Positions 1-48,343 of a DNA stretch of 48,343 nt are shown in pieces. The notes below the pieces were generated by a model. That model was given only the letters and a program-made list of their open reading frames with translations. It was not told where the DNA came from and did not search any database. A program made the position numbers and the translations under genes. The stretch comes from an uncultured Chromatiaceae bacterium (GTDB lineage: Bacteria; Pseudomonadota; Gammaproteobacteria; Tenderiales; Tenderiaceae), in contig CAMYNQ010000007.1 of the NCBI GenBank assembly GCA_947259785.1, positions 1 through 48,343 of the forward strand. The letters are read 5' to 3'. The stretch's first letter is position 1. The number at the start of each line of letters is the position of its first letter.

Positions 1-3000
1 ACAATTAATTGGAAGGCACGTGATAATCAATCGGATAATGTCACCCTTAATAACTTCCAGTATTCCGATGATGGTGGGGCCACATGGTACACGCCGAATA
101 ACGGTGATGCTTCCGCTGCTCTATCAGCCAACTGGGATGACAATGGTGGCGGTGGTTGGAGTAGTGCTTTCACCTTTGCTGCGGCTGCAGCACATAGCTT
201 TACCTTTAATACTCAACACGTTGATGTTGCTGCGGTGCAATCGCTCGACAATGTTGATCAATCAGATATTCAGATTCGCTTCAGCGTTAACGACGGCAGT
301 GTTGACTCAGATAACCCGGCGACCTCACAGCGCGTGCGTGTTGATAATCTTTCACCAAACAGCACCATTGTCTCCGGCACCTATAACTCTGACACTGATA
401 CGCTGGTTATAAGTGGCACCAACTTTACATCTATTGCGCCAGCGACTACCGACATTAAGAGTTATGTCGACTGGAGCAAGTTTGTCTGGGACGTTAACGC
501 GGATGACGCAGTTACGGCCAACATCAGCTTCGTGCTTGGCGGTGTCAGTAGTCTGACCATCACCAATGCCACTACCTTGACACTGGTGTTTAGCGGCGCC
601 AAGGCCGCTGCGATTGAAACCACCGCCGACTTCGGTACGGTCGGTGGCGCGGATACGCTGGATGTTGCCGCGGGCTTTAGTATCGATGCCTTTGGTAATG
701 CCGCCACCACGGATAGCGTGAGTGATGGGCCGTTGGCATTAACCAACACACCACCGGTTGGCGGTTTTACTGTGGATGACGTGATTCCGGCTGGCCAGAT
801 CAATCAGGCCAGCGATGGCAGTGGTGTAATAACTATCAACTGGAAGGCGCGCGATACCGAGTCAGACAACGTCACCATCAATACTTTCCAGTACTCTGAT
901 GACGGTGGCAGTACTTGGTATACGCCGAATAATGGCGATACTTCCGCTGCACTGTCGGCCAACTGGGATGACAATGGTGGCGGTGGTTGGAGTAGTGCTC
1001 CCACTTTTGCTGCGACGACTGGGCATAGTTTTACCTTTAACACCCAGCACGGCGACGTTACAGCGGTGCAATCGCTCGACAACGTCGATCAATCGGATAT
1101 TCAGATACGTTTCACAGTTAACGATGGCAGTGTTGACTCCGCTAATCCGGCAACTTCGGAGAACGTGCGGGTCGATAATCTCTCGCCCACCAATACGATA
1201 GTTTCAGGCGCCTATAACTCTGATATCGATACACTGGTCATAACAGGCATCAACTTCACCTCCATAGCGTCTGCAACAACAGATATTAAATCCTTTGTCG
1301 ACTGGAGCAAGTTTGTCTGGGACGTTAACGCTGATGATGCCGTTACGGCCAACATTAGTTTTGTCCTCGGTGACATAAGTAGTCTCACAGTCACCAATGC
1401 CACTACCTTGGCGCTGGTATTTACCGGTGCCAAGGCCGCCGCGATTGAAGCCACTGCCGGTTACGGTGCGGCAGGTGGCGCAGATGCATTAGATATCACA
1501 GCCGGTTTCAGTATCGATGCCTTTGGCAATGTCGCCACCACCGATGCTGTCAGCGATGCCTCGTTAGATCTTGCTGCGCCAGTCGGTGGTTACACCACCG
1601 ATGATGTGATACCGGCCAGTCAGATCAGCCAGGCCACGGATGGCAGTGGCATCATCACAATTAACTGGAAGGCGCGCGATAACCAGTCGGACGGTGTCAC
1701 GCTCAATAGCTTCCAGTACTCCGATGATGGCGGGGCCAGCTGGTACACACCCAATAACGGAGATGCTACCGCTGCACTGTCGGGCAACTGGGATGACAAT
1801 GGTGGCGCTGGATGGTCAACTGCCACTACCTTTGCTGCGGCGACTGCGCACAGTTTTAGCTTTAACAGCCAACACGCCGATGTCACCGCGGTGCAGTCGC
1901 TCGACAATACCGATCAATCGGATATCCAGATTCGCTTCATTGTTAATGATGGTAGTGCTGACTCTGCTAATCCAGCAAGCTCCGAAAGCGTGCAGGTCGA
2001 TAACCTCAATCCGAATGATACGATTGTCTCTGCTGCCTACGATGCCGGTATCGACGCCCTTGTTATTACCGGCACCAATTTCACTTCCATCGCACCTGCA
2101 ACAACAGATATTAAATCCTTTGTCGACTGGACTAAGTTTGCCTGGGACATCAACGGCGATGATGCGGCCACGGCCAATATCACCTTCGTGCTTGGCGATG
2201 TCAGCAGTCTGACTGTTACCAATACCACCACCTTGACCTTGGTGTTTAGCGGTGCCAAGGCCACGGTGATTGAAGCCAGCGCCGGCTACGGCGCTGCGGG
2301 TGGAGCTGACACACTCGATGTCACGGCCGGTTTTAGTATTGACGCGTTTGGCAATGCTGCTGTCAGCGACGTTTTAAGTAACGGCGCAATACTACTCAAT
2401 GGTGCCCCGTTGGCTGGTTACACGGTTGACGACGTGATCCCTGCTGGACAGGTCGCACAAGCCACCGATGGTAGTGGCACACTCACAATCAACTGGAAGG
2501 CGCGTGATATCGATTTGGATAATGTCAGCCTCAATACCTTTCAGTATTCGGATGATGGTGGGGCCACATGGTACACGCCTAATAACGGCGATACTTCCGC
2601 TGCACTGTCGGCCAACTGGGATGATAACGGCGGTGGCGGTTGGTCGACTGCCGCCACCTTTGCCGCCGCGACTGCGCACAGTTTTACCTTTAACACCCAA
2701 CACGCCGATGTTGCAGCGGCGCAGTCGCTCGGCAACGTCGATCAATCGGATATCCAGATTCGCTTCACCGTTAATGATGGCAGCGTTGATTCGGTCAATC
2801 CGGCGACCTCTGAAAGTGTGCGGGTCGATAACCTCGCCCCGAACGATACGATAGTATCGAGTGCCTATAACCCCATTAGCAACACGCTGGTGCTGACGGG
2901 CACTAATTTCACCTCTATCGCACCGGCATTGACGGATATTAAATCTTTCGTCGATTGGAGCAAGTTGGTCTGGGACATCAACGCTGACGATGCCGTCACG

Positions 3001-5712
3001 GCCAACATCACTTTTGTGCTCGGCGATGTCAGCAGTCTGACTGTTACTAATGCCACCACCTTGACCTTGGTGTTTAGCGGTGCCAAAGCCACGACGATTG
3101 AAGCCACCGCCGGCTACGGCGCTGCGGGTGGGGCTGACACGCTTGATGTTACGGCCGGTTTTAGCATTGATGCGTTTGGCAATGTCGCTGCCACCGACGG
3201 CGTAAGTGATGGCGCATTACAAATCAATAGCGCCCCAGTGGGGGGCTTCAGCGTGGATGATGTAATACCGGTCGGTCAGATTAACCAGGCCACGGATGGT
3301 AGTGGTGTGATCACCATTAACTGGAAAGCGCGCGACGATCAAAGTGATAACGTAGGCTTGCACAGCTTTCAGTATTCCGATGATGGCGGCACTACCTGGC
3401 ACACACCCAACAACGGTGATGTTTCTGGCGCACTGACGCCCAATTGGAATGATAATGGTGGCGGCGGCTGGTCAACCGCGACCACCTTCGGCGTGGCAAC
3501 TGTGCATAGTTTTAGCTTTAGCACTCAACACACTGATGTCACGGCGGTGCAATCACTCGATAACGTCGATCAATCGGATTTCCAGATTCGTTTTACTGTC
3601 AATGATGGCAGCATTGATTCTACCAACCCGGCAACCTCGGCGAGTGTGCGTGTCGATAACCTCGCGCCCGATGATACGATTGTTTCGGGTGTCTACAATG
3701 CTGATGCCGACACGCTGGTTATTTCCGGCACAAACTTCACCTCTATTGCCCCGGCCACTTCCGACATAAAAGGTGATGTCGATTGGAGCAAGTTGATCTG
3801 GGATATCAATGCTGATAATGCTGCCACGCCCAATATTAGTTTTGTCCTTGCTGAAGTCACCAGTCTAACCGTCACCAATGCCACCACCTTGACCCTGGTG
3901 GTTGCCGCTGCCAAGGCCACGGCAATAGAAGCCACCGCCGGCTACGGTGCGGCGGGGGGTGCCGACACCCTGGATGTCGCCGCAGGTTTCAGTATCGATG
4001 CGTTTGGCAATGTTGCCACTACGGACGGTGTGAGTGATGGGCCGTTGTCAATCAATAACACCCCACCTGTCGGCGGTTATAGCGTGGATGACATGATTCC
4101 AGCCGGTCAGATCAGCCAGTCCAGTGATGGCAGTGGTGTGATCACCATCAACTGGAAGGCATATGATAACGAGCTGGACAATGTTGCCCTGAATACCTTC
4201 CAGTACTCCGATGATGGCGGAGCAACTTGGTACACGCCCAATAACGGTGATTCTTCCGGCGGATTATCAACCAATTGGGATGATAACGGCGGTGGCGGCT
4301 GGAGCACTGCCGCGACATTCGGCGCGGCAACTGCGCACAGTTTTACGTTTAACACCCAACATGCCGATGTTGCGGCAGTGCAGTCTCTAGACAACGTTGA
4401 TCAATCTGGTATCCAGATTCGCTTTACGGTCAATGACGGCACGATCGATTCCACCAACCCGGTGACCTCTGCGAGTGTGCGGGTAGATAACCTCGACCCG
4501 AACGATACGATAGTATCGGGTGCCTATAACCCTACTAGCAACACGCTGGTGATTACTGGCACCAACTTCACTTCTATTGCTCCAGCCGCATCTGACATTA
4601 AGGCGTTTGTCGACTGGAGCAAGTTTGTCTGGGATATCAATGGTGATGATGCGACCACAGCTGATATCAACTTCGTCTTTGGTGATATCAGTAGTCTGGC
4701 TGTCACCAACGCCACTACTTTAACGTTGGTATTTACTGGCGCCAAGGCGGCGGCGATTGAATCCAGTGTTGGTTATGGTGCGGCTGGGGGTGCGGATGCC
4801 CTGGATATCAACGCTGGATTTAGTATTGATGCGTTTGGTAATGTCGCCACTATCGACGGCGTCAGCAATGCCCCGCTAAATCTTGCCGCACCGGTCGGCG
4901 GCTTCACTGTCGATAACGTAATTCCAGCCGCCCAGATCTTACAGGCCACTGATGGCAGCGGCATCATCACTATCAACTGGAAGGCACGCGACGATCAAAG
5001 TGATAACATAAGTTTGCATACCTTCCAGTATTCCGATGATGGCGGGGCCACATGGTACACACCCAATAACGGTGATACTTCTGGTGCACTGTCAGATAAC
5101 TGGGATGACAATGGAGGCAGCAGTTGGAGTAGTGCCACCACCTTTGCTGCTGCGACTGCCCACAGTTTCAGCTTTAACACCCAGCACGCCGACGTTACAG
5201 CAGTGCAGTCGCTCGATAATATTGATCAAAGCGATATCCAGATTCGCTTCACCGTTAACGATGGCAGTGTTGACTCGGTTAACCCGGCGACTTCCGCGAG
5301 TGTGAGTGTCGATAACCTTGATCCAAGCAATACGATCGTTTCAAGTATCTATAACGACGCCACTGATACATTGGTCATTACCGGTACAAATTTCACCTCC
5401 ATTGCCCCGGCTACGACCGATATCAAAAGTTATGTCGACTGGACCAAGTTGGTTTGGGATATCAACAGTGATGATGTGGTTAGCGCTGATATTACTTTTG
5501 CGGCTGGTGATGTTGCCAGTCTCACTGTCACGAATGACACAAGCTTAACCTTGGTCTTTACAGCTGCTAAAGGCACGGCAATCGAAACCAACGCTGACTT
5601 CGGTGCTGCGGGTGGTGCAGACTCGTTTGATATCACGGCCGGGTTTTCGGTAGATGCCGTTGGTAATGCATCCAGCAGCGACGGTGCGAATAATGGGTTA
5701 TTGATCGCCAAT
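1..5712 (+). repeat. Seven tandem coding repeats of about 276 codons
   Basis: The anchor motif TINWKARD recurs at 1, 832, 1657, 2485, 3313, 4144 and 4969, giving periods of 831, 825, 828, 828, 831 and 825 bases. Each unit carries a first half with QYSDDGGATWYTPNNGD and NWDDNGGGGW (fibronectin- or Ig-like) and a second half with TLVITGTNFTSI, DWSKFVWDIN and AGFSIDAFGNV (IPT/TIG-like). Units differ at many silent positions, so this is an old array rather than a very recent expansion. The first unit is cut by the window start, so the total copy number is unknown. Confidence 0.95.
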
Positions 5713-8700
5713 ACGTCCGTTTCAGGAACTGTTTATAGCGATGATAATGAAGTCACTCCACTCATCGGTGAAACTGTGCGCTTGTTAATCAATGGTGTCG
5801 ACAGCGGATTGACTGATACTACTGATGCAAGTGGGAGCTATAGAATTGAAACCACTCCCAGTCCGGGGGATCTGCTACTGGTTTATCTTGATAGTGGCGG
5901 CGGGAACCAAGGAACGGTGGTGACAATCTCTAATGGTCTAAGTTTTTCCGGTGCAAACACGTATCAGAATCACCTTGTCGTCCGGCACGACAACGCCGGA
6001 ATCATGAGCAATACAATTCTGAACAGCGCGACGAATGGCGATGCCGATATTCAGTATGCCGTAGTGCTCGATAATCTTACTGTTACCGGAGCACATGAAC
6101 TCTTTATTCCCAGTGGTCACAGTTTTATTCCTGGCGGTGATGTCATTACCCCAAGCATGGAAAGCTGGGGCAGCTTCGAAGGTGGCGCAAATGCGCTTGA
6201 TATCAACGGTGACCTAAGTGTTGCTGCTGGAAATTTCACTTCCACCAGCGCGATGATGACCATTCAGGGTAATTATGCCTTGAGCGGAGGTGCGTTCAAT
6301 CACAATAGCGGCACCGTGGTCTTCGATGGCGGAAATCAAACGTTGACGGGATCAACTACATTTAACAACCTTACTAAGACCGATTCGGTTGATGATGGCA
6401 GCGATGTCATACTGACATTTGATAGCAACGCAACACAGACTATTCTGGGTGCGTTGACGCTGGACGGTTTCGATGATGATGACCGAATCAATCTTGTCTC
6501 GAACAACCCTGCTAACCAGTGGCGTATCAATCTTGCTTCGACAGCAACCAAAGCCATCGATTTTGTAGACGTCGTGGACTCGGATGCATCAGGTTCCGAT
6601 GCTGCTCAGATCCCGATTAATCCTGCGGACTCCGTAAATAGTGGCAATAACGTACAGTGGTTCAGTGGCGCCGTCAGTTCGGTAATGGCTGAAGTCGATC
6701 GGGTCAGTATTCCGGTCAGTTCAGTCGCTTACGACTTTAACTACGATGTCTTGCCGACCATTAGTGCTGATGACACCGGTGTTAATTCGATTGCGATAAC
6801 AGCACCGGCCGGTTTTACTAATCTGGCGGTTAATACTATATACGTTGGTGGTAGCGAACAGGCGGAAAATTGTCCTACACCGGGCTCAGGTGAATATTGT
6901 GCCGCAATTTCCGGCCAGGTCATGACCATGACGCTTGGCAGCAAAGTCGCGGCGACAGGTACCAATGTCAGGATTCATTTCACGGCCGATGCACCGGATG
7001 CGGTTGGTAGTAGCGATTTCACCGCCATGGTGGATGATACCGATACCGTGCAGGCAAACGCCCAGACGGCAGCTGTTGGTGATGCCGATGGTGATGGTGG
7101 CGATGCAAATAGCCAGACGGTGAAGGTCATTGAATTTAATGGATTAAGTAATTCAACGTTTGTCGCTGAACCGCTTATCGTCACTGCAGATGGTGTTGCC
7201 ACCAGCACCCTGACAGCGACCTTGCTAGACAACAGCAGTATGGTAGTACCCGGAAAAAACGTCACATTTTCGTCAGGCCGAGGTGCCTTCGATGTTGTCA
7301 CGCCCCCCGCAGTCTTGTCTGATGTGAATGGTGTAGCCGCTGGCTCAATTAGCTCTACGACGCCTGGGGTAGTCACTATCACGGCCACTGATACTACAGA
7401 TGGGATGACGTTGAGCGAACAAGCGAAAGTTTATTTTACCCGTGGTTTGGTTTTGGACCTGACGAAAACGGCTAACAAAGAAGAAGTGGTTGTGGGTGAC
7501 GTTATCACGTATCAAATCGAGATCAAGAACACCACGAATAACGATGTCGATCTTGTCACGCTTGAAGACAGCATTCCGTCTAACTTTAAATACATCAAGG
7601 GCAGCGCGCGAATCGATGGTGTGCCGTTACCGGACCCCAGTGGCAAGCGGCCGCTGTTGTTTGATATCGGCACAGTGCCCGCCCTGGGTGATACGAATGG
7701 AAACGGTGAGGCTGATCCGCAAGAGCAAGGATACCTGTTGCTGAGTTATCAGTTAGTTGTCGGTGCAGGTGCAACGCCGGGAGAATATTATGTCAATACG
7801 GCGTATGCCAGGGATGTCTGTGACGTCTGTGTAATATCGAATACAGTCAGCGAGAGCGTCGAGGTGGTGCTGGATCCATTCTTCGATCTAGGCACTATTA
7901 TCGGTAAAGTATTTGACGACAAAAATGAGGATGGCTGGCAGGACCATGGCGAAGCAGGTATTGCCGGTGCCATGGTGGTACTTGATGATGGTACCTATAT
8001 ACTCACCGATAGCCATGGCCGCTATCATTTCCCGGCGGTAAGGCCGGGGCAGAGATTGCTCAAGATTAATGGCCAGAGCCTGCCGTCCGGAACACGATTT
8101 ACCACACCTATTACGCAAGTTGTATCGGTTACACCCGGTCTGCTGGTCAAGGCCAATTTCGGCGCGCGACATTCGGTCGAATTAAAAAAAATCGGACACG
8201 AGGGTGAGTCGAGCGTCAATGTTGAGCGTAAAGAGCTTAATGAATCGACCGTCGATGTCTATGGCAGCGTCGCCATGCAAAATTTATTCGTCAATGGCAC
8301 GGAGATTCTTGTGTCCAAGGCTGATGTAAATATGTATACGAGCAGCACTGGACAAGATATTTTATACTTTAGTGACGGATTACCGAATGACGTCATTGGC
8401 TTCAACATGACAACAAATCGAAGCCCGAGCGCAATAAAGAACTGGCAATTGAAAATATTGACACCCGAGGGTGAAGTTCTGCGAAGTTTTAAAGCAGACG
8501 GCAGCTTGCCACCGGCCATCGCGTGGGACGGGCGTACTCAAGATAACAAACCTGTAGAAAGCGGCAGGGTGTATGACTATCAACTTGCTGTTGAGTTCTG
8601 GGATGGGAACCGTGCCGCCAGTCCACGTCGTTTATTCCATGTGAATGAGCAATCTGAATTGTATCTGGACATGAGTTTGACTGGCGATGTTTTTGAGCCA

Positions 8701-11700
8701 GGTGGTGTCACTCTGTCAACGACTGCGAAAGATTCTCTGAAAAATGTTGCCAATGCATTACGAAAGTATCCCGACGGTAAAATATTTATCAATGGCCATA
8801 CCGACACAATCGGCAGCAGCGAAAGCAACCTGGCTTTATCCAAGGCTCGCGCTGAAGCTGCGACCAGGTATCTTGTCGATATTGAAAATATTCCAAGGCC
8901 GCGTTTAGAGGTGCGTGGTTTTGGTGAAACACAACCCGTCGCAGGCAATGCTACCCCTGAGCAACGCGGCCTTAACCGACGTATTGAAATTTACGGTGAC
9001 ATCAGCAAGCGGGCGCTGGCCAAATCTTATCGACGCTTTAATACAGAACCAATATTGAGTATTAACGGTGAAAAGATTGAGGCCTTGAATTATTACACTT
9101 TTCGAGAGACCAGGGTTCTGTCCGAGGCAGAGAATCTTGCTATTGTGATGAAAGGCCGCTTCGGTCGTTCATCACTGACTCACCTCTATGCACCTAAACT
9201 GCAATTGCCAAACCAGGGCGAAGGTGAAAATTACCGTATTGTTTTTCCACCCAAAGGGGATCAAAACTCTGGCGTTGCCGTTAGCGAATATTATTTCGAA
9301 GGCACGACAGTGCGGGGTAGTGTTATCGAATTTGATGGCGAAAACGTACGGGTTGCAGAAGACGGTTCTTTCCGGCACAGAATCAGGCTCAAGGCTGGAA
9401 AATCGACCCATAACCTAATCGTGACTGCGGCATCTGGCTATACGCGGTTTTCATCATTTGAGCTGACTGCTGTAGATCATGACGAAGCTGGCCGACCCTT
9501 GTATCTGGTCGATCCGGTCCCATTCCTTGAGCTCGATGTGCCTCAAGAGAGTGCTCGTGTGAACAGAAAACTCTATACTGTTTCAGGTAAGACAAATCCA
9601 AAAAATGCAATTTTTGTGGGCGATGTAGAGATAGATGTCGAGGCAGACGGGAGTTTTTCTCATGCAGTGAGTCTTGATGGCGGCCACAACCTGATTTCAG
9701 TACGGGCTGTTAATCCTGAAGGGTTTGAAGGCAGCGTAGAGCACGGTGTTGAAGCTGGAAATACTGACCTTTTCTTCATGGCGTTTGCCAATGGCAAAGT
9801 TGGGCAACTTAAAGGAAAAGGTTACCTTGAAGGTGCTGGCATGCAGGAGGACAAGAAATACTATAACGAAGGGCGAGTGGCGTATTACCTCAAGGGTCGA
9901 GTAAAAGGCAAATACCTGATCACCTCAGCCTTTGATAGCGGCACCCAGGAAGTCAACAAGCTGTTTGATGGATTGGACGAAAAGGATAATTCAAAACTGT
10001 TCACCAATCTCGATCCGGATAAACTCTATCCCGTATACGGTGACTCAAGTACGTTGGTCAACGATATCGAAAGCCAGGGCAAATTTTATCTCGCAGTTGA
10101 GAGCGACGAATTCAATGCCGTAGTTGGTAATTATGCTGTTGATTTCAATGACACCGAGCTGGCCAGTTATCAACGCACACTCTACGGTGCCCGCGCCAGT
10201 TATCAATCGCTTGCCAGCACAATGAGCGGACGGGCCGATAACAAGGTGATCGTGTTTGGCGCACAAGTGGAACAAGGACCAATACACGATGAACTACATG
10301 CCACTGGCGGCTCGCTCTATTATCTCAGTCATAGCGACATTATTGAGGGTAGCGAACAAGTCACCGTTGTGGTCAGAGACAAGGATACTGGTCTGACGCT
10401 GAGCCGGACTATTTTGCAACGCGATATCGATTACCGTATCTATTATGATCAAGGACGTTTGATAAGCACCGACCCTATCTCCGGTGTTGTTGAAGACAAG
10501 TCGTTGTTTGACAGTTCAATCCTGTCGGGCAATCCGGTATCCCTTGAAGTGAATTATGAAGCGGAACTAAATAGTTTTGAGAAAAAAGTCTTAGGTGCTC
10601 GCGTTAGCAAGACGCTGAGCAAAAAAATTGCCGTTGGCGCTACCCAGATTAATGATGAGCTGAGCAACGGTGAGTATGAGCTTTCGGCTATCGACGCAGA
10701 AATGCGTATCGGCCGGGCTGTACGATTATTGGCTGAGATGGCGGAAAGCCGTGGTATCAACAGCCAGACCTATCTCAGTTTGGACGGTGGCCTGAGCTTC
10801 AATAATGTTACGCCGGTTGGTGAGCTCAACGGCAATGCCTGGAAGGCAGCCATGGAGCTGGACGTAGGTGAACTGTTTGGTGATCCGGGCAGGATGTTTG
10901 TTGACGCCTACCTCAAACGGCTCAGTAATGGTTTTCTCTCCATGGGTAACTCCCCCGAACCAGGCACGCGCAAGGCCGGGGTCAACATGCTTTATTCCCT
11001 CAGTAGTCAGAGTAAGCTGATGGCTAGTTACACCACCGAAGAAAGCGATGCGGATATAAGTAATCCGGCAGCGATTTCTCAAACCGAAAGTCTATCATTA
11101 CAATGGCGTTACGATGCCGACCGTTGGGGGGTGACCACTGAATATTATGGACGTGACAGCAAAGATGCCAGTGGCAATGAACTGGAGAGTAATCAATATG
11201 CAACGGCTCAAGCGCGTTATCAGCTTACTGAAAAAGTGAGCACTCATCTTGAACGTCAACAGACCATTAATGGCACCGAGAACGATCAGACGACTTTGGG
11301 TGCTGGCTATCATGCCACTAAGACCATCAAAATTGCTGGTGCCGTGGCGCAAGGGTCACAGGGCAAGGCCGCCAAGGCGGGTATCCAGTGGTTGTTTGGT
11401 GGCGGCAAGCTTTATCTGGATGAACGTTTGACGCAGAATACTATTGGTCAGTCCAGCCTAAGTACCGTTGTCGGTGGTGAAAGCCAGTTGGGTAGCAATA
11501 CCAGGGTTTACAACGAATATCAGATTGAAAATGCCGATGCTGGTGATAAGCAGGTTTCATTATTAGGTGCCGACCGTTTCTGGCAGCTGCAAAAAGGTTT
11601 ACTGTTTACGCTAGCAGGAGAACATAGCATTATCAATGGCCATCTCAGCGACAAAGAACGTTACACCCTCTCCACTAGCCTAAGCTATAAAGGCCAGTCA

Positions 11701-12378
11701 GGTCTGAGTTGGTCAACTAAAAATGAATTTCGTCGTGACCGAGGCGATCAAGAGTTGCTGCAATACCTTAGCAACTTCCTGATTGAACAAAAACTCAATC
11801 CCGATTACAGCCTGTTGTTCAAATACCAGTTAAGCCAAACCAAGAATAAGGAACTGGATACCATTGAAGCTGACCTCAATGAACACAGCCTCGGCCTGGC
11901 GTATCGCCCGGTGGCAAGTGACCGTTTAAACCTGCTGGCGCGTTATACCGGTATCTCTGATAAACGACCACTGAATTTGGGCCAATTTGAGAGCCAGGAA
12001 ACTCAGACCGATATCTTCTCTATCGAGTGGTCATATGACCTGACGCGTAGACTCGAGTGGGTCGACAAGTTGGCCATAAAAAGGAAAACTGCACAGAGCG
12101 GTGGCCATGCGCCTTTTACCAGCCACACCGGCCTGTCAATTCATCGCCTCAATTATCAAGTTGGCGAAGCCTGGGATGTGGGCGCGGAATACCGCATCTT
12201 GGCACAACGCGAAGCCGACAACCGCCGCAAAGGTTGGCTCACAGAGGTAATGTGGCGTGCCAACAAACACACTCGCTTAGGCGTTGGCTACAACTTCACT
12301 AATTTTTCCGATAACGAATACAGCGATAATAATTACTCCGTCAAAGGTGCATTTGTTAGATTGCAAGGTATGTACTAA
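1..12378 (+). CDS. Giant repeat-rich surface protein with OmpA-like domain and C-terminal barrel (5' partial)
   Basis: The frame is open from the first base, so the N-terminus and signal peptide lie upstream; 4125 residues are visible. Seven units of about 276 residues fill 1-5712. Then come a carboxypeptidase-regulatory-like fold (about 5719-5940, VSGTVYSDD), a beta-rich stretch to 6670, a Big_1-like Ig domain (7138-7437), a DUF11-type domain (7450-7870, LDLTKTANKEEVVVGD) and an SdrD-B-like domain (7885-8070, GKVFDDKNEDGWQD). An OmpA-C domain follows (8659-9003; NGHTDTIGSSESNLALSKAR has the Asp and Arg used to bind peptidoglycan diaminopimelate). From about 9760 a region of about 870 residues with alternating strands ends in an aromatic residue (LQGMY), typical of outer-membrane barrels. 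Acidic loops DADGDGGDAN, DTNGNGEADPQE and DKNEDGWQDHGE look calcium-binding. Role as adhesin or surface scaffold is inferred. The stop codon abuts the next start. Confidence 0.9.
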   Translation, partial: TINWKARDNQSDNVTLNNFQYSDDGGATWYTPNNGDASAALSANWDDNGGGGWSSAFTFAAAAAHSFTFNTQHVDVAAVQSLDNVDQSDIQIRFSVNDGSVDSDNPATSQRVRVDNLSPNSTIVSGTYNSDTDTLVISGTNFTSIAPATTDIKSYVDWSKFVWDVNADDAVTANISFVLGGVSSLTITNATTLTLVFSGAKAAAIETTADFGTVGGADTLDVAAGFSIDAFGNAATTDSVSDGPLALTNTPPVGGFTVDDVIPAGQINQASDGSGVITINWKARDTESDNVTINTFQYSDDGGSTWYTPNNGDTSAALSANWDDNGGGGWSSAPTFAATTGHSFTFNTQHGDVTAVQSLDNVDQSDIQIRFTVNDGSVDSANPATSENVRVDNLSPTNTIVSGAYNSDIDTLVITGINFTSIASATTDIKSFVDWSKFVWDVNADDAVTANISFVLGDISSLTVTNATTLALVFTGAKAAAIEATAGYGAAGGADALDITAGFSIDAFGNVATTDAVSDASLDLAAPVGGYTTDDVIPASQISQATDGSGIITINWKARDNQSDGVTLNSFQYSDDGGASWYTPNNGDATAALSGNWDDNGGAGWSTATTFAAATAHSFSFNSQHADVTAVQSLDNTDQSDIQIRFIVNDGSADSANPASSESVQVDNLNPNDTIVSAAYDAGIDALVITGTNFTSIAPATTDIKSFVDWTKFAWDINGDDAATANITFVLGDVSSLTVTNTTTLTLVFSGAKATVIEASAGYGAAGGADTLDVTAGFSIDAFGNAAVSDVLSNGAILLNGAPLAGYTVDDVIPAGQVAQATDGSGTLTINWKARDIDLDNVSLNTFQYSDDGGATWYTPNNGDTSAALSANWDDNGGGGWSTAATFAAATAHSFTFNTQHADVAAAQSLGNVDQSDIQIRFTVNDGSVDSVNPATSESVRVDNLAPNDTIVSSAYNPISNTLVLTGTNFTSIAPALTDIKSFVDWSKLVWDINADDAVTANITFVLGDVSSLTVTNATTLTLVFSGAKATTIEATAGYGAAGGADTLDVTAGFSIDAFGNVAATDGVSDGALQINSAPVGGFSVDDVIPVGQINQATDGSGVITINWKARDDQSDNVGLHSFQYSDDGGTTWHTPNNGDVSGALTPNWNDNGGGGWSTATTFGVATVHSFSFSTQHTDVTAVQSLDNVDQSDFQIRFTVNDGSIDSTNPATSASVRVDNLAPDDTIVSGVYNADADTLVISGTNFTSIAPATSDIKGDVDWSKLIWDINADNAATPNISFVLAEVTSLTVTNATTLTLVVAAAKATAIEATAGYGAAGGADTLDVAAGFSIDAFGNVATTDGVSDGPLSINNTPPVGGYSVDDMIPAGQISQSSDGSGVITINWKAYDNELDNVALNTFQYSDDGGATWYTPNNGDSSGGLSTNWDDNGGGGWSTAATFGAATAHSFTFNTQHADVAAVQSLDNVDQSGIQIRFTVNDGTIDSTNPVTSASVRVDNLDPNDTIVSGAYNPTSNTLVITGTNFTSIAPAASDIKAFVDWSKFVWDINGDDATTADINFVFGDISSLAVTNATTLTLVFTGAKAAAIESSVGYGAAGGADALDINAGFSIDAFGNVATIDGVSNAPLNLAAPVGGFTVDNVIPAAQILQATDGSGIITINWKARDDQSDNISLHTFQYSDDGGATWYTPNNGDTSGALSDNWDDNGGSSWSSATTFAAATAHSFSFNTQHADVTAVQSLDNIDQSDIQIRFTVNDGSVDSVNPATSASVSVDNLDPSNTIVSSIYNDATDTLVITGTNFTSIAPATTDIKSYVDWTKLVWDINSDDVVSADITFAAGDVASLTVTNDTSLTLVFTAAKGTAIETNADFGAAGGADSFDITAGFSVDAVGNASSSDGANNGLLIANTSVSGTVYSDDNEVTPLIGETVRLLINGVDSGLTDTTDASGSYRIETTPSPGDLLLVYLDSGGGNQGTVVTISNGLSFSGANTYQNHLVVRHDNAGIMSNTILNSATNGDADIQYAVVLDNLTVTGAHELFIPSGHSFIPGGDVITPSMESWGSFEGGANALDINGDLSVAAGNFTSTSAMMTIQGNYALSGGAFNHNSGTVVFDGGNQTLTGSTTFNNLTKTDSVDDGSDVILTFDSNATQTILGALTLDGFDDDDRINLVSNNPANQWRINLASTATKAIDFVDVVDSDASGSDAAQIPINPADSVNSGNNVQWFSGAVSSVMAEVDRVSIPVSSVAYDFNYDVLPTISADDTGVNSIAITAPAGFTNLAVNTIYVGGSEQAENCPTPGSGEYCAAISGQVMTMTLGSKVAATGTNVRIHFTADAPDAVGSSDFTAMVDDTDTVQANAQTAAVGDADGDGGDANSQTVKVIEFNGLSNSTFVAEPLIVTADGVATSTLTATLLDNSSMVVPGKNVTFSSGRGAFDVVTPPAVLSDVNGVAAGSISSTTPGVVTITATDTTDGMTLSEQAKVYFTRGLVLDLTKTANKEEVVVGDVITYQIEIKNTTNNDVDLVTLEDSIPSNFKYIKGSARIDGVPLPDPSGKRPLLFDIGTVPALGDTNGNGEADPQEQGYLLLSYQLVVGAGATPGEYYVNTAYARDVCDVCVISNTVSESVEVVLDPFFDLGTIIGKVFDDKNEDGWQDHGEAGIAGAMVVLDDGTYILTDSHGRYHFPAVRPGQRLLKINGQSLPSGTRFTTPITQVVSVTPGLLVKANFGARHSVELKKIGHEGESSVNVERKELNESTVDVYGSVAMQNLFVNGTEILVSKADVNMYTSSTGQDILYFSDGLPNDVIGFNMTTNRSPSAIKNWQLKILTPEGEVLRSFKADGSLPPAIAWDGRTQDNKPVESGRVYDYQLAVEFWDGNRAASPRRLFHVNEQSELYLDMSLTGDVFEPGGVTLSTTAKDSLKNVANALRKYPDGKIFINGHTDTIGSSESNLALSKARAEAATRYLVDIENIPRPRLEVRGFGETQPVAGNATPEQRGLNRRIEIYGDISKRALAKSYRRFNTEPILSINGEKIEALNYYTFRETRVLSEAENLAIVMKGRFGRSSLTHLYAPKLQLPNQGEGENYRIVFPPKGDQNSGVAVSEYYFEGTTVRGSVIEFDGENVRVAEDGSFRHRIRLKAGKSTHNLIVTAASGYTRFSSFELTAVDHDEAGRPLYLVDPVPFLELDVPQESARVNRKLYTVSGKTNPKNAIFVGDVEIDVEADGSFSHAVSLDGGHNLISVRAVNPEGFEGSVEHGVEAGNTDLFFMAFANGKVGQLKGKGYLEGAGMQEDKKYYNEGRVAYYLKGRVKGKYLITSAFDSGTQEVNKLFDGLDEKDNSKLFTNLDPDKLYPVYGDSSTLVNDIESQGKFYLAVESDEFNAVVGNYAVDFNDTELASYQRTLYGARASYQSLASTMSGRADNKVIVFGAQVEQGPIHDELHATGGSLYYLSHSDIIEGSEQVTVVVRDKDTGLTLSRTILQRDIDYRIYYDQGRLISTDPISGVVEDKSLFDSSILSGNPVSLEVNYEAELNSFEKKVLGARVSKTLSKKIAVGATQINDELSNGEYELSAIDAEMRIGRAVRLLAEMAESRGINSQTYLSLDGGLSFNNVTPVGELNGNAWKAAMELDVGELFGDPGRMFVDAYLKRLSNGFLSMGNSPEPGTRKAGVNMLYSLSSQSKLMASYTTEESDADISNPAAISQTESLSLQWRYDADRWGVTTEYYGRDSKDASGNELESNQYATAQARYQLTEKVSTHLERQQTINGTENDQTTLGAGYHATKTIKIAGAVAQGSQGKAAKAGIQWLFGGGKLYLDERLTQNTIGQSSLSTVVGGESQLGSNTRVYNEYQIENADAGDKQVSLLGADRFWQLQKGLLFTLAGEHSIINGHLSDKERYTLSTSLSYKGQSGLSWSTKNEFRRDRGDQELLQYLSNFLIEQKLNPDYSLLFKYQLSQTKNKELDTIEADLNEHSLGLAYRPVASDRLNLLARYTGISDKRPLNLGQFESQETQTDIFSIEWSYDLTRRLEWVDKLAIKRKTAQSGGHAPFTSHTGLSIHRLNYQVGEAWDVGAEYRILAQREADNRRKGWLTEVMWRANKHTRLGVGYNFTNFSDNEYSDNNYSVKGAFVRLQGMY

Positions 12379-13728
12379 ATGAACAAAGAAAGACCAACAG
12401 ATAATAATGTAACCAGCGTAGCCAACCCGTTTAAGCCACAGGGTCGTTTCAGGGCACTGATGACCACGCTGATTCAGTGGTCAGTAACAGTCGTTATGGT
12501 GCTGGCCTTTTTCCTGTTTTTGATATGGGGTGCGAGTTATATATTGCCCGAAGGGACAAGCCTGATAAACCTTGACGGTGCTGACAAAGCAGGTGAGCGA
12601 GCAGGGGACCCTGTTGGTGATATCGAGTTATCCCCATCCGATGTTGCGCCTGGTGAGCAGGTCGCTGCCACCCTTAGCGAAGTGCACAAGACAGTCAAAC
12701 ATAAATCAGCGAAAACTATTTCATGGGTTGATGCGCTTAAGGGCTTGCAGCTTTTCGATCAGGATGCGGTCAAGACGGCCAGTGATTCTCATGCAGTGGT
12801 CAATTTTGATGATGCCAATAAATTGCGACTGGGACCGGATTCATTGGTGATTGTCAGGCGTCAGGCAGAGGATTCCGGGTTGCAGGTAAGGCGGCCTGCC
12901 TTGGTGATCATGGAGGGTGAGCTGCGCGGAATCATGATCGCCAGCGAGACTAAGAAGTCGACTAATGTAGAAGTGATTATTCCCGGCGGCGTTGCCCGAA
13001 TCAACAGGACTAAGGGGTCGGATGAAAAGGTTGACTACCAGATCAAGGTCAATCCGGATGAGTCGACGTCAGTGGTCGTATACCGGGGTAATGCCGAAGT
13101 TGAAGCACAGAATAAAAAAGTGGTGCTGGGCACCAATCAAATCACGGTTGTTGTCAAAGGTGCAGCCCCCACAAAGCCCACGATTCTGCCGGATAATGTC
13201 AATAATCTCAGCCCCGCCGATGAGACAGTAACTTTTTATCGTGATTTTCCCCAGGAGATCACCTTTGGCTGGGCAAAAACGAAAGAAGGGCAATACCGAT
13301 TGGTTATCGCCCGCGATGCTTCGTATGAGAACGTTGTGCTTGATGAAGTCATCACAACAAACAAATTTATTCACGGCGATTTACATCATGGAACTTATTT
13401 CTGGCGTGTTGCAAGTGTTACTCGCGACGGAAATGAAGGGGAATTCAGTAAGACTCACTGGATAGAGGTGATTCAAGATTTGGATCCGCCTCGTTTGCGG
13501 GTGAATTATCCAGAAAAAATCATGGCGAGTGCACGTTACATACTAAATGGCAGTGTCGAACCTGGCGCCACACTGACTATTAATGGCATGAAAGTCGATT
13601 CAGATGAGAAGGGCAGATTCAAGGTAGAGGTGATGCTCAAAAAGGGAATGAATGTGGTAGTGGCGCAAGCGGTGGATAGAGCTGGCAATGCAACTTTCGT
13701 GTCTGAACGTGTATTCAGAGACTTCTAA
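12379..13728 (+). CDS. Membrane-anchored FecR-like protein with C-terminal Ig-like domains
   Basis: This 449-residue protein has a short cytoplasmic tail, one membrane segment at about residues 33-55 (VVMVLAFFLFLIWGASYIL) and no lipobox. A FecR-type domain follows at about 110-230 (NFDDANKLRLGPDSLVIVRR, then GELRGIMIAS), a fibronectin-III-like domain at about 275-365 (GTYFWRVASVTRDGNEGEF) and a bacterial Ig-like domain at 375-447 (GSVEPGATLTINGMKVD). Such FecR proteins without a neighbouring ECF sigma factor often sit beside large surface proteins. The ATG follows the TAA of the giant gene with no gap, and AAGG near 12364 is the only visible ribosome site, so translation is probably coupled. 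A periplasmic partner or assembly factor for the giant protein is plausible but inferred. Confidence 0.85.
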   Translation: MNKERPTDNNVTSVANPFKPQGRFRALMTTLIQWSVTVVMVLAFFLFLIWGASYILPEGTSLINLDGADKAGERAGDPVGDIELSPSDVAPGEQVAATLSEVHKTVKHKSAKTISWVDALKGLQLFDQDAVKTASDSHAVVNFDDANKLRLGPDSLVIVRRQAEDSGLQVRRPALVIMEGELRGIMIASETKKSTNVEVIIPGGVARINRTKGSDEKVDYQIKVNPDESTSVVVYRGNAEVEAQNKKVVLGTNQITVVVKGAAPTKPTILPDNVNNLSPADETVTFYRDFPQEITFGWAKTKEGQYRLVIARDASYENVVLDEVITTNKFIHGDLHHGTYFWRVASVTRDGNEGEFSKTHWIEVIQDLDPPRLRVNYPEKIMASARYILNGSVEPGATLTINGMKVDSDEKGRFKVEVMLKKGMNVVVAQAVDRAGNATFVSERVFRDF

Positions 13729-13744
13729 ATAGGCTGAATCATCA

Positions 13745-15580
13745 GTGGCAATTCGAGTTTCAATGCGTTTTAAGATTTTAATGGGCTTACTGGTATTGGT
13801 GACCACTGTCGTCGCCATTATCACTATTGCAATGACGAACCTGTTTCATAATGACAAACATATTTATTTGCATGATCTTACTGGTGCCGCAGCAGTTCAA
13901 ACTGCAGATGAGATTAAGGCACGTCTAACCGAATATCAGCAGAAGGCTCAGGTCTTTGCGCGCTTCTTGTACAACAGCGATTTGACCAGGAAACAAAATA
14001 ATAAGCTAATTTCACAGTTGTTCGGAGACTATCCCGAGTTTGTCGCGATTACTGTTGATGCCCCGAAGCGTGGTTCCGTGACCGCATATGATGCTAACCA
14101 AATAAATGAGCTTGGCATAAAACGTAAACAATTCGAACAGTACCGGAAACAGCACCCTCTGCCGCTGGATGCAATTCGTGCGGGGGAGAAATATCTCGAA
14201 AATTCGACCATATCAAGCATACTGCCGACGATGACGATGGCAACGACTGCGAGCATCGGGGGGAGTAGGAAAGCGGTTGTGGTCAGTGCCGTTATCCGTT
14301 TGGATGATCTGATGGGAATTGTCCGCCGATCAAGAATCTTTGATACCTATTTGATTGATAACCATGGTGAGATACTTGTTAGTTCAGGGGGGGGGTATAA
14401 AGAACAAGATAAGGCGGTTGACTGGATTCCCGATTTGGCGTCACTTCAATATGAGCAGAGCGCTGGCATCAGTAAGGAATACAAATTTCATGGCAAAGAT
14501 ATGGTCGGTGGTTTTTCGAGGGTGGATTACGGCAACCTGGTGACCGCGACGCAGATTCCAATGTCAGCGGCCTATCTTAGTGCACGTGAGCTGCTTCAAG
14601 ATCTCTTTATCATCGCATTAGTATTGTTAGTCTCAGCGGCAATTCTTGGTCTGATCTGGTCGAATCGCCTGATGCAACCGATCAAACATTTGTCGGAAGC
14701 AACCGAGGTACTTGGGAAGGGACGCTACGATATTCATGTCAAAGTGTCGTCGCGGGATGAAATAGGTGGTCTTGCCAACTCATTTAATCTCATGGTGGAT
14801 GAACTTCAGGCCCGTGAGCATGATCTGATCGACGCTAATGATCAGCTTGTGCAGGCAGCAAAAATGGCCGCATTTGGTGAGCTTGGTGCAGGAATTGCCC
14901 ATGAAGTAAAGAACCCACTTGCGGGTATTCTTGGATTATCTCAGCTGTCGATGCGTGCTGTTAAGCCAGGTGATCGAGTGTACGATTATTTGACCCGTAT
15001 TGAGATTGAAACTAAGCGCTGCAAAGAGATCATTGATAATTTAATGAGATTCGCCCGCCAGGAAAAAGTTGAATTCGTTAAAGTTGATGTTAATGACGTA
15101 ATTATAAGTGCAATCACTATTGTTGATCACCAACTAACGATTAATGGTGTGAAAATCGAACGCGACTTGGCCGGTGGTCTGCCAAAAATAATGGGCAATG
15201 GCAACCAGATACAACAAATAGTCATGAACTTTATGATCAATGCCCAACAAGCCATGGTAGATAAGTCGGGTAAGGTGACGGTGTCGAGTAGCCTGGTGGA
15301 GAACAATCAGATCGAGGTTCGTGTCAGTGATAATGGGCCGGGAATAGCCGAAGAAATTCAGGAGAAAATTTTTCAACCGTTTTTTACCACCAAGGAGGCA
15401 GGCAAGGGTACTGGGCTCGGTTTGTCTGTGACCTATGGCCTTATAAAGGAACATTTGGGAACAGTCTCAGTTGATAGTCAGCTTGGCGAAGGCACGACAT
15501 TTATTGTTCGCTTTCCTGTGGAGGATGGTTCGTTGAGCAGCCGGGGTATTGGTGAAAACAGCAATGCGAATTTTAAATGA
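13745..15580 (+). CDS. Sensor histidine kinase with extracytoplasmic sensor, HAMP, HisKA and HATPase domains
   Basis: The 611-residue reading begins at GTG; an ATG six codons later (13763) is equally possible and neither has a strong ribosome site. An N-terminal membrane segment (ILMGLLVLVTTVVAIITIA) is followed by an extracytoplasmic region of about 240 residues, probably Cache-like, then a second segment (DLFIIALVLLVSAAILGLIW), a HAMP domain and the kinase core. The H-box is GAGIAHEVKNPLAGILGL with the phospho-accepting His at codon 14900-14902. The ATP-binding domain shows the N-box (IVMNFMINAQQAM), G1 (VSDNGPGIAEE), F-box (FQPFFTT) and G2 (GKGTGLGLSV). All catalytic motifs are intact. It begins 16 bases after the FecR-like gene and precedes two response regulators, its likely targets. 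Confidence 0.93.
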   Translation: MAIRVSMRFKILMGLLVLVTTVVAIITIAMTNLFHNDKHIYLHDLTGAAAVQTADEIKARLTEYQQKAQVFARFLYNSDLTRKQNNKLISQLFGDYPEFVAITVDAPKRGSVTAYDANQINELGIKRKQFEQYRKQHPLPLDAIRAGEKYLENSTISSILPTMTMATTASIGGSRKAVVVSAVIRLDDLMGIVRRSRIFDTYLIDNHGEILVSSGGGYKEQDKAVDWIPDLASLQYEQSAGISKEYKFHGKDMVGGFSRVDYGNLVTATQIPMSAAYLSARELLQDLFIIALVLLVSAAILGLIWSNRLMQPIKHLSEATEVLGKGRYDIHVKVSSRDEIGGLANSFNLMVDELQAREHDLIDANDQLVQAAKMAAFGELGAGIAHEVKNPLAGILGLSQLSMRAVKPGDRVYDYLTRIEIETKRCKEIIDNLMRFARQEKVEFVKVDVNDVIISAITIVDHQLTINGVKIERDLAGGLPKIMGNGNQIQQIVMNFMINAQQAMVDKSGKVTVSSSLVENNQIEVRVSDNGPGIAEEIQEKIFQPFFTTKEAGKGTGLGLSVTYGLIKEHLGTVSVDSQLGEGTTFIVRFPVEDGSLSSRGIGENSNANFK

Positions 15581-15654
15581 CAGGCTGTATATTGGATAAT
15601 ATTTTCCATGCTAAACTTACATAAATGCTAAAGCGCCAGGGATATTAATCAAAC

Positions 15655-16623
15655 TTGCTAAATGATCAATTAGATATTCTGGTTGTCGATGATGAGGAAT
15701 CTATTCGTATAGTCGTCTCGCAGGTACTCATAGATGATGGGCATCGCGTTACCACTGCTGAATCCGGTGAGCAAGCGTTAGACTTGATCTCAAAACGACC
15801 GTTCAATTTAGTCGTTACCGACATTCGCATGAGTGGCATGAGCGGCATCGACCTTCTAAAGAAAATAAGAAGCATAAATTCAAGTGCAGAAGTGGTCATC
15901 ATAACCAGTTATGGGTCGATGGACTCTGCTATACAAGCTATGCGCGATGGTGCCTACGACTATTTGGCCAAGCCATTTGAGTCCCTTCATGCGATCTCAT
16001 CAGTCGCTGCTCGTGTTAAGGATAAGATTCGACTTAGCCAAGAGAATAATGAACTGAATGAAAAGGTTCGTACATATAATTCTCAGTTGAAGCGTGCCAA
16101 TCAAGAACTCAAAGAGTTGACTACCATTGATAGTCTGACAAACCTATTCAACAAGCTTTATTTTCACAAATATTTAGAGTCAGAGTTTATACGCTCGCGA
16201 CGTTATGAACATGCCGTGTCACTCTTCATGGTTGATGTAGATAACATGAAGCAATATAACAATAAGTACGGTCGATTGCGTGGTGATGATCTGCTGTGTT
16301 TTTTGGCCGAATTATTGAGATCTGGCATCAGAGACACTGACGTAGCTTGCCGCTACGGTGGTGAGAAATTTGCGATAATCATGCCGGAAACCAGAAAAGA
16401 TGACGCTATTGTATTGGCTGAAAAGATTCGGAAATCGGTAGAAGATTACCCATTTGTGGGGCAGGAAACTCAGCCGGACGGTACCGTCACAGTCAGTATC
16501 GGTGTTGCTGGTTTTCCTTGTGACTGCGAGGAAGATTTAGAAATTGTTCAGCTTGCTGAAGAGGCGCTCCTTGAGGCTAAACGCAGTGGGCGCAATAAGG
16601 TCGCAGCGGCGAGTTTGAAATGA
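15655..16623 (+). CDS. Response regulator with degenerate GGDEF domain
   Basis: TTG at 15655 is the only reasonable start, because an in-frame TAA lies three codons upstream; an AGGGA at 15638-15642 may be the ribosome site. Residues 1-120 form a receiver domain with acidic pair D12/D13, phospho-acceptor D56 (VVTDIRM), T84 and K106 (AKPF). A coiled linker at about 125-155 leads to a GGDEF domain whose signature reads GGEKF (235-239): Lys replaces the metal-binding Glu of GG(D/E)EF, and the upstream DxDxFKxxND element reads VDVDNMKQYNN. The inhibitory I-site RxxD (R226-D229) is kept. It is therefore more likely a cyclic-di-GMP receptor or partner than an active cyclase. It lies 74 bases after the kinase gene. 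Confidence 0.9.
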   Translation: MLNDQLDILVVDDEESIRIVVSQVLIDDGHRVTTAESGEQALDLISKRPFNLVVTDIRMSGMSGIDLLKKIRSINSSAEVVIITSYGSMDSAIQAMRDGAYDYLAKPFESLHAISSVAARVKDKIRLSQENNELNEKVRTYNSQLKRANQELKELTTIDSLTNLFNKLYFHKYLESEFIRSRRYEHAVSLFMVDVDNMKQYNNKYGRLRGDDLLCFLAELLRSGIRDTDVACRYGGEKFAIIMPETRKDDAIVLAEKIRKSVEDYPFVGQETQPDGTVTVSIGVAGFPCDCEEDLEIVQLAEEALLEAKRSGRNKVAAASLK

Positions 16624-17576
16624 AACAAGGTAGCGAAATCTTAGTCGTTGATGACGAGGTAAATATATGCTTCGTTCTCGATCAATTATTGACTGACGAG
16701 ACGCATACTGTAACGACTGCCTCAAATGGTGAGGATGCATTCGAATTGTACCGAGAGCATAACTATCCACTGTTGATCGTCGATATCCGCCTACCGGGAA
16801 TGAGTGGGCTTGAGTTAATGGCAAAAATTAGAGAGATCAATCCTGACACTCAGGTTGTGGTGATGACGAGCCACGCACAGTTTGATTATGCGGCCGAAGC
16901 CTTACGCTCCGGGGCATACGAATTTCTGTTGAAACCCTTCGATAACCTGGAGCTTGTTACCGCGACAATTACTCGGGCAACAGAGAAGATCGAAATTATC
17001 GAGGGCAATAAAGCGCTGATTGAAAAACTAAAGCATGAAAAGTCTGATCTGGAAAATATTAATAATCTCTTGATGGATCTTTCGATGCGAGATGTACTAA
17101 CTGGTCTGTTTAATCGGCGTTATATTAATGAGTATCTTAAAGCGGAACTGGCCCGCGCCAACCGTCATGAGAAAATCTTTTCAGTGTTATTTTTAGATAT
17201 CGATAAATTTAAGCTCTATAACGATAAATACGGTCATGTTCAAGGCGATACACTGCTCCGTGAGTTTTCTCTTGTTCTAAAAGCTTGCATGCGTGAATCG
17301 GACCTAGCGGCACGTTACGGCGGTGAGGAATTTTTGTTGGTACTGCCGGAAACTCCTAAGGCTGGTGCCGATGAGCTGGCAGAACTAATTCGTCACCAAG
17401 TTGAGCAGCATAAATCTTCCGGCCTCGATGTTACGACTACGGTGAGCATCGGGGTCGCCAGCTATCCGGACGATGGAATTGATCCCTTGGACATAATAAA
17501 GGCGGCAGATGGGGCTATGTACGAGGTCAAGTCTGCCGGTGGCAATAAGGTGGCTGTGGCTAGTGCGACCAAATGA
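16620..17576 (+). CDS. Response regulator diguanylate cyclase (receiver-GGDEF)
   Basis: The ATG overlaps the previous stop codon (ATGA), implying translational coupling. The 318-residue protein has a receiver domain with D11/D12, phospho-acceptor D55 (IVDIRLPG), T83 and K105 (LKPF), a coiled-coil linker at about 120-150 and a GGDEF domain. The catalytic signature is canonical: FLDIDKFKLYNDKYG with metal-binding D193, GGEEF at 234-238 and an I-site RESD at 225-228. It is a PleD/WspR-like enzyme expected to make cyclic-di-GMP from two GTP when phosphorylated, with product inhibition. Its partner with the degenerate domain is encoded immediately upstream, and the histidine kinase before that is the likely phosphate source. 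Confidence 0.93.
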   Translation: MKQGSEILVVDDEVNICFVLDQLLTDETHTVTTASNGEDAFELYREHNYPLLIVDIRLPGMSGLELMAKIREINPDTQVVVMTSHAQFDYAAEALRSGAYEFLLKPFDNLELVTATITRATEKIEIIEGNKALIEKLKHEKSDLENINNLLMDLSMRDVLTGLFNRRYINEYLKAELARANRHEKIFSVLFLDIDKFKLYNDKYGHVQGDTLLREFSLVLKACMRESDLAARYGGEEFLLVLPETPKAGADELAELIRHQVEQHKSSGLDVTTTVSIGVASYPDDGIDPLDIIKAADGAMYEVKSAGGNKVAVASATK

Positions 17577-17703
17577 TCGGTCGAGTTATGCATTTAATTG
17601 GTTGAATCCATGTAATAATAAATGAAAGATGCCACTAACAATCATCAAAGTAAGGTAAAATGGCTATATATTTAAAAGTGTTAGCATTGAATTTAGAATA
17701 AGT

Positions 17704-18591
17704 ATGATTAATTGGGATGACCTTAACTACTTCGTCGTCGTTAGTCGTGCCGGGAACCTGAACCGTGCCGCGCGTATACTCAACGTCAATCACTCCACTG
17801 TATTTCGCCGCATTGCGGGGCTGGAAAGCTCCTTGGGAATGCGCTTATTCGACCGTAAATCAGAGGGTTACGAATTAACCGAGGCCGGTAAGATCATAAT
17901 GGAGGTGGCTTCTCAGGTCGATACTGACATCTCTGCCTTAAACTTGCGTCTCTCAGGCAAAGACTTTCAACTTAGCGGCACTGTACGGATAACGACTACC
18001 GATACGCTAATCGCAAGCTTTTTACCGCCACATCTATTGAGTTTTAGGCAGCGATACCCTGGCATCGGAATTGACTTGATTTCAGATAATGCGTTTACGA
18101 ACTTGGCAAAGCGCGAGGCGGACATAGCGTTGCGTCTGTGCCGGAACCCCCCTCAAGAGCTTGTTGGTGAGAAGATCGCTGTCCTTGGCTGGGGGCTCTA
18201 CGCCTCGCGTAACTATCTCACGGAGCATGGCAGGCCTGACTGCCCTGAGGATTTGGCCAATCATTTCGTCGTCTGTGGTGACGAAAGCATGCCACTAATC
18301 ACTGCTACCTCCTGGCTAAAGTCTTATGCCCCAGAAGAGGCTGTTGTCCTTCGCAGTAACAGCATCATGAACATATTCAGCGTGATAAAAGCTGGTATTG
18401 GCATGGGTATGTTGCCCTGCCATTTAGGCGATGCAGAGCCCGCACTCGAAGCCGTCTTCCCGCCTGGGGCAGCCTTAACCAGCGATCTTTGGATCTTAAC
18501 CCATAGCTCTCTTCGCAAATCAGCAGCTGTTAGCGCCTTCGTGGAACACATGATTAGTTCTGTTTCTAGAGAGATTGAAGTGGCTCATTAG
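17704..18591 (+). CDS. LysR-family transcriptional regulator
   Basis: The 295-residue protein has the LysR winged helix-turn-helix at residues 1-62 (AGNLNRAARILNVNHSTVFR, then LESSLGMRLFDRKSEGYELT) followed by a periplasmic-binding-protein-like effector domain from about residue 90. Length fits the family. It is separated from the GGDEF operon by 127 bases and transcribed in the same direction. No divergent partner gene is present, so its target and effector are not evident from context. The extended first-helix sequence MINWDDLNYFVVVSRAGN resembles the subgroup of LysR proteins that begin with WDDL and often act as solitary regulators. Confidence 0.92.
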   Translation: MINWDDLNYFVVVSRAGNLNRAARILNVNHSTVFRRIAGLESSLGMRLFDRKSEGYELTEAGKIIMEVASQVDTDISALNLRLSGKDFQLSGTVRITTTDTLIASFLPPHLLSFRQRYPGIGIDLISDNAFTNLAKREADIALRLCRNPPQELVGEKIAVLGWGLYASRNYLTEHGRPDCPEDLANHFVVCGDESMPLITATSWLKSYAPEEAVVLRSNSIMNIFSVIKAGIGMGMLPCHLGDAEPALEAVFPPGAALTSDLWILTHSSLRKSAAVSAFVEHMISSVSREIEVAH

Positions 18592-19311
18592 AGCTGGCGT
18601 AGTGAAAGTTTTGGTGGAACAGTTCGTGCGCGATGCTAATTTCCCATGCATAAGGTACGACGGGTTAGCATAAAGCATGAGCGTCCTATGCTCGCAAAGG
18701 AAGGGCGCGTAAAAGGGTTTTATCGCAAGCAGCTCCTCAAGCCAAATAAGTGTGTTGGCCAGCTGAGTCTCAAGGTTGTGATGCCAATGTAGCGGAGAAT
18801 TAACCTATTTACCGCGACCACATAATCTCAGTTGTATCTATTTTCTATAGTGCAGACTTATACCGGGTGATGCCATTCGTGCCTATTAATGGGCACCCCG
18901 ATCTTTTTCCTCTCTTCTTTTGCAAGACATCCTTCAAGAACTTGTGCATTTAGCTGTTCTAGAGGGGGGCTTGTTGGAAGCACCCTGATTAGCCGTCAGA
19001 AACTGAAGCAGCCAACTCATGTGGTGTCGATAAAGACGAATATATTGCGTATTTGCAAAAATAATTCATGCGCATACTTTTTTTGAGCGGATGGCAAGGG
19101 GGTGTGGCATATGCATATATGCATAATCTTATCTATTGTTGGTGTGTTTAAGCCTAATCCACCTCTTTTACATCGAGATATTAAGATTTTCTTATTAATA
19201 ATCTGTTAAGACTATGCGTATTTGCATGTTTATTGTATAGTTGGTAGCAAGAATCAGACGTGATTTCTAAGAAAACGATCTTAATATGCAGTTTATAGAT
19301 GTGGTTTATGT
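18592..19311. other. Gene-poor AT-rich intergenic stretch with a palindrome and a repeated 11-mer
   Basis: I see no convincing gene here. A perfect 16-base palindrome TATGCATATATGCATA lies at 19110-19125, and GCGTATTTGCA occurs twice in direct orientation at 19047-19057 and 19216-19226. Short possible frames in it have no ribosome site and no protein-like composition. The second half probably carries the regulatory region of the 19549 gene; the palindrome could be an operator, which is inference. Confidence 0.4.
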
Positions 19312-19536
19312 GTGTTTATTTGCAATCTCCGGGTAAGGCTTTCGGGTGGGCTCATTGCAAGGCAGGACATACAAAAAGGACGGTTCACAAAGCCAAACAA
19401 GAATATTGTTTATGAAAAATATGGCCTGGAAATTAGCTTTGGTGACTATATGGCCTGCGATCCAAGTACCAATGAGTCAATTGAGAGAACAGGTAGTCCT
19501 CCGCCTGTGGTGGCGAAACTGTATTCATTAAAATAA
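19312..19536 (+). CDS. Possible small hypothetical protein upstream of the GGDEF gene
   Basis: A GTG-initiated frame of 74 codons ends 12 bases before the next gene. Its C-terminal half (KYGLEISFGDYMACDPSTNE) looks protein-like, but I recognise no family and see no clear ribosome site. It could be a remnant of a receiver or linker region lost from the degenerate GGDEF protein that follows, or non-coding leader. The flanking TTGCAAT (19319-19325) and a downstream ATTGCAA form a long-range inverted repeat. Confidence is low. Confidence 0.25.
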   Translation: MFICNLRVRLSGGLIARQDIQKGRFTKPNKNIVYEKYGLEISFGDYMACDPSTNESIERTGSPPPVVAKLYSLK

Positions 19537-19548
19537 GAAGTACATCAA

Positions 19549-20106
19549 ATGAGTAACGAATCCCATGTTAATGACGACCAGCTGGAGTGTGCTAATCAGG
19601 AACGTAAAGATTTGCCTATAGTCGACAAATTAACAAGGCTTTATAACCGACGTTATTTCCAGAAATACCTTAATACGGAACTATCTCGGTCGCATCGTTA
19701 TTATCATCCGTTTTCGCTTTGTTTTATAGAAGTGGATTACATGAAACAGTACAACGATACCAATGGTCGCATGGAAGGTGACGAACTACTGCGTTTTCTG
19801 GCTGATTTGCTGAAAACCAATACTCGAGCCTCTGACTTGACTTGTCGTTATGGTGAAGAAGGATTTGTTCTGGCATTACCGGAAACCTCCAAGAAAGGAG
19901 CTAGTACGGTGGCTGAGAAGATGCGAAAAACGGTAGAGGTCTACCCGTTCGAGGGGCGGGACTCGCAACCCAATGATTCCGTCACAGTAAGTATTGGTGT
20001 TGTCAGCTACCCAGATGATGCATTGGAGTGTGACGAACTTATTGAAACCGGTAATAAGGCGGTCTGCGAAGCAAAACGTAGCGGCGGTAACAAAGTATGG
20101 AAATAA
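19549..20106 (+). CDS. Stand-alone degenerate GGDEF protein
   Basis: The 185-residue cytoplasmic protein is a bare GGDEF domain with about 25 residues before it and no receiver. The signature is GEEGF at 102-106 instead of GG(D/E)EF, and the first metal-binding Asp is Glu61 (FIEVDYMKQYND), so cyclase activity is unlikely. The I-site RASD (93-96) is retained. It shares unusual segments with the GGDEF domain of the 15655 protein (MKQYN, LPET, a YPF.G..SQP-type stretch, TVSIGV, EAKRSG), which marks it as a paralogue of that degenerate copy rather than of the canonical cyclase. A cyclic-di-GMP receptor role is inferred. It lies 17 bases upstream of the MORN lipoprotein start. Confidence 0.85.
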   Translation: MSNESHVNDDQLECANQERKDLPIVDKLTRLYNRRYFQKYLNTELSRSHRYYHPFSLCFIEVDYMKQYNDTNGRMEGDELLRFLADLLKTNTRASDLTCRYGEEGFVLALPETSKKGASTVAEKMRKTVEVYPFEGRDSQPNDSVTVSIGVVSYPDDALECDELIETGNKAVCEAKRSGGNKVWK

Positions 20107-20123
20107 GAAGAGGGTGGATTTCA

Positions 20124-21161
20124 ATGCCTGTTTATTTTATGTCATACGCATCTTTAATTTTTGTCACGCTTCTGTTTTTATCTGGTTGCATGACTAATCC
20201 TGTGCAACGCCTGGATCATGCAGACCTAAGGAGCGGATACGGAAAATCAGAATTACCCGATGGCTCAATTTATGAGGGTGATTTTAGTCGGGGCCGGTTT
20301 CATGGTGAGGGTGTGTTAATCCTAAAGAACGGCGATAAATATGTTGGTGAATTTATTAATGGTCAGCGCCATGGTTATGGTGAATTTTTTTCAAGTCGTG
20401 GGCTAGTCTACAAAGGGCATTATAAAAATGGTGTAGAACATGGCATTGGCACAGCTGAAATACCTGAGGGGACTCGATATGAAGGTGATTTTGCCAATGG
20501 CTTGAAAGATGGGTATGGCGTGCTAATTGATCCTCGCCAGGGGCGGTATGAAGGTAATTTCAAGAAAGATGAATATTCCGGCCTCGGAAAAATGAGTTTA
20601 ATAAATGGTGATGTCTATGAGGGCGAATTTAAAAATGGTGAGCGCCATGGTTATGGGGAATTCTTTTCAAGCCGTGGGTATGTCTACAAGGGACAATATA
20701 AAAATGGTGTAACACATGGCATTGGCATAGCTGAAAATCCCGGTGGGATTCGATATGAAGGTGGGTTTTCCAATGGCATGAAAGATGGTTATGGCGTGCT
20801 AATTGATCCTGGTTTTGGGCGGTATGAAGGTAATTTTAATAAAAATAAATTTGAAGGTCTCGGCAAATATAGTTTTAAAAATGGCAATGTTTATGAGGGC
20901 GAATTTGTAAACGGTTATTGGAATGGCGAAGGTGCGCTGTCGTTAACTAGTGGCATTAAATATGAGGGTGGCTTCATGAATGGACGTTTCCATGGTGTCG
21001 GTGCGCTGATCTTTCCAGAAGGTGGTGTTTACAAAGGCCAATTTGAGAACGGAAAACATCATGGTGAAGGTGTGTGTATTGAGAGGGACGTTGTGACGCG
21101 TTGTGTTTATATATACAACCGCAACGTCAGTCACAAAGTCATGGCTGGTATTTATCTCTAA
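20124..21161 (+). CDS. MORN-repeat lipoprotein (12 repeats)
   Basis: I place the start at ATG 20124, preceded by a purine-rich AGAAGAGGG about nine bases upstream; an in-frame ATG at 20097 would overlap the previous gene and spoil the signal peptide. The signal peptide ends in the lipobox LSGC (LIFVTLLFLSGCMTN), so the mature protein should be lipid-anchored. Twelve MORN motifs follow (YEGDF, YVGEF, YKGHY, YEGDF, YEGNF, YEGEF, YKGQY, YEGGF, YEGNF, YEGEF, YEGGF, YKGQF), each with NG..HG.G. Repeats 2-5 and 6-9 are a 92-residue tandem duplication. MORN arrays bind lipids or proteins in other systems; the role here is unknown. Confidence 0.9.
   Translation: MPVYFMSYASLIFVTLLFLSGCMTNPVQRLDHADLRSGYGKSELPDGSIYEGDFSRGRFHGEGVLILKNGDKYVGEFINGQRHGYGEFFSSRGLVYKGHYKNGVEHGIGTAEIPEGTRYEGDFANGLKDGYGVLIDPRQGRYEGNFKKDEYSGLGKMSLINGDVYEGEFKNGERHGYGEFFSSRGYVYKGQYKNGVTHGIGIAENPGGIRYEGGFSNGMKDGYGVLIDPGFGRYEGNFNKNKFEGLGKYSFKNGNVYEGEFVNGYWNGEGALSLTSGIKYEGGFMNGRFHGVGALIFPEGGVYKGQFENGKHHGEGVCIERDVVTRCVYIYNRNVSHKVMAGIYL
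20340..20891 (+). repeat. Two 276-base tandem copies inside the MORN gene
   Basis: The segment starting at 20340 (YVGEFINGQRHGYGEFFSSR) and the one starting at 20616 (YEGEFKNGERHGYGEFFSSR) are offset by 276 bases (92 codons) and share HGYGEFFSSRG, KNGV.HGIG, KDGYGVLIDP and GRYEGNF. This is an internal duplication of a four-MORN block. Confidence 0.85.
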
Positions 21162-21184
21162 TCTACTGTGAAAGGAATGCGCTA

Positions 21185-21271
21185 GTGCTAAACCGTCTGA
21201 ATAGCCTTGCCTTTAATACTCGCTGTTATGTTTTCGGTGTTTTTGTGGTTTTCATTGTCGATGCAGGATGA
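21185..21271 (+). CDS. Possible 28-residue hydrophobic peptide
   Basis: A GTG follows AAAGGA by about nine bases and opens a 28-codon frame with a hydrophobic core (YVFGVFVVFIVDAG). It lies between the MORN gene and the secreted-protein gene. There is no family match I can name, and it may be chance leader sequence. Confidence 0.15.
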   Translation: MLNRLNSLAFNTRCYVFGVFVVFIVDAG

Positions 21272-21303
21272 CGCTGTGGTTGAATAGTTAAAGGTAGGTA
21301 GTT

Positions 21304-22311
21304 ATGTTTCACAATCGATTAAATCAAATGACACATCTATTGTTGCTTGCGCTGCTGTCATTCAGTGCGACAGTAGCTTGGTCGGATCAGCCCCCCAACC
21401 GCAGTTTCACATTTAATTTTCAGCCCATAAACAGCTGGGATGGCCCCAATAGTAAACGTGATGTCTTCGCCGCTTGCGGTGTAGGCAACCTCCCAGTCGG
21501 CGTAGGCGCCAAATGGGATGGAAGCAAACCCGGAGATGACACCATGTGTACAAACCAAATCGACGGTGGCCCCAGTACCTACAAGGATAGGTTTGTCCAC
21601 GACGGCTACATCCCCAACGAAGTGCTTTATATTCAAGAGGTGGATAAATCTGATGGTATCTGGCATCAGGTACTCATCGATGAAAACGAGAACTTCAAGA
21701 TGGATATCTATATCTACATGAGCATGGGTACTGCTGGCCTGGGCCAGGGCAAATCCATGAGTGGCGGTAAAAATGCCAACCACGTCTGGCCCATTGATCC
21801 CAACCGGCAAGACATCACCGGTACTGGTACAGGCGATGCCAGGCGGGTTCAGTTTCGCATGCTGATTGAAGAGCCAGACTTCAGCATGGATATGCTAAAG
21901 GACAAGTGGGACCGCAAACCCAAAATTATCCAGAATGTCAGTGGCCAGGATATGAACATGGATCTGGTCATCGACACCAGCAACAGCAGCTATTCAGACA
22001 TGAACACCACGGGTATTGTGACGCATAATACCGCAATCACCGATTTACCGAGCTTCAGCTTTGATTCACGTACCAGTGATACTGCCGATGTCACAGCTGG
22101 TCGCTATAAGATCTCCCACTACAGCGACGACTCCTCGCGCATCGATCCGCACTATGTTTATGAGGATGCGCCTACTGACTTTGGTAAAAACCTGGATTGG
22201 GTCGGATTTTGGCATGGTTCTACCCAGCCTGATTACTGGCAACCGGGAGAACCCTATGGTTATGGCAGCGTGGATGGATCATCCGGTGACGGTGAAGATA
22301 CAAAATGGTAA
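21304..22311 (+). CDS. Secreted protein of unknown family, paralogue of the 28649-29794 product
   Basis: The 335-residue protein has a signal peptide (HLLLLALLSFSATVAWS) and a ribosome site AAGGTAGG just upstream. The mature part is rich in Asp, Asn, Gly and aromatic residues and has only two cysteines. It aligns by eye with the secreted protein on the other side of the IS cluster: an early FNFQP/LNFKP, a central QFRMLIEEPDF...LKDKWDRKPKIIQ against VRQIMEDGE...LKDDFDSKPYISQ, and MDLVIDTSNSSYSDMNTTGI against LDMRAISYSSSDNTGI. I recognise no named domain. The order of these blocks is the same in both proteins, so common ancestry is likely. A 10-bp hairpin follows the stop codon. Confidence 0.8.
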   Translation: MFHNRLNQMTHLLLLALLSFSATVAWSDQPPNRSFTFNFQPINSWDGPNSKRDVFAACGVGNLPVGVGAKWDGSKPGDDTMCTNQIDGGPSTYKDRFVHDGYIPNEVLYIQEVDKSDGIWHQVLIDENENFKMDIYIYMSMGTAGLGQGKSMSGGKNANHVWPIDPNRQDITGTGTGDARRVQFRMLIEEPDFSMDMLKDKWDRKPKIIQNVSGQDMNMDLVIDTSNSSYSDMNTTGIVTHNTAITDLPSFSFDSRTSDTADVTAGRYKISHYSDDSSRIDPHYVYEDAPTDFGKNLDWVGFWHGSTQPDYWQPGEPYGYGSVDGSSGDGEDTKW

Positions 22312-22325
22312 TAAATACAAAGCAT

Positions 22326-22354
22326 CTCTTAGGCTGAATGCCACAGCCTAAGAG
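22326..22354 (+). terminator. Probable terminator hairpin after the secreted-protein gene
   Basis: CTCTTAGGCT (22326-22335) and AGCCTAAGAG (22345-22354) form a perfect 10-bp stem with a 9-base loop, 14 bases after the stop codon. The T-run behind it is weak (TATATTTT), so termination may be incomplete. Confidence 0.6.
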
Positions 22355-22742
22355 CAGCTATATTTTAAAGCGTCTTTGGCTTAAGCTTAAGCAACTGCCA
22401 TCCAGCCTATCTAAGGTTATAGCCAAGATTGCAGACAAATCTGCCCTTGTAAACAAATTTGATTTGTCCCCATGCTAAATGAGTTTCTGGATGAATCCAA
22501 TCCTTTCTGCTTAACAGGCAACTAGATCACATTGACGAAACGCTGCTCCTTGCTTTGGCGAAAATACTTATCAATTATTACGATGACCGGTGACCCTGAG
22601 GGAGGCCTTGGCCTCTACCTTGGATGACAGCTTATGTTGTGTTGGGGCTTTTATCCTTCTAACTTTAAATGGTGGCTTGCGAGAATAACTAATCATTTGC
22701 GCCAAATGCCTAAATTAGCTGCTATTGGCCCAGACTAATGGA
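22355..22742. other. Non-coding stretch left of the IS1111-type element
   Basis: No gene is visible. Two competing small hairpins occur: GACAAATC (22434-22441) with GATTTGTC (22461-22468), and ACAAAT-TTG-ATTTGT (22453-22467). The stretch may be remnant DNA between the secreted-protein gene and the insertion. Confidence 0.4.
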
Positions 22743-22821
22743 ATGGTCGCCCCTTCCTTAAACGGTATCAGAGTGCCAAAGTGGAAATGCGAATTACCAC
22801 TAACCAGAAGAGGCGACCAAA

Positions 22822-23853
22822 ATGAAGATTACAACTGTTGGCATTGACTTGGCAAAGAGTGTGTTTCATATCCACGCGGTAGATGAGAACGAAAAGGTGG
22901 TAGTAAAAAAGCAACTCAGGCGTAATCAGGTGGTCCCGTTCTTTACTAACCTAGAACCATGCCTGGTGGGTATGGAAGCCTGTGGTGGCGCGCACTATTG
23001 GGCACGAAAGCTGGAACAACTAGGCCACGTGGTTAAGCTGATGGCACCGCAGTTTGTGAAACCCTATGTCAAAACGAACAAGCACGATGCAGCGGATGCA
23101 GAAGCGATCTGTGAAGCGGTGAAACGGCCAAACATGCGTTTTGTTTCGATCAAGAACGCCGAGCAGCAAGCCTTGCTATCCGTGCATCGAGCCCGACAAA
23201 GTTTCGTGAAAGCACGCACGGCACAAGCAAACCAAATCCGTGGCTTGTTGGCAGAATATGGGATTGTCGTGCCGCAAGGGATTCACAACATCAGCAAGCG
23301 TTTACCTGAGATCCTGGAAGATGGTGAGAACGATTTATCTGGCGTATTTCGTCAACTGTTGCAGCGCTTAGGTGAACACCTCAAGGCACTTGATCGGCAA
23401 GTGGGCGATCTGGAAGTTCAGATTCAGGTTTGGCATCGAGACAACGTAGCCAGTCGAAAACTAGCGCAGATCCCAGGGATCGGGCCACTCACGGCGAGCG
23501 CACTGGTGGCCTCGATTGGTGATGCCAATAGTTTTGATAATGGGCGGCAGTTAGCCGCTTGGCTGGGGCTGGTACCCAGACAACATTCCACAGGGGGAAA
23601 ATCCAACTTGCTTGGCATCAGTAAGCGCGGGGATACGTATCTACGAACGTTGTTGGTTCACGGTGCCAAGTCAGTAATCAGAGTCGCCGAAGGCAAGCCG
23701 AATTATAAGGGTGGCTGGCTGGAAAAGTTGATGGGGCGGCGGAATAAAAATGTAGCCGCTGTGGCGCTAGCGAACAAGAATGCTCGAACTGTCTGGGCAC
23801 TGTTGGCTCATGACCGGAACTACGAGTCCGGCTACGAACCATTAGCAGTATGA
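22822..23853 (+). CDS. IS110/IS1111-type DEDD transposase
   Basis: The intact 343-residue protein has the N-terminal RuvC-like DEDD domain with D9 (VGIDLAK), E52 (GMEACGGAHYWA), D89 and D92 (KHDAADAEAI), then a coiled-coil middle (about 115-210) and the C-terminal Transposase_20 domain (IPGIGPLTASALVASIGD) with the presumed catalytic serine near QHSTGGKSN. IS110-family enzymes recombine circular element and target through an RNA-guided mechanism. No frameshift is seen, so the element may still be active. Confidence 0.95.
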   Translation: MKITTVGIDLAKSVFHIHAVDENEKVVVKKQLRRNQVVPFFTNLEPCLVGMEACGGAHYWARKLEQLGHVVKLMAPQFVKPYVKTNKHDAADAEAICEAVKRPNMRFVSIKNAEQQALLSVHRARQSFVKARTAQANQIRGLLAEYGIVVPQGIHNISKRLPEILEDGENDLSGVFRQLLQRLGEHLKALDRQVGDLEVQIQVWHRDNVASRKLAQIPGIGPLTASALVASIGDANSFDNGRQLAAWLGLVPRQHSTGGKSNLLGISKRGDTYLRTLLVHGAKSVIRVAEGKPNYKGGWLEKLMGRRNKNVAAVALANKNARTVWALLAHDRNYESGYEPLAV

Positions 23854-23884
23854 ACACAGTGTAGCAGTGCAACAATAGACGTTT

Positions 23885-24118
23885 AAAAAGGAGAAACCCT
23901 CAACCGATTGCTCAGGCAATCATGATGTGATGGCAAGACAGGTCAGACCGTGGCAGGTAAAACCTTTTTCACACAGGGAGCGAAAAACTCGTCAGACTGA
24001 TTAGGAACCTGCCAGCATATTCCATCAGGGACGGAGGCAGTAGCCTCGATTGAAAGTCCGGATCTATGGCTGCAATCTCCACCTTCTTACTGTCATTGAT
24101 TGAACGCTTGGCAAAACT
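23885..24118 (+). ncRNA. Candidate bridge RNA of the IS1111-type element
   Basis: In IS1111-group elements the bridge RNA is encoded in the 3' non-coding end. This stretch has several nested stems: GATTGC-TCAG-GCAATC (23906-23921, perfect), GGTC-A-GACC (23941-23949), a long-range GGCAGGT (23952-23958) with ACCTGCC (24007-24013) enclosing an internal loop, and GAGGC-AGTA-GCCTC (24034-24047). The enclosed loop of about 48 bases could hold guide segments. RNA boundaries and guide bases are not determined here. Confidence 0.55.
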
Positions 24119-24321
24119 GGGGCGACCATCTATGTGTGAAAACGAAATGCCAACTATACTTTTGATGTGATTTTAAGGAGGTTGGTATGAAGAGATTCGT
24201 CGTAGGCCGAAGTCGAGAACAAAGCACGTTATTCCCCGAAGTACTGGAGGATTATATCGCAGAGGATAATCTTATCAGGGTTATTGATGTATTTACTGAT
24301 GAGCTTGATCTCAATTCGCTC

Positions 24322-25630
24322 GAGACTGTAAATTAAATTGTGTAACTGTCTATCATTAACCCCTGAAATGGGAAAGGATAGACAGACGATGAATAGAACA
24401 GAACTAGAAGCCTTTGCACGTGAAGCCGCCAAAGGCCTGAAGACCGAAAAAGACCTCAACGAGTTCAGTCAGATGCTGACCAAGATCACTGTTGAGGCCG
24501 CCCTTAATGCCGAACTGGATGATCACCTGGGCTATGATAGGCACGCGCCATCCACCTCTGACAACAGCCGTAACGGCTATAGCAGCAAGACCTTAAAAAC
24601 CGAAGACGGTCAGTTTGAACTCAACACTCCGCGTGACAGGGCCGGCAGTTTTGAACCGCAGCTGGTGAAAAAACAGCAAACCCGTTTCACCTCAATGGAT
24701 GACAAGATCCTCAGTCTGTATGCCAAGGGCATGACCACCCGCGAGATCGTTGATACCTTTAAGGAAATGTATGGTGCCGACGTTTCTGCACCCCTCATAT
24801 CCAAAGTCACTGATGCTGTTATCGAGCAGGTAGTTGAATGGCAAGCGCGTCCCTTAGATGCGGTTTATCCCATCGTTTATCTGGACTGCATTGTTGTCAA
24901 AATCCGCCAAGACAAGCAGGTTATCAACAAAGCTATCTACCTGGCACTGGGCGTGAACATGGAGGGCCACAAGGAGTTGTTAGGTCTGTGGATATCAGAA
25001 AACGAGGGCGCTAAGTTTTGGCTCAACGTGCTGACAGAGCTTCAGAATCGCGGCGTGAAGGATATTCTGATCGCCTGTGTCGATGGCTTGAAGGGCTTTC
25101 CTGATGCGATCAACACGGCTTATCCTCAGACTCAGGTCCAGCTGTGCATCGTCCACATGGTGCGCAACGCCATGAAGTATGTGCCCTGGAAAGACTACAA
25201 GGCCGTTGCTACGGACTTGAAGCGAATCTATCAATCTGTGACCGAAGAAGAAGCATTGCTAGCGCTGGATCAATTCGCTGAGCGCTGGGACGACAAATAC
25301 CCCCAGATCAGCCGTTCATGGCGTAACCATTGGGATAACCTCAACACCTTGTTCAACTATCCTGAGGATATTCGTAAGGCCATCTACACCACCAACGCCA
25401 TTGAGTCAGTCAACAGCGTCATCCGTAAGGCGATTAAAAAGCGCAAGCTGTTTCCGACAGACAACTCAGCGAAGAAAGTGATTTATCTTGCGATCATCGA
25501 TGCTTCAAAAAAATGGACGATGCCAATTAGGAATTGGAAAATGGCTTTGAACCGTTTTATGATTGAGTTTGAAGATCGCTTGAGCGATTATACTTAACCC
25601 GGGCAGTTACACAGAATTATTTACAGGCTC
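24322..25630 (+). mobile_element. IS256-family insertion sequence with 8-bp target duplication
   Basis: Imperfect terminal inverted repeats begin GAGACTGTAAATTAAATTG at the left (24322) and, read on the other strand, GAGCCTGTAAATAATTCTG at the right (ending 25630); both continue into TGTAACTG. The element is 1309 bases long and is flanked by ATTCGCTC at 24314-24321 and 25631-25638, a perfect 8-bp direct repeat as expected for this family. It sits inside the IS1182-type transposase fragment. Confidence 0.93.
24389..25597 (+). CDS. IS256-family transposase (mutator type)
   Basis: I choose ATG 24389, with AAAGGA about ten bases upstream, giving 402 residues, the usual length for the family. The catalytic DDE triad is visible as YLDCIVVKIR, ACVDGLKGFPDAI and TTNAIESVNSVIRKAIKKR. 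The N-terminal part (LDDHLGYDRHAPSTSDNSRN) is also typical. No frameshift or internal stop is seen, so it is probably functional. Confidence 0.95.
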   Translation: MNRTELEAFAREAAKGLKTEKDLNEFSQMLTKITVEAALNAELDDHLGYDRHAPSTSDNSRNGYSSKTLKTEDGQFELNTPRDRAGSFEPQLVKKQQTRFTSMDDKILSLYAKGMTTREIVDTFKEMYGADVSAPLISKVTDAVIEQVVEWQARPLDAVYPIVYLDCIVVKIRQDKQVINKAIYLALGVNMEGHKELLGLWISENEGAKFWLNVLTELQNRGVKDILIACVDGLKGFPDAINTAYPQTQVQLCIVHMVRNAMKYVPWKDYKAVATDLKRIYQSVTEEEALLALDQFAERWDDKYPQISRSWRNHWDNLNTLFNYPEDIRKAIYTTNAIESVNSVIRKAIKKRKLFPTDNSAKKVIYLAIIDASKKWTMPIRNWKMALNRFMIEFEDRLSDYT

Positions 25631-25723
25631 ATTCGCTCGGATTTAAAACTGAACCCAAAGCAACAGGACGTCCTTCATACCACCCCTCCGTTCTATTGAA
25701 GATTTACATATACGGTTACATTG

Positions 25724-27017
25724 CTGTCCCGTTAACCTTCACAGCAACACCATCTGATTAATGTCAGTCGACCTGCCAGGCACTGGATCACCTCTGAGCA
25801 AAGCCATTAACCCCCGCCGTCCAAACAAGTTGAGCTGTAATAGCCGTAAAATTTGTTGCATGCTTCTATGTAATTTTGATTGAAACTTGAGAAATGCCAA
25901 CAACAAGTAGACACACAAAGCAATCCAGATCTGTGTCATGACGGCATTTTTACTGGTGCCGACAAAGGATTTGATCTTCAGGTTTTGTTTGATCCATTTA
26001 AAGAACAACTCAACTTGCCATCTCGCCTTGTAAATATCGGCAATCGTCTTGGCTGACAATTTGAAATTGTTTGTCAGAAAAACATAGTGTTTACCGGTTT
26101 CCAAATTCCTGTAACCGATACGACGTAATTGAATAGGACACTTTTTCGAAGTTAGCGCACCCGTGAACTCGATTGTATGATCACGGGTCAGGCCTTTGTT
26201 TTTTAAGACTGCGCGACGACTTACCGTACGGTATTGAGCGTTGGTTTTTAACCGGGTGACAAAGAATATTTTTTTGTCAGTCAGTTGCTTATACCAACTG
26301 TAGTCGTTATAGCCTTTATCAATAGCGACAATACTGCCCTTGAGGAAAGTCAAGGTGCGGTCCACGTTCACATCATGTGTTTTGCTTTCTGTTAGCGTCA
26401 CAAATTCAGCCAAGTAACCGGCGTGGTTCAAGCCGACATGGAGTTTGACGGCACCTTTGGTGGTACGAAAATCTGCCCAGGGAAAAACGGATAAACATAA
26501 ATCGATGGTTGACGCATCGAGTGAATACAGTGGGTTTTTGAAACGAAATGTATGGCCTGATACAGCGCCTTGGCATTGATGCAACAACGTCCCAAATAAC
26601 GCCTCATACAAAGCATAAGGCTTATCATTATTAATCCGAGATAGATTGGGGCGAGATAATTGGGTGCTGCCTAGATGATAAAGGCGGTGCGCCTGTGCTG
26701 AAACATGATCAACAATATCTCTCAGGCTGTTTCGGCCTGATAATTGGGCCATCATCAGAATCACAAACTGAGACCAACGTGAGGCTGTCCGAAAAGATCG
26801 GCCTGAATGATGCTGCTTTGCCAGCGTTTCAAATTCATACCCAAAGCGCTTCGCAGGGCAGGCTCTGTCTCGGAACCAGTTTCAGTAACTGTGAAAACAC
26901 CGAATTATTATGCGCCATGGCCTGGTTATCCTATTTTGATTCAATAAGTTATTCGCAAACTCATCGTATCAATTGATGGATAATTCAGGCCTCCTTTTTG
27001 AGCTGTTAACGGGACAG
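25724..27017 (-). mobile_element. IS4-family insertion sequence, probably defective
   Basis: Perfect 13-bp inverted repeats CTGTCCCGTTAAC (25724-25736) and GTTAACGGGACAG (27005-27017) bound a 1294-base element. The flanks do not form a target duplication (GGTTACATTG on the left, GAGTGATGTT on the right), and the IS1182-type gene it cuts does not resume on the right. A deletion or recombination after insertion is the simplest reading. Confidence 0.85.
25739..26918 (-). pseudogene. IS4-family transposase with N-terminal frameshift
   Basis: The expected start MAHNNSVFSQLLKLVPR lies at 26918 on the minus strand, but the frame hits a stop soon after. The family continuation YEFETLAKQHHSGRSFR resumes in another frame and runs uninterrupted to 25739. 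A 28-base segment at 26840-26867 between the two parts accounts for the shift. The main part has the DDE core: YSLDASTID, IDKGYNDYSWY and the YREK signature YKARWQVELFFKWIKQNLK. A GTG at 26764 could allow a shortened product, but the N-terminal domain would be lost. Confidence 0.85.
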
Positions 27018-27138
27018 GAGTGATGTTTCATGAATTTGTCTTTTCCTACTCGTTTGGCATCCCACAAACAGCTGTCATAGTTGCTTATCTAATAATGATT
27101 TCTATTTAATTCCTGAAGTTTGGTCGGTTAATCTAACG

Positions 27139-27327
27139 ATGGAATACACAATTTTGTTGCTTGCTTGTGGCTGCTTTGCCTTATCTCTTGCCGCTGATAT
27201 GTGGATGCCTCAGAGTGATATGCAATTTCTTGTTGAGGATGGAGCAAAGCTGTTTGGTATCGTTACCTGGTTCATTTTTTTTATTAGAATTAGTTATGTT
27301 CAAACCCTGTTGTTGATCGAGAGATAA
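27139..27327 (+). CDS. Small membrane protein of unknown function
   Basis: The 62-residue frame starts at ATG and has two hydrophobic segments (TILLLACGCFALSLAADMW and KLFGIVTWFIFFIRISYV) separated by an acidic loop (PQSDMQFLVEDG). The composition is protein-like and the loop is well formed, but I recognise no family and the ribosome site is weak. It lies 121 bases right of the IS4-family end and converges with the Cys/His-rich gene. Confidence 0.55.
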   Translation: MEYTILLLACGCFALSLAADMWMPQSDMQFLVEDGAKLFGIVTWFIFFIRISYVQTLLLIER

Positions 27328-27346
27328 TATCTGTATTCAACAAGAG

Positions 27347-28555
27347 TTAATGCCGATTATGTTTTGGTTTTATGCCAGTTCGGTATAGATACATCGATGG
27401 TTTATCAAGTTGGTACATCTTGCCTTGAGCAGCAGCAATGCAGATGTCCCTGGTTTCACTGCCAAGTGCTTTACATGCTTCCGAGGCTCGCTGTTCATTG
27501 AAGTCAGCCAGCTTTTCTATAACACCCTCGATGCAGAGTATCTGCTCTTTATTGCCACCATAACTACAAACTACTTTTAGCAGAGTTGGATGTTCTATTA
27601 TCAAAGGAGTATATGCCGCCCCTAGCCCGTGGAAACAGCCGCCCCTGACGTCTGCAGGCAACTGTGCACAAAGCATAATCAGGTGCTCAAGCCCCAGGCC
27701 TCGTTCTTCTTTGACTTCGCTGACTATGTACCGATAGCAGGCGGCGGGGTAGGTGGTAAATTTGTTGCAAGGATAATTCGAGCCCCAGCGTTGTGTATCA
27801 GCCTGTCTTGAGCCATTGCTGGTCACGTGATCCATATACTGCATGTAAACACCGGTAGCGCAGTAGTAATCCATGCCAGGCTCATTGAAGTGCCTACAGC
27901 CATCGATTGAGGCGCCTATATCGTGGTCTGTTTTCAACATCAGCGCGTGGCCCATGGCGTGGGCACAGTTGCCACGCTTATGCTGACGCGCCATTTCACT
28001 CGTGTGGCAAAATGGTTCCATCATCTCAAGCAATTTGTCGATGCCTGATGTTGTTTGGTGTGAGCTTTCATTGGTTTGGCTATGGGTATTGCCTTCATGA
28101 TGACTGGGATCATCCGAAAAGGCTTCGCCGATTGCCCCGTGCATGCAGGCATTGGTGCAGCTATTGCCACAGATGCTCAGGGTCTCATTGATATTATTTG
28201 TTTTACGGAAGATAGCTCGACCAAGCTCATGGGCTTGGCGGTGGCAGATTGTTTCTTCTGCTTCTAGAAAGCCTAAAATAGCCTTAGCTGGGATAAGCTC
28301 TATGTATTTGGTAAAAAAACGTTTTTCATCGTAATCAGGGCTGCGGTATTGTTGGGTTAGTTGATGTTTTAGCGTGTTATCTATGGCATTCCAGTGAGGT
28401 CTTTTGCCTTCATCAGTTTTCGTTGTCCCCATGTCTGAGATAAAGCGACTAATGTCTTCAGTGGCATAAGCCTTACTGATGCTGGTGCTGAGTACTAAAA
28501 GGGTTAAGCAGGTGTAAAAAATATCACGCAACAATCTTATGTGGTCCCTCATCAT
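27347..28555 (-). CDS. Exported Cys/His-rich protein of unknown family
   Basis: I place the start at the ATG ending at 28555, preceded by TAAGGA; an upstream ATG at 28600 lies inside the terminator of the previous gene. The 402-residue product has a signal peptide ending SISKAYA near residue 31. The mature part holds 16 cysteines, many in C-x-H or C-x(3) contexts: CHRQAHELGR (104), CGNSCTNACMHG (129-140), CAHAMGHALM (197), CRHFNEPG (220), CYRYI (273), CFHGLGAAY (307). The recurring C.H..G.A pattern suggests a metal-binding or disulphide-rich alpha repeat. There is no CXXCH, so it is not a classical c-type cytochrome. It follows the secreted paralogue gene on the same strand. Confidence 0.8.
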   Translation of the reverse strand: MMRDHIRLLRDIFYTCLTLLVLSTSISKAYATEDISRFISDMGTTKTDEGKRPHWNAIDNTLKHQLTQQYRSPDYDEKRFFTKYIELIPAKAILGFLEAEETICHRQAHELGRAIFRKTNNINETLSICGNSCTNACMHGAIGEAFSDDPSHHEGNTHSQTNESSHQTTSGIDKLLEMMEPFCHTSEMARQHKRGNCAHAMGHALMLKTDHDIGASIDGCRHFNEPGMDYYCATGVYMQYMDHVTSNGSRQADTQRWGSNYPCNKFTTYPAACYRYIVSEVKEERGLGLEHLIMLCAQLPADVRGGCFHGLGAAYTPLIIEHPTLLKVVCSYGGNKEQILCIEGVIEKLADFNEQRASEACKALGSETRDICIAAAQGKMYQLDKPSMYLYRTGIKPKHNRH

Positions 28556-28581
28556 TTTTTCCTTAGTCGAAAATGGGCAAT

Positions 28582-28614
28582 AAAAAAGGCTTTGTGACAT
28601 TCAACACAAAGCCT
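28582..28614 (-). terminator. Intrinsic terminator of the 28649-29794 gene
   Basis: Read on the minus strand, AGGCTTTGTG and CACAAAGCCT form a perfect 10-bp stem with an 8-base loop, followed directly by TTTTTT (28587 to 28582). It lies 35 bases past the stop of the secreted-protein gene and upstream of the Cys/His-rich gene, so the latter depends on readthrough or its own promoter. Confidence 0.9.
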
Positions 28615-28648
28615 AACTTACTATCATCTCTTGGTAAAAAATTACAGC

Positions 28649-29794
28649 TTAATCCCAGCCCTTTCTACCCCAGCCATTTCCGGTGTTGCTGTAATCCTTA
28701 CATGCGCCATTACCAGACCAATCGACATTGTAGGTGGGGTCACAAAATTGCTGATAGTTTTTATTCTTAGGGTCAAACCCGCTGGTATTCACCGTTACGC
28801 CGTCTGACTCGTAGTAGGTGTAGGTGCCGGCAGCGCCAAGCTGTCCTGTGCCGGCGGCCCAGGTGTATGTGCCGCCATTGATATTGGTTTTTTCCTGGTT
28901 GTATATGTGTGCAGTTGGTGTGGCATCGGTGGTGTCATAGTCGCCTTGATTAGCAGCCTCAAGCCCGCCTGTAAGGCTGGTGTTGTTGGTCATAAGAATG
29001 CCCGTGTTGTCCGAGCTGCTGTAGCTTATGGCGCGCATGTCGAGGGTGAATTCGTTGTTGACGTTGGTATTGGGATCGGTCACCTTGTTATCAACAACGG
29101 TCTGTGAAATATAGGGTTTGCTGTCAAAATCATCTTTCAGAAAGGTTGAAACGGTTTCACCATCTTCCATAATCTGGCGTACCAGTACCTTGGTCGGGTT
29201 GGCATAACCACTGGTGGTAAAGGTACCGTTTGTGCCAGTGTCATAGACCTTGTAGCCGCCCGAGTCTTCTGCCGTATTATTATCTGTGTAGGTGGCGGAT
29301 GCTGATGCAGCGGTGGCAATATGATCATCGAATCGTCTGCTGGAATTTGCTTCAATGATGTATTCCATATGAAAACCTTGGGTGTTGACCGGGTTGCTGG
29401 CCTGATCGTAATAATCGCCCATGATGAAATGCCAATAGTATTTACCGGTGTTGTTGTCTCTAAATACCCGGTTGTAAATAGGGGTGCCATCGTTGTGGGC
29501 GGCATTAATCTCTTGGTCATTATTTAGGCAGTTTATATCTGATTGAAATGACATGTTGTTGCAGGAATAGGCCCCTGTTTCATCTTCCTGGCCAAAGCTT
29601 TGGTAGGTCACATTTGTGCTGCCGCCATTGACCAGTGGTTTGAAGTTGAGCTCAAAGGCGGCCTCGCTGTTGGGGCTGCCAGAGGCGATGAAGAGGCTAA
29701 TGGCGCTTGCAAATTGCAGAATGGTAATAGGCAGGCGTTTTTTCTGATTTATGGGGGTTAATCCAGTTTTTTTGTGGGGTGTGTGTTGATACAT
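28649..29794 (-). CDS. Secreted protein of unknown family, paralogue of the 21304-22311 product
   Basis: The 381-residue protein has a basic N-terminus and a signal-like segment (ITILQFASAISLFIASGSP) ending near SEAAF. The mature part is rich in Asn, Asp, Thr and Tyr and has four cysteines in two pairs (YSCNNMSFQSDINC and FCDPTYNVDWSGNGAC), which may be disulphides. Shared blocks with the 21304 protein, in the same order, are an N-terminal LNFKP, a central VRQIMEDGE...LKDDFDSKPYISQ, and LDMRAISYSSSDNTGI. The C-terminus ends in a Gly-Trp-rich tail (NGWGRKGWD). No named domain is recognised. A strong intrinsic terminator follows. Confidence 0.8.
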   Translation of the reverse strand: MYQHTPHKKTGLTPINQKKRLPITILQFASAISLFIASGSPNSEAAFELNFKPLVNGGSTNVTYQSFGQEDETGAYSCNNMSFQSDINCLNNDQEINAAHNDGTPIYNRVFRDNNTGKYYWHFIMGDYYDQASNPVNTQGFHMEYIIEANSSRRFDDHIATAASASATYTDNNTAEDSGGYKVYDTGTNGTFTTSGYANPTKVLVRQIMEDGETVSTFLKDDFDSKPYISQTVVDNKVTDPNTNVNNEFTLDMRAISYSSSDNTGILMTNNTSLTGGLEAANQGDYDTTDATPTAHIYNQEKTNINGGTYTWAAGTGQLGAAGTYTYYESDGVTVNTSGFDPKNKNYQQFCDPTYNVDWSGNGACKDYSNTGNGWGRKGWD

Positions 29795-29892
29795 CTTCTA
29801 ACACTCAACAGATAAAATTTAATAAGCTTAATTAGCGATGTTTAATATATCGGCACTGAGGATGGGATCTTTAATGCTAAATTAACCTGATA

Positions 29893-29908
29893 AATACACT
29901 CGTGTATT
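29893..29908. promoter_or_regulatory. 16-bp palindrome upstream of guaB
   Basis: AATACAC-TC-GTGTATT is a perfect inverted repeat in the 325-base gap between the divergently oriented secreted-protein gene and guaB. It could be an operator; no regulator can be assigned. Confidence 0.4.
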
Positions 29909-29931
29909 CCGTTTCGCTAAGGAGTATGTGT

Positions 29932-30003
29932 ATGAGTGTTTTGTCAAGTGATTGTTTTATAAGGGGATATGGGGGGGTAGCAGTGCTCTTTCTTCAAAAT
30001 TAA
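29932..30003 (+). CDS. Possible 23-residue leader peptide upstream of guaB
   Basis: ATG at 29932 follows AAGGAG by seven bases and opens a 23-codon frame ending at TAA 30001-30003. The peptide (MSVLSSDCFIRGYGGVAVLF plus three residues) has no recognised match. The ribosome site is good but the frame is short, so coding is uncertain. The rest of the gap holds the guaB promoter. Confidence 0.2.
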   Translation: MSVLSSDCFIRGYGGVAVLFLQN

Positions 30004-30050
30004 TATTTGTTTAATATTGCTTGGTCTGTAAGTGATGTCTAAGGCTTGGC

Positions 30051-30080
30051 TTTACCGCTGGCGGCTAAACAACGTATAAT
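30051..30080 (+). promoter_or_regulatory. Probable sigma-70 promoter of guaB
   Basis: TATAAT at 30075-30080 is a perfect -10 element. TTTACC at 30051-30056 is a fair -35 element with an 18-base spacer. Transcription would begin about 33 bases upstream of the guaB ATG. Confidence 0.6.
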
Positions 30081-30119
30081 TCGGCGCTTTTACTTTTAGA
30101 CTTTTGACGGGATTAAGCC

Positions 30120-31580
30120 ATGCGCATCATAGAAGAAGCCTTAACGTTTGATGATGTTTTGTTGGTGCCAGCACATTCAACAGTGCTGCCCAAAGAGGTG
30201 GATCTATCCACCAAGCTGACGCGAGAAATCACTCTGAATATTCCCCTGGTGTCGGCAGCGATGGACACGGTTACCGAGTCCCGTCTGGCGATTGCCCTGG
30301 CGCAAGAGGGCGGTATCGGCATTATTCATAAGAATATGTCGATTCAGGATCAAGCCGCTGAGGTGTTCAAGGTCAAGAAATTTGAAAGTGGTGTCATCAA
30401 GGATCCAATTACTGTCTCACCTAAGGCGACCATCCGTGAAGTGATTGATCTGACGCGTGCCAAGAACTTTTCTGGCGTGCCAGTGGTTGATGGTGAAGAA
30501 CTGGTGGGTATTGTCACTAACCGCGATCTGCGTTTTGAAACCCGTTTCGATGAGCCAGTGTCTACAGTTATGACCCCTAAAGGTTCTTTGGTTACGGTTA
30601 AAGAAGGCGCCTCTCGTGAAGAGGTTCTGGGACTGCTGCATCAACACCGTATTGAAAAAGTATTAGTGGTCAATGACAGCTTCCATCTGCGTGGCTTGAT
30701 CACGGTCAAAGATATTCAAAAGGCACAAGACAAGCCGAATGCCTGTAAGGATGAGCAGGAGCGTCTGCGTGTTGGTGCTGCAGTTGGTACTGGTGGTGAT
30801 ACTCCTGATCGTGTTGCTGCACTGGTCGCAGCGGGTGTTGATGTGCTGGTGGTGGATACAGCTCATGGCCACTCACAAGGTGTAATTGACCGTGTTGCCT
30901 GGGTGAAGAAGAACTTTCCTCTGGTTCAGGTGATTGGCGGTAACATCGCCACTGCGGCAGCGGCCAGGGCGCTGGTTGAGGCGGGTGCTGATGCCGTCAA
31001 GGTGGGGATAGGTCCTGGGTCTATCTGTACTACGCGCATTATTTCAGGTGTGGGCGTGCCGCAGATCAGTGCCGTGGCCAACGTTGCCAAGGAACTGGAA
31101 GGCACAGGTGTGCCGTTTATCGCCGACGGTGGGGTGCGCTTCTCTGGTGACATGGCCAAGGCGATTGTCGCCGGTGCTTACACCGTGATGGTTGGTGGCA
31201 TGTTCGCAGGTACTGAAGAGGCACCAGGTGAAGTTGAGCTATACCAGGGGCGTACCTATAAGGCCTATCGTGGCATGGGCTCTTTGGGGGCTATGCAGCA
31301 GGGTTCCAGTGATCGCTATTTTCAGGACTCAAACGAAGGTGTTGAGAAGCTGGTGCCGGAAGGTATTGAAGGGCGTGTGCCATACAAGGGCAGTATGCTG
31401 GCAATTGTGCATCAGTTCATGGGCGGCCTGCGTTCCAGCATGGGTTATACCGGTTGTAAGGACTTGAATGAGATGCGTACCAAACCTGAGTTTGTGCGTG
31501 TGACCAATGCCGGCATGAAAGAGAGCCATGTGCATGATGTGACCATTACCCGCGAAGCGCCAAATTACAGGATTGACTAA
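30120..31580 (+). CDS. guaB: Inosine-5'-monophosphate dehydrogenase
   Basis: The 486-residue enzyme oxidises IMP to XMP with NAD, the first committed step of GMP synthesis. The TIM-barrel starts with [17 protein letters not shown], two CBS domains are inserted at about residues 94-205, and the catalytic loop [10 protein letters not shown] carries the nucleophile Cys303. The mobile flap ([15 protein letters not shown]) is intact. Length matches proteobacterial enzymes. It is followed by an intrinsic terminator and then guaA, the next enzyme of the pathway. Confidence 0.98.
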
Positions 31581-31589
31581 GGTCAGTTT

Positions 31590-31620
31590 AAAAAGGCCGG
31601 TGCTGAGCCGGCCTTTTTGT
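31590..31620 (+). terminator. Intrinsic terminator between guaB and guaA
   Basis: AAAAAGGCCGG (31590-31600) and CCGGCCTTTTT (31608-31618) form a perfect 11-bp stem with a 7-base loop, ending in a T-run. guaA must therefore rely on readthrough or its own promoter in the following 60 bases. Confidence 0.9.
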
Positions 31621-31679
31621 TTCAGCCATACTGTTTTAAAGCTTCATAGCTTACTTCTACATATATTTAAGAGATGCCG

Positions 31680-33257
31680 ATGAGCAAAGACATTCATCAA
31701 GACAGAATCCTGATTCTCGATTTCGGTTCACAGTACACCCAGCTGATTGCCCGCCGTGTGCGTGAGGCCGGGGTCTATTCTGAACTGCACCCGTGGGACA
31801 TGGACGAGGCCGCGATTCGTGAATTTGCACCCAAGGGCATTATCCTTTCAGGTGGCCCTGAGAGCACTGTGGCTGCTGATGCGCCGGTCGCGCCTCAGGT
31901 GGTATTTGATCTGGGTGTGCCAGTGTTTGGTATCTGCTACGGCATGCAGACCATGACCGCGCAGTTGGGTGGCAAGGTTGAGAATGCTGACCATCATGAA
32001 TACGGGTATGCCCAGGTACGTGCTCGCGGCCATACTGAACTGTTGAAGGATATTGAAGACCACACCACTGAAGAAGGTTACGGCATGCTTGATGTGTGGA
32101 TGAGCCATGGTGACCGTGTGGTTGAGTTGCCTGAAGGTTTTAAGCTGATGGCCTCGACTGATTCAGCACCGATTGCCGGTATCGCCAATGAAGCCAAACA
32201 TTTCTATGGCGTGCAGTTTCATCCTGAGGTGACCCATACCCATCAGGGGCAGCGCATTCTCGAACGTTTTATTCACACTATTTGTGGTTGTGGTTCTGCG
32301 TGGACGCCAGGCAATATCGTTGAAGATGCCATTGCTCAGGTGCGTCAGCAGGTGGGTAGCGATGAGGTCATCCTCGGCCTGTCAGGGGGGGTCGACTCCT
32401 CTGTGGTGGCTGCGTTGTTGCACAAGGCCATCGGCGATCAGCTGACTTGTGTCTTCGTCGATAACGGTCTGCTGCGTTACAAAGAGGGTGATCAGGTAAT
32501 GGCAACATTCGCTGAGCACATGGGTGTGAAGGTGATTCGTGTCGATGCCGAACAGCGTTTTCTCGATGCGATGGCGGGTGAAAGTGACCCAGAGAAAAAG
32601 CGCAAGATAATCGGCAATCTATTTGTCGAAATCTTCGAAGAAGAATCTAACAAACTCAGCGCCGCCAAGTGGTTGGCGCAGGGGACCATCTATCCTGACG
32701 TGATTGAGTCGGCTGGTTCCAAGACAGGTAAGGCCCATGTGATTAAGTCACATCACAACGTCGGTGGCCTGCCAGAGCACATGAAATTGGAGCTGCTTGA
32801 GCCGCTGCGCGAATTGTTCAAGGACGAAGTGCGCAAGTTGGGTGTCGAGCTGGGCTTGCCCTATGACATGGTTTATCGCCATCCATTCCCCGGCCCTGGT
32901 CTGGGTGTGCGCATCCTCGGTGAAGTGAAAAAGGAGTATGCCGACGTGTTACGTCTGGCCGATCATATCTTTATTGAAGAGCTGCACAAACATGATCTTT
33001 ATAATAAGACCTCGCAGGCCTTTACCGTATTCCTGCCGGTTAAGTCTGTCGGTGTAACTGGTGATGGCCGGCGTTATGAATGGGTGGTGGCATTACGTGC
33101 CGTTGAAACCATCGACTTCATGACTGCTCGTTGGGCCCATCTGCCGTATGAGTTTCTGGATCATGTCTGCCGCCGCATCGTCAACGAGGTGGCTGGTATC
33201 TCCCGCGTCGTTTACGACATCACCGGCAAGCCGCCCGGCACCATTGAGTGGGAATGA
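31680..33257 (+). CDS. guaA: GMP synthase (glutamine-hydrolysing)
   Basis: I choose ATG 31680 with AAGAGA just upstream, giving 525 residues, the standard length; an in-frame ATG at 31674 adds two residues. The enzyme aminates XMP to GMP using glutamine and ATP. The class I amidotransferase domain has Cys86 (FGICYGMQT) and the His-Glu pair in [11 protein letters not shown]. The ATP pyrophosphatase domain has the PP-loop [15 protein letters not shown], and the C-terminal dimerisation domain ends [10 protein letters not shown] as expected. It lies downstream of guaB and just before tadA. Confidence 0.98.
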
Positions 33258-33746
<489 letters not shown>

Positions 33747-33850
33747 TCTGGGCTTGTAAAAAATATACCTGCAATTACCACTTTTCCGCTTGGAAGCTTT
33801 ACACTGGTTGAGTTGAAAGTAAGAGCTGTTGTAGTAAAGATAGAACTCCC

Positions 33851-35827
33851 ATGGAACACGGTTATTTAAATGAAATTCTAATTCTGTTTGCAGTCGCGGT
33901 GGCGGTTGTGGGCAGTTGTCTGCATTTTAAGTTGCCACCGATACTTGGTTATCTCGCCATTGGTGTGATGGTTGGGCCTTATGGTTTTGCAATTGTTGCG
34001 GATACGGAACACACCCGTGCGCTGGCTGAGTTTGGTGTAGTGTTTCTGCTGTTTACCATCGGTCTTGAGTTTTCGCTTTCGAACCTAATACACATTCGCG
34101 GCGCGGTGTTGGGGCTGGGCGGTGCACAGGTGATTGGTACAACAGCAATCGTCACCTTTGTTGCCAGTCATCTGGGGATGAGCCTTGAGGCTGCCCTGGT
34201 GTTGGGTGGCATAGTTGCTATGTCGTCAACGGCGCTGGTGATCAAACAGATGACCGATCAGGTCGAGTTGCATACGCGCCATGGTCGTAATGCGGTAGGC
34301 ATCCTACTGTTTCAGGACTTGATGGTGATCCCGTTCCTTATCCTGGTCTCAACGCCCGCTGTTATTAATGGCGACGGCGCAAGCTACACTGTGTTGATTG
34401 CCTTTGCTGAAGGCGCGTTGGCGCTGGTGCTGATCTTTGTGCTGGGGCGCTGGGTGTTGCGGCCAATGTTTCACCTGGTGGCCAGATACAGGTCGATGGA
34501 GTTATTCACCCTGACGGCGCTGATGATCACCCTGGGTGCCGCCTGGATCACTCATCAACTAGGCTTGTCGCTGGCCTTGGGCGCCTTTGTTGCGGGTATG
34601 ATGCTGGGCGAGACCGAGTTTCGGCATCAAATAGAGGCCGAGATCCGCCCCTTCCGTGACATTTTGTTGGGGCTGTTTTTTATTACCATTGGCATGCTCT
34701 TCAATATTCAGTTGTTGCCAGAAATCTGGCAGTGGGTGTTGCTGACCCTAGCAACCTTGATTGTCTTTAAGATGCTGTTCATTACCCTGTTATGCCGCGT
34801 CGCCAAGTGGGATATGGCCGTCTCTCTGCGTACAGGTTTAGTCTTGGCACATGGTGGTGAGTTTGGTTTTGCGATTCTGACATTGGCGCTAGCTGGCGGA
34901 ATGATTCCTCAGGAGTACGGTCAGGTTGTTCTGGCGGCATTGCTGATCAGCATGGGTTTGGCGCCGCTGATTATCCGTTATAACGGCCGCCTGGTAGCCA
35001 GGCTGATGCCGCAGCGGGCCAGCGAAAGCAAACAGACCATCAAGGAGCGCGTTGAGAACACTGCCCATGGTCTGGAGAATCACATCATCCTGTCTGGTTA
35101 CGGTCGTATTGGTCAGAATATCGCTCACATGCTTAAGGAAGAAGGCTTTGAGTATGTCGCCCTGGAACTCGATCCTGTGTTGGTGCAAAACGCAGTCAAG
35201 GCCAAAGAACCTGTCAGTTATGGTGACTCGACCAGCCTTGAACTATTGCATGCTGCTGGTTTGGCGCGAGCCGCTGCCCTGGTGGTCAGTGTCGAGGACC
35301 CAGCCACGGCCCTGAAGATCCTCAAGCAGGTACGCAGTGCCAATGCTGATATCCCGGTGCTGGTACGTACCGCCGATGAAAGTCATATGCAGGAGCTAAT
35401 GGAGGCCGGTGCCAGCGAGGTGGTACCGGAAACGCTGGAGGCCAGCCTGATGATGGCGTCTAATCTTTTATTCATGCTCAAGGTGCCGCCATCCAGGGTG
35501 CTCCATAAAATCCGCGACGTGCGTAATCAACGTTACGAAACCTTCCGCCATCTTTTTCCTGGCGGAGAAGTGTCATCGACATCGTGGGTTGATAATGAAG
35601 AACACATGCGTGCAGTTGAACTGAATGATGCGAGTTGGGCAAGCAAGCATAAAGTCGGAGAGCTTGGGTTGGAACAGTACGATGTAAAACTGCTGGCCTT
35701 GCTGCATGAAGGTAAGCGAATTTCACGACCGGATGCCAATATGCAACTCTGCGCCAGCGACACCCTGATATTAAGCGGTGCACCATCGTCGCTGGAGCAG
35801 GCTGAAAAGAGTCTTATCAGTCGTTAG
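33851..35827 (+). CDS. Monovalent cation:proton antiporter of the KefB/KefC (CPA2) type
   Basis: The 658-residue inner-membrane protein has about a dozen membrane segments in residues 1-390, beginning ILFAVAVAVVGSCLHFKLPP and including FQDLMVIPFLILV, where the paired acidic residue lies. From residue 411 a cytosolic RCK/TrkA-N domain follows (LSGYGRIGQNIAHMLKEEG, a GxGxxG nucleotide site, then GDSTSLELLHAAGL), and a TrkA-C domain ends the protein (about 575-655). It probably exchanges potassium or sodium for protons under nucleotide control. No KefF/KefG ancillary gene adjoins it, so glutathione gating is uncertain. A gap of 104 bases separates it from tadA. Confidence 0.93.
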   Translation: MEHGYLNEILILFAVAVAVVGSCLHFKLPPILGYLAIGVMVGPYGFAIVADTEHTRALAEFGVVFLLFTIGLEFSLSNLIHIRGAVLGLGGAQVIGTTAIVTFVASHLGMSLEAALVLGGIVAMSSTALVIKQMTDQVELHTRHGRNAVGILLFQDLMVIPFLILVSTPAVINGDGASYTVLIAFAEGALALVLIFVLGRWVLRPMFHLVARYRSMELFTLTALMITLGAAWITHQLGLSLALGAFVAGMMLGETEFRHQIEAEIRPFRDILLGLFFITIGMLFNIQLLPEIWQWVLLTLATLIVFKMLFITLLCRVAKWDMAVSLRTGLVLAHGGEFGFAILTLALAGGMIPQEYGQVVLAALLISMGLAPLIIRYNGRLVARLMPQRASESKQTIKERVENTAHGLENHIILSGYGRIGQNIAHMLKEEGFEYVALELDPVLVQNAVKAKEPVSYGDSTSLELLHAAGLARAAALVVSVEDPATALKILKQVRSANADIPVLVRTADESHMQELMEAGASEVVPETLEASLMMASNLLFMLKVPPSRVLHKIRDVRNQRYETFRHLFPGGEVSSTSWVDNEEHMRAVELNDASWASKHKVGELGLEQYDVKLLALLHEGKRISRPDANMQLCASDTLILSGAPSSLEQAEKSLISR

Positions 35828-36015
35828 GGGAGGGTGGCTAGTTTGGTGGTCAAACCCTGTTAGTTGACGCAATATTTTTCGAGCGAAATATCGGTGTTGC
35901 AGACTCACGCAGTTAGTTATTTATACAGGTTTAAAGTCGTTATTATCTTGCTGTTGTATGCTTTATAAATGGCTAATAAAACTTTCAAAAAAAAGCGTGT
36001 TGAGGAATTACTTAA

Positions 36016-37132
36016 GGAACCTCTGAACAAGCTGCCCAAATTGCTTTAAATACCTAAAAACAAGTGATTCTGCCCCAGTTGTTGTGTACTTTCTGCCCAT
36101 CGGGCAGATTTTAGGCGCAATATGCCTATGCAATCGCGAGTTCCTTCCTCGCCATGTACAAGTTCGACAATGCAAACAAAGTAAAAACCTGTTCTGCATT
36201 TTTTGTCAGCCCTTTGTAGCGAACTTTACGATAGCCCCATAAGTGCTTCACCACCCCAAAGGCATGTTCAACACGAGCCCGTGTTCGATTGCTCTTACGA
36301 TTGAATGAGCGATCCGCACAATTAAGCTTTTTGCCTCGTTTGACTTTGCGATTGATGCGCCATTCCATGCCTTGCGCTTCGCTCGCCTCTTTGCGCGCTT
36401 GAGAGGCATAGGCTTTGTCGCCATACAGCACGGTTTCTTCGCCATGAATGAGCTCATCGACCACAACAGAATCATGTACTGATGCATCCGTGACGACTAT
36501 GCTATGCACTCGGCCTTGGGTATCGGTCCCTATGTGCGTCTTCATACCGAAGTACCACTGATTGCCTTTCTTCGTTTGTTTCATGTCAGGGTCACGTTGG
36601 CGGTCTTTGTTTTTCGTTGAACTCGGTGCCGATATGATGCTGGCATCCACAATGGTACCTTCGCTGAGAATCAAGCCCTGGTCTGACATATATTGCTCCG
36701 CGACTTGGAACAGTATTTTGGTCAACTCATGCTTCTCAAGAAAGTGGCGAAAGCGCAGGATCGTGCTTTCATCAGGGATGCTATCCAAGGTAATTTGGGC
36801 AAAACGGCGCATGGCTTCTATGTCATACAGGCTATCCTCCATTGCCGGATCACTGAGCTGATACCACTGTTGCATGAAGTAAATCCGCAACATCGTTTCA
36901 AGCGCCATCGGCGGACGACCATTGCCTGCCTTTGGGTAATGCTTACGGATGGGTTTAAGCAGCAACTTCCAAGGCAAGATCGTATCCATTTCGGACAAGA
37001 ACTTTTCCTTGCGGGTCGTTTTCTTCTTTGACTGATATTCCAGGTCTGAAAAACTGCTTTGTTTCATCTCGCCATGCTCAATTTATTGCTTGATCAGATT
37101 ATCTCAAATTCTGGGACTTATGCAGAGGTTCC
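36016..37132 (-). mobile_element. IS5-family insertion sequence with TTAA target duplication
   Basis: Terminal inverted repeats read GGAACCTCTGAACAAG at the left (36016) and, on the other strand, GGAACCTCTGCATAAG at the right (ending 37132). The 4-bp direct repeat TTAA flanks both ends (36012-36015, 37133-37136), fitting the YTAR target preference of the IS5 group. The 1117-base length is close to IS5-group norms. Confidence 0.93.
36126..37067 (-). CDS. IS5-family transposase
   Basis: The 313-residue protein is intact. It has the N-terminal DUF772-like domain (GRPPMALETMLRIYFMQQWY) and the DDE core: TIVDASIISAPSSTKN, YGDKAYAS and the YREK-type RARVEHAFGVVKHLWGYRK. No frameshift is seen, so the element may be mobile. 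Transcription runs against the kefB/C-type gene upstream. Confidence 0.95.
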   Translation of the reverse strand: MKQSSFSDLEYQSKKKTTRKEKFLSEMDTILPWKLLLKPIRKHYPKAGNGRPPMALETMLRIYFMQQWYQLSDPAMEDSLYDIEAMRRFAQITLDSIPDESTILRFRHFLEKHELTKILFQVAEQYMSDQGLILSEGTIVDASIISAPSSTKNKDRQRDPDMKQTKKGNQWYFGMKTHIGTDTQGRVHSIVVTDASVHDSVVVDELIHGEETVLYGDKAYASQARKEASEAQGMEWRINRKVKRGKKLNCADRSFNRKSNRTRARVEHAFGVVKHLWGYRKVRYKGLTKNAEQVFTLFALSNLYMARKELAIA

Positions 37133-37248
37133 TTAAGTTTGGCAAGTTTGCCGAATCATTTTCAAGATGTATGTACTGCCTTTCAAAAAGTCTTGAGCCT
37201 TAATCCAAATATGGCTGAAGTGTATTTTGAGCTTGGCCAAGCTCAACT

Positions 37249-38820
37249 TCACTGATTGAGGGTGAAACAGTTTATTTCCTTAATTAAACTCTCCACCGCA
37301 TCATCCCGGCCACTATCAATCGAGATAATCTGATTGGCTTCATCTTCTGTCAGCGGTTGTTCTGTTTTTAGCTGGTGTTCCAGTACTTCAATAGTGGCCT
37401 CTGAGGCATCTTTGCCCGTTGCCTGTCGTTCAGTAATCCATTGCTGCAGCAGTGCTGCATCGGCGTGAAAGTGGAGGATGACAAACGGCACTCCTAGTTC
37501 CTGGGCCAGATCATGAAACAGTTGTCGTTGTTGACGTTTTAAAAAGGTGGCATCGACGATGCTGCTGTAACCGGCCTGTATGATGTGGCGGGAAAGCTCG
37601 ATCAGCTGTTGGTAGGTTTGTTGGCTGGCCGATTGAGTGTAGATGCCTTGGCCGGTATCTGATTGGCTTTTGCTTTCGGCACTTAGGCCAAATAGACGTT
37701 TGCGTTCTACATCAGAGCGCAGCCGGATCATGCCAAAGTGTTCCAGCAGTGGTTGGCTTAGGGTGGTTTTTCCTGAGCCGGAGACGCCGTGGGCGATATA
37801 GAGCGTGGTGTGTTTGGGCTGGGTGAAGGTTTCTGCCAGTTGGCTGTAGTCGCGGTATTGTTGCAGGCTCTGTTGTTGTTCGGTTTTTGTGAGGCCAGGT
37901 TGGCTGTGGCGGATGATGGCGACCTTGGCCCGTACCAGGGCGCGGTAGACTTGGTAAAACTGTAGTAGTGCCAGTCCGGCGTAGTCGCCCGTGTGTTGTA
38001 GGTAACGATCAAGCAGCCGAGCCGCCAAGTCGGGCCGCTGACGGTCGATCAGGTCCATGCTGGTGAAGGCAATTTCGCTGATGACGTCGATCCAGCGGAA
38101 GTTGTCGTTGAATTCGATGCAGTCGAACACTGTGACCTTGTCGTCGATCAGGGTGATGTTGGCCAGATGCATGTCGCCGTGGCAGTTGCGGATGAAACCT
38201 AGTTGCTTGCGTTGCTCGAATAGGTGTTTGAGCTTGTCGAAACTTGTTTGGCTCCATTGTTCTAACTGTTTTAGTCGCGCCAGCTCGTGAGTAGCTTGTA
38301 TGCGTGGTCGAATTTGTTGAAAGTTTTCCTCTACTGGTTGCCAGACTGCCTCGGCAGTGCCGAAGGGGCTGTCCTCGGTGGCGGTTTCAATCTGCTGATG
38401 AAAGTTGGCGACAGTGTCAGCTAGTTGGTCGATGTGATCGCAGCTTAGCTTGTCTTGCTGTAGCAGTATGTCGAGCTGTTGTTGTGGGTCGAACTGGTGC
38501 ATTTTGACGGCGTATTCAAATATCTCACCACTGCCATTGATCTCAGGCTGTTCGGCTGTGCCTGTCAGACTTACTACATCAAGATAAAGTTCAGGTGCCA
38601 GGCGCTGATTGAGTTGTAGTTCCTGTTCACAATAATATTTTCTTTGCTCAAGGCTGGAAAAATCGAGAAAGCCGAGATTGACCGGTTTTTTGATTTTGTA
38701 GGCATAGCTACCGGTCAGAATAATCCAGGATATGTGGGTTTCAAACAGCCTGATCTCAGTGACAGGGTGGTTATAGGCCTGTGGTTGTTGCAGGGCAGTG
38801 ATGAGCTTGGTTTCAGTCAT
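37249..38820 (-). CDS. Fusion of APH-like kinase domain and AAA/zeta-type P-loop domain
   Basis: The 523-residue cytoplasmic protein joins two nucleotide-binding domains. Residues 1-335 resemble aminoglycoside phosphotransferase-fold kinases (catalytic loop HGDMHLAN at 214-221, metal-binding D233 in FDCIEFND). Residues 337-523 hold an AAA_33 P-loop domain with Walker A GVSGSGKT at 345-352, a RLRSDVERKRLFG segment and VDATFLKR. This fusion is widespread and conserved in proteobacteria; the substrate is unknown, and nothing in the sequence shows antibiotic resistance. It overlaps the end of the TPR-like remnant by seven bases and has its own start region divergent from the next gene. Confidence 0.88.
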   Translation of the reverse strand: MTETKLITALQQPQAYNHPVTEIRLFETHISWIILTGSYAYKIKKPVNLGFLDFSSLEQRKYYCEQELQLNQRLAPELYLDVVSLTGTAEQPEINGSGEIFEYAVKMHQFDPQQQLDILLQQDKLSCDHIDQLADTVANFHQQIETATEDSPFGTAEAVWQPVEENFQQIRPRIQATHELARLKQLEQWSQTSFDKLKHLFEQRKQLGFIRNCHGDMHLANITLIDDKVTVFDCIEFNDNFRWIDVISEIAFTSMDLIDRQRPDLAARLLDRYLQHTGDYAGLALLQFYQVYRALVRAKVAIIRHSQPGLTKTEQQQSLQQYRDYSQLAETFTQPKHTTLYIAHGVSGSGKTTLSQPLLEHFGMIRLRSDVERKRLFGLSAESKSQSDTGQGIYTQSASQQTYQQLIELSRHIIQAGYSSIVDATFLKRQQRQLFHDLAQELGVPFVILHFHADAALLQQWITERQATGKDASEATIEVLEHQLKTEQPLTEDEANQIISIDSGRDDAVESLIKEINCFTLNQ

Positions 38821-38942
38821 GATTATATTATTATGGCAAAGGCCAAAGGCGAGGCAAGGGTGATTTCTCTAACAAACTAAAAATGCTGAATTTTTCGCCT
38901 TGATCTGGCACTATATTGGGCAGATTCATCCAGGTTAACGTA

Positions 38943-39449
38943 GTGTCCATATATTCGCTTGAAAAATTGATCTCAGAAACCCGTCGCATTGCGCGGGACT
39001 ATCGCAATGCCACCGGCAAACCGCTGGGTGGTGTCAGTGGTGAAATCGCCCATTTTGATGCCTGCCATAATCTGGGGCTTGAGCCCGTGCCTGCGGGTAC
39101 CCAGGGCGGTTATGATGCCATTGGTCGTGGCTCGCGTGAGGGCAAGAAGATCCAGATCAAGGGCCGTGTTATTTTCGACGAGGAAAAGGCGGGGCAGCGC
39201 ATCGGTCAGCTTAAAGTCGAGCAGGAATGGGATAGTGTGGTGTTGGTTTTGATGGATGAAAACTTCGAGCCTTTTGAAATCTATGAAGCTGACCGCGAAG
39301 ATATCATCGAGGCACAGGAAGCCAGTCAAAGTAAACGCGCCAAGCGTGGGGCTATGTCCGTTGCCAAATTCAAGGCCATTAGCCAGCTGGCCTGGACCCG
39401 TGAGTTTGGTGAAGAAGACGAGGTTTGGGATAACCAGTCAGGTTCCTGA
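38943..39449 (+). CDS. Conserved hypothetical protein with PD-(D/E)XK-like motif
   Basis: I choose GTG 38943 with CAGG about ten bases upstream, giving 168 residues; a TTG at 38916 adds nine. The central part GGYDAIGRGSREGKKIQIKG has the spacing of a PD-(D/E)XK nuclease core (Asp, then QxK), followed by strands (WDSVVLVLMDENFEPFEIY) that could complete the fold. The C-terminal segment (RGAMSVAKFKAISQLAWTRE) is basic and helical. I recognise it as a conserved hypothetical type rather than a named restriction enzyme; no methylase is nearby. It lies 28 bases before the helicase gene and may be co-transcribed with it. Confidence 0.75.
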   Translation: MSIYSLEKLISETRRIARDYRNATGKPLGGVSGEIAHFDACHNLGLEPVPAGTQGGYDAIGRGSREGKKIQIKGRVIFDEEKAGQRIGQLKVEQEWDSVVLVLMDENFEPFEIYEADREDIIEAQEASQSKRAKRGAMSVAKFKAISQLAWTREFGEEDEVWDNQSGS

Positions 39450-39477
39450 GTTTGTCAGTTCTTACTAATTTCTAATC

Positions 39478-41421
39478 ATGTCATTCGAAACATCCGCTGA
39501 AGTACTCTCGCTTGAGGGCGCCATGGGCCGTTGCATTGACGGCTTTTTGCCGCGCCAGCAACAGCAAGAAATGGCCGCGGCGGTTGAAGCGGCGATCAAA
39601 GATTACAAAGTCCTGGTTTGTGAAGCCGGCACCGGTACTGGTAAGACCTTTGCCTATCTGGTGCCGGCATTGCTATCGGGGCAAAAAGTGATTGTTTCCA
39701 CCGGCACCAAGAATCTTCAGGACCAGCTGTTTCAGAAAGATTTGCCGCTGGTGCGCAAAGCGTTGCAAGTGCCGATGCAAACAGCCTTACTCAAGGGTCG
39801 CAGCAATTATCTGTGTCTCTATCGTTTAACGGTTGCAGAAGAAGAGGGTCGGCTAGCCTCGCGCGAAATGGTGCATCAACTGCGCAGCGTGCGTGAATGG
39901 GCTGGGGGTACGAATAGCGGTGATATCACCGAGCTAATGGATATTGGCGAAGACTCGCCGCTGTGGCCGTTAGTGACTTCGACGGCGGATAATTGCCTGG
40001 GTTCTGATTGTCCCTGTTTTGATGACTGCCATGTGAGTAAGGCGCGACGTGAGGCCCAAAATGCCGATGTGGTGGTGATTAATCATCACTTGTTGATGGC
40101 GGATATGGTGTTGCGTGAAGATGGTTTTGGTGAGCTGTTGCCAAGTGCCAATGCCTATATCATCGATGAAGCACACCAGTTGCCTGAGATCGCCACCAAT
40201 TTTTTTGGCCAGAATCTGAGCGGTCGTCAGTTGCTTGATCTGGCCAAGGATACGGTGGCTGAATTTCACAGCAGTGCTGCGGATAACAAAAAACTACTCA
40301 CCTGTGCGGATAAGCTGGAATACGCGGTGCGTGATTTTAGGTTGGCATTGGGCAATGATGGTCAACGTAAACCCTGGGCGCAACTGCGTGGCGACAACAA
40401 GGTTGTCGAGCAGTTGCAGGTGATGAAAGATGTGCTTCAGTTGCTGCAAGAGCAACTGGATGGTCAGGCTGAGCGGAGCAAGGGCCTGGAGAACTGCCTC
40501 GAACGCTGTAATGCCTTGTTATTCAGAATCGGCCTTTTTATTGGTGAAGAAACAGCCGATCAGGTTTATTGGGTTGATATTTACAGTCGTAGTTTTGTGC
40601 TTTGTTGCACGCCCTTGAATGTGGCTGAGGCGTTTCAGAAACGGATGCAGGAACAAAAGGCGGCCTGGATATTTACCTCAGCAACCCTAGCGGTGAATGG
40701 TGGCTTTGATCACTATGCCGATCAACTGGGTTTGCACGATGCGCAAACAGCCTTGTGGGATAGTCCCTTCGACTATCGTAGTCATGCCTTGTTTTATGCC
40801 CCGCCGGATATGCCCGAGCCCAATAATCCTGCCTATGTCGAGGCGGTGGTTGCAGCGGCCTTGCCGGTGTTGGAAGCTTCACGTGGTCGCGCCTTTCTGT
40901 TGTTTACGAGTCATCGATCTTTAAAGCAGGCAGCTGAGTTGTTGCAAGGCAAGATTGATTACCCAATGCTGGTTCAGGGTGAATATCCGCGCAATGAGCT
41001 GCTGCGCCGTTTTCGTGAAAAGGGTGATGCGGTGCTGTTGGGAACAGGCAGTTTCTGGGAAGGGATTGATGTCCGTGGTGAGGCGCTGTCCTGCGTCATC
41101 ATCGATAAACTGCCATTTGCCGCACCCGATGATCCGGTGCTCCAGGCCAGGGCTGATGCGCTGCGAGCCAAGGGGGGGAATCCATTTATGGACTATCAGG
41201 TGCCCCAAGCGGTCATCACCCTGAAACAGGGGGTCGGGCGTTTGATTCGTGATTACAGTGATCGAGGCGTGATGGTCGTGTGTGATCCGCGCCTGACCAG
41301 CAAACCCTATGGCAAGGTCTTTCTTAATAGCCTGCCGCCGATGCTGCGAACTCGGAAATTAGAGCTGGTGCAGCGCTTCTTTGTGGCGGAAGCCAAGGCG
41401 CGCACTGCAGGATCAGCCTAG
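39478..41421 (+). CDS. yoaA: DinG/YoaA-family ATP-dependent DNA helicase
   Basis: The 647-residue protein has the Walker A GTGTGKT at 51-57, the DEAH box at 230-233 (YIIDEAHQLPE) and the C-terminal motif VI region (QGVGRLIRDYSDRG). Four cysteines (C113, C173, C178 or C180, C184) in the position typical of XPD-like helicases should bind a 4Fe-4S cluster. Length and motif order fit YoaA better than the longer DinG. Such helicases unwind 5'-3' and act in replication repair; YoaA works with the polymerase chi subunit in Escherichia coli. Confidence 0.93.
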   Translation: MSFETSAEVLSLEGAMGRCIDGFLPRQQQQEMAAAVEAAIKDYKVLVCEAGTGTGKTFAYLVPALLSGQKVIVSTGTKNLQDQLFQKDLPLVRKALQVPMQTALLKGRSNYLCLYRLTVAEEEGRLASREMVHQLRSVREWAGGTNSGDITELMDIGEDSPLWPLVTSTADNCLGSDCPCFDDCHVSKARREAQNADVVVINHHLLMADMVLREDGFGELLPSANAYIIDEAHQLPEIATNFFGQNLSGRQLLDLAKDTVAEFHSSAADNKKLLTCADKLEYAVRDFRLALGNDGQRKPWAQLRGDNKVVEQLQVMKDVLQLLQEQLDGQAERSKGLENCLERCNALLFRIGLFIGEETADQVYWVDIYSRSFVLCCTPLNVAEAFQKRMQEQKAAWIFTSATLAVNGGFDHYADQLGLHDAQTALWDSPFDYRSHALFYAPPDMPEPNNPAYVEAVVAAALPVLEASRGRAFLLFTSHRSLKQAAELLQGKIDYPMLVQGEYPRNELLRRFREKGDAVLLGTGSFWEGIDVRGEALSCVIIDKLPFAAPDDPVLQARADALRAKGGNPFMDYQVPQAVITLKQGVGRLIRDYSDRGVMVVCDPRLTSKPYGKVFLNSLPPMLRTRKLELVQRFFVAEAKARTAGSA

Positions 41422-41552
41422 ACGCATATTTCTCCCAAATGTAGACAATTGTTAAGTCATCTTCTAGCCACTCAAGCATCTATGCATCAGGGTCGATATT
41501 CATATTGAAGGGTGTAGTTCCCACTAATGGGAGATTGCAAAGGAGATCAGCC

Positions 41553-41690
41553 ATGATGAGCTTAATTGTTGAAGCAGTTGTGATTGCCTTTTGCGTCGGC
41601 GGTGCAGCAGGCGCTGTTGTAACAATGCATTTATTGCATAACACCAAAACGGCCGACGCTAAGGTTCAACCCCAGCGTTACGTCAAATAA
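41553..41690 (+). CDS. 45-residue single-span membrane protein
   Basis: ATG 41553 follows an excellent ribosome site AAAGGAG (41539-41545) by seven bases. The peptide has one Gly/Ala-rich membrane segment (IVEAVVIAFCVGGAAGAVVT) and a short basic tail (KVQPQRYVK). An intrinsic terminator 21 bases past the stop isolates it as a single-gene unit. I recognise no family. The clear start signal and own terminator make a real gene likely. Confidence 0.65.
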   Translation: MMSLIVEAVVIAFCVGGAAGAVVTMHLLHNTKTADAKVQPQRYVK

Positions 41691-41711
41691 TAAACGATGA
41701 ATTTTTACTGT

Positions 41712-41741
41712 CGCCGGTAATTCTACCGGCGCGGTTTTTTT
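41712..41741 (+). terminator. Intrinsic terminator after the 45-residue membrane protein
   Basis: CGCCGGTA (41712-41719) and TACCGGCG (41724-41731) form a perfect 8-bp stem with the tetraloop ATTC, followed by CGG and a run of seven T. Confidence 0.9.
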
Positions 41742-41831
41742 GCCTGTAAATCTTTCCTTTATTGAGTCTTTTATTCCATTTATCATGTGCTTGGATAAGT
41801 TAATTATTAACCACAAGTTCTGGAACCCGAT

Positions 41832-42515
41832 TTGAATATTCTGGCAATTGAAACTTCGACCCAGGCCTGTTCAGCCGCATTGCTATGTAACGGAGAAATA
41901 CTGCAGCGTTATCAGGTTGCACCACGCGGCCATGGTGATTTGATCTTGCCTATGATCGATGAGTTGATGTCAGTTGCAGGTTTAAGCCCGGCTCAGCTCA
42001 GTGCGGTAGCCTTTGGCCGTGGCCCAGGGGCCTTTACCGGGGTGCGTATTGCTACTAGCGTCGCTCAGGGAATTGCCTTTGGCGCAGACCTGCCGGTTGT
42101 GCCGGTATCAAGCCTTGCAGCACTTGCTCAGGCCGGCTTCCGACACAAGGGATATCAGGCCGTGTTGTGTGCCGTTGATGCCCGCATGGGTGAGATTTAT
42201 TGGGGTGCTTATCAGATAGAGCAAGGAGTGGTATCGTTGCTGTCAGGCGAGCATGTCTGTCGTCCTGAGCTTGCGCCTCTGCCACCTGGACCTAGTCAGT
42301 GGTATGGAATGGGCAGTGGTTGGCAGGAATACGCTGAGTGTTTGAACGAGCGGTTTTTGTTGCGGCCCGATAGTGATGATGCAAGTTGCTTGGCCCGGGC
42401 GGAAGAGGTGGCTGTGCTGGCTCAGCATGCCTTTGAGCATGGTCAGGCCGTCTCAGTTGAACAGGCAATGCCGGTTTATCTACGTGATAATGTAGCTAAA
42501 AAAAGTCATAAATAA
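41832..42515 (+). CDS. tsaB: tRNA threonylcarbamoyladenosine biosynthesis protein TsaB
   Basis: The 227-residue protein starts at TTG with NILAIETSTQACSAALL, the ASKHA-fold N-terminus of TsaB/YeaZ, followed by the family segment FGRGPGAFTGVRIATSVAQG. It is the scaffold that activates TsaD and, with TsaE, makes t6A37 on ANN-decoding tRNAs. It lacks metal-binding catalytic histidines, as expected for TsaB. It is 15 bases before cpdA, so the two are probably co-transcribed. Confidence 0.95.
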   Translation: MNILAIETSTQACSAALLCNGEILQRYQVAPRGHGDLILPMIDELMSVAGLSPAQLSAVAFGRGPGAFTGVRIATSVAQGIAFGADLPVVPVSSLAALAQAGFRHKGYQAVLCAVDARMGEIYWGAYQIEQGVVSLLSGEHVCRPELAPLPPGPSQWYGMGSGWQEYAECLNERFLLRPDSDDASCLARAEEVAVLAQHAFEHGQAVSVEQAMPVYLRDNVAKKSHK

Positions 42516-42530
42516 CAACAGAAGCTTAAT

Positions 42531-43334
42531 GTGACAAATCAAGGCAAAGTAATCGAGCTGGTTCAGATAACTGATCCCCATCTTTATGCAGATACCTCTG
42601 ACGGTCTGTATGGCGTTAACACCTACCAGTCGTTTGAAGCGGTGGTCGCTGACGCCGCCAAACAACCTATAGACCTGGCGCTGCTGACGGGTGACCTGGT
42701 GCATGATGAGTCTGAGCAGGGTTATAAGAACCTGCGCCGGTCACTGGAACAACTCAATGTGCCGACTCATTTAATCCCCGGTAATCATGATGATTTTGCC
42801 TTTATGCAGGCAGAGTTTAATCAGGGTCCGATTAGCTGTGAAAAACAAATTGAGTTGGGCAATTGGCAGATATTGATGCTCAACTCGCAAGTCCCTGGCC
42901 AGGTGCAGGGGCATTTAGATGGGCAAGAGCTGGCTTGGCTGGAACAGTGTTTGGGTAAGTCGGCGGATAGGCACTGCATCATCTTTTTGCATCACAACCC
43001 AGTCGCTGTCCACTGTAAGTGGCTGGATCCGCTGGGCCTGGATAATGCGGAGAAATTGTTTGAGTTGATTGCGGCCTATCCACAGGTTAAGGCGGTGGTA
43101 TGGGGGCATGTGCATCAGGAATATAGTGAGCTGCGAGCCGGTGTGCAGTTGTTAAGTACGCCTTCTACCTGCATTCAGTTTAAACCAGCTGTGGATGAGT
43201 TTGAACTGGACTATTTAGCTGCAGGTTATCGCTGGTTTCGACTGCATGAAGACGGCAGTCTCGAAACCGGGGTTAAGCGACTGGACAAGATGCCTGATGG
43301 ACTCGACCCCGGTGCTAAGGGTTACGGCGTTTAG
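42531..43334 (+). CDS. cpdA: 3',5'-cyclic-AMP phosphodiesterase (calcineurin-like)
   Basis: The 267-residue protein starts at GTG and shows every metallophosphoesterase motif: VQITDPHLY, LTGDLVHD, IPGNHDD, LHHNPV and WGHVHQEY. The YGVNTYQSF and STPSTCIQFKP segments match CpdA. It hydrolyses cAMP to AMP and so tunes CRP signalling. tsaB precedes it by 15 bases. It converges with phoU; only a weak 5-bp hairpin (43390-43405) lies between them. Confidence 0.93.
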   Translation: MTNQGKVIELVQITDPHLYADTSDGLYGVNTYQSFEAVVADAAKQPIDLALLTGDLVHDESEQGYKNLRRSLEQLNVPTHLIPGNHDDFAFMQAEFNQGPISCEKQIELGNWQILMLNSQVPGQVQGHLDGQELAWLEQCLGKSADRHCIIFLHHNPVAVHCKWLDPLGLDNAEKLFELIAAYPQVKAVVWGHVHQEYSELRAGVQLLSTPSTCIQFKPAVDEFELDYLAAGYRWFRLHEDGSLETGVKRLDKMPDGLDPGAKGYGV

Positions 43335-43412
43335 TCACTTAGAAATAACCCTGTCGACTTAGCTTGTATTATTTTGTCGACTACTTATTTAGCCCAAACA
43401 GGCTAGGACACT

Positions 43413-44129
43413 CTAGCTATTGGTCACTTCTTTTTCCAGCTGTTCCAGAGAAGTGTGGCGCACGTCTTTGCCCTTAACCAGGTAGATAACATATTCACAA
43501 ATATTCTTGGCGTGATCACCAATGCGTTCCAGTGCCCGTGCTGCCCAAGTGGCGCCTAAGACGCGTTTGATCGAGCGTGGATCTTCCATCATGAAGGTGA
43601 TGTTCTGACGCATAATGGATTCATATTCGTGATCAACCTTTAGATCCATCTTGGCGATTTGCACAGCTGCCTCGGCATCCATGCGGACAAAGGCATCGAG
43701 GGCACCGCTGATCATGGCTTGGACATGATTACCTAATGATTCAATCTCCAGGTAACCGTTGCGGGGGCGTTCCATGTCGGCCAGGTCGATTCCCATGCGG
43801 GCAACTTTTTCAGCCTGGTCACCCATGCGTTCCAGGTCGGTAATGGTCTTGATGACGGCCATGACCAGGCGCAGATCGCTGGCAGTAGGTTGGCGTCGGG
43901 CGATGATGTGAGTGCATTCTTCGTCAATCTCAACTTCCATGGCGTTGACTTTCATATCACCTTTTTTTACTTCTTCGGCCAAGTCAGCATTACCTTCTGA
44001 AAGTGCAGTGACTGCTTTTTTGACTTGTTCTTCTACCAGACCACCCATGGCAAATACTCGGTTGCGCAGGTTTTCCAGTTCAACATCGAACTGCTGTGAA
44101 ATGTGGTGCGGCTGATTTGTATTGTCCAT
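43413..44129 (-). CDS. phoU: Phosphate transport regulator PhoU
   Basis: The 238-residue protein is made of two homologous three-helix PhoU repeats, each with an acidic metal-binding patch (EVEIDEECTHIIARRQPTA; DHEYESIMRQNITFM) and the RxGDxA/K signature (LERMGDQAEKVAR, LERIGDHAKNICEY). It links the Pst transporter to the PhoR sensor and limits phosphate uptake. It is the last gene of the operon, 12 bases after pstB. Confidence 0.97.
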   Translation of the reverse strand: MDNTNQPHHISQQFDVELENLRNRVFAMGGLVEEQVKKAVTALSEGNADLAEEVKKGDMKVNAMEVEIDEECTHIIARRQPTASDLRLVMAVIKTITDLERMGDQAEKVARMGIDLADMERPRNGYLEIESLGNHVQAMISGALDAFVRMDAEAAVQIAKMDLKVDHEYESIMRQNITFMMEDPRSIKRVLGATWAARALERIGDHAKNICEYVIYLVKGKDVRHTSLEQLEKEVTNS

Positions 44130-44141
44130 GTTTGACTCCGT

Positions 44142-44981
44142 TTATCCGTAGCGGCCGGTGATGTAGTCTTCGGTCTGCTTTTGTGTTGGATTAGTGAAAA
44201 GTTTGTCCGTGTCTGCCAGTTCGATCAGGTCACCCATGTACATGAACGCGGTGTAGTCAGAGACGCGAGCGGCTTGTTGCATGTTGTGGGTAACGATAAC
44301 AATCGTGAATTTAGACTTGAGTTCGTAGATAAGTTCCTCGATCTTGAGCGTCGAGATTGGATCAAGTGCCGAGGCGGGTTCGTCGAGCAGCAGCACTTCT
44401 GGCTCGATGGCAATAGCGCGAGCGATGACCAGGCGTTGCTGCTGACCGCCTGACAGACCAAAGGCGCTATCGTGCAAACGATCTTTGACTTCATCCCATA
44501 GCGCGGCGCCACGCAGTGAACTTTCCACGACTTCATCCAGGGTGCGACGATCTTTCACGCCCATTAGGCGCAGGCCATAGGCGACGTTTTCGTAGATCGA
44601 CTTGGGAAAGGGGTTAGGTTTTTGGAACACCATGCCGACTTGGCGACGTAGCGCGGCGATATCGACATCGCGATGGTAGATATCTTGGTCGTGCAGCATG
44701 ATTTGTCCTTCAATTCGGACACCATCTACCAAATCATTCATGCGGTTGAAACACCGCAGCAGAGTTGATTTACCACAACCACTCGGGCCGATAAAGGCGG
44801 TGACACGCTCTTTGGGAATGGTCATGTTAATGCCATTGAGCGCTTGCTTGTCGCCATAGAAAAGTTTCAGATCTTTAACGGTCAGGGCGGTTTCAGTCAC
44901 GTCATTGGCTGTGTTTGACTGCTTTGACTTGAGGGCATCAATGTTAACACCGTGGGTCATTGGGGCTGATGAATTACTCAT
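44142..44981 (-). CDS. pstB: Phosphate ABC transporter ATP-binding protein PstB
   Basis: The 279-residue ATPase carries Walker A GPSGCGKS (65-72), the signature LSGGQQQR, Walker [14 protein letters not shown] and the switch His ([19 protein letters not shown]). About 30 residues precede the conserved core. It powers uptake of inorganic phosphate through PstC-PstA. It follows pstA by 39 bases. Confidence 0.98.
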
Positions 44982-45020
44982 AGTTAGGGTCTCTTATCTA
45001 ATCTTTTTAAGCAGCGCTGC

Positions 45021-46673
45021 TTAATGCTCGAGTGATTTGTATTTTTCACGCAGGCGATTACGGATGGCTATTGCCGTCAGATTAAGCGCAATAATTATCA
45101 ACACCAGCAACAGGGCGGTGGCGTAAACCAGTGGTCGTGCGGCTTCTACATTCGGACTCTGGAAGCCAACATCATAGATGTGAAAGCCAAGGTGCATGAA
45201 CTTTCTGTCCAGGTGCAGGAATGGGAAGTCGCCATCTAATGGCAGGGTGGGGGCCAGTTTGACTACACCTACCAGCATCAGTGGTGCCACTTCACCAGCA
45301 GCACGGGCCACCGCCAGGATCAGGCCGGTCATGATGGCGGGGCTGGTCATAGGGATGATGGTGCGCCACAAGGTCTCAGCCTTGGTTGCACCAAGGGCCA
45401 GGCTGCCTTCACGGATTGATTTAGGAATGCGTGACAGGCCTTCTTCAGTCGAGACGATGACCACTGGCACGGTGAGTAGGGCCAAGGTGATTGAAGCCCA
45501 CATCAGGCCTGGTGTGCCAAAGGTGGGCGCCGGCAGCGCTTCGGGGAAAAACAGCTGGTCAATATTGCCGCCGAGAAAATAGACAAAAAAGCCCAGACCG
45601 AATACGCCGTAAACAATTGAAGGCACGCCAGCCAGGTTGTTGACTGCAATTCTGATCATGCGAATGATGGGGCCTTGCTTGGCGTATTCACGCAGGTAGA
45701 TAGCTGCGACTACACCAAAGGGCGTAACCATAATCGACATGATGATGACCATCATTACGGTGCCGAAGATGGCTGGGAAAATGCCGCCTTCAGTATTGGC
45801 TTCACGGGGTTCGTCACTGACGAATTCCCACAGTTTATGGATATAGAAACCGATCTTGCCGAAGATTGACATGCCATTGGGCTGATAGGCCATCACAACC
45901 TTGGAGATGGCGATCTCAACGGTTTTGCCGTCGATAGTCTCGGCCACCAGCGAAGCACGGTTCAGCTCGGCATAGTGTTTCTTCAGTTCATTTTGCAGTA
46001 TTTTGTATTCGGCCTGCAGTGACTGTCTTTCTTCTTCGAGTTTGCCTAGCGCTTCAGGGCTGTCTTCACCTTTCAGTTCAAGGCCGCGTTGTTTGAGGCG
46101 CAGGCGTTCGAGAGTGTAGTTGATTGAACCAATATCACCCTGTTCAATACTGTGAATGGTGGTATAGTTTTCAGTGGTCGCTTCGATTTGCTGTTGCAGG
46201 TTGTCCCAGCTGCTATTGCCTTCGGCGATGATCTTGCCATCCAGCTTGACTTGCTTTAGGGAGCCGTAAAAATTGCCCCATTCGCGGCGTTCGAGCACCA
46301 TCATTTCAGTGTCTTGACTGCGTTTGCTGATCAGTGGCTCTACCAGCGAGCGGAAGTCGATACCGTAAAGCTCGCGATTACCGGTCTTGATTAGGTGGCG
46401 GTTTGTCCATTGCTCAGTTGTTTCGAATTTAACTCCGCTGTCGATGATCTGTTGCGACGAAACGCTTTCTGTATCGCGAATTTCACCGGCGATCTTAATG
46501 GTCTGGCCGCTATCATCGCGATACTCAAAGCTGTGCACGTCAGCAGGCCAAAAATGCCCTAAGCCGCGTGCCGCAATTAGCATTAACAAGCCAACGACCA
46601 TGATAATGCTGACACTGACAGACGCCGCTGTCAGCCAGACCCAGGGTGAACCACTTTTAATCCATTTTTGCAT
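45021..46673 (-). CDS. pstA: Phosphate ABC transporter permease PstA, long form
   Basis: The 550-residue protein is much longer than the roughly 300-residue enteric PstA. After the first membrane segment (IIMVVGLLMLIAARGLGHFW) an extra region of about 250 residues faces the periplasm, including a coiled-coil stretch (LGKLEEERQSLQAEYKILQN). The standard permease core follows, with MMVIIMSIMVTPFGVVAAIY and the EAA loop (REGSLALGATKAETLWRTII). Such long PstA proteins are known in other gammaproteobacteria. Its ATG shares one base with the pstC stop (TAATG), so translation is coupled. Confidence 0.95.
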   Translation of the reverse strand: MQKWIKSGSPWVWLTAASVSVSIIMVVGLLMLIAARGLGHFWPADVHSFEYRDDSGQTIKIAGEIRDTESVSSQQIIDSGVKFETTEQWTNRHLIKTGNRELYGIDFRSLVEPLISKRSQDTEMMVLERREWGNFYGSLKQVKLDGKIIAEGNSSWDNLQQQIEATTENYTTIHSIEQGDIGSINYTLERLRLKQRGLELKGEDSPEALGKLEEERQSLQAEYKILQNELKKHYAELNRASLVAETIDGKTVEIAISKVVMAYQPNGMSIFGKIGFYIHKLWEFVSDEPREANTEGGIFPAIFGTVMMVIIMSIMVTPFGVVAAIYLREYAKQGPIIRMIRIAVNNLAGVPSIVYGVFGLGFFVYFLGGNIDQLFFPEALPAPTFGTPGLMWASITLALLTVPVVIVSTEEGLSRIPKSIREGSLALGATKAETLWRTIIPMTSPAIMTGLILAVARAAGEVAPLMLVGVVKLAPTLPLDGDFPFLHLDRKFMHLGFHIYDVGFQSPNVEAARPLVYATALLLVLIIIALNLTAIAIRNRLREKYKSLEH

Positions 46674-48343
46674 TAGAGTGAGCTGTATTTTTTACGCAAG
46701 CGCTGACGAACAACTTCAGCGATGGTGTTAAAAAAGAAGGTAAACATAAACAATACCAGTGCTGCCAGGAACAGGACACGATAATGGGTACTGTCGACCT
46801 CGGATTCGGGCATTTCCACCGCAATATTGGCAGATAGAGTACGCATACCTTGGAAGATACTAAAATCCATTACTGGCGTGTTGCCTGTTGCCATCAGCAC
46901 GATCATGGTTTCACCCACGGCGCGGCCAAAGCCGATCATGACTGCGGTGAAAATGCCCGGACTGGCCGTTAGAATGACGACACGGGTCAGGGTCTGCCAG
47001 GTGGTGGCGCCCAGTGCCAGCGAGCCGTTGGTGAGGTGCTTGGGTACGCCAAAGATGGCATCTTCAGTGATAGAAAAAATTGTCGGGATGACGGCGAAGC
47101 CCATGGCGATGCCAACCACCAGTGAGTTGCGTTGGTCAAAGCTGACCCCCAGTTCGCTATCCAGCCACTGTTGTGTATTGCCACCAAACATCATTGCCTC
47201 TAATGAATGGTTTAGTGAAAATGAAATCCACACTACCAGAATCACCAGAGGGATGAGCAGTCCAGCCAGCCAGCCATCTGAAACGGTGTTTCTGATGTGT
47301 GGGGGCATGTTATGCCAGATGTAGCTGGCGGCGATGACTGATAGAGGTAATAGTAAAATCATCGTCATGATGGCTGGCAAGTAGGCTTCCAGCATGGGAG
47401 CTAGCCACAAACCGGCGAGGAAGCCGAGGATAACGGTTGGCAGTGCTTCCATGATTTCGATGGTAGGTTTGACCACGGCACGCATCTTCGGTGTCATGAA
47501 ATAGGCGGTATAAATAGCACCGAAGATGGCCAATGGCACGGCGAACAGCATGGCATAGAAGGCGGCCTTGATGGTGCCGAATGAGATGGGTATTAAGCTG
47601 AACTTAGCTTCAAAGTCATTGCTGGCCGAGGAAGATTGCCAGATGTAATCCGGCTCGTCATAACTCTCGTACCAGACTTCACCCCATAAAGAAGACCACG
47701 ATACCTCGGGATGTTCGTTATGTAGTTTGATGAAGGCCAGGCTACCTTGTTCATCTTCAATCATGGCGGCATTGGCGCGTGGGGCGATGGCAACATTTTT
47801 CGCGGCTACATTCATCAGTCCTTCTTTGAGGATGGTCTTTTCAGCGGTGGTGTGGAAGATGCCCAGTTGGCCGTTGTCATCAATAGCAAAAAAGCCCTTG
47901 CGAGCATGTTCGGTGGCAATACTGGTAATAGCATTTGTACCCAGCGAGAATTCACGGATCTTGGTCAGTCGAGGTGTACCGTTATCGTCCTTGACTGGGA
48001 ACCACTGGCTGATATTCCCCCTGCTGTTGCCAACCAGGATAGAAATATCACCGGTGAGAAATTCAAAGCTGCTGATGTCGGTTTTGAGATTGAGCGACTC
48101 AACCTGTTCAGGGTATTCGGCATCGCTGACATCATAGACAGTGACATCACCCTTAGCATTGGCTAGGTAAATGGTATCCATCTCTTTATTCAGTAACAGG
48201 TAACTATAGTTGCCGAGCTCTTCAGCAATGCTAAATGTTTCTGTTTCAACACTAACAGCATCTTCATCGAAGAAGGATTCTTCTTTTTCACCACTGCTGA
48301 CCAGTAATTCGCCGTCCTCGGTCATGGCGACGATCATTGCTCT
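46673..48343 (-). CDS. pstC: Phosphate ABC transporter permease PstC, long form (5' partial)
   Basis: The frame is open to the window edge, so the N-terminus is missing; about 556 residues are visible. The first 250 or so form a beta-rich domain with repeated short strand blocks (NKEMDTIYLANAKGDVTVYD, FLTGDISILVGNSRGNISQW, FFAIDDNGQLGIFH) that resemble WD40-like propeller blades. The permease core follows, from KAAFYAMLFAVPLAIFGAIY to the EAA loop (NGSLALGATTWQTLTRVVIL). The extra domain is expected in the periplasm between the first two membrane segments. The stop overlaps the pstA start. pstS is not seen and may lie beyond the edge. Confidence 0.95.
   Translation of the reverse strand, partial: RAMIVAMTEDGELLVSSGEKEESFFDEDAVSVETETFSIAEELGNYSYLLLNKEMDTIYLANAKGDVTVYDVSDAEYPEQVESLNLKTDISSFEFLTGDISILVGNSRGNISQWFPVKDDNGTPRLTKIREFSLGTNAITSIATEHARKGFFAIDDNGQLGIFHTTAEKTILKEGLMNVAAKNVAIAPRANAAMIEDEQGSLAFIKLHNEHPEVSWSSLWGEVWYESYDEPDYIWQSSSASNDFEAKFSLIPISFGTIKAAFYAMLFAVPLAIFGAIYTAYFMTPKMRAVVKPTIEIMEALPTVILGFLAGLWLAPMLEAYLPAIMTMILLLPLSVIAASYIWHNMPPHIRNTVSDGWLAGLLIPLVILVVWISFSLNHSLEAMMFGGNTQQWLDSELGVSFDQRNSLVVGIAMGFAVIPTIFSITEDAIFGVPKHLTNGSLALGATTWQTLTRVVILTASPGIFTAVMIGFGRAVGETMIVLMATGNTPVMDFSIFQGMRTLSANIAVEMPESEVDSTHYRVLFLAALVLFMFTFFFNTIAEVVRQRLRKKYSSL

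Follow-up and report, generated by a model that had tools for sequence, protein, structure and literature searches.

Five genes on the plus strand at positions 1-17576 of the window (the whole stretch of 48,343 nucleotides that was analysed, from an uncultured Chromatiaceae bacterium) encode a giant outer-membrane protein, a FecR-domain protein, a sensor histidine kinase and two REC-GGDEF response regulators, and since the block is found again in unrelated bacteria from the environment they very probably form one pathway that reports the state of the envelope or of the cell surface. In the order that we favour, with a probability of roughly 0.55, they make up a trans-envelope signalling unit that would run from the giant through the FecR protein and the kinase to the REC-GGDEF regulators and cyclic-di-GMP. 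The proposal builds on conservation, on an obligate pairing of the FecR protein and the kinase, on the linkage of this pair to REC-GGDEF genes and to the giant, and on the state of the catalytic motifs. Only a small number of systems are known in which signalling across the envelope ties a defined outer-membrane protein to cyclic-di-GMP, and here a compact set of genes for an outer-membrane giant, a FecR partner, a kinase and a cyclase recurs in several phyla.

Base 1 of contig C7, which is part of a draft genome of 3.36 Mb, is also the first base of the window. Re-checking of the ORF list gave five ORFs on one strand with gaps of 0, 16, 74, and -4 bases, exactly as the original prediction had claimed, and Pfam searches bore out the domain content that it had given for the five genes (the giant, FecR with Glucodextran_B, dCache-HAMP-HisKA-HATPase, and two REC-GGDEF proteins). 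Its statement that there is no DNA-binding regulator among the five genes is correct for these five alone, for a LysR gene (17704-18591, plus strand) lies 127 bases 3' of the block. At the equivalent locus of the sister species the gaps are -1, 10, 73, and -4 bases, and the abutting or overlapping contacts ("0" and "-4") recur there. The closest relative with a named record is "uncultured Chromatiaceae" FO_M_Gamma_048.3, with a kinase identity of 76-77%. The scans for promoters and terminators gave results at chance level, which say nothing about transcription. Downstream of the module the window also carries the transposases IS110, Mutator, and DDE (22822-26764 and 36126-37067) and a protein of 523 aa whose kinase domains are of the APH-like and AAA_33/zeta-toxin-like types (37249-38820).

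The giant (1-12378, plus strand) is an exported protein of 4125 aa with an open 5' end; its ORF begins at contig base 1, so its N-terminus was cut off by the assembly. Seven repeats of about 276 aa, the first starting at residue 1 of the truncated ORF, are followed by a middle part with Invasin_D3, DUF11, and SdrD_B domains, an OmpA-like domain (8692-8979, plus strand, aa 2898-2993, E 2.8e-22) with the peptidoglycan-binding motif GHTD...LSKARA, an Ig-like Glucodextran_B domain and a C-terminal beta-barrel region of about 865 aa (9781-12375, plus strand) that belongs to the type I barrel family. The intact giant N-termini that were inspected resemble Sec signal peptides, as judged by eye. The cassette of OmpA, Ig and barrel is constant in length in eight giants, with the OmpA motif 1192-1207 aa before the C-terminus, and the repeats ahead of it vary among giants, with units of 276, 113, 159, 129, and 116 aa. 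A structure model of the barrel built from five sequences shows about 30 meander strands at low confidence (pLDDT 53), and the PDB structures nearest to it, among them SlpA, LptD, and BtuB, are outer-membrane barrels; the model supports only the designation "outer-membrane barrel", with no finer assignment. A search by sequence for a solved relative of the barrel found none, and a DNA scan of the 3' end of the giant gave the same outcome as the protein profile. Reading the barrel as an autotransporter was rejected on the lack of a Pfam autotransporter match at the C-terminus, and reading it as a TonB-dependent receptor was likewise rejected for want of Pfam domain support. The own genome holds a second giant on the 5.4-kb contig C174 (L096, 206-5464), with a barrel 73% identical to that in the window. 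The surface placement of the repeats is putative, since the OmpA-like domain sits between them and the barrel. This position leaves room for a giant that acts as a periplasmic scaffold, in which the repeats and everything else N-terminal to the barrel share the periplasm with the OmpA domain: if that domain is bound to peptidoglycan, it is not evident that the polypeptide ahead of it lies outside. However, a stretch of over 2800 aa made up of Ig-like domains and of repeats that vary between species would be unusual in a periplasmic protein, and we regard such a scaffold as unlikely.

The FecR-domain protein (12379-13728, plus strand) consists of an N-terminal membrane helix followed by FecR, fibronectin-like, and Glucodextran_B (Ig) domains. 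The original prediction had called it a periplasmic FecR/Ig protein, and these domains are confirmed; the structure model, with an N-terminal helix at about residues 23-55, amends this to a protein that is predicted to be anchored in the inner membrane and to lie in the periplasm. A fold search returned generic Ig/fibronectin tandems as matches. The sensor histidine kinase (13745-15580, plus strand) has a dCache periplasmic domain, HAMP, HisKA, and HATPase domains, and it is intact as predicted, with the catalytic motifs HEVKNP, INAQQA, NGPGI, and GTGLGL all present. The best-conserved stretches of its sensor are the two membrane-proximal edges, residues 21-50 and 265-285, and these could be a docking site for a membrane-anchored partner. 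The trees of the FecR protein and the kinase contain the same well-supported clades, and the distances in the two families correlate with an r of 0.88, to which common species history contributes.

The two genes are also inseparable in other genomes. Among 56 relatives, the six full-length relatives of the kinase (two of them in the own genome) occur at the same loci as the six full-length relatives of the FecR protein. A class-wide sample of 369 Gammaproteobacteria was searched with the FecR protein (query A1, E below 1e-100) and with the kinase sensor region (query A4); each query gave 11 loci in the identical 10 of 369 genomes, and the FecR gene always lay directly 5' of the kinase gene. 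A scan of named genomes added two loci in Nitrospirota and one in Eisenbacteria. The full tally is 16 module loci, with FecR beside a sensor histidine kinase at all 16; recurrence of the block at so many loci is more than chance. In a phylum-wide sample of 249 genomes the kinase sensor was found in the own genome only, and a search of plasmids for the kinase gave no match at E up to 1e-60. REC-GGDEF genes lie 3' of the kinase wherever the contig continues readably. None follows in G215, where the contig ends, and at the Eisenbacteria locus (L085) a 172-aa ORF with no Pfam match overlaps the end of the kinase gene shortly before the contig end. Also in Eisenbacteria (L085:719-10005), the start of the giant shares 4 bases with the gene for a REC-GAF-kinase-REC hybrid protein.

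The module is often accompanied by the giant. An orthologous barrel group (above 1200 bits) can be separated from distant barrels (557 bits or less), and orthologous barrels occur in eight of the 369 genomes, with G021 counted on a C-terminal fragment that lies at the edge of a contig. The five genes had been proposed to form one system, and that they are one conserved unit is supported: seven of the eight genomes with an orthologous barrel also carry the module (hypergeometric 5e-12, a value that ignores kinship between genomes), and an orthologous giant lies near 10 of the 16 module loci. We also looked at whether the kinase and the regulators occur without the surface gene in most relatives, and from the same 10 of 16 loci they do not. 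The orthologous giant lies 5' of fecR in the window, the sister species, G009, G021, G081, G111, both Nitrospirota loci, and the Eisenbacteria locus. In one genus the block from FecR to the giant lies between surA and pdxA: in G091 (L087/L137) the order on one strand is lptD-surA-fecR-HK-RR-RR-RR(degenerate)-ORF203-giant-pdxA-rsmA, and in G318 both of these junctions are found on separate contigs (L089/L138), where the flanking genes were named by position and length. The usual gammaproteobacterial order is lptD-surA-pdxA-rsmA, and thus the block looks like a single unit placed between surA and pdxA. The insertion site between surA and pdxA belongs to an operon for the assembly of outer-membrane proteins and lipopolysaccharide. 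Among genomes with the module, G062 and G215 gave no barrel match and G309 gave only one of the distant type. G210 has an orthologous barrel without the module. Since the giant is absent from some module genomes, it is not an obligatory partner. These absences, together with distant barrels that occur without the module and beside another large protein, would suit a fortuitous neighbourhood in which a surface gene lies by chance upstream of an unrelated two-component system. Against this stand the recurrence across families and phyla, the overlapping or abutting genes retained in the sister species, the class-wide co-occurrence, and the surA-pdxA block of G091 and G318, and on the strength of the last two we have rejected a chance association as very improbable. 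Use of the barrel family to mark the module in general was also rejected, since most of the distant barrels (about 360-557 bits) come after a large protein encoded separately, and those examined had no module gene as a neighbour. At L129-L132 and L136 the "middle" region of the giant belongs to a large protein of its own, which such distant barrels (about 1240-1720 aa) follow; this amounts to a two-protein version of the surface system without the signalling genes.

The proposed mechanism can be followed from the outside inward, and in it we infer all physical interactions, the direction of signalling and the activity of the second regulator. The C-terminal barrel of the giant would anchor it in the outer membrane, and its OmpA domain would clamp it to peptidoglycan. 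With one helix in the inner membrane, the FecR protein would span the periplasm via its FecR and Ig domains and serve as the dedicated partner of the dCache histidine kinase, most likely passing on to it the condition of the giant or that of the layer formed by outer membrane and peptidoglycan. The kinase would then phosphorylate the REC domains of the REC-GGDEF regulators, and phosphorylated regulator 2 would produce cyclic-di-GMP. We favour the order from giant to FecR to kinase to REC-GGDEF because FecR is inseparable from the kinase, the trees agree, the distances correlate, the giant and the FecR protein have the Ig-like Glucodextran_B region in common, and the edges of the sensor are conserved. 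Points that count against it are the module genomes in which the giant is lacking, the paralogous loci that adjoin a different large repeat protein, the orthologous barrel of G210 that comes without the module, and the sister locus with no canonical cyclase. Gene linkage fits both sensing of the giant and control of the giant, and the main rival would make the giant an adhesin controlled by the pathway. Through dCache the FecR protein and the kinase would then sense a small ligand or another envelope cue, and the production or display of the giant would be under the control of cyclic-di-GMP, or simply of cotranscription. The repeat-rich and fast-changing N-termini suit an adhesin-like cargo, the kinase owns a dCache sensor, and some module loci have no orthologous giant. 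Nevertheless, the FecR protein is obligate with the kinase and has its Ig domain in common with the giant, the periplasmic-type OmpA domain of the giant is near the compartment of FecR, and the five genes encode no DNA-binding output. The giant as an output of the pathway is therefore a serious alternative, to which we give about one chance in three.

The favoured order, from the giant to cyclic-di-GMP, ends in two regulators that are 43% identical to each other and differ in their catalytic sites. Regulator 1 (15655-16623, plus strand) has an intact REC domain and a degenerate GGDEF domain, with GGEKF and NNKYGR in place of the GGEEF and ND.YGH of active cyclases; its I-site is kept as RDTD shortly before GGEKF (RDTDVACRYGGEKF). 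Regulator 2 (16620-17576, plus strand) has an intact REC domain, a canonical GG(D/E)EF motif and metal-site residues (FLDIDKFKLYNDKYGHVQGD / RYGGEEF), and an RxxD site, and it is predicted to be a phosphorylation-dependent diguanylate cyclase. The residues expected of a two-component pair are in place, both the catalytic residues of HisKA/HATPase and the phospho-Asp, Thr, and Lys of REC. The best NCBIfam relative of both regulators is PleD, with a score below the cut-off. The original prediction that both GGDEF regulators make cyclic-di-GMP lacks support in that form: regulator 1 is degenerate, so only regulator 2, with its canonical motifs, resembles a diguanylate cyclase. In the sister species both are degenerate, with HSGDEF in regulator 1 and, in regulator 2, an N in place of the metal-site D, a K in place of N, and the motif GSEEF; without a canonical cyclase at this equivalent locus, synthesis of cyclic-di-GMP is not conserved in the lineage. 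The receiver protein PopA of Caulobacter has a degenerate GGDEF domain in which the A-site is lost and the I-site is intact (PMC5052742). Regulator 1 has the same combination of a degenerate A-site and an intact RxxD, which makes it a putative cyclic-di-GMP binder, and with its catalytic site degenerate and its I-site kept its role may be that of a receptor for cyclic-di-GMP, of a dimer partner, or of a phosphate sink. Effectors of cyclic-di-GMP exist in the genome, as 14 PilZ matches show.

Degenerate GGDEF copies are found around the module as well. A stand-alone GGDEF ORF (19549-20106, plus strand) that is 49% identical to regulator 1 reads YGEEGF and keeps RxxD; it occupies the same position in the sister species, where it reads YGKDEF and is also degenerate, and it is probably a satellite of the module. 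A MORN-repeat protein (window 20097-21161) overlaps this ORF by 10 bases and may be coupled to it. Degenerate third regulators are present in G091, G318, L081, and L084, and every degenerate copy in these, in the window, and in the sister species retains RxxD. At each locus that bears regulators at least one is canonical, with the exception of the sister locus. All genes are under purifying selection, which is looser on GGDEF domains (dN/dS 0.23-0.30) than on REC domains (0.12-0.15), values that are rough owing to high dS. Together, the motif changes in regulator 1, in both sister regulators and in the stand-alone ORF, the RxxD-keeping third regulators and the higher GGDEF ratios would fit a cyclic-di-GMP branch that is being lost in this lineage, with GGDEF domains now serving as PopA-like receptors or kinase sinks and a locus that mainly listens to cyclic-di-GMP or to phosphorylation. 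On the other hand, regulator 2 of the window has all canonical motifs, dN/dS is still well under 1, and some degenerate GGDEF sites are active, such as AGDEF in VCA0965 (PMC3974145), though there the change is at the first residue. Loss of the branch is thus a possible but less than even prospect. Within this one locus the eroding GGDEF domains form a natural gradation, with a predicted active cyclase at one end and a putative receptor at the other.

The five-gene system that we favour as a trans-envelope signalling unit resembles the logic of YfiBNR or of FecA-FecR and belongs to neither. The FecA-FecR-FecI system combines a barrel in the outer membrane with a FecR-domain protein anchored in the inner membrane and an effector in the cytoplasm. 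The same three kinds of component are present here, but a kinase replaces the sigma factor, and Pfam searches found no TonB-dependent receptor or ECF sigma factor domains in the five proteins. It is conceivable, if rather doubtful, that the giant barrel reports contact, tension or its own assembly via FecR to a kinase that sets cyclic-di-GMP, which would be a hitherto undescribed kind of trans-envelope system that follows FecA-FecR logic but puts a kinase where the sigma factor would be. HisKA kinases work with REC-GGDEF regulators in PleC/PleD and Hk1/Rrp1, and the kinase here likewise stands beside REC-GGDEF regulators; to our knowledge those systems have no FecR partner and no outer-membrane giant. 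In YfiBNR of Pseudomonas aeruginosa, an OmpA/Pal-like outer-membrane protein and a periplasmic go-between act on inner-membrane control of cyclic-di-GMP synthesis (PMC3375315, PMC4887326). The three-compartment logic is alike, and a peptidoglycan-binding OmpA partner is present in both, but the window encodes a soluble REC-GGDEF cyclase behind a histidine kinase, a membrane-anchored FecR protein as the go-between instead of YfiR, and a giant barrel protein instead of a small lipoprotein in the outer membrane. Pfam found neither a YfiR-family protein nor a membrane PAS-HAMP-GGDEF protein (YfiN) among the five proteins, and the periplasmic partner matches FecR and Glucodextran_B only.

Reports also exist on FecR-domain proteins with other membrane sensors. 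The BiofilmReg operon of Burkholderia contains a response regulator, a LysM/FecR protein, and a CHASE2 histidine kinase, with a DNA-binding regulator of the OmpR type (PMC5192318). As in the window, the gene for a periplasmic protein with a FecR domain lies immediately 5' of that for the sensor kinase, and the operon includes a response regulator, whereas the sensor here is dCache, the output is GGDEF and LysM is lacking; Pfam found no LysM, CHASE2, or OmpR-type regulator in P0002-P0005. A cluster of CHASE2 adenylate cyclase, FecR, and TPR proteins has been described in Campylobacterota (PMC9239204). There too a FecR-domain protein goes with a second-messenger pathway behind a membrane sensor, but the messenger is cAMP, the sensor is CHASE2, and the cluster is without a histidine kinase or a giant barrel. 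The system in the window suggests a general role of FecR-domain proteins as periplasmic partners of membrane sensors beyond iron/sigma-factor signalling. Full-text searches of openly accessible literature found no published description of the combination of giant, FecR, kinase, and REC-GGDEF. The paralogous module loci on contig C36 of the own genome and contig C55 of the sister species adjoin another large repeat protein, which gave no match to Pfam and has one region in common with the giant. On C36 (L035:3132-9374) a BiofilmReg-like cluster with an OmpR-type regulator, a LysM-FecR protein, a CHASE2 histidine kinase, and a TPR protein lies convergent to and immediately beside this second copy of the FecR-kinase-GGDEF module.
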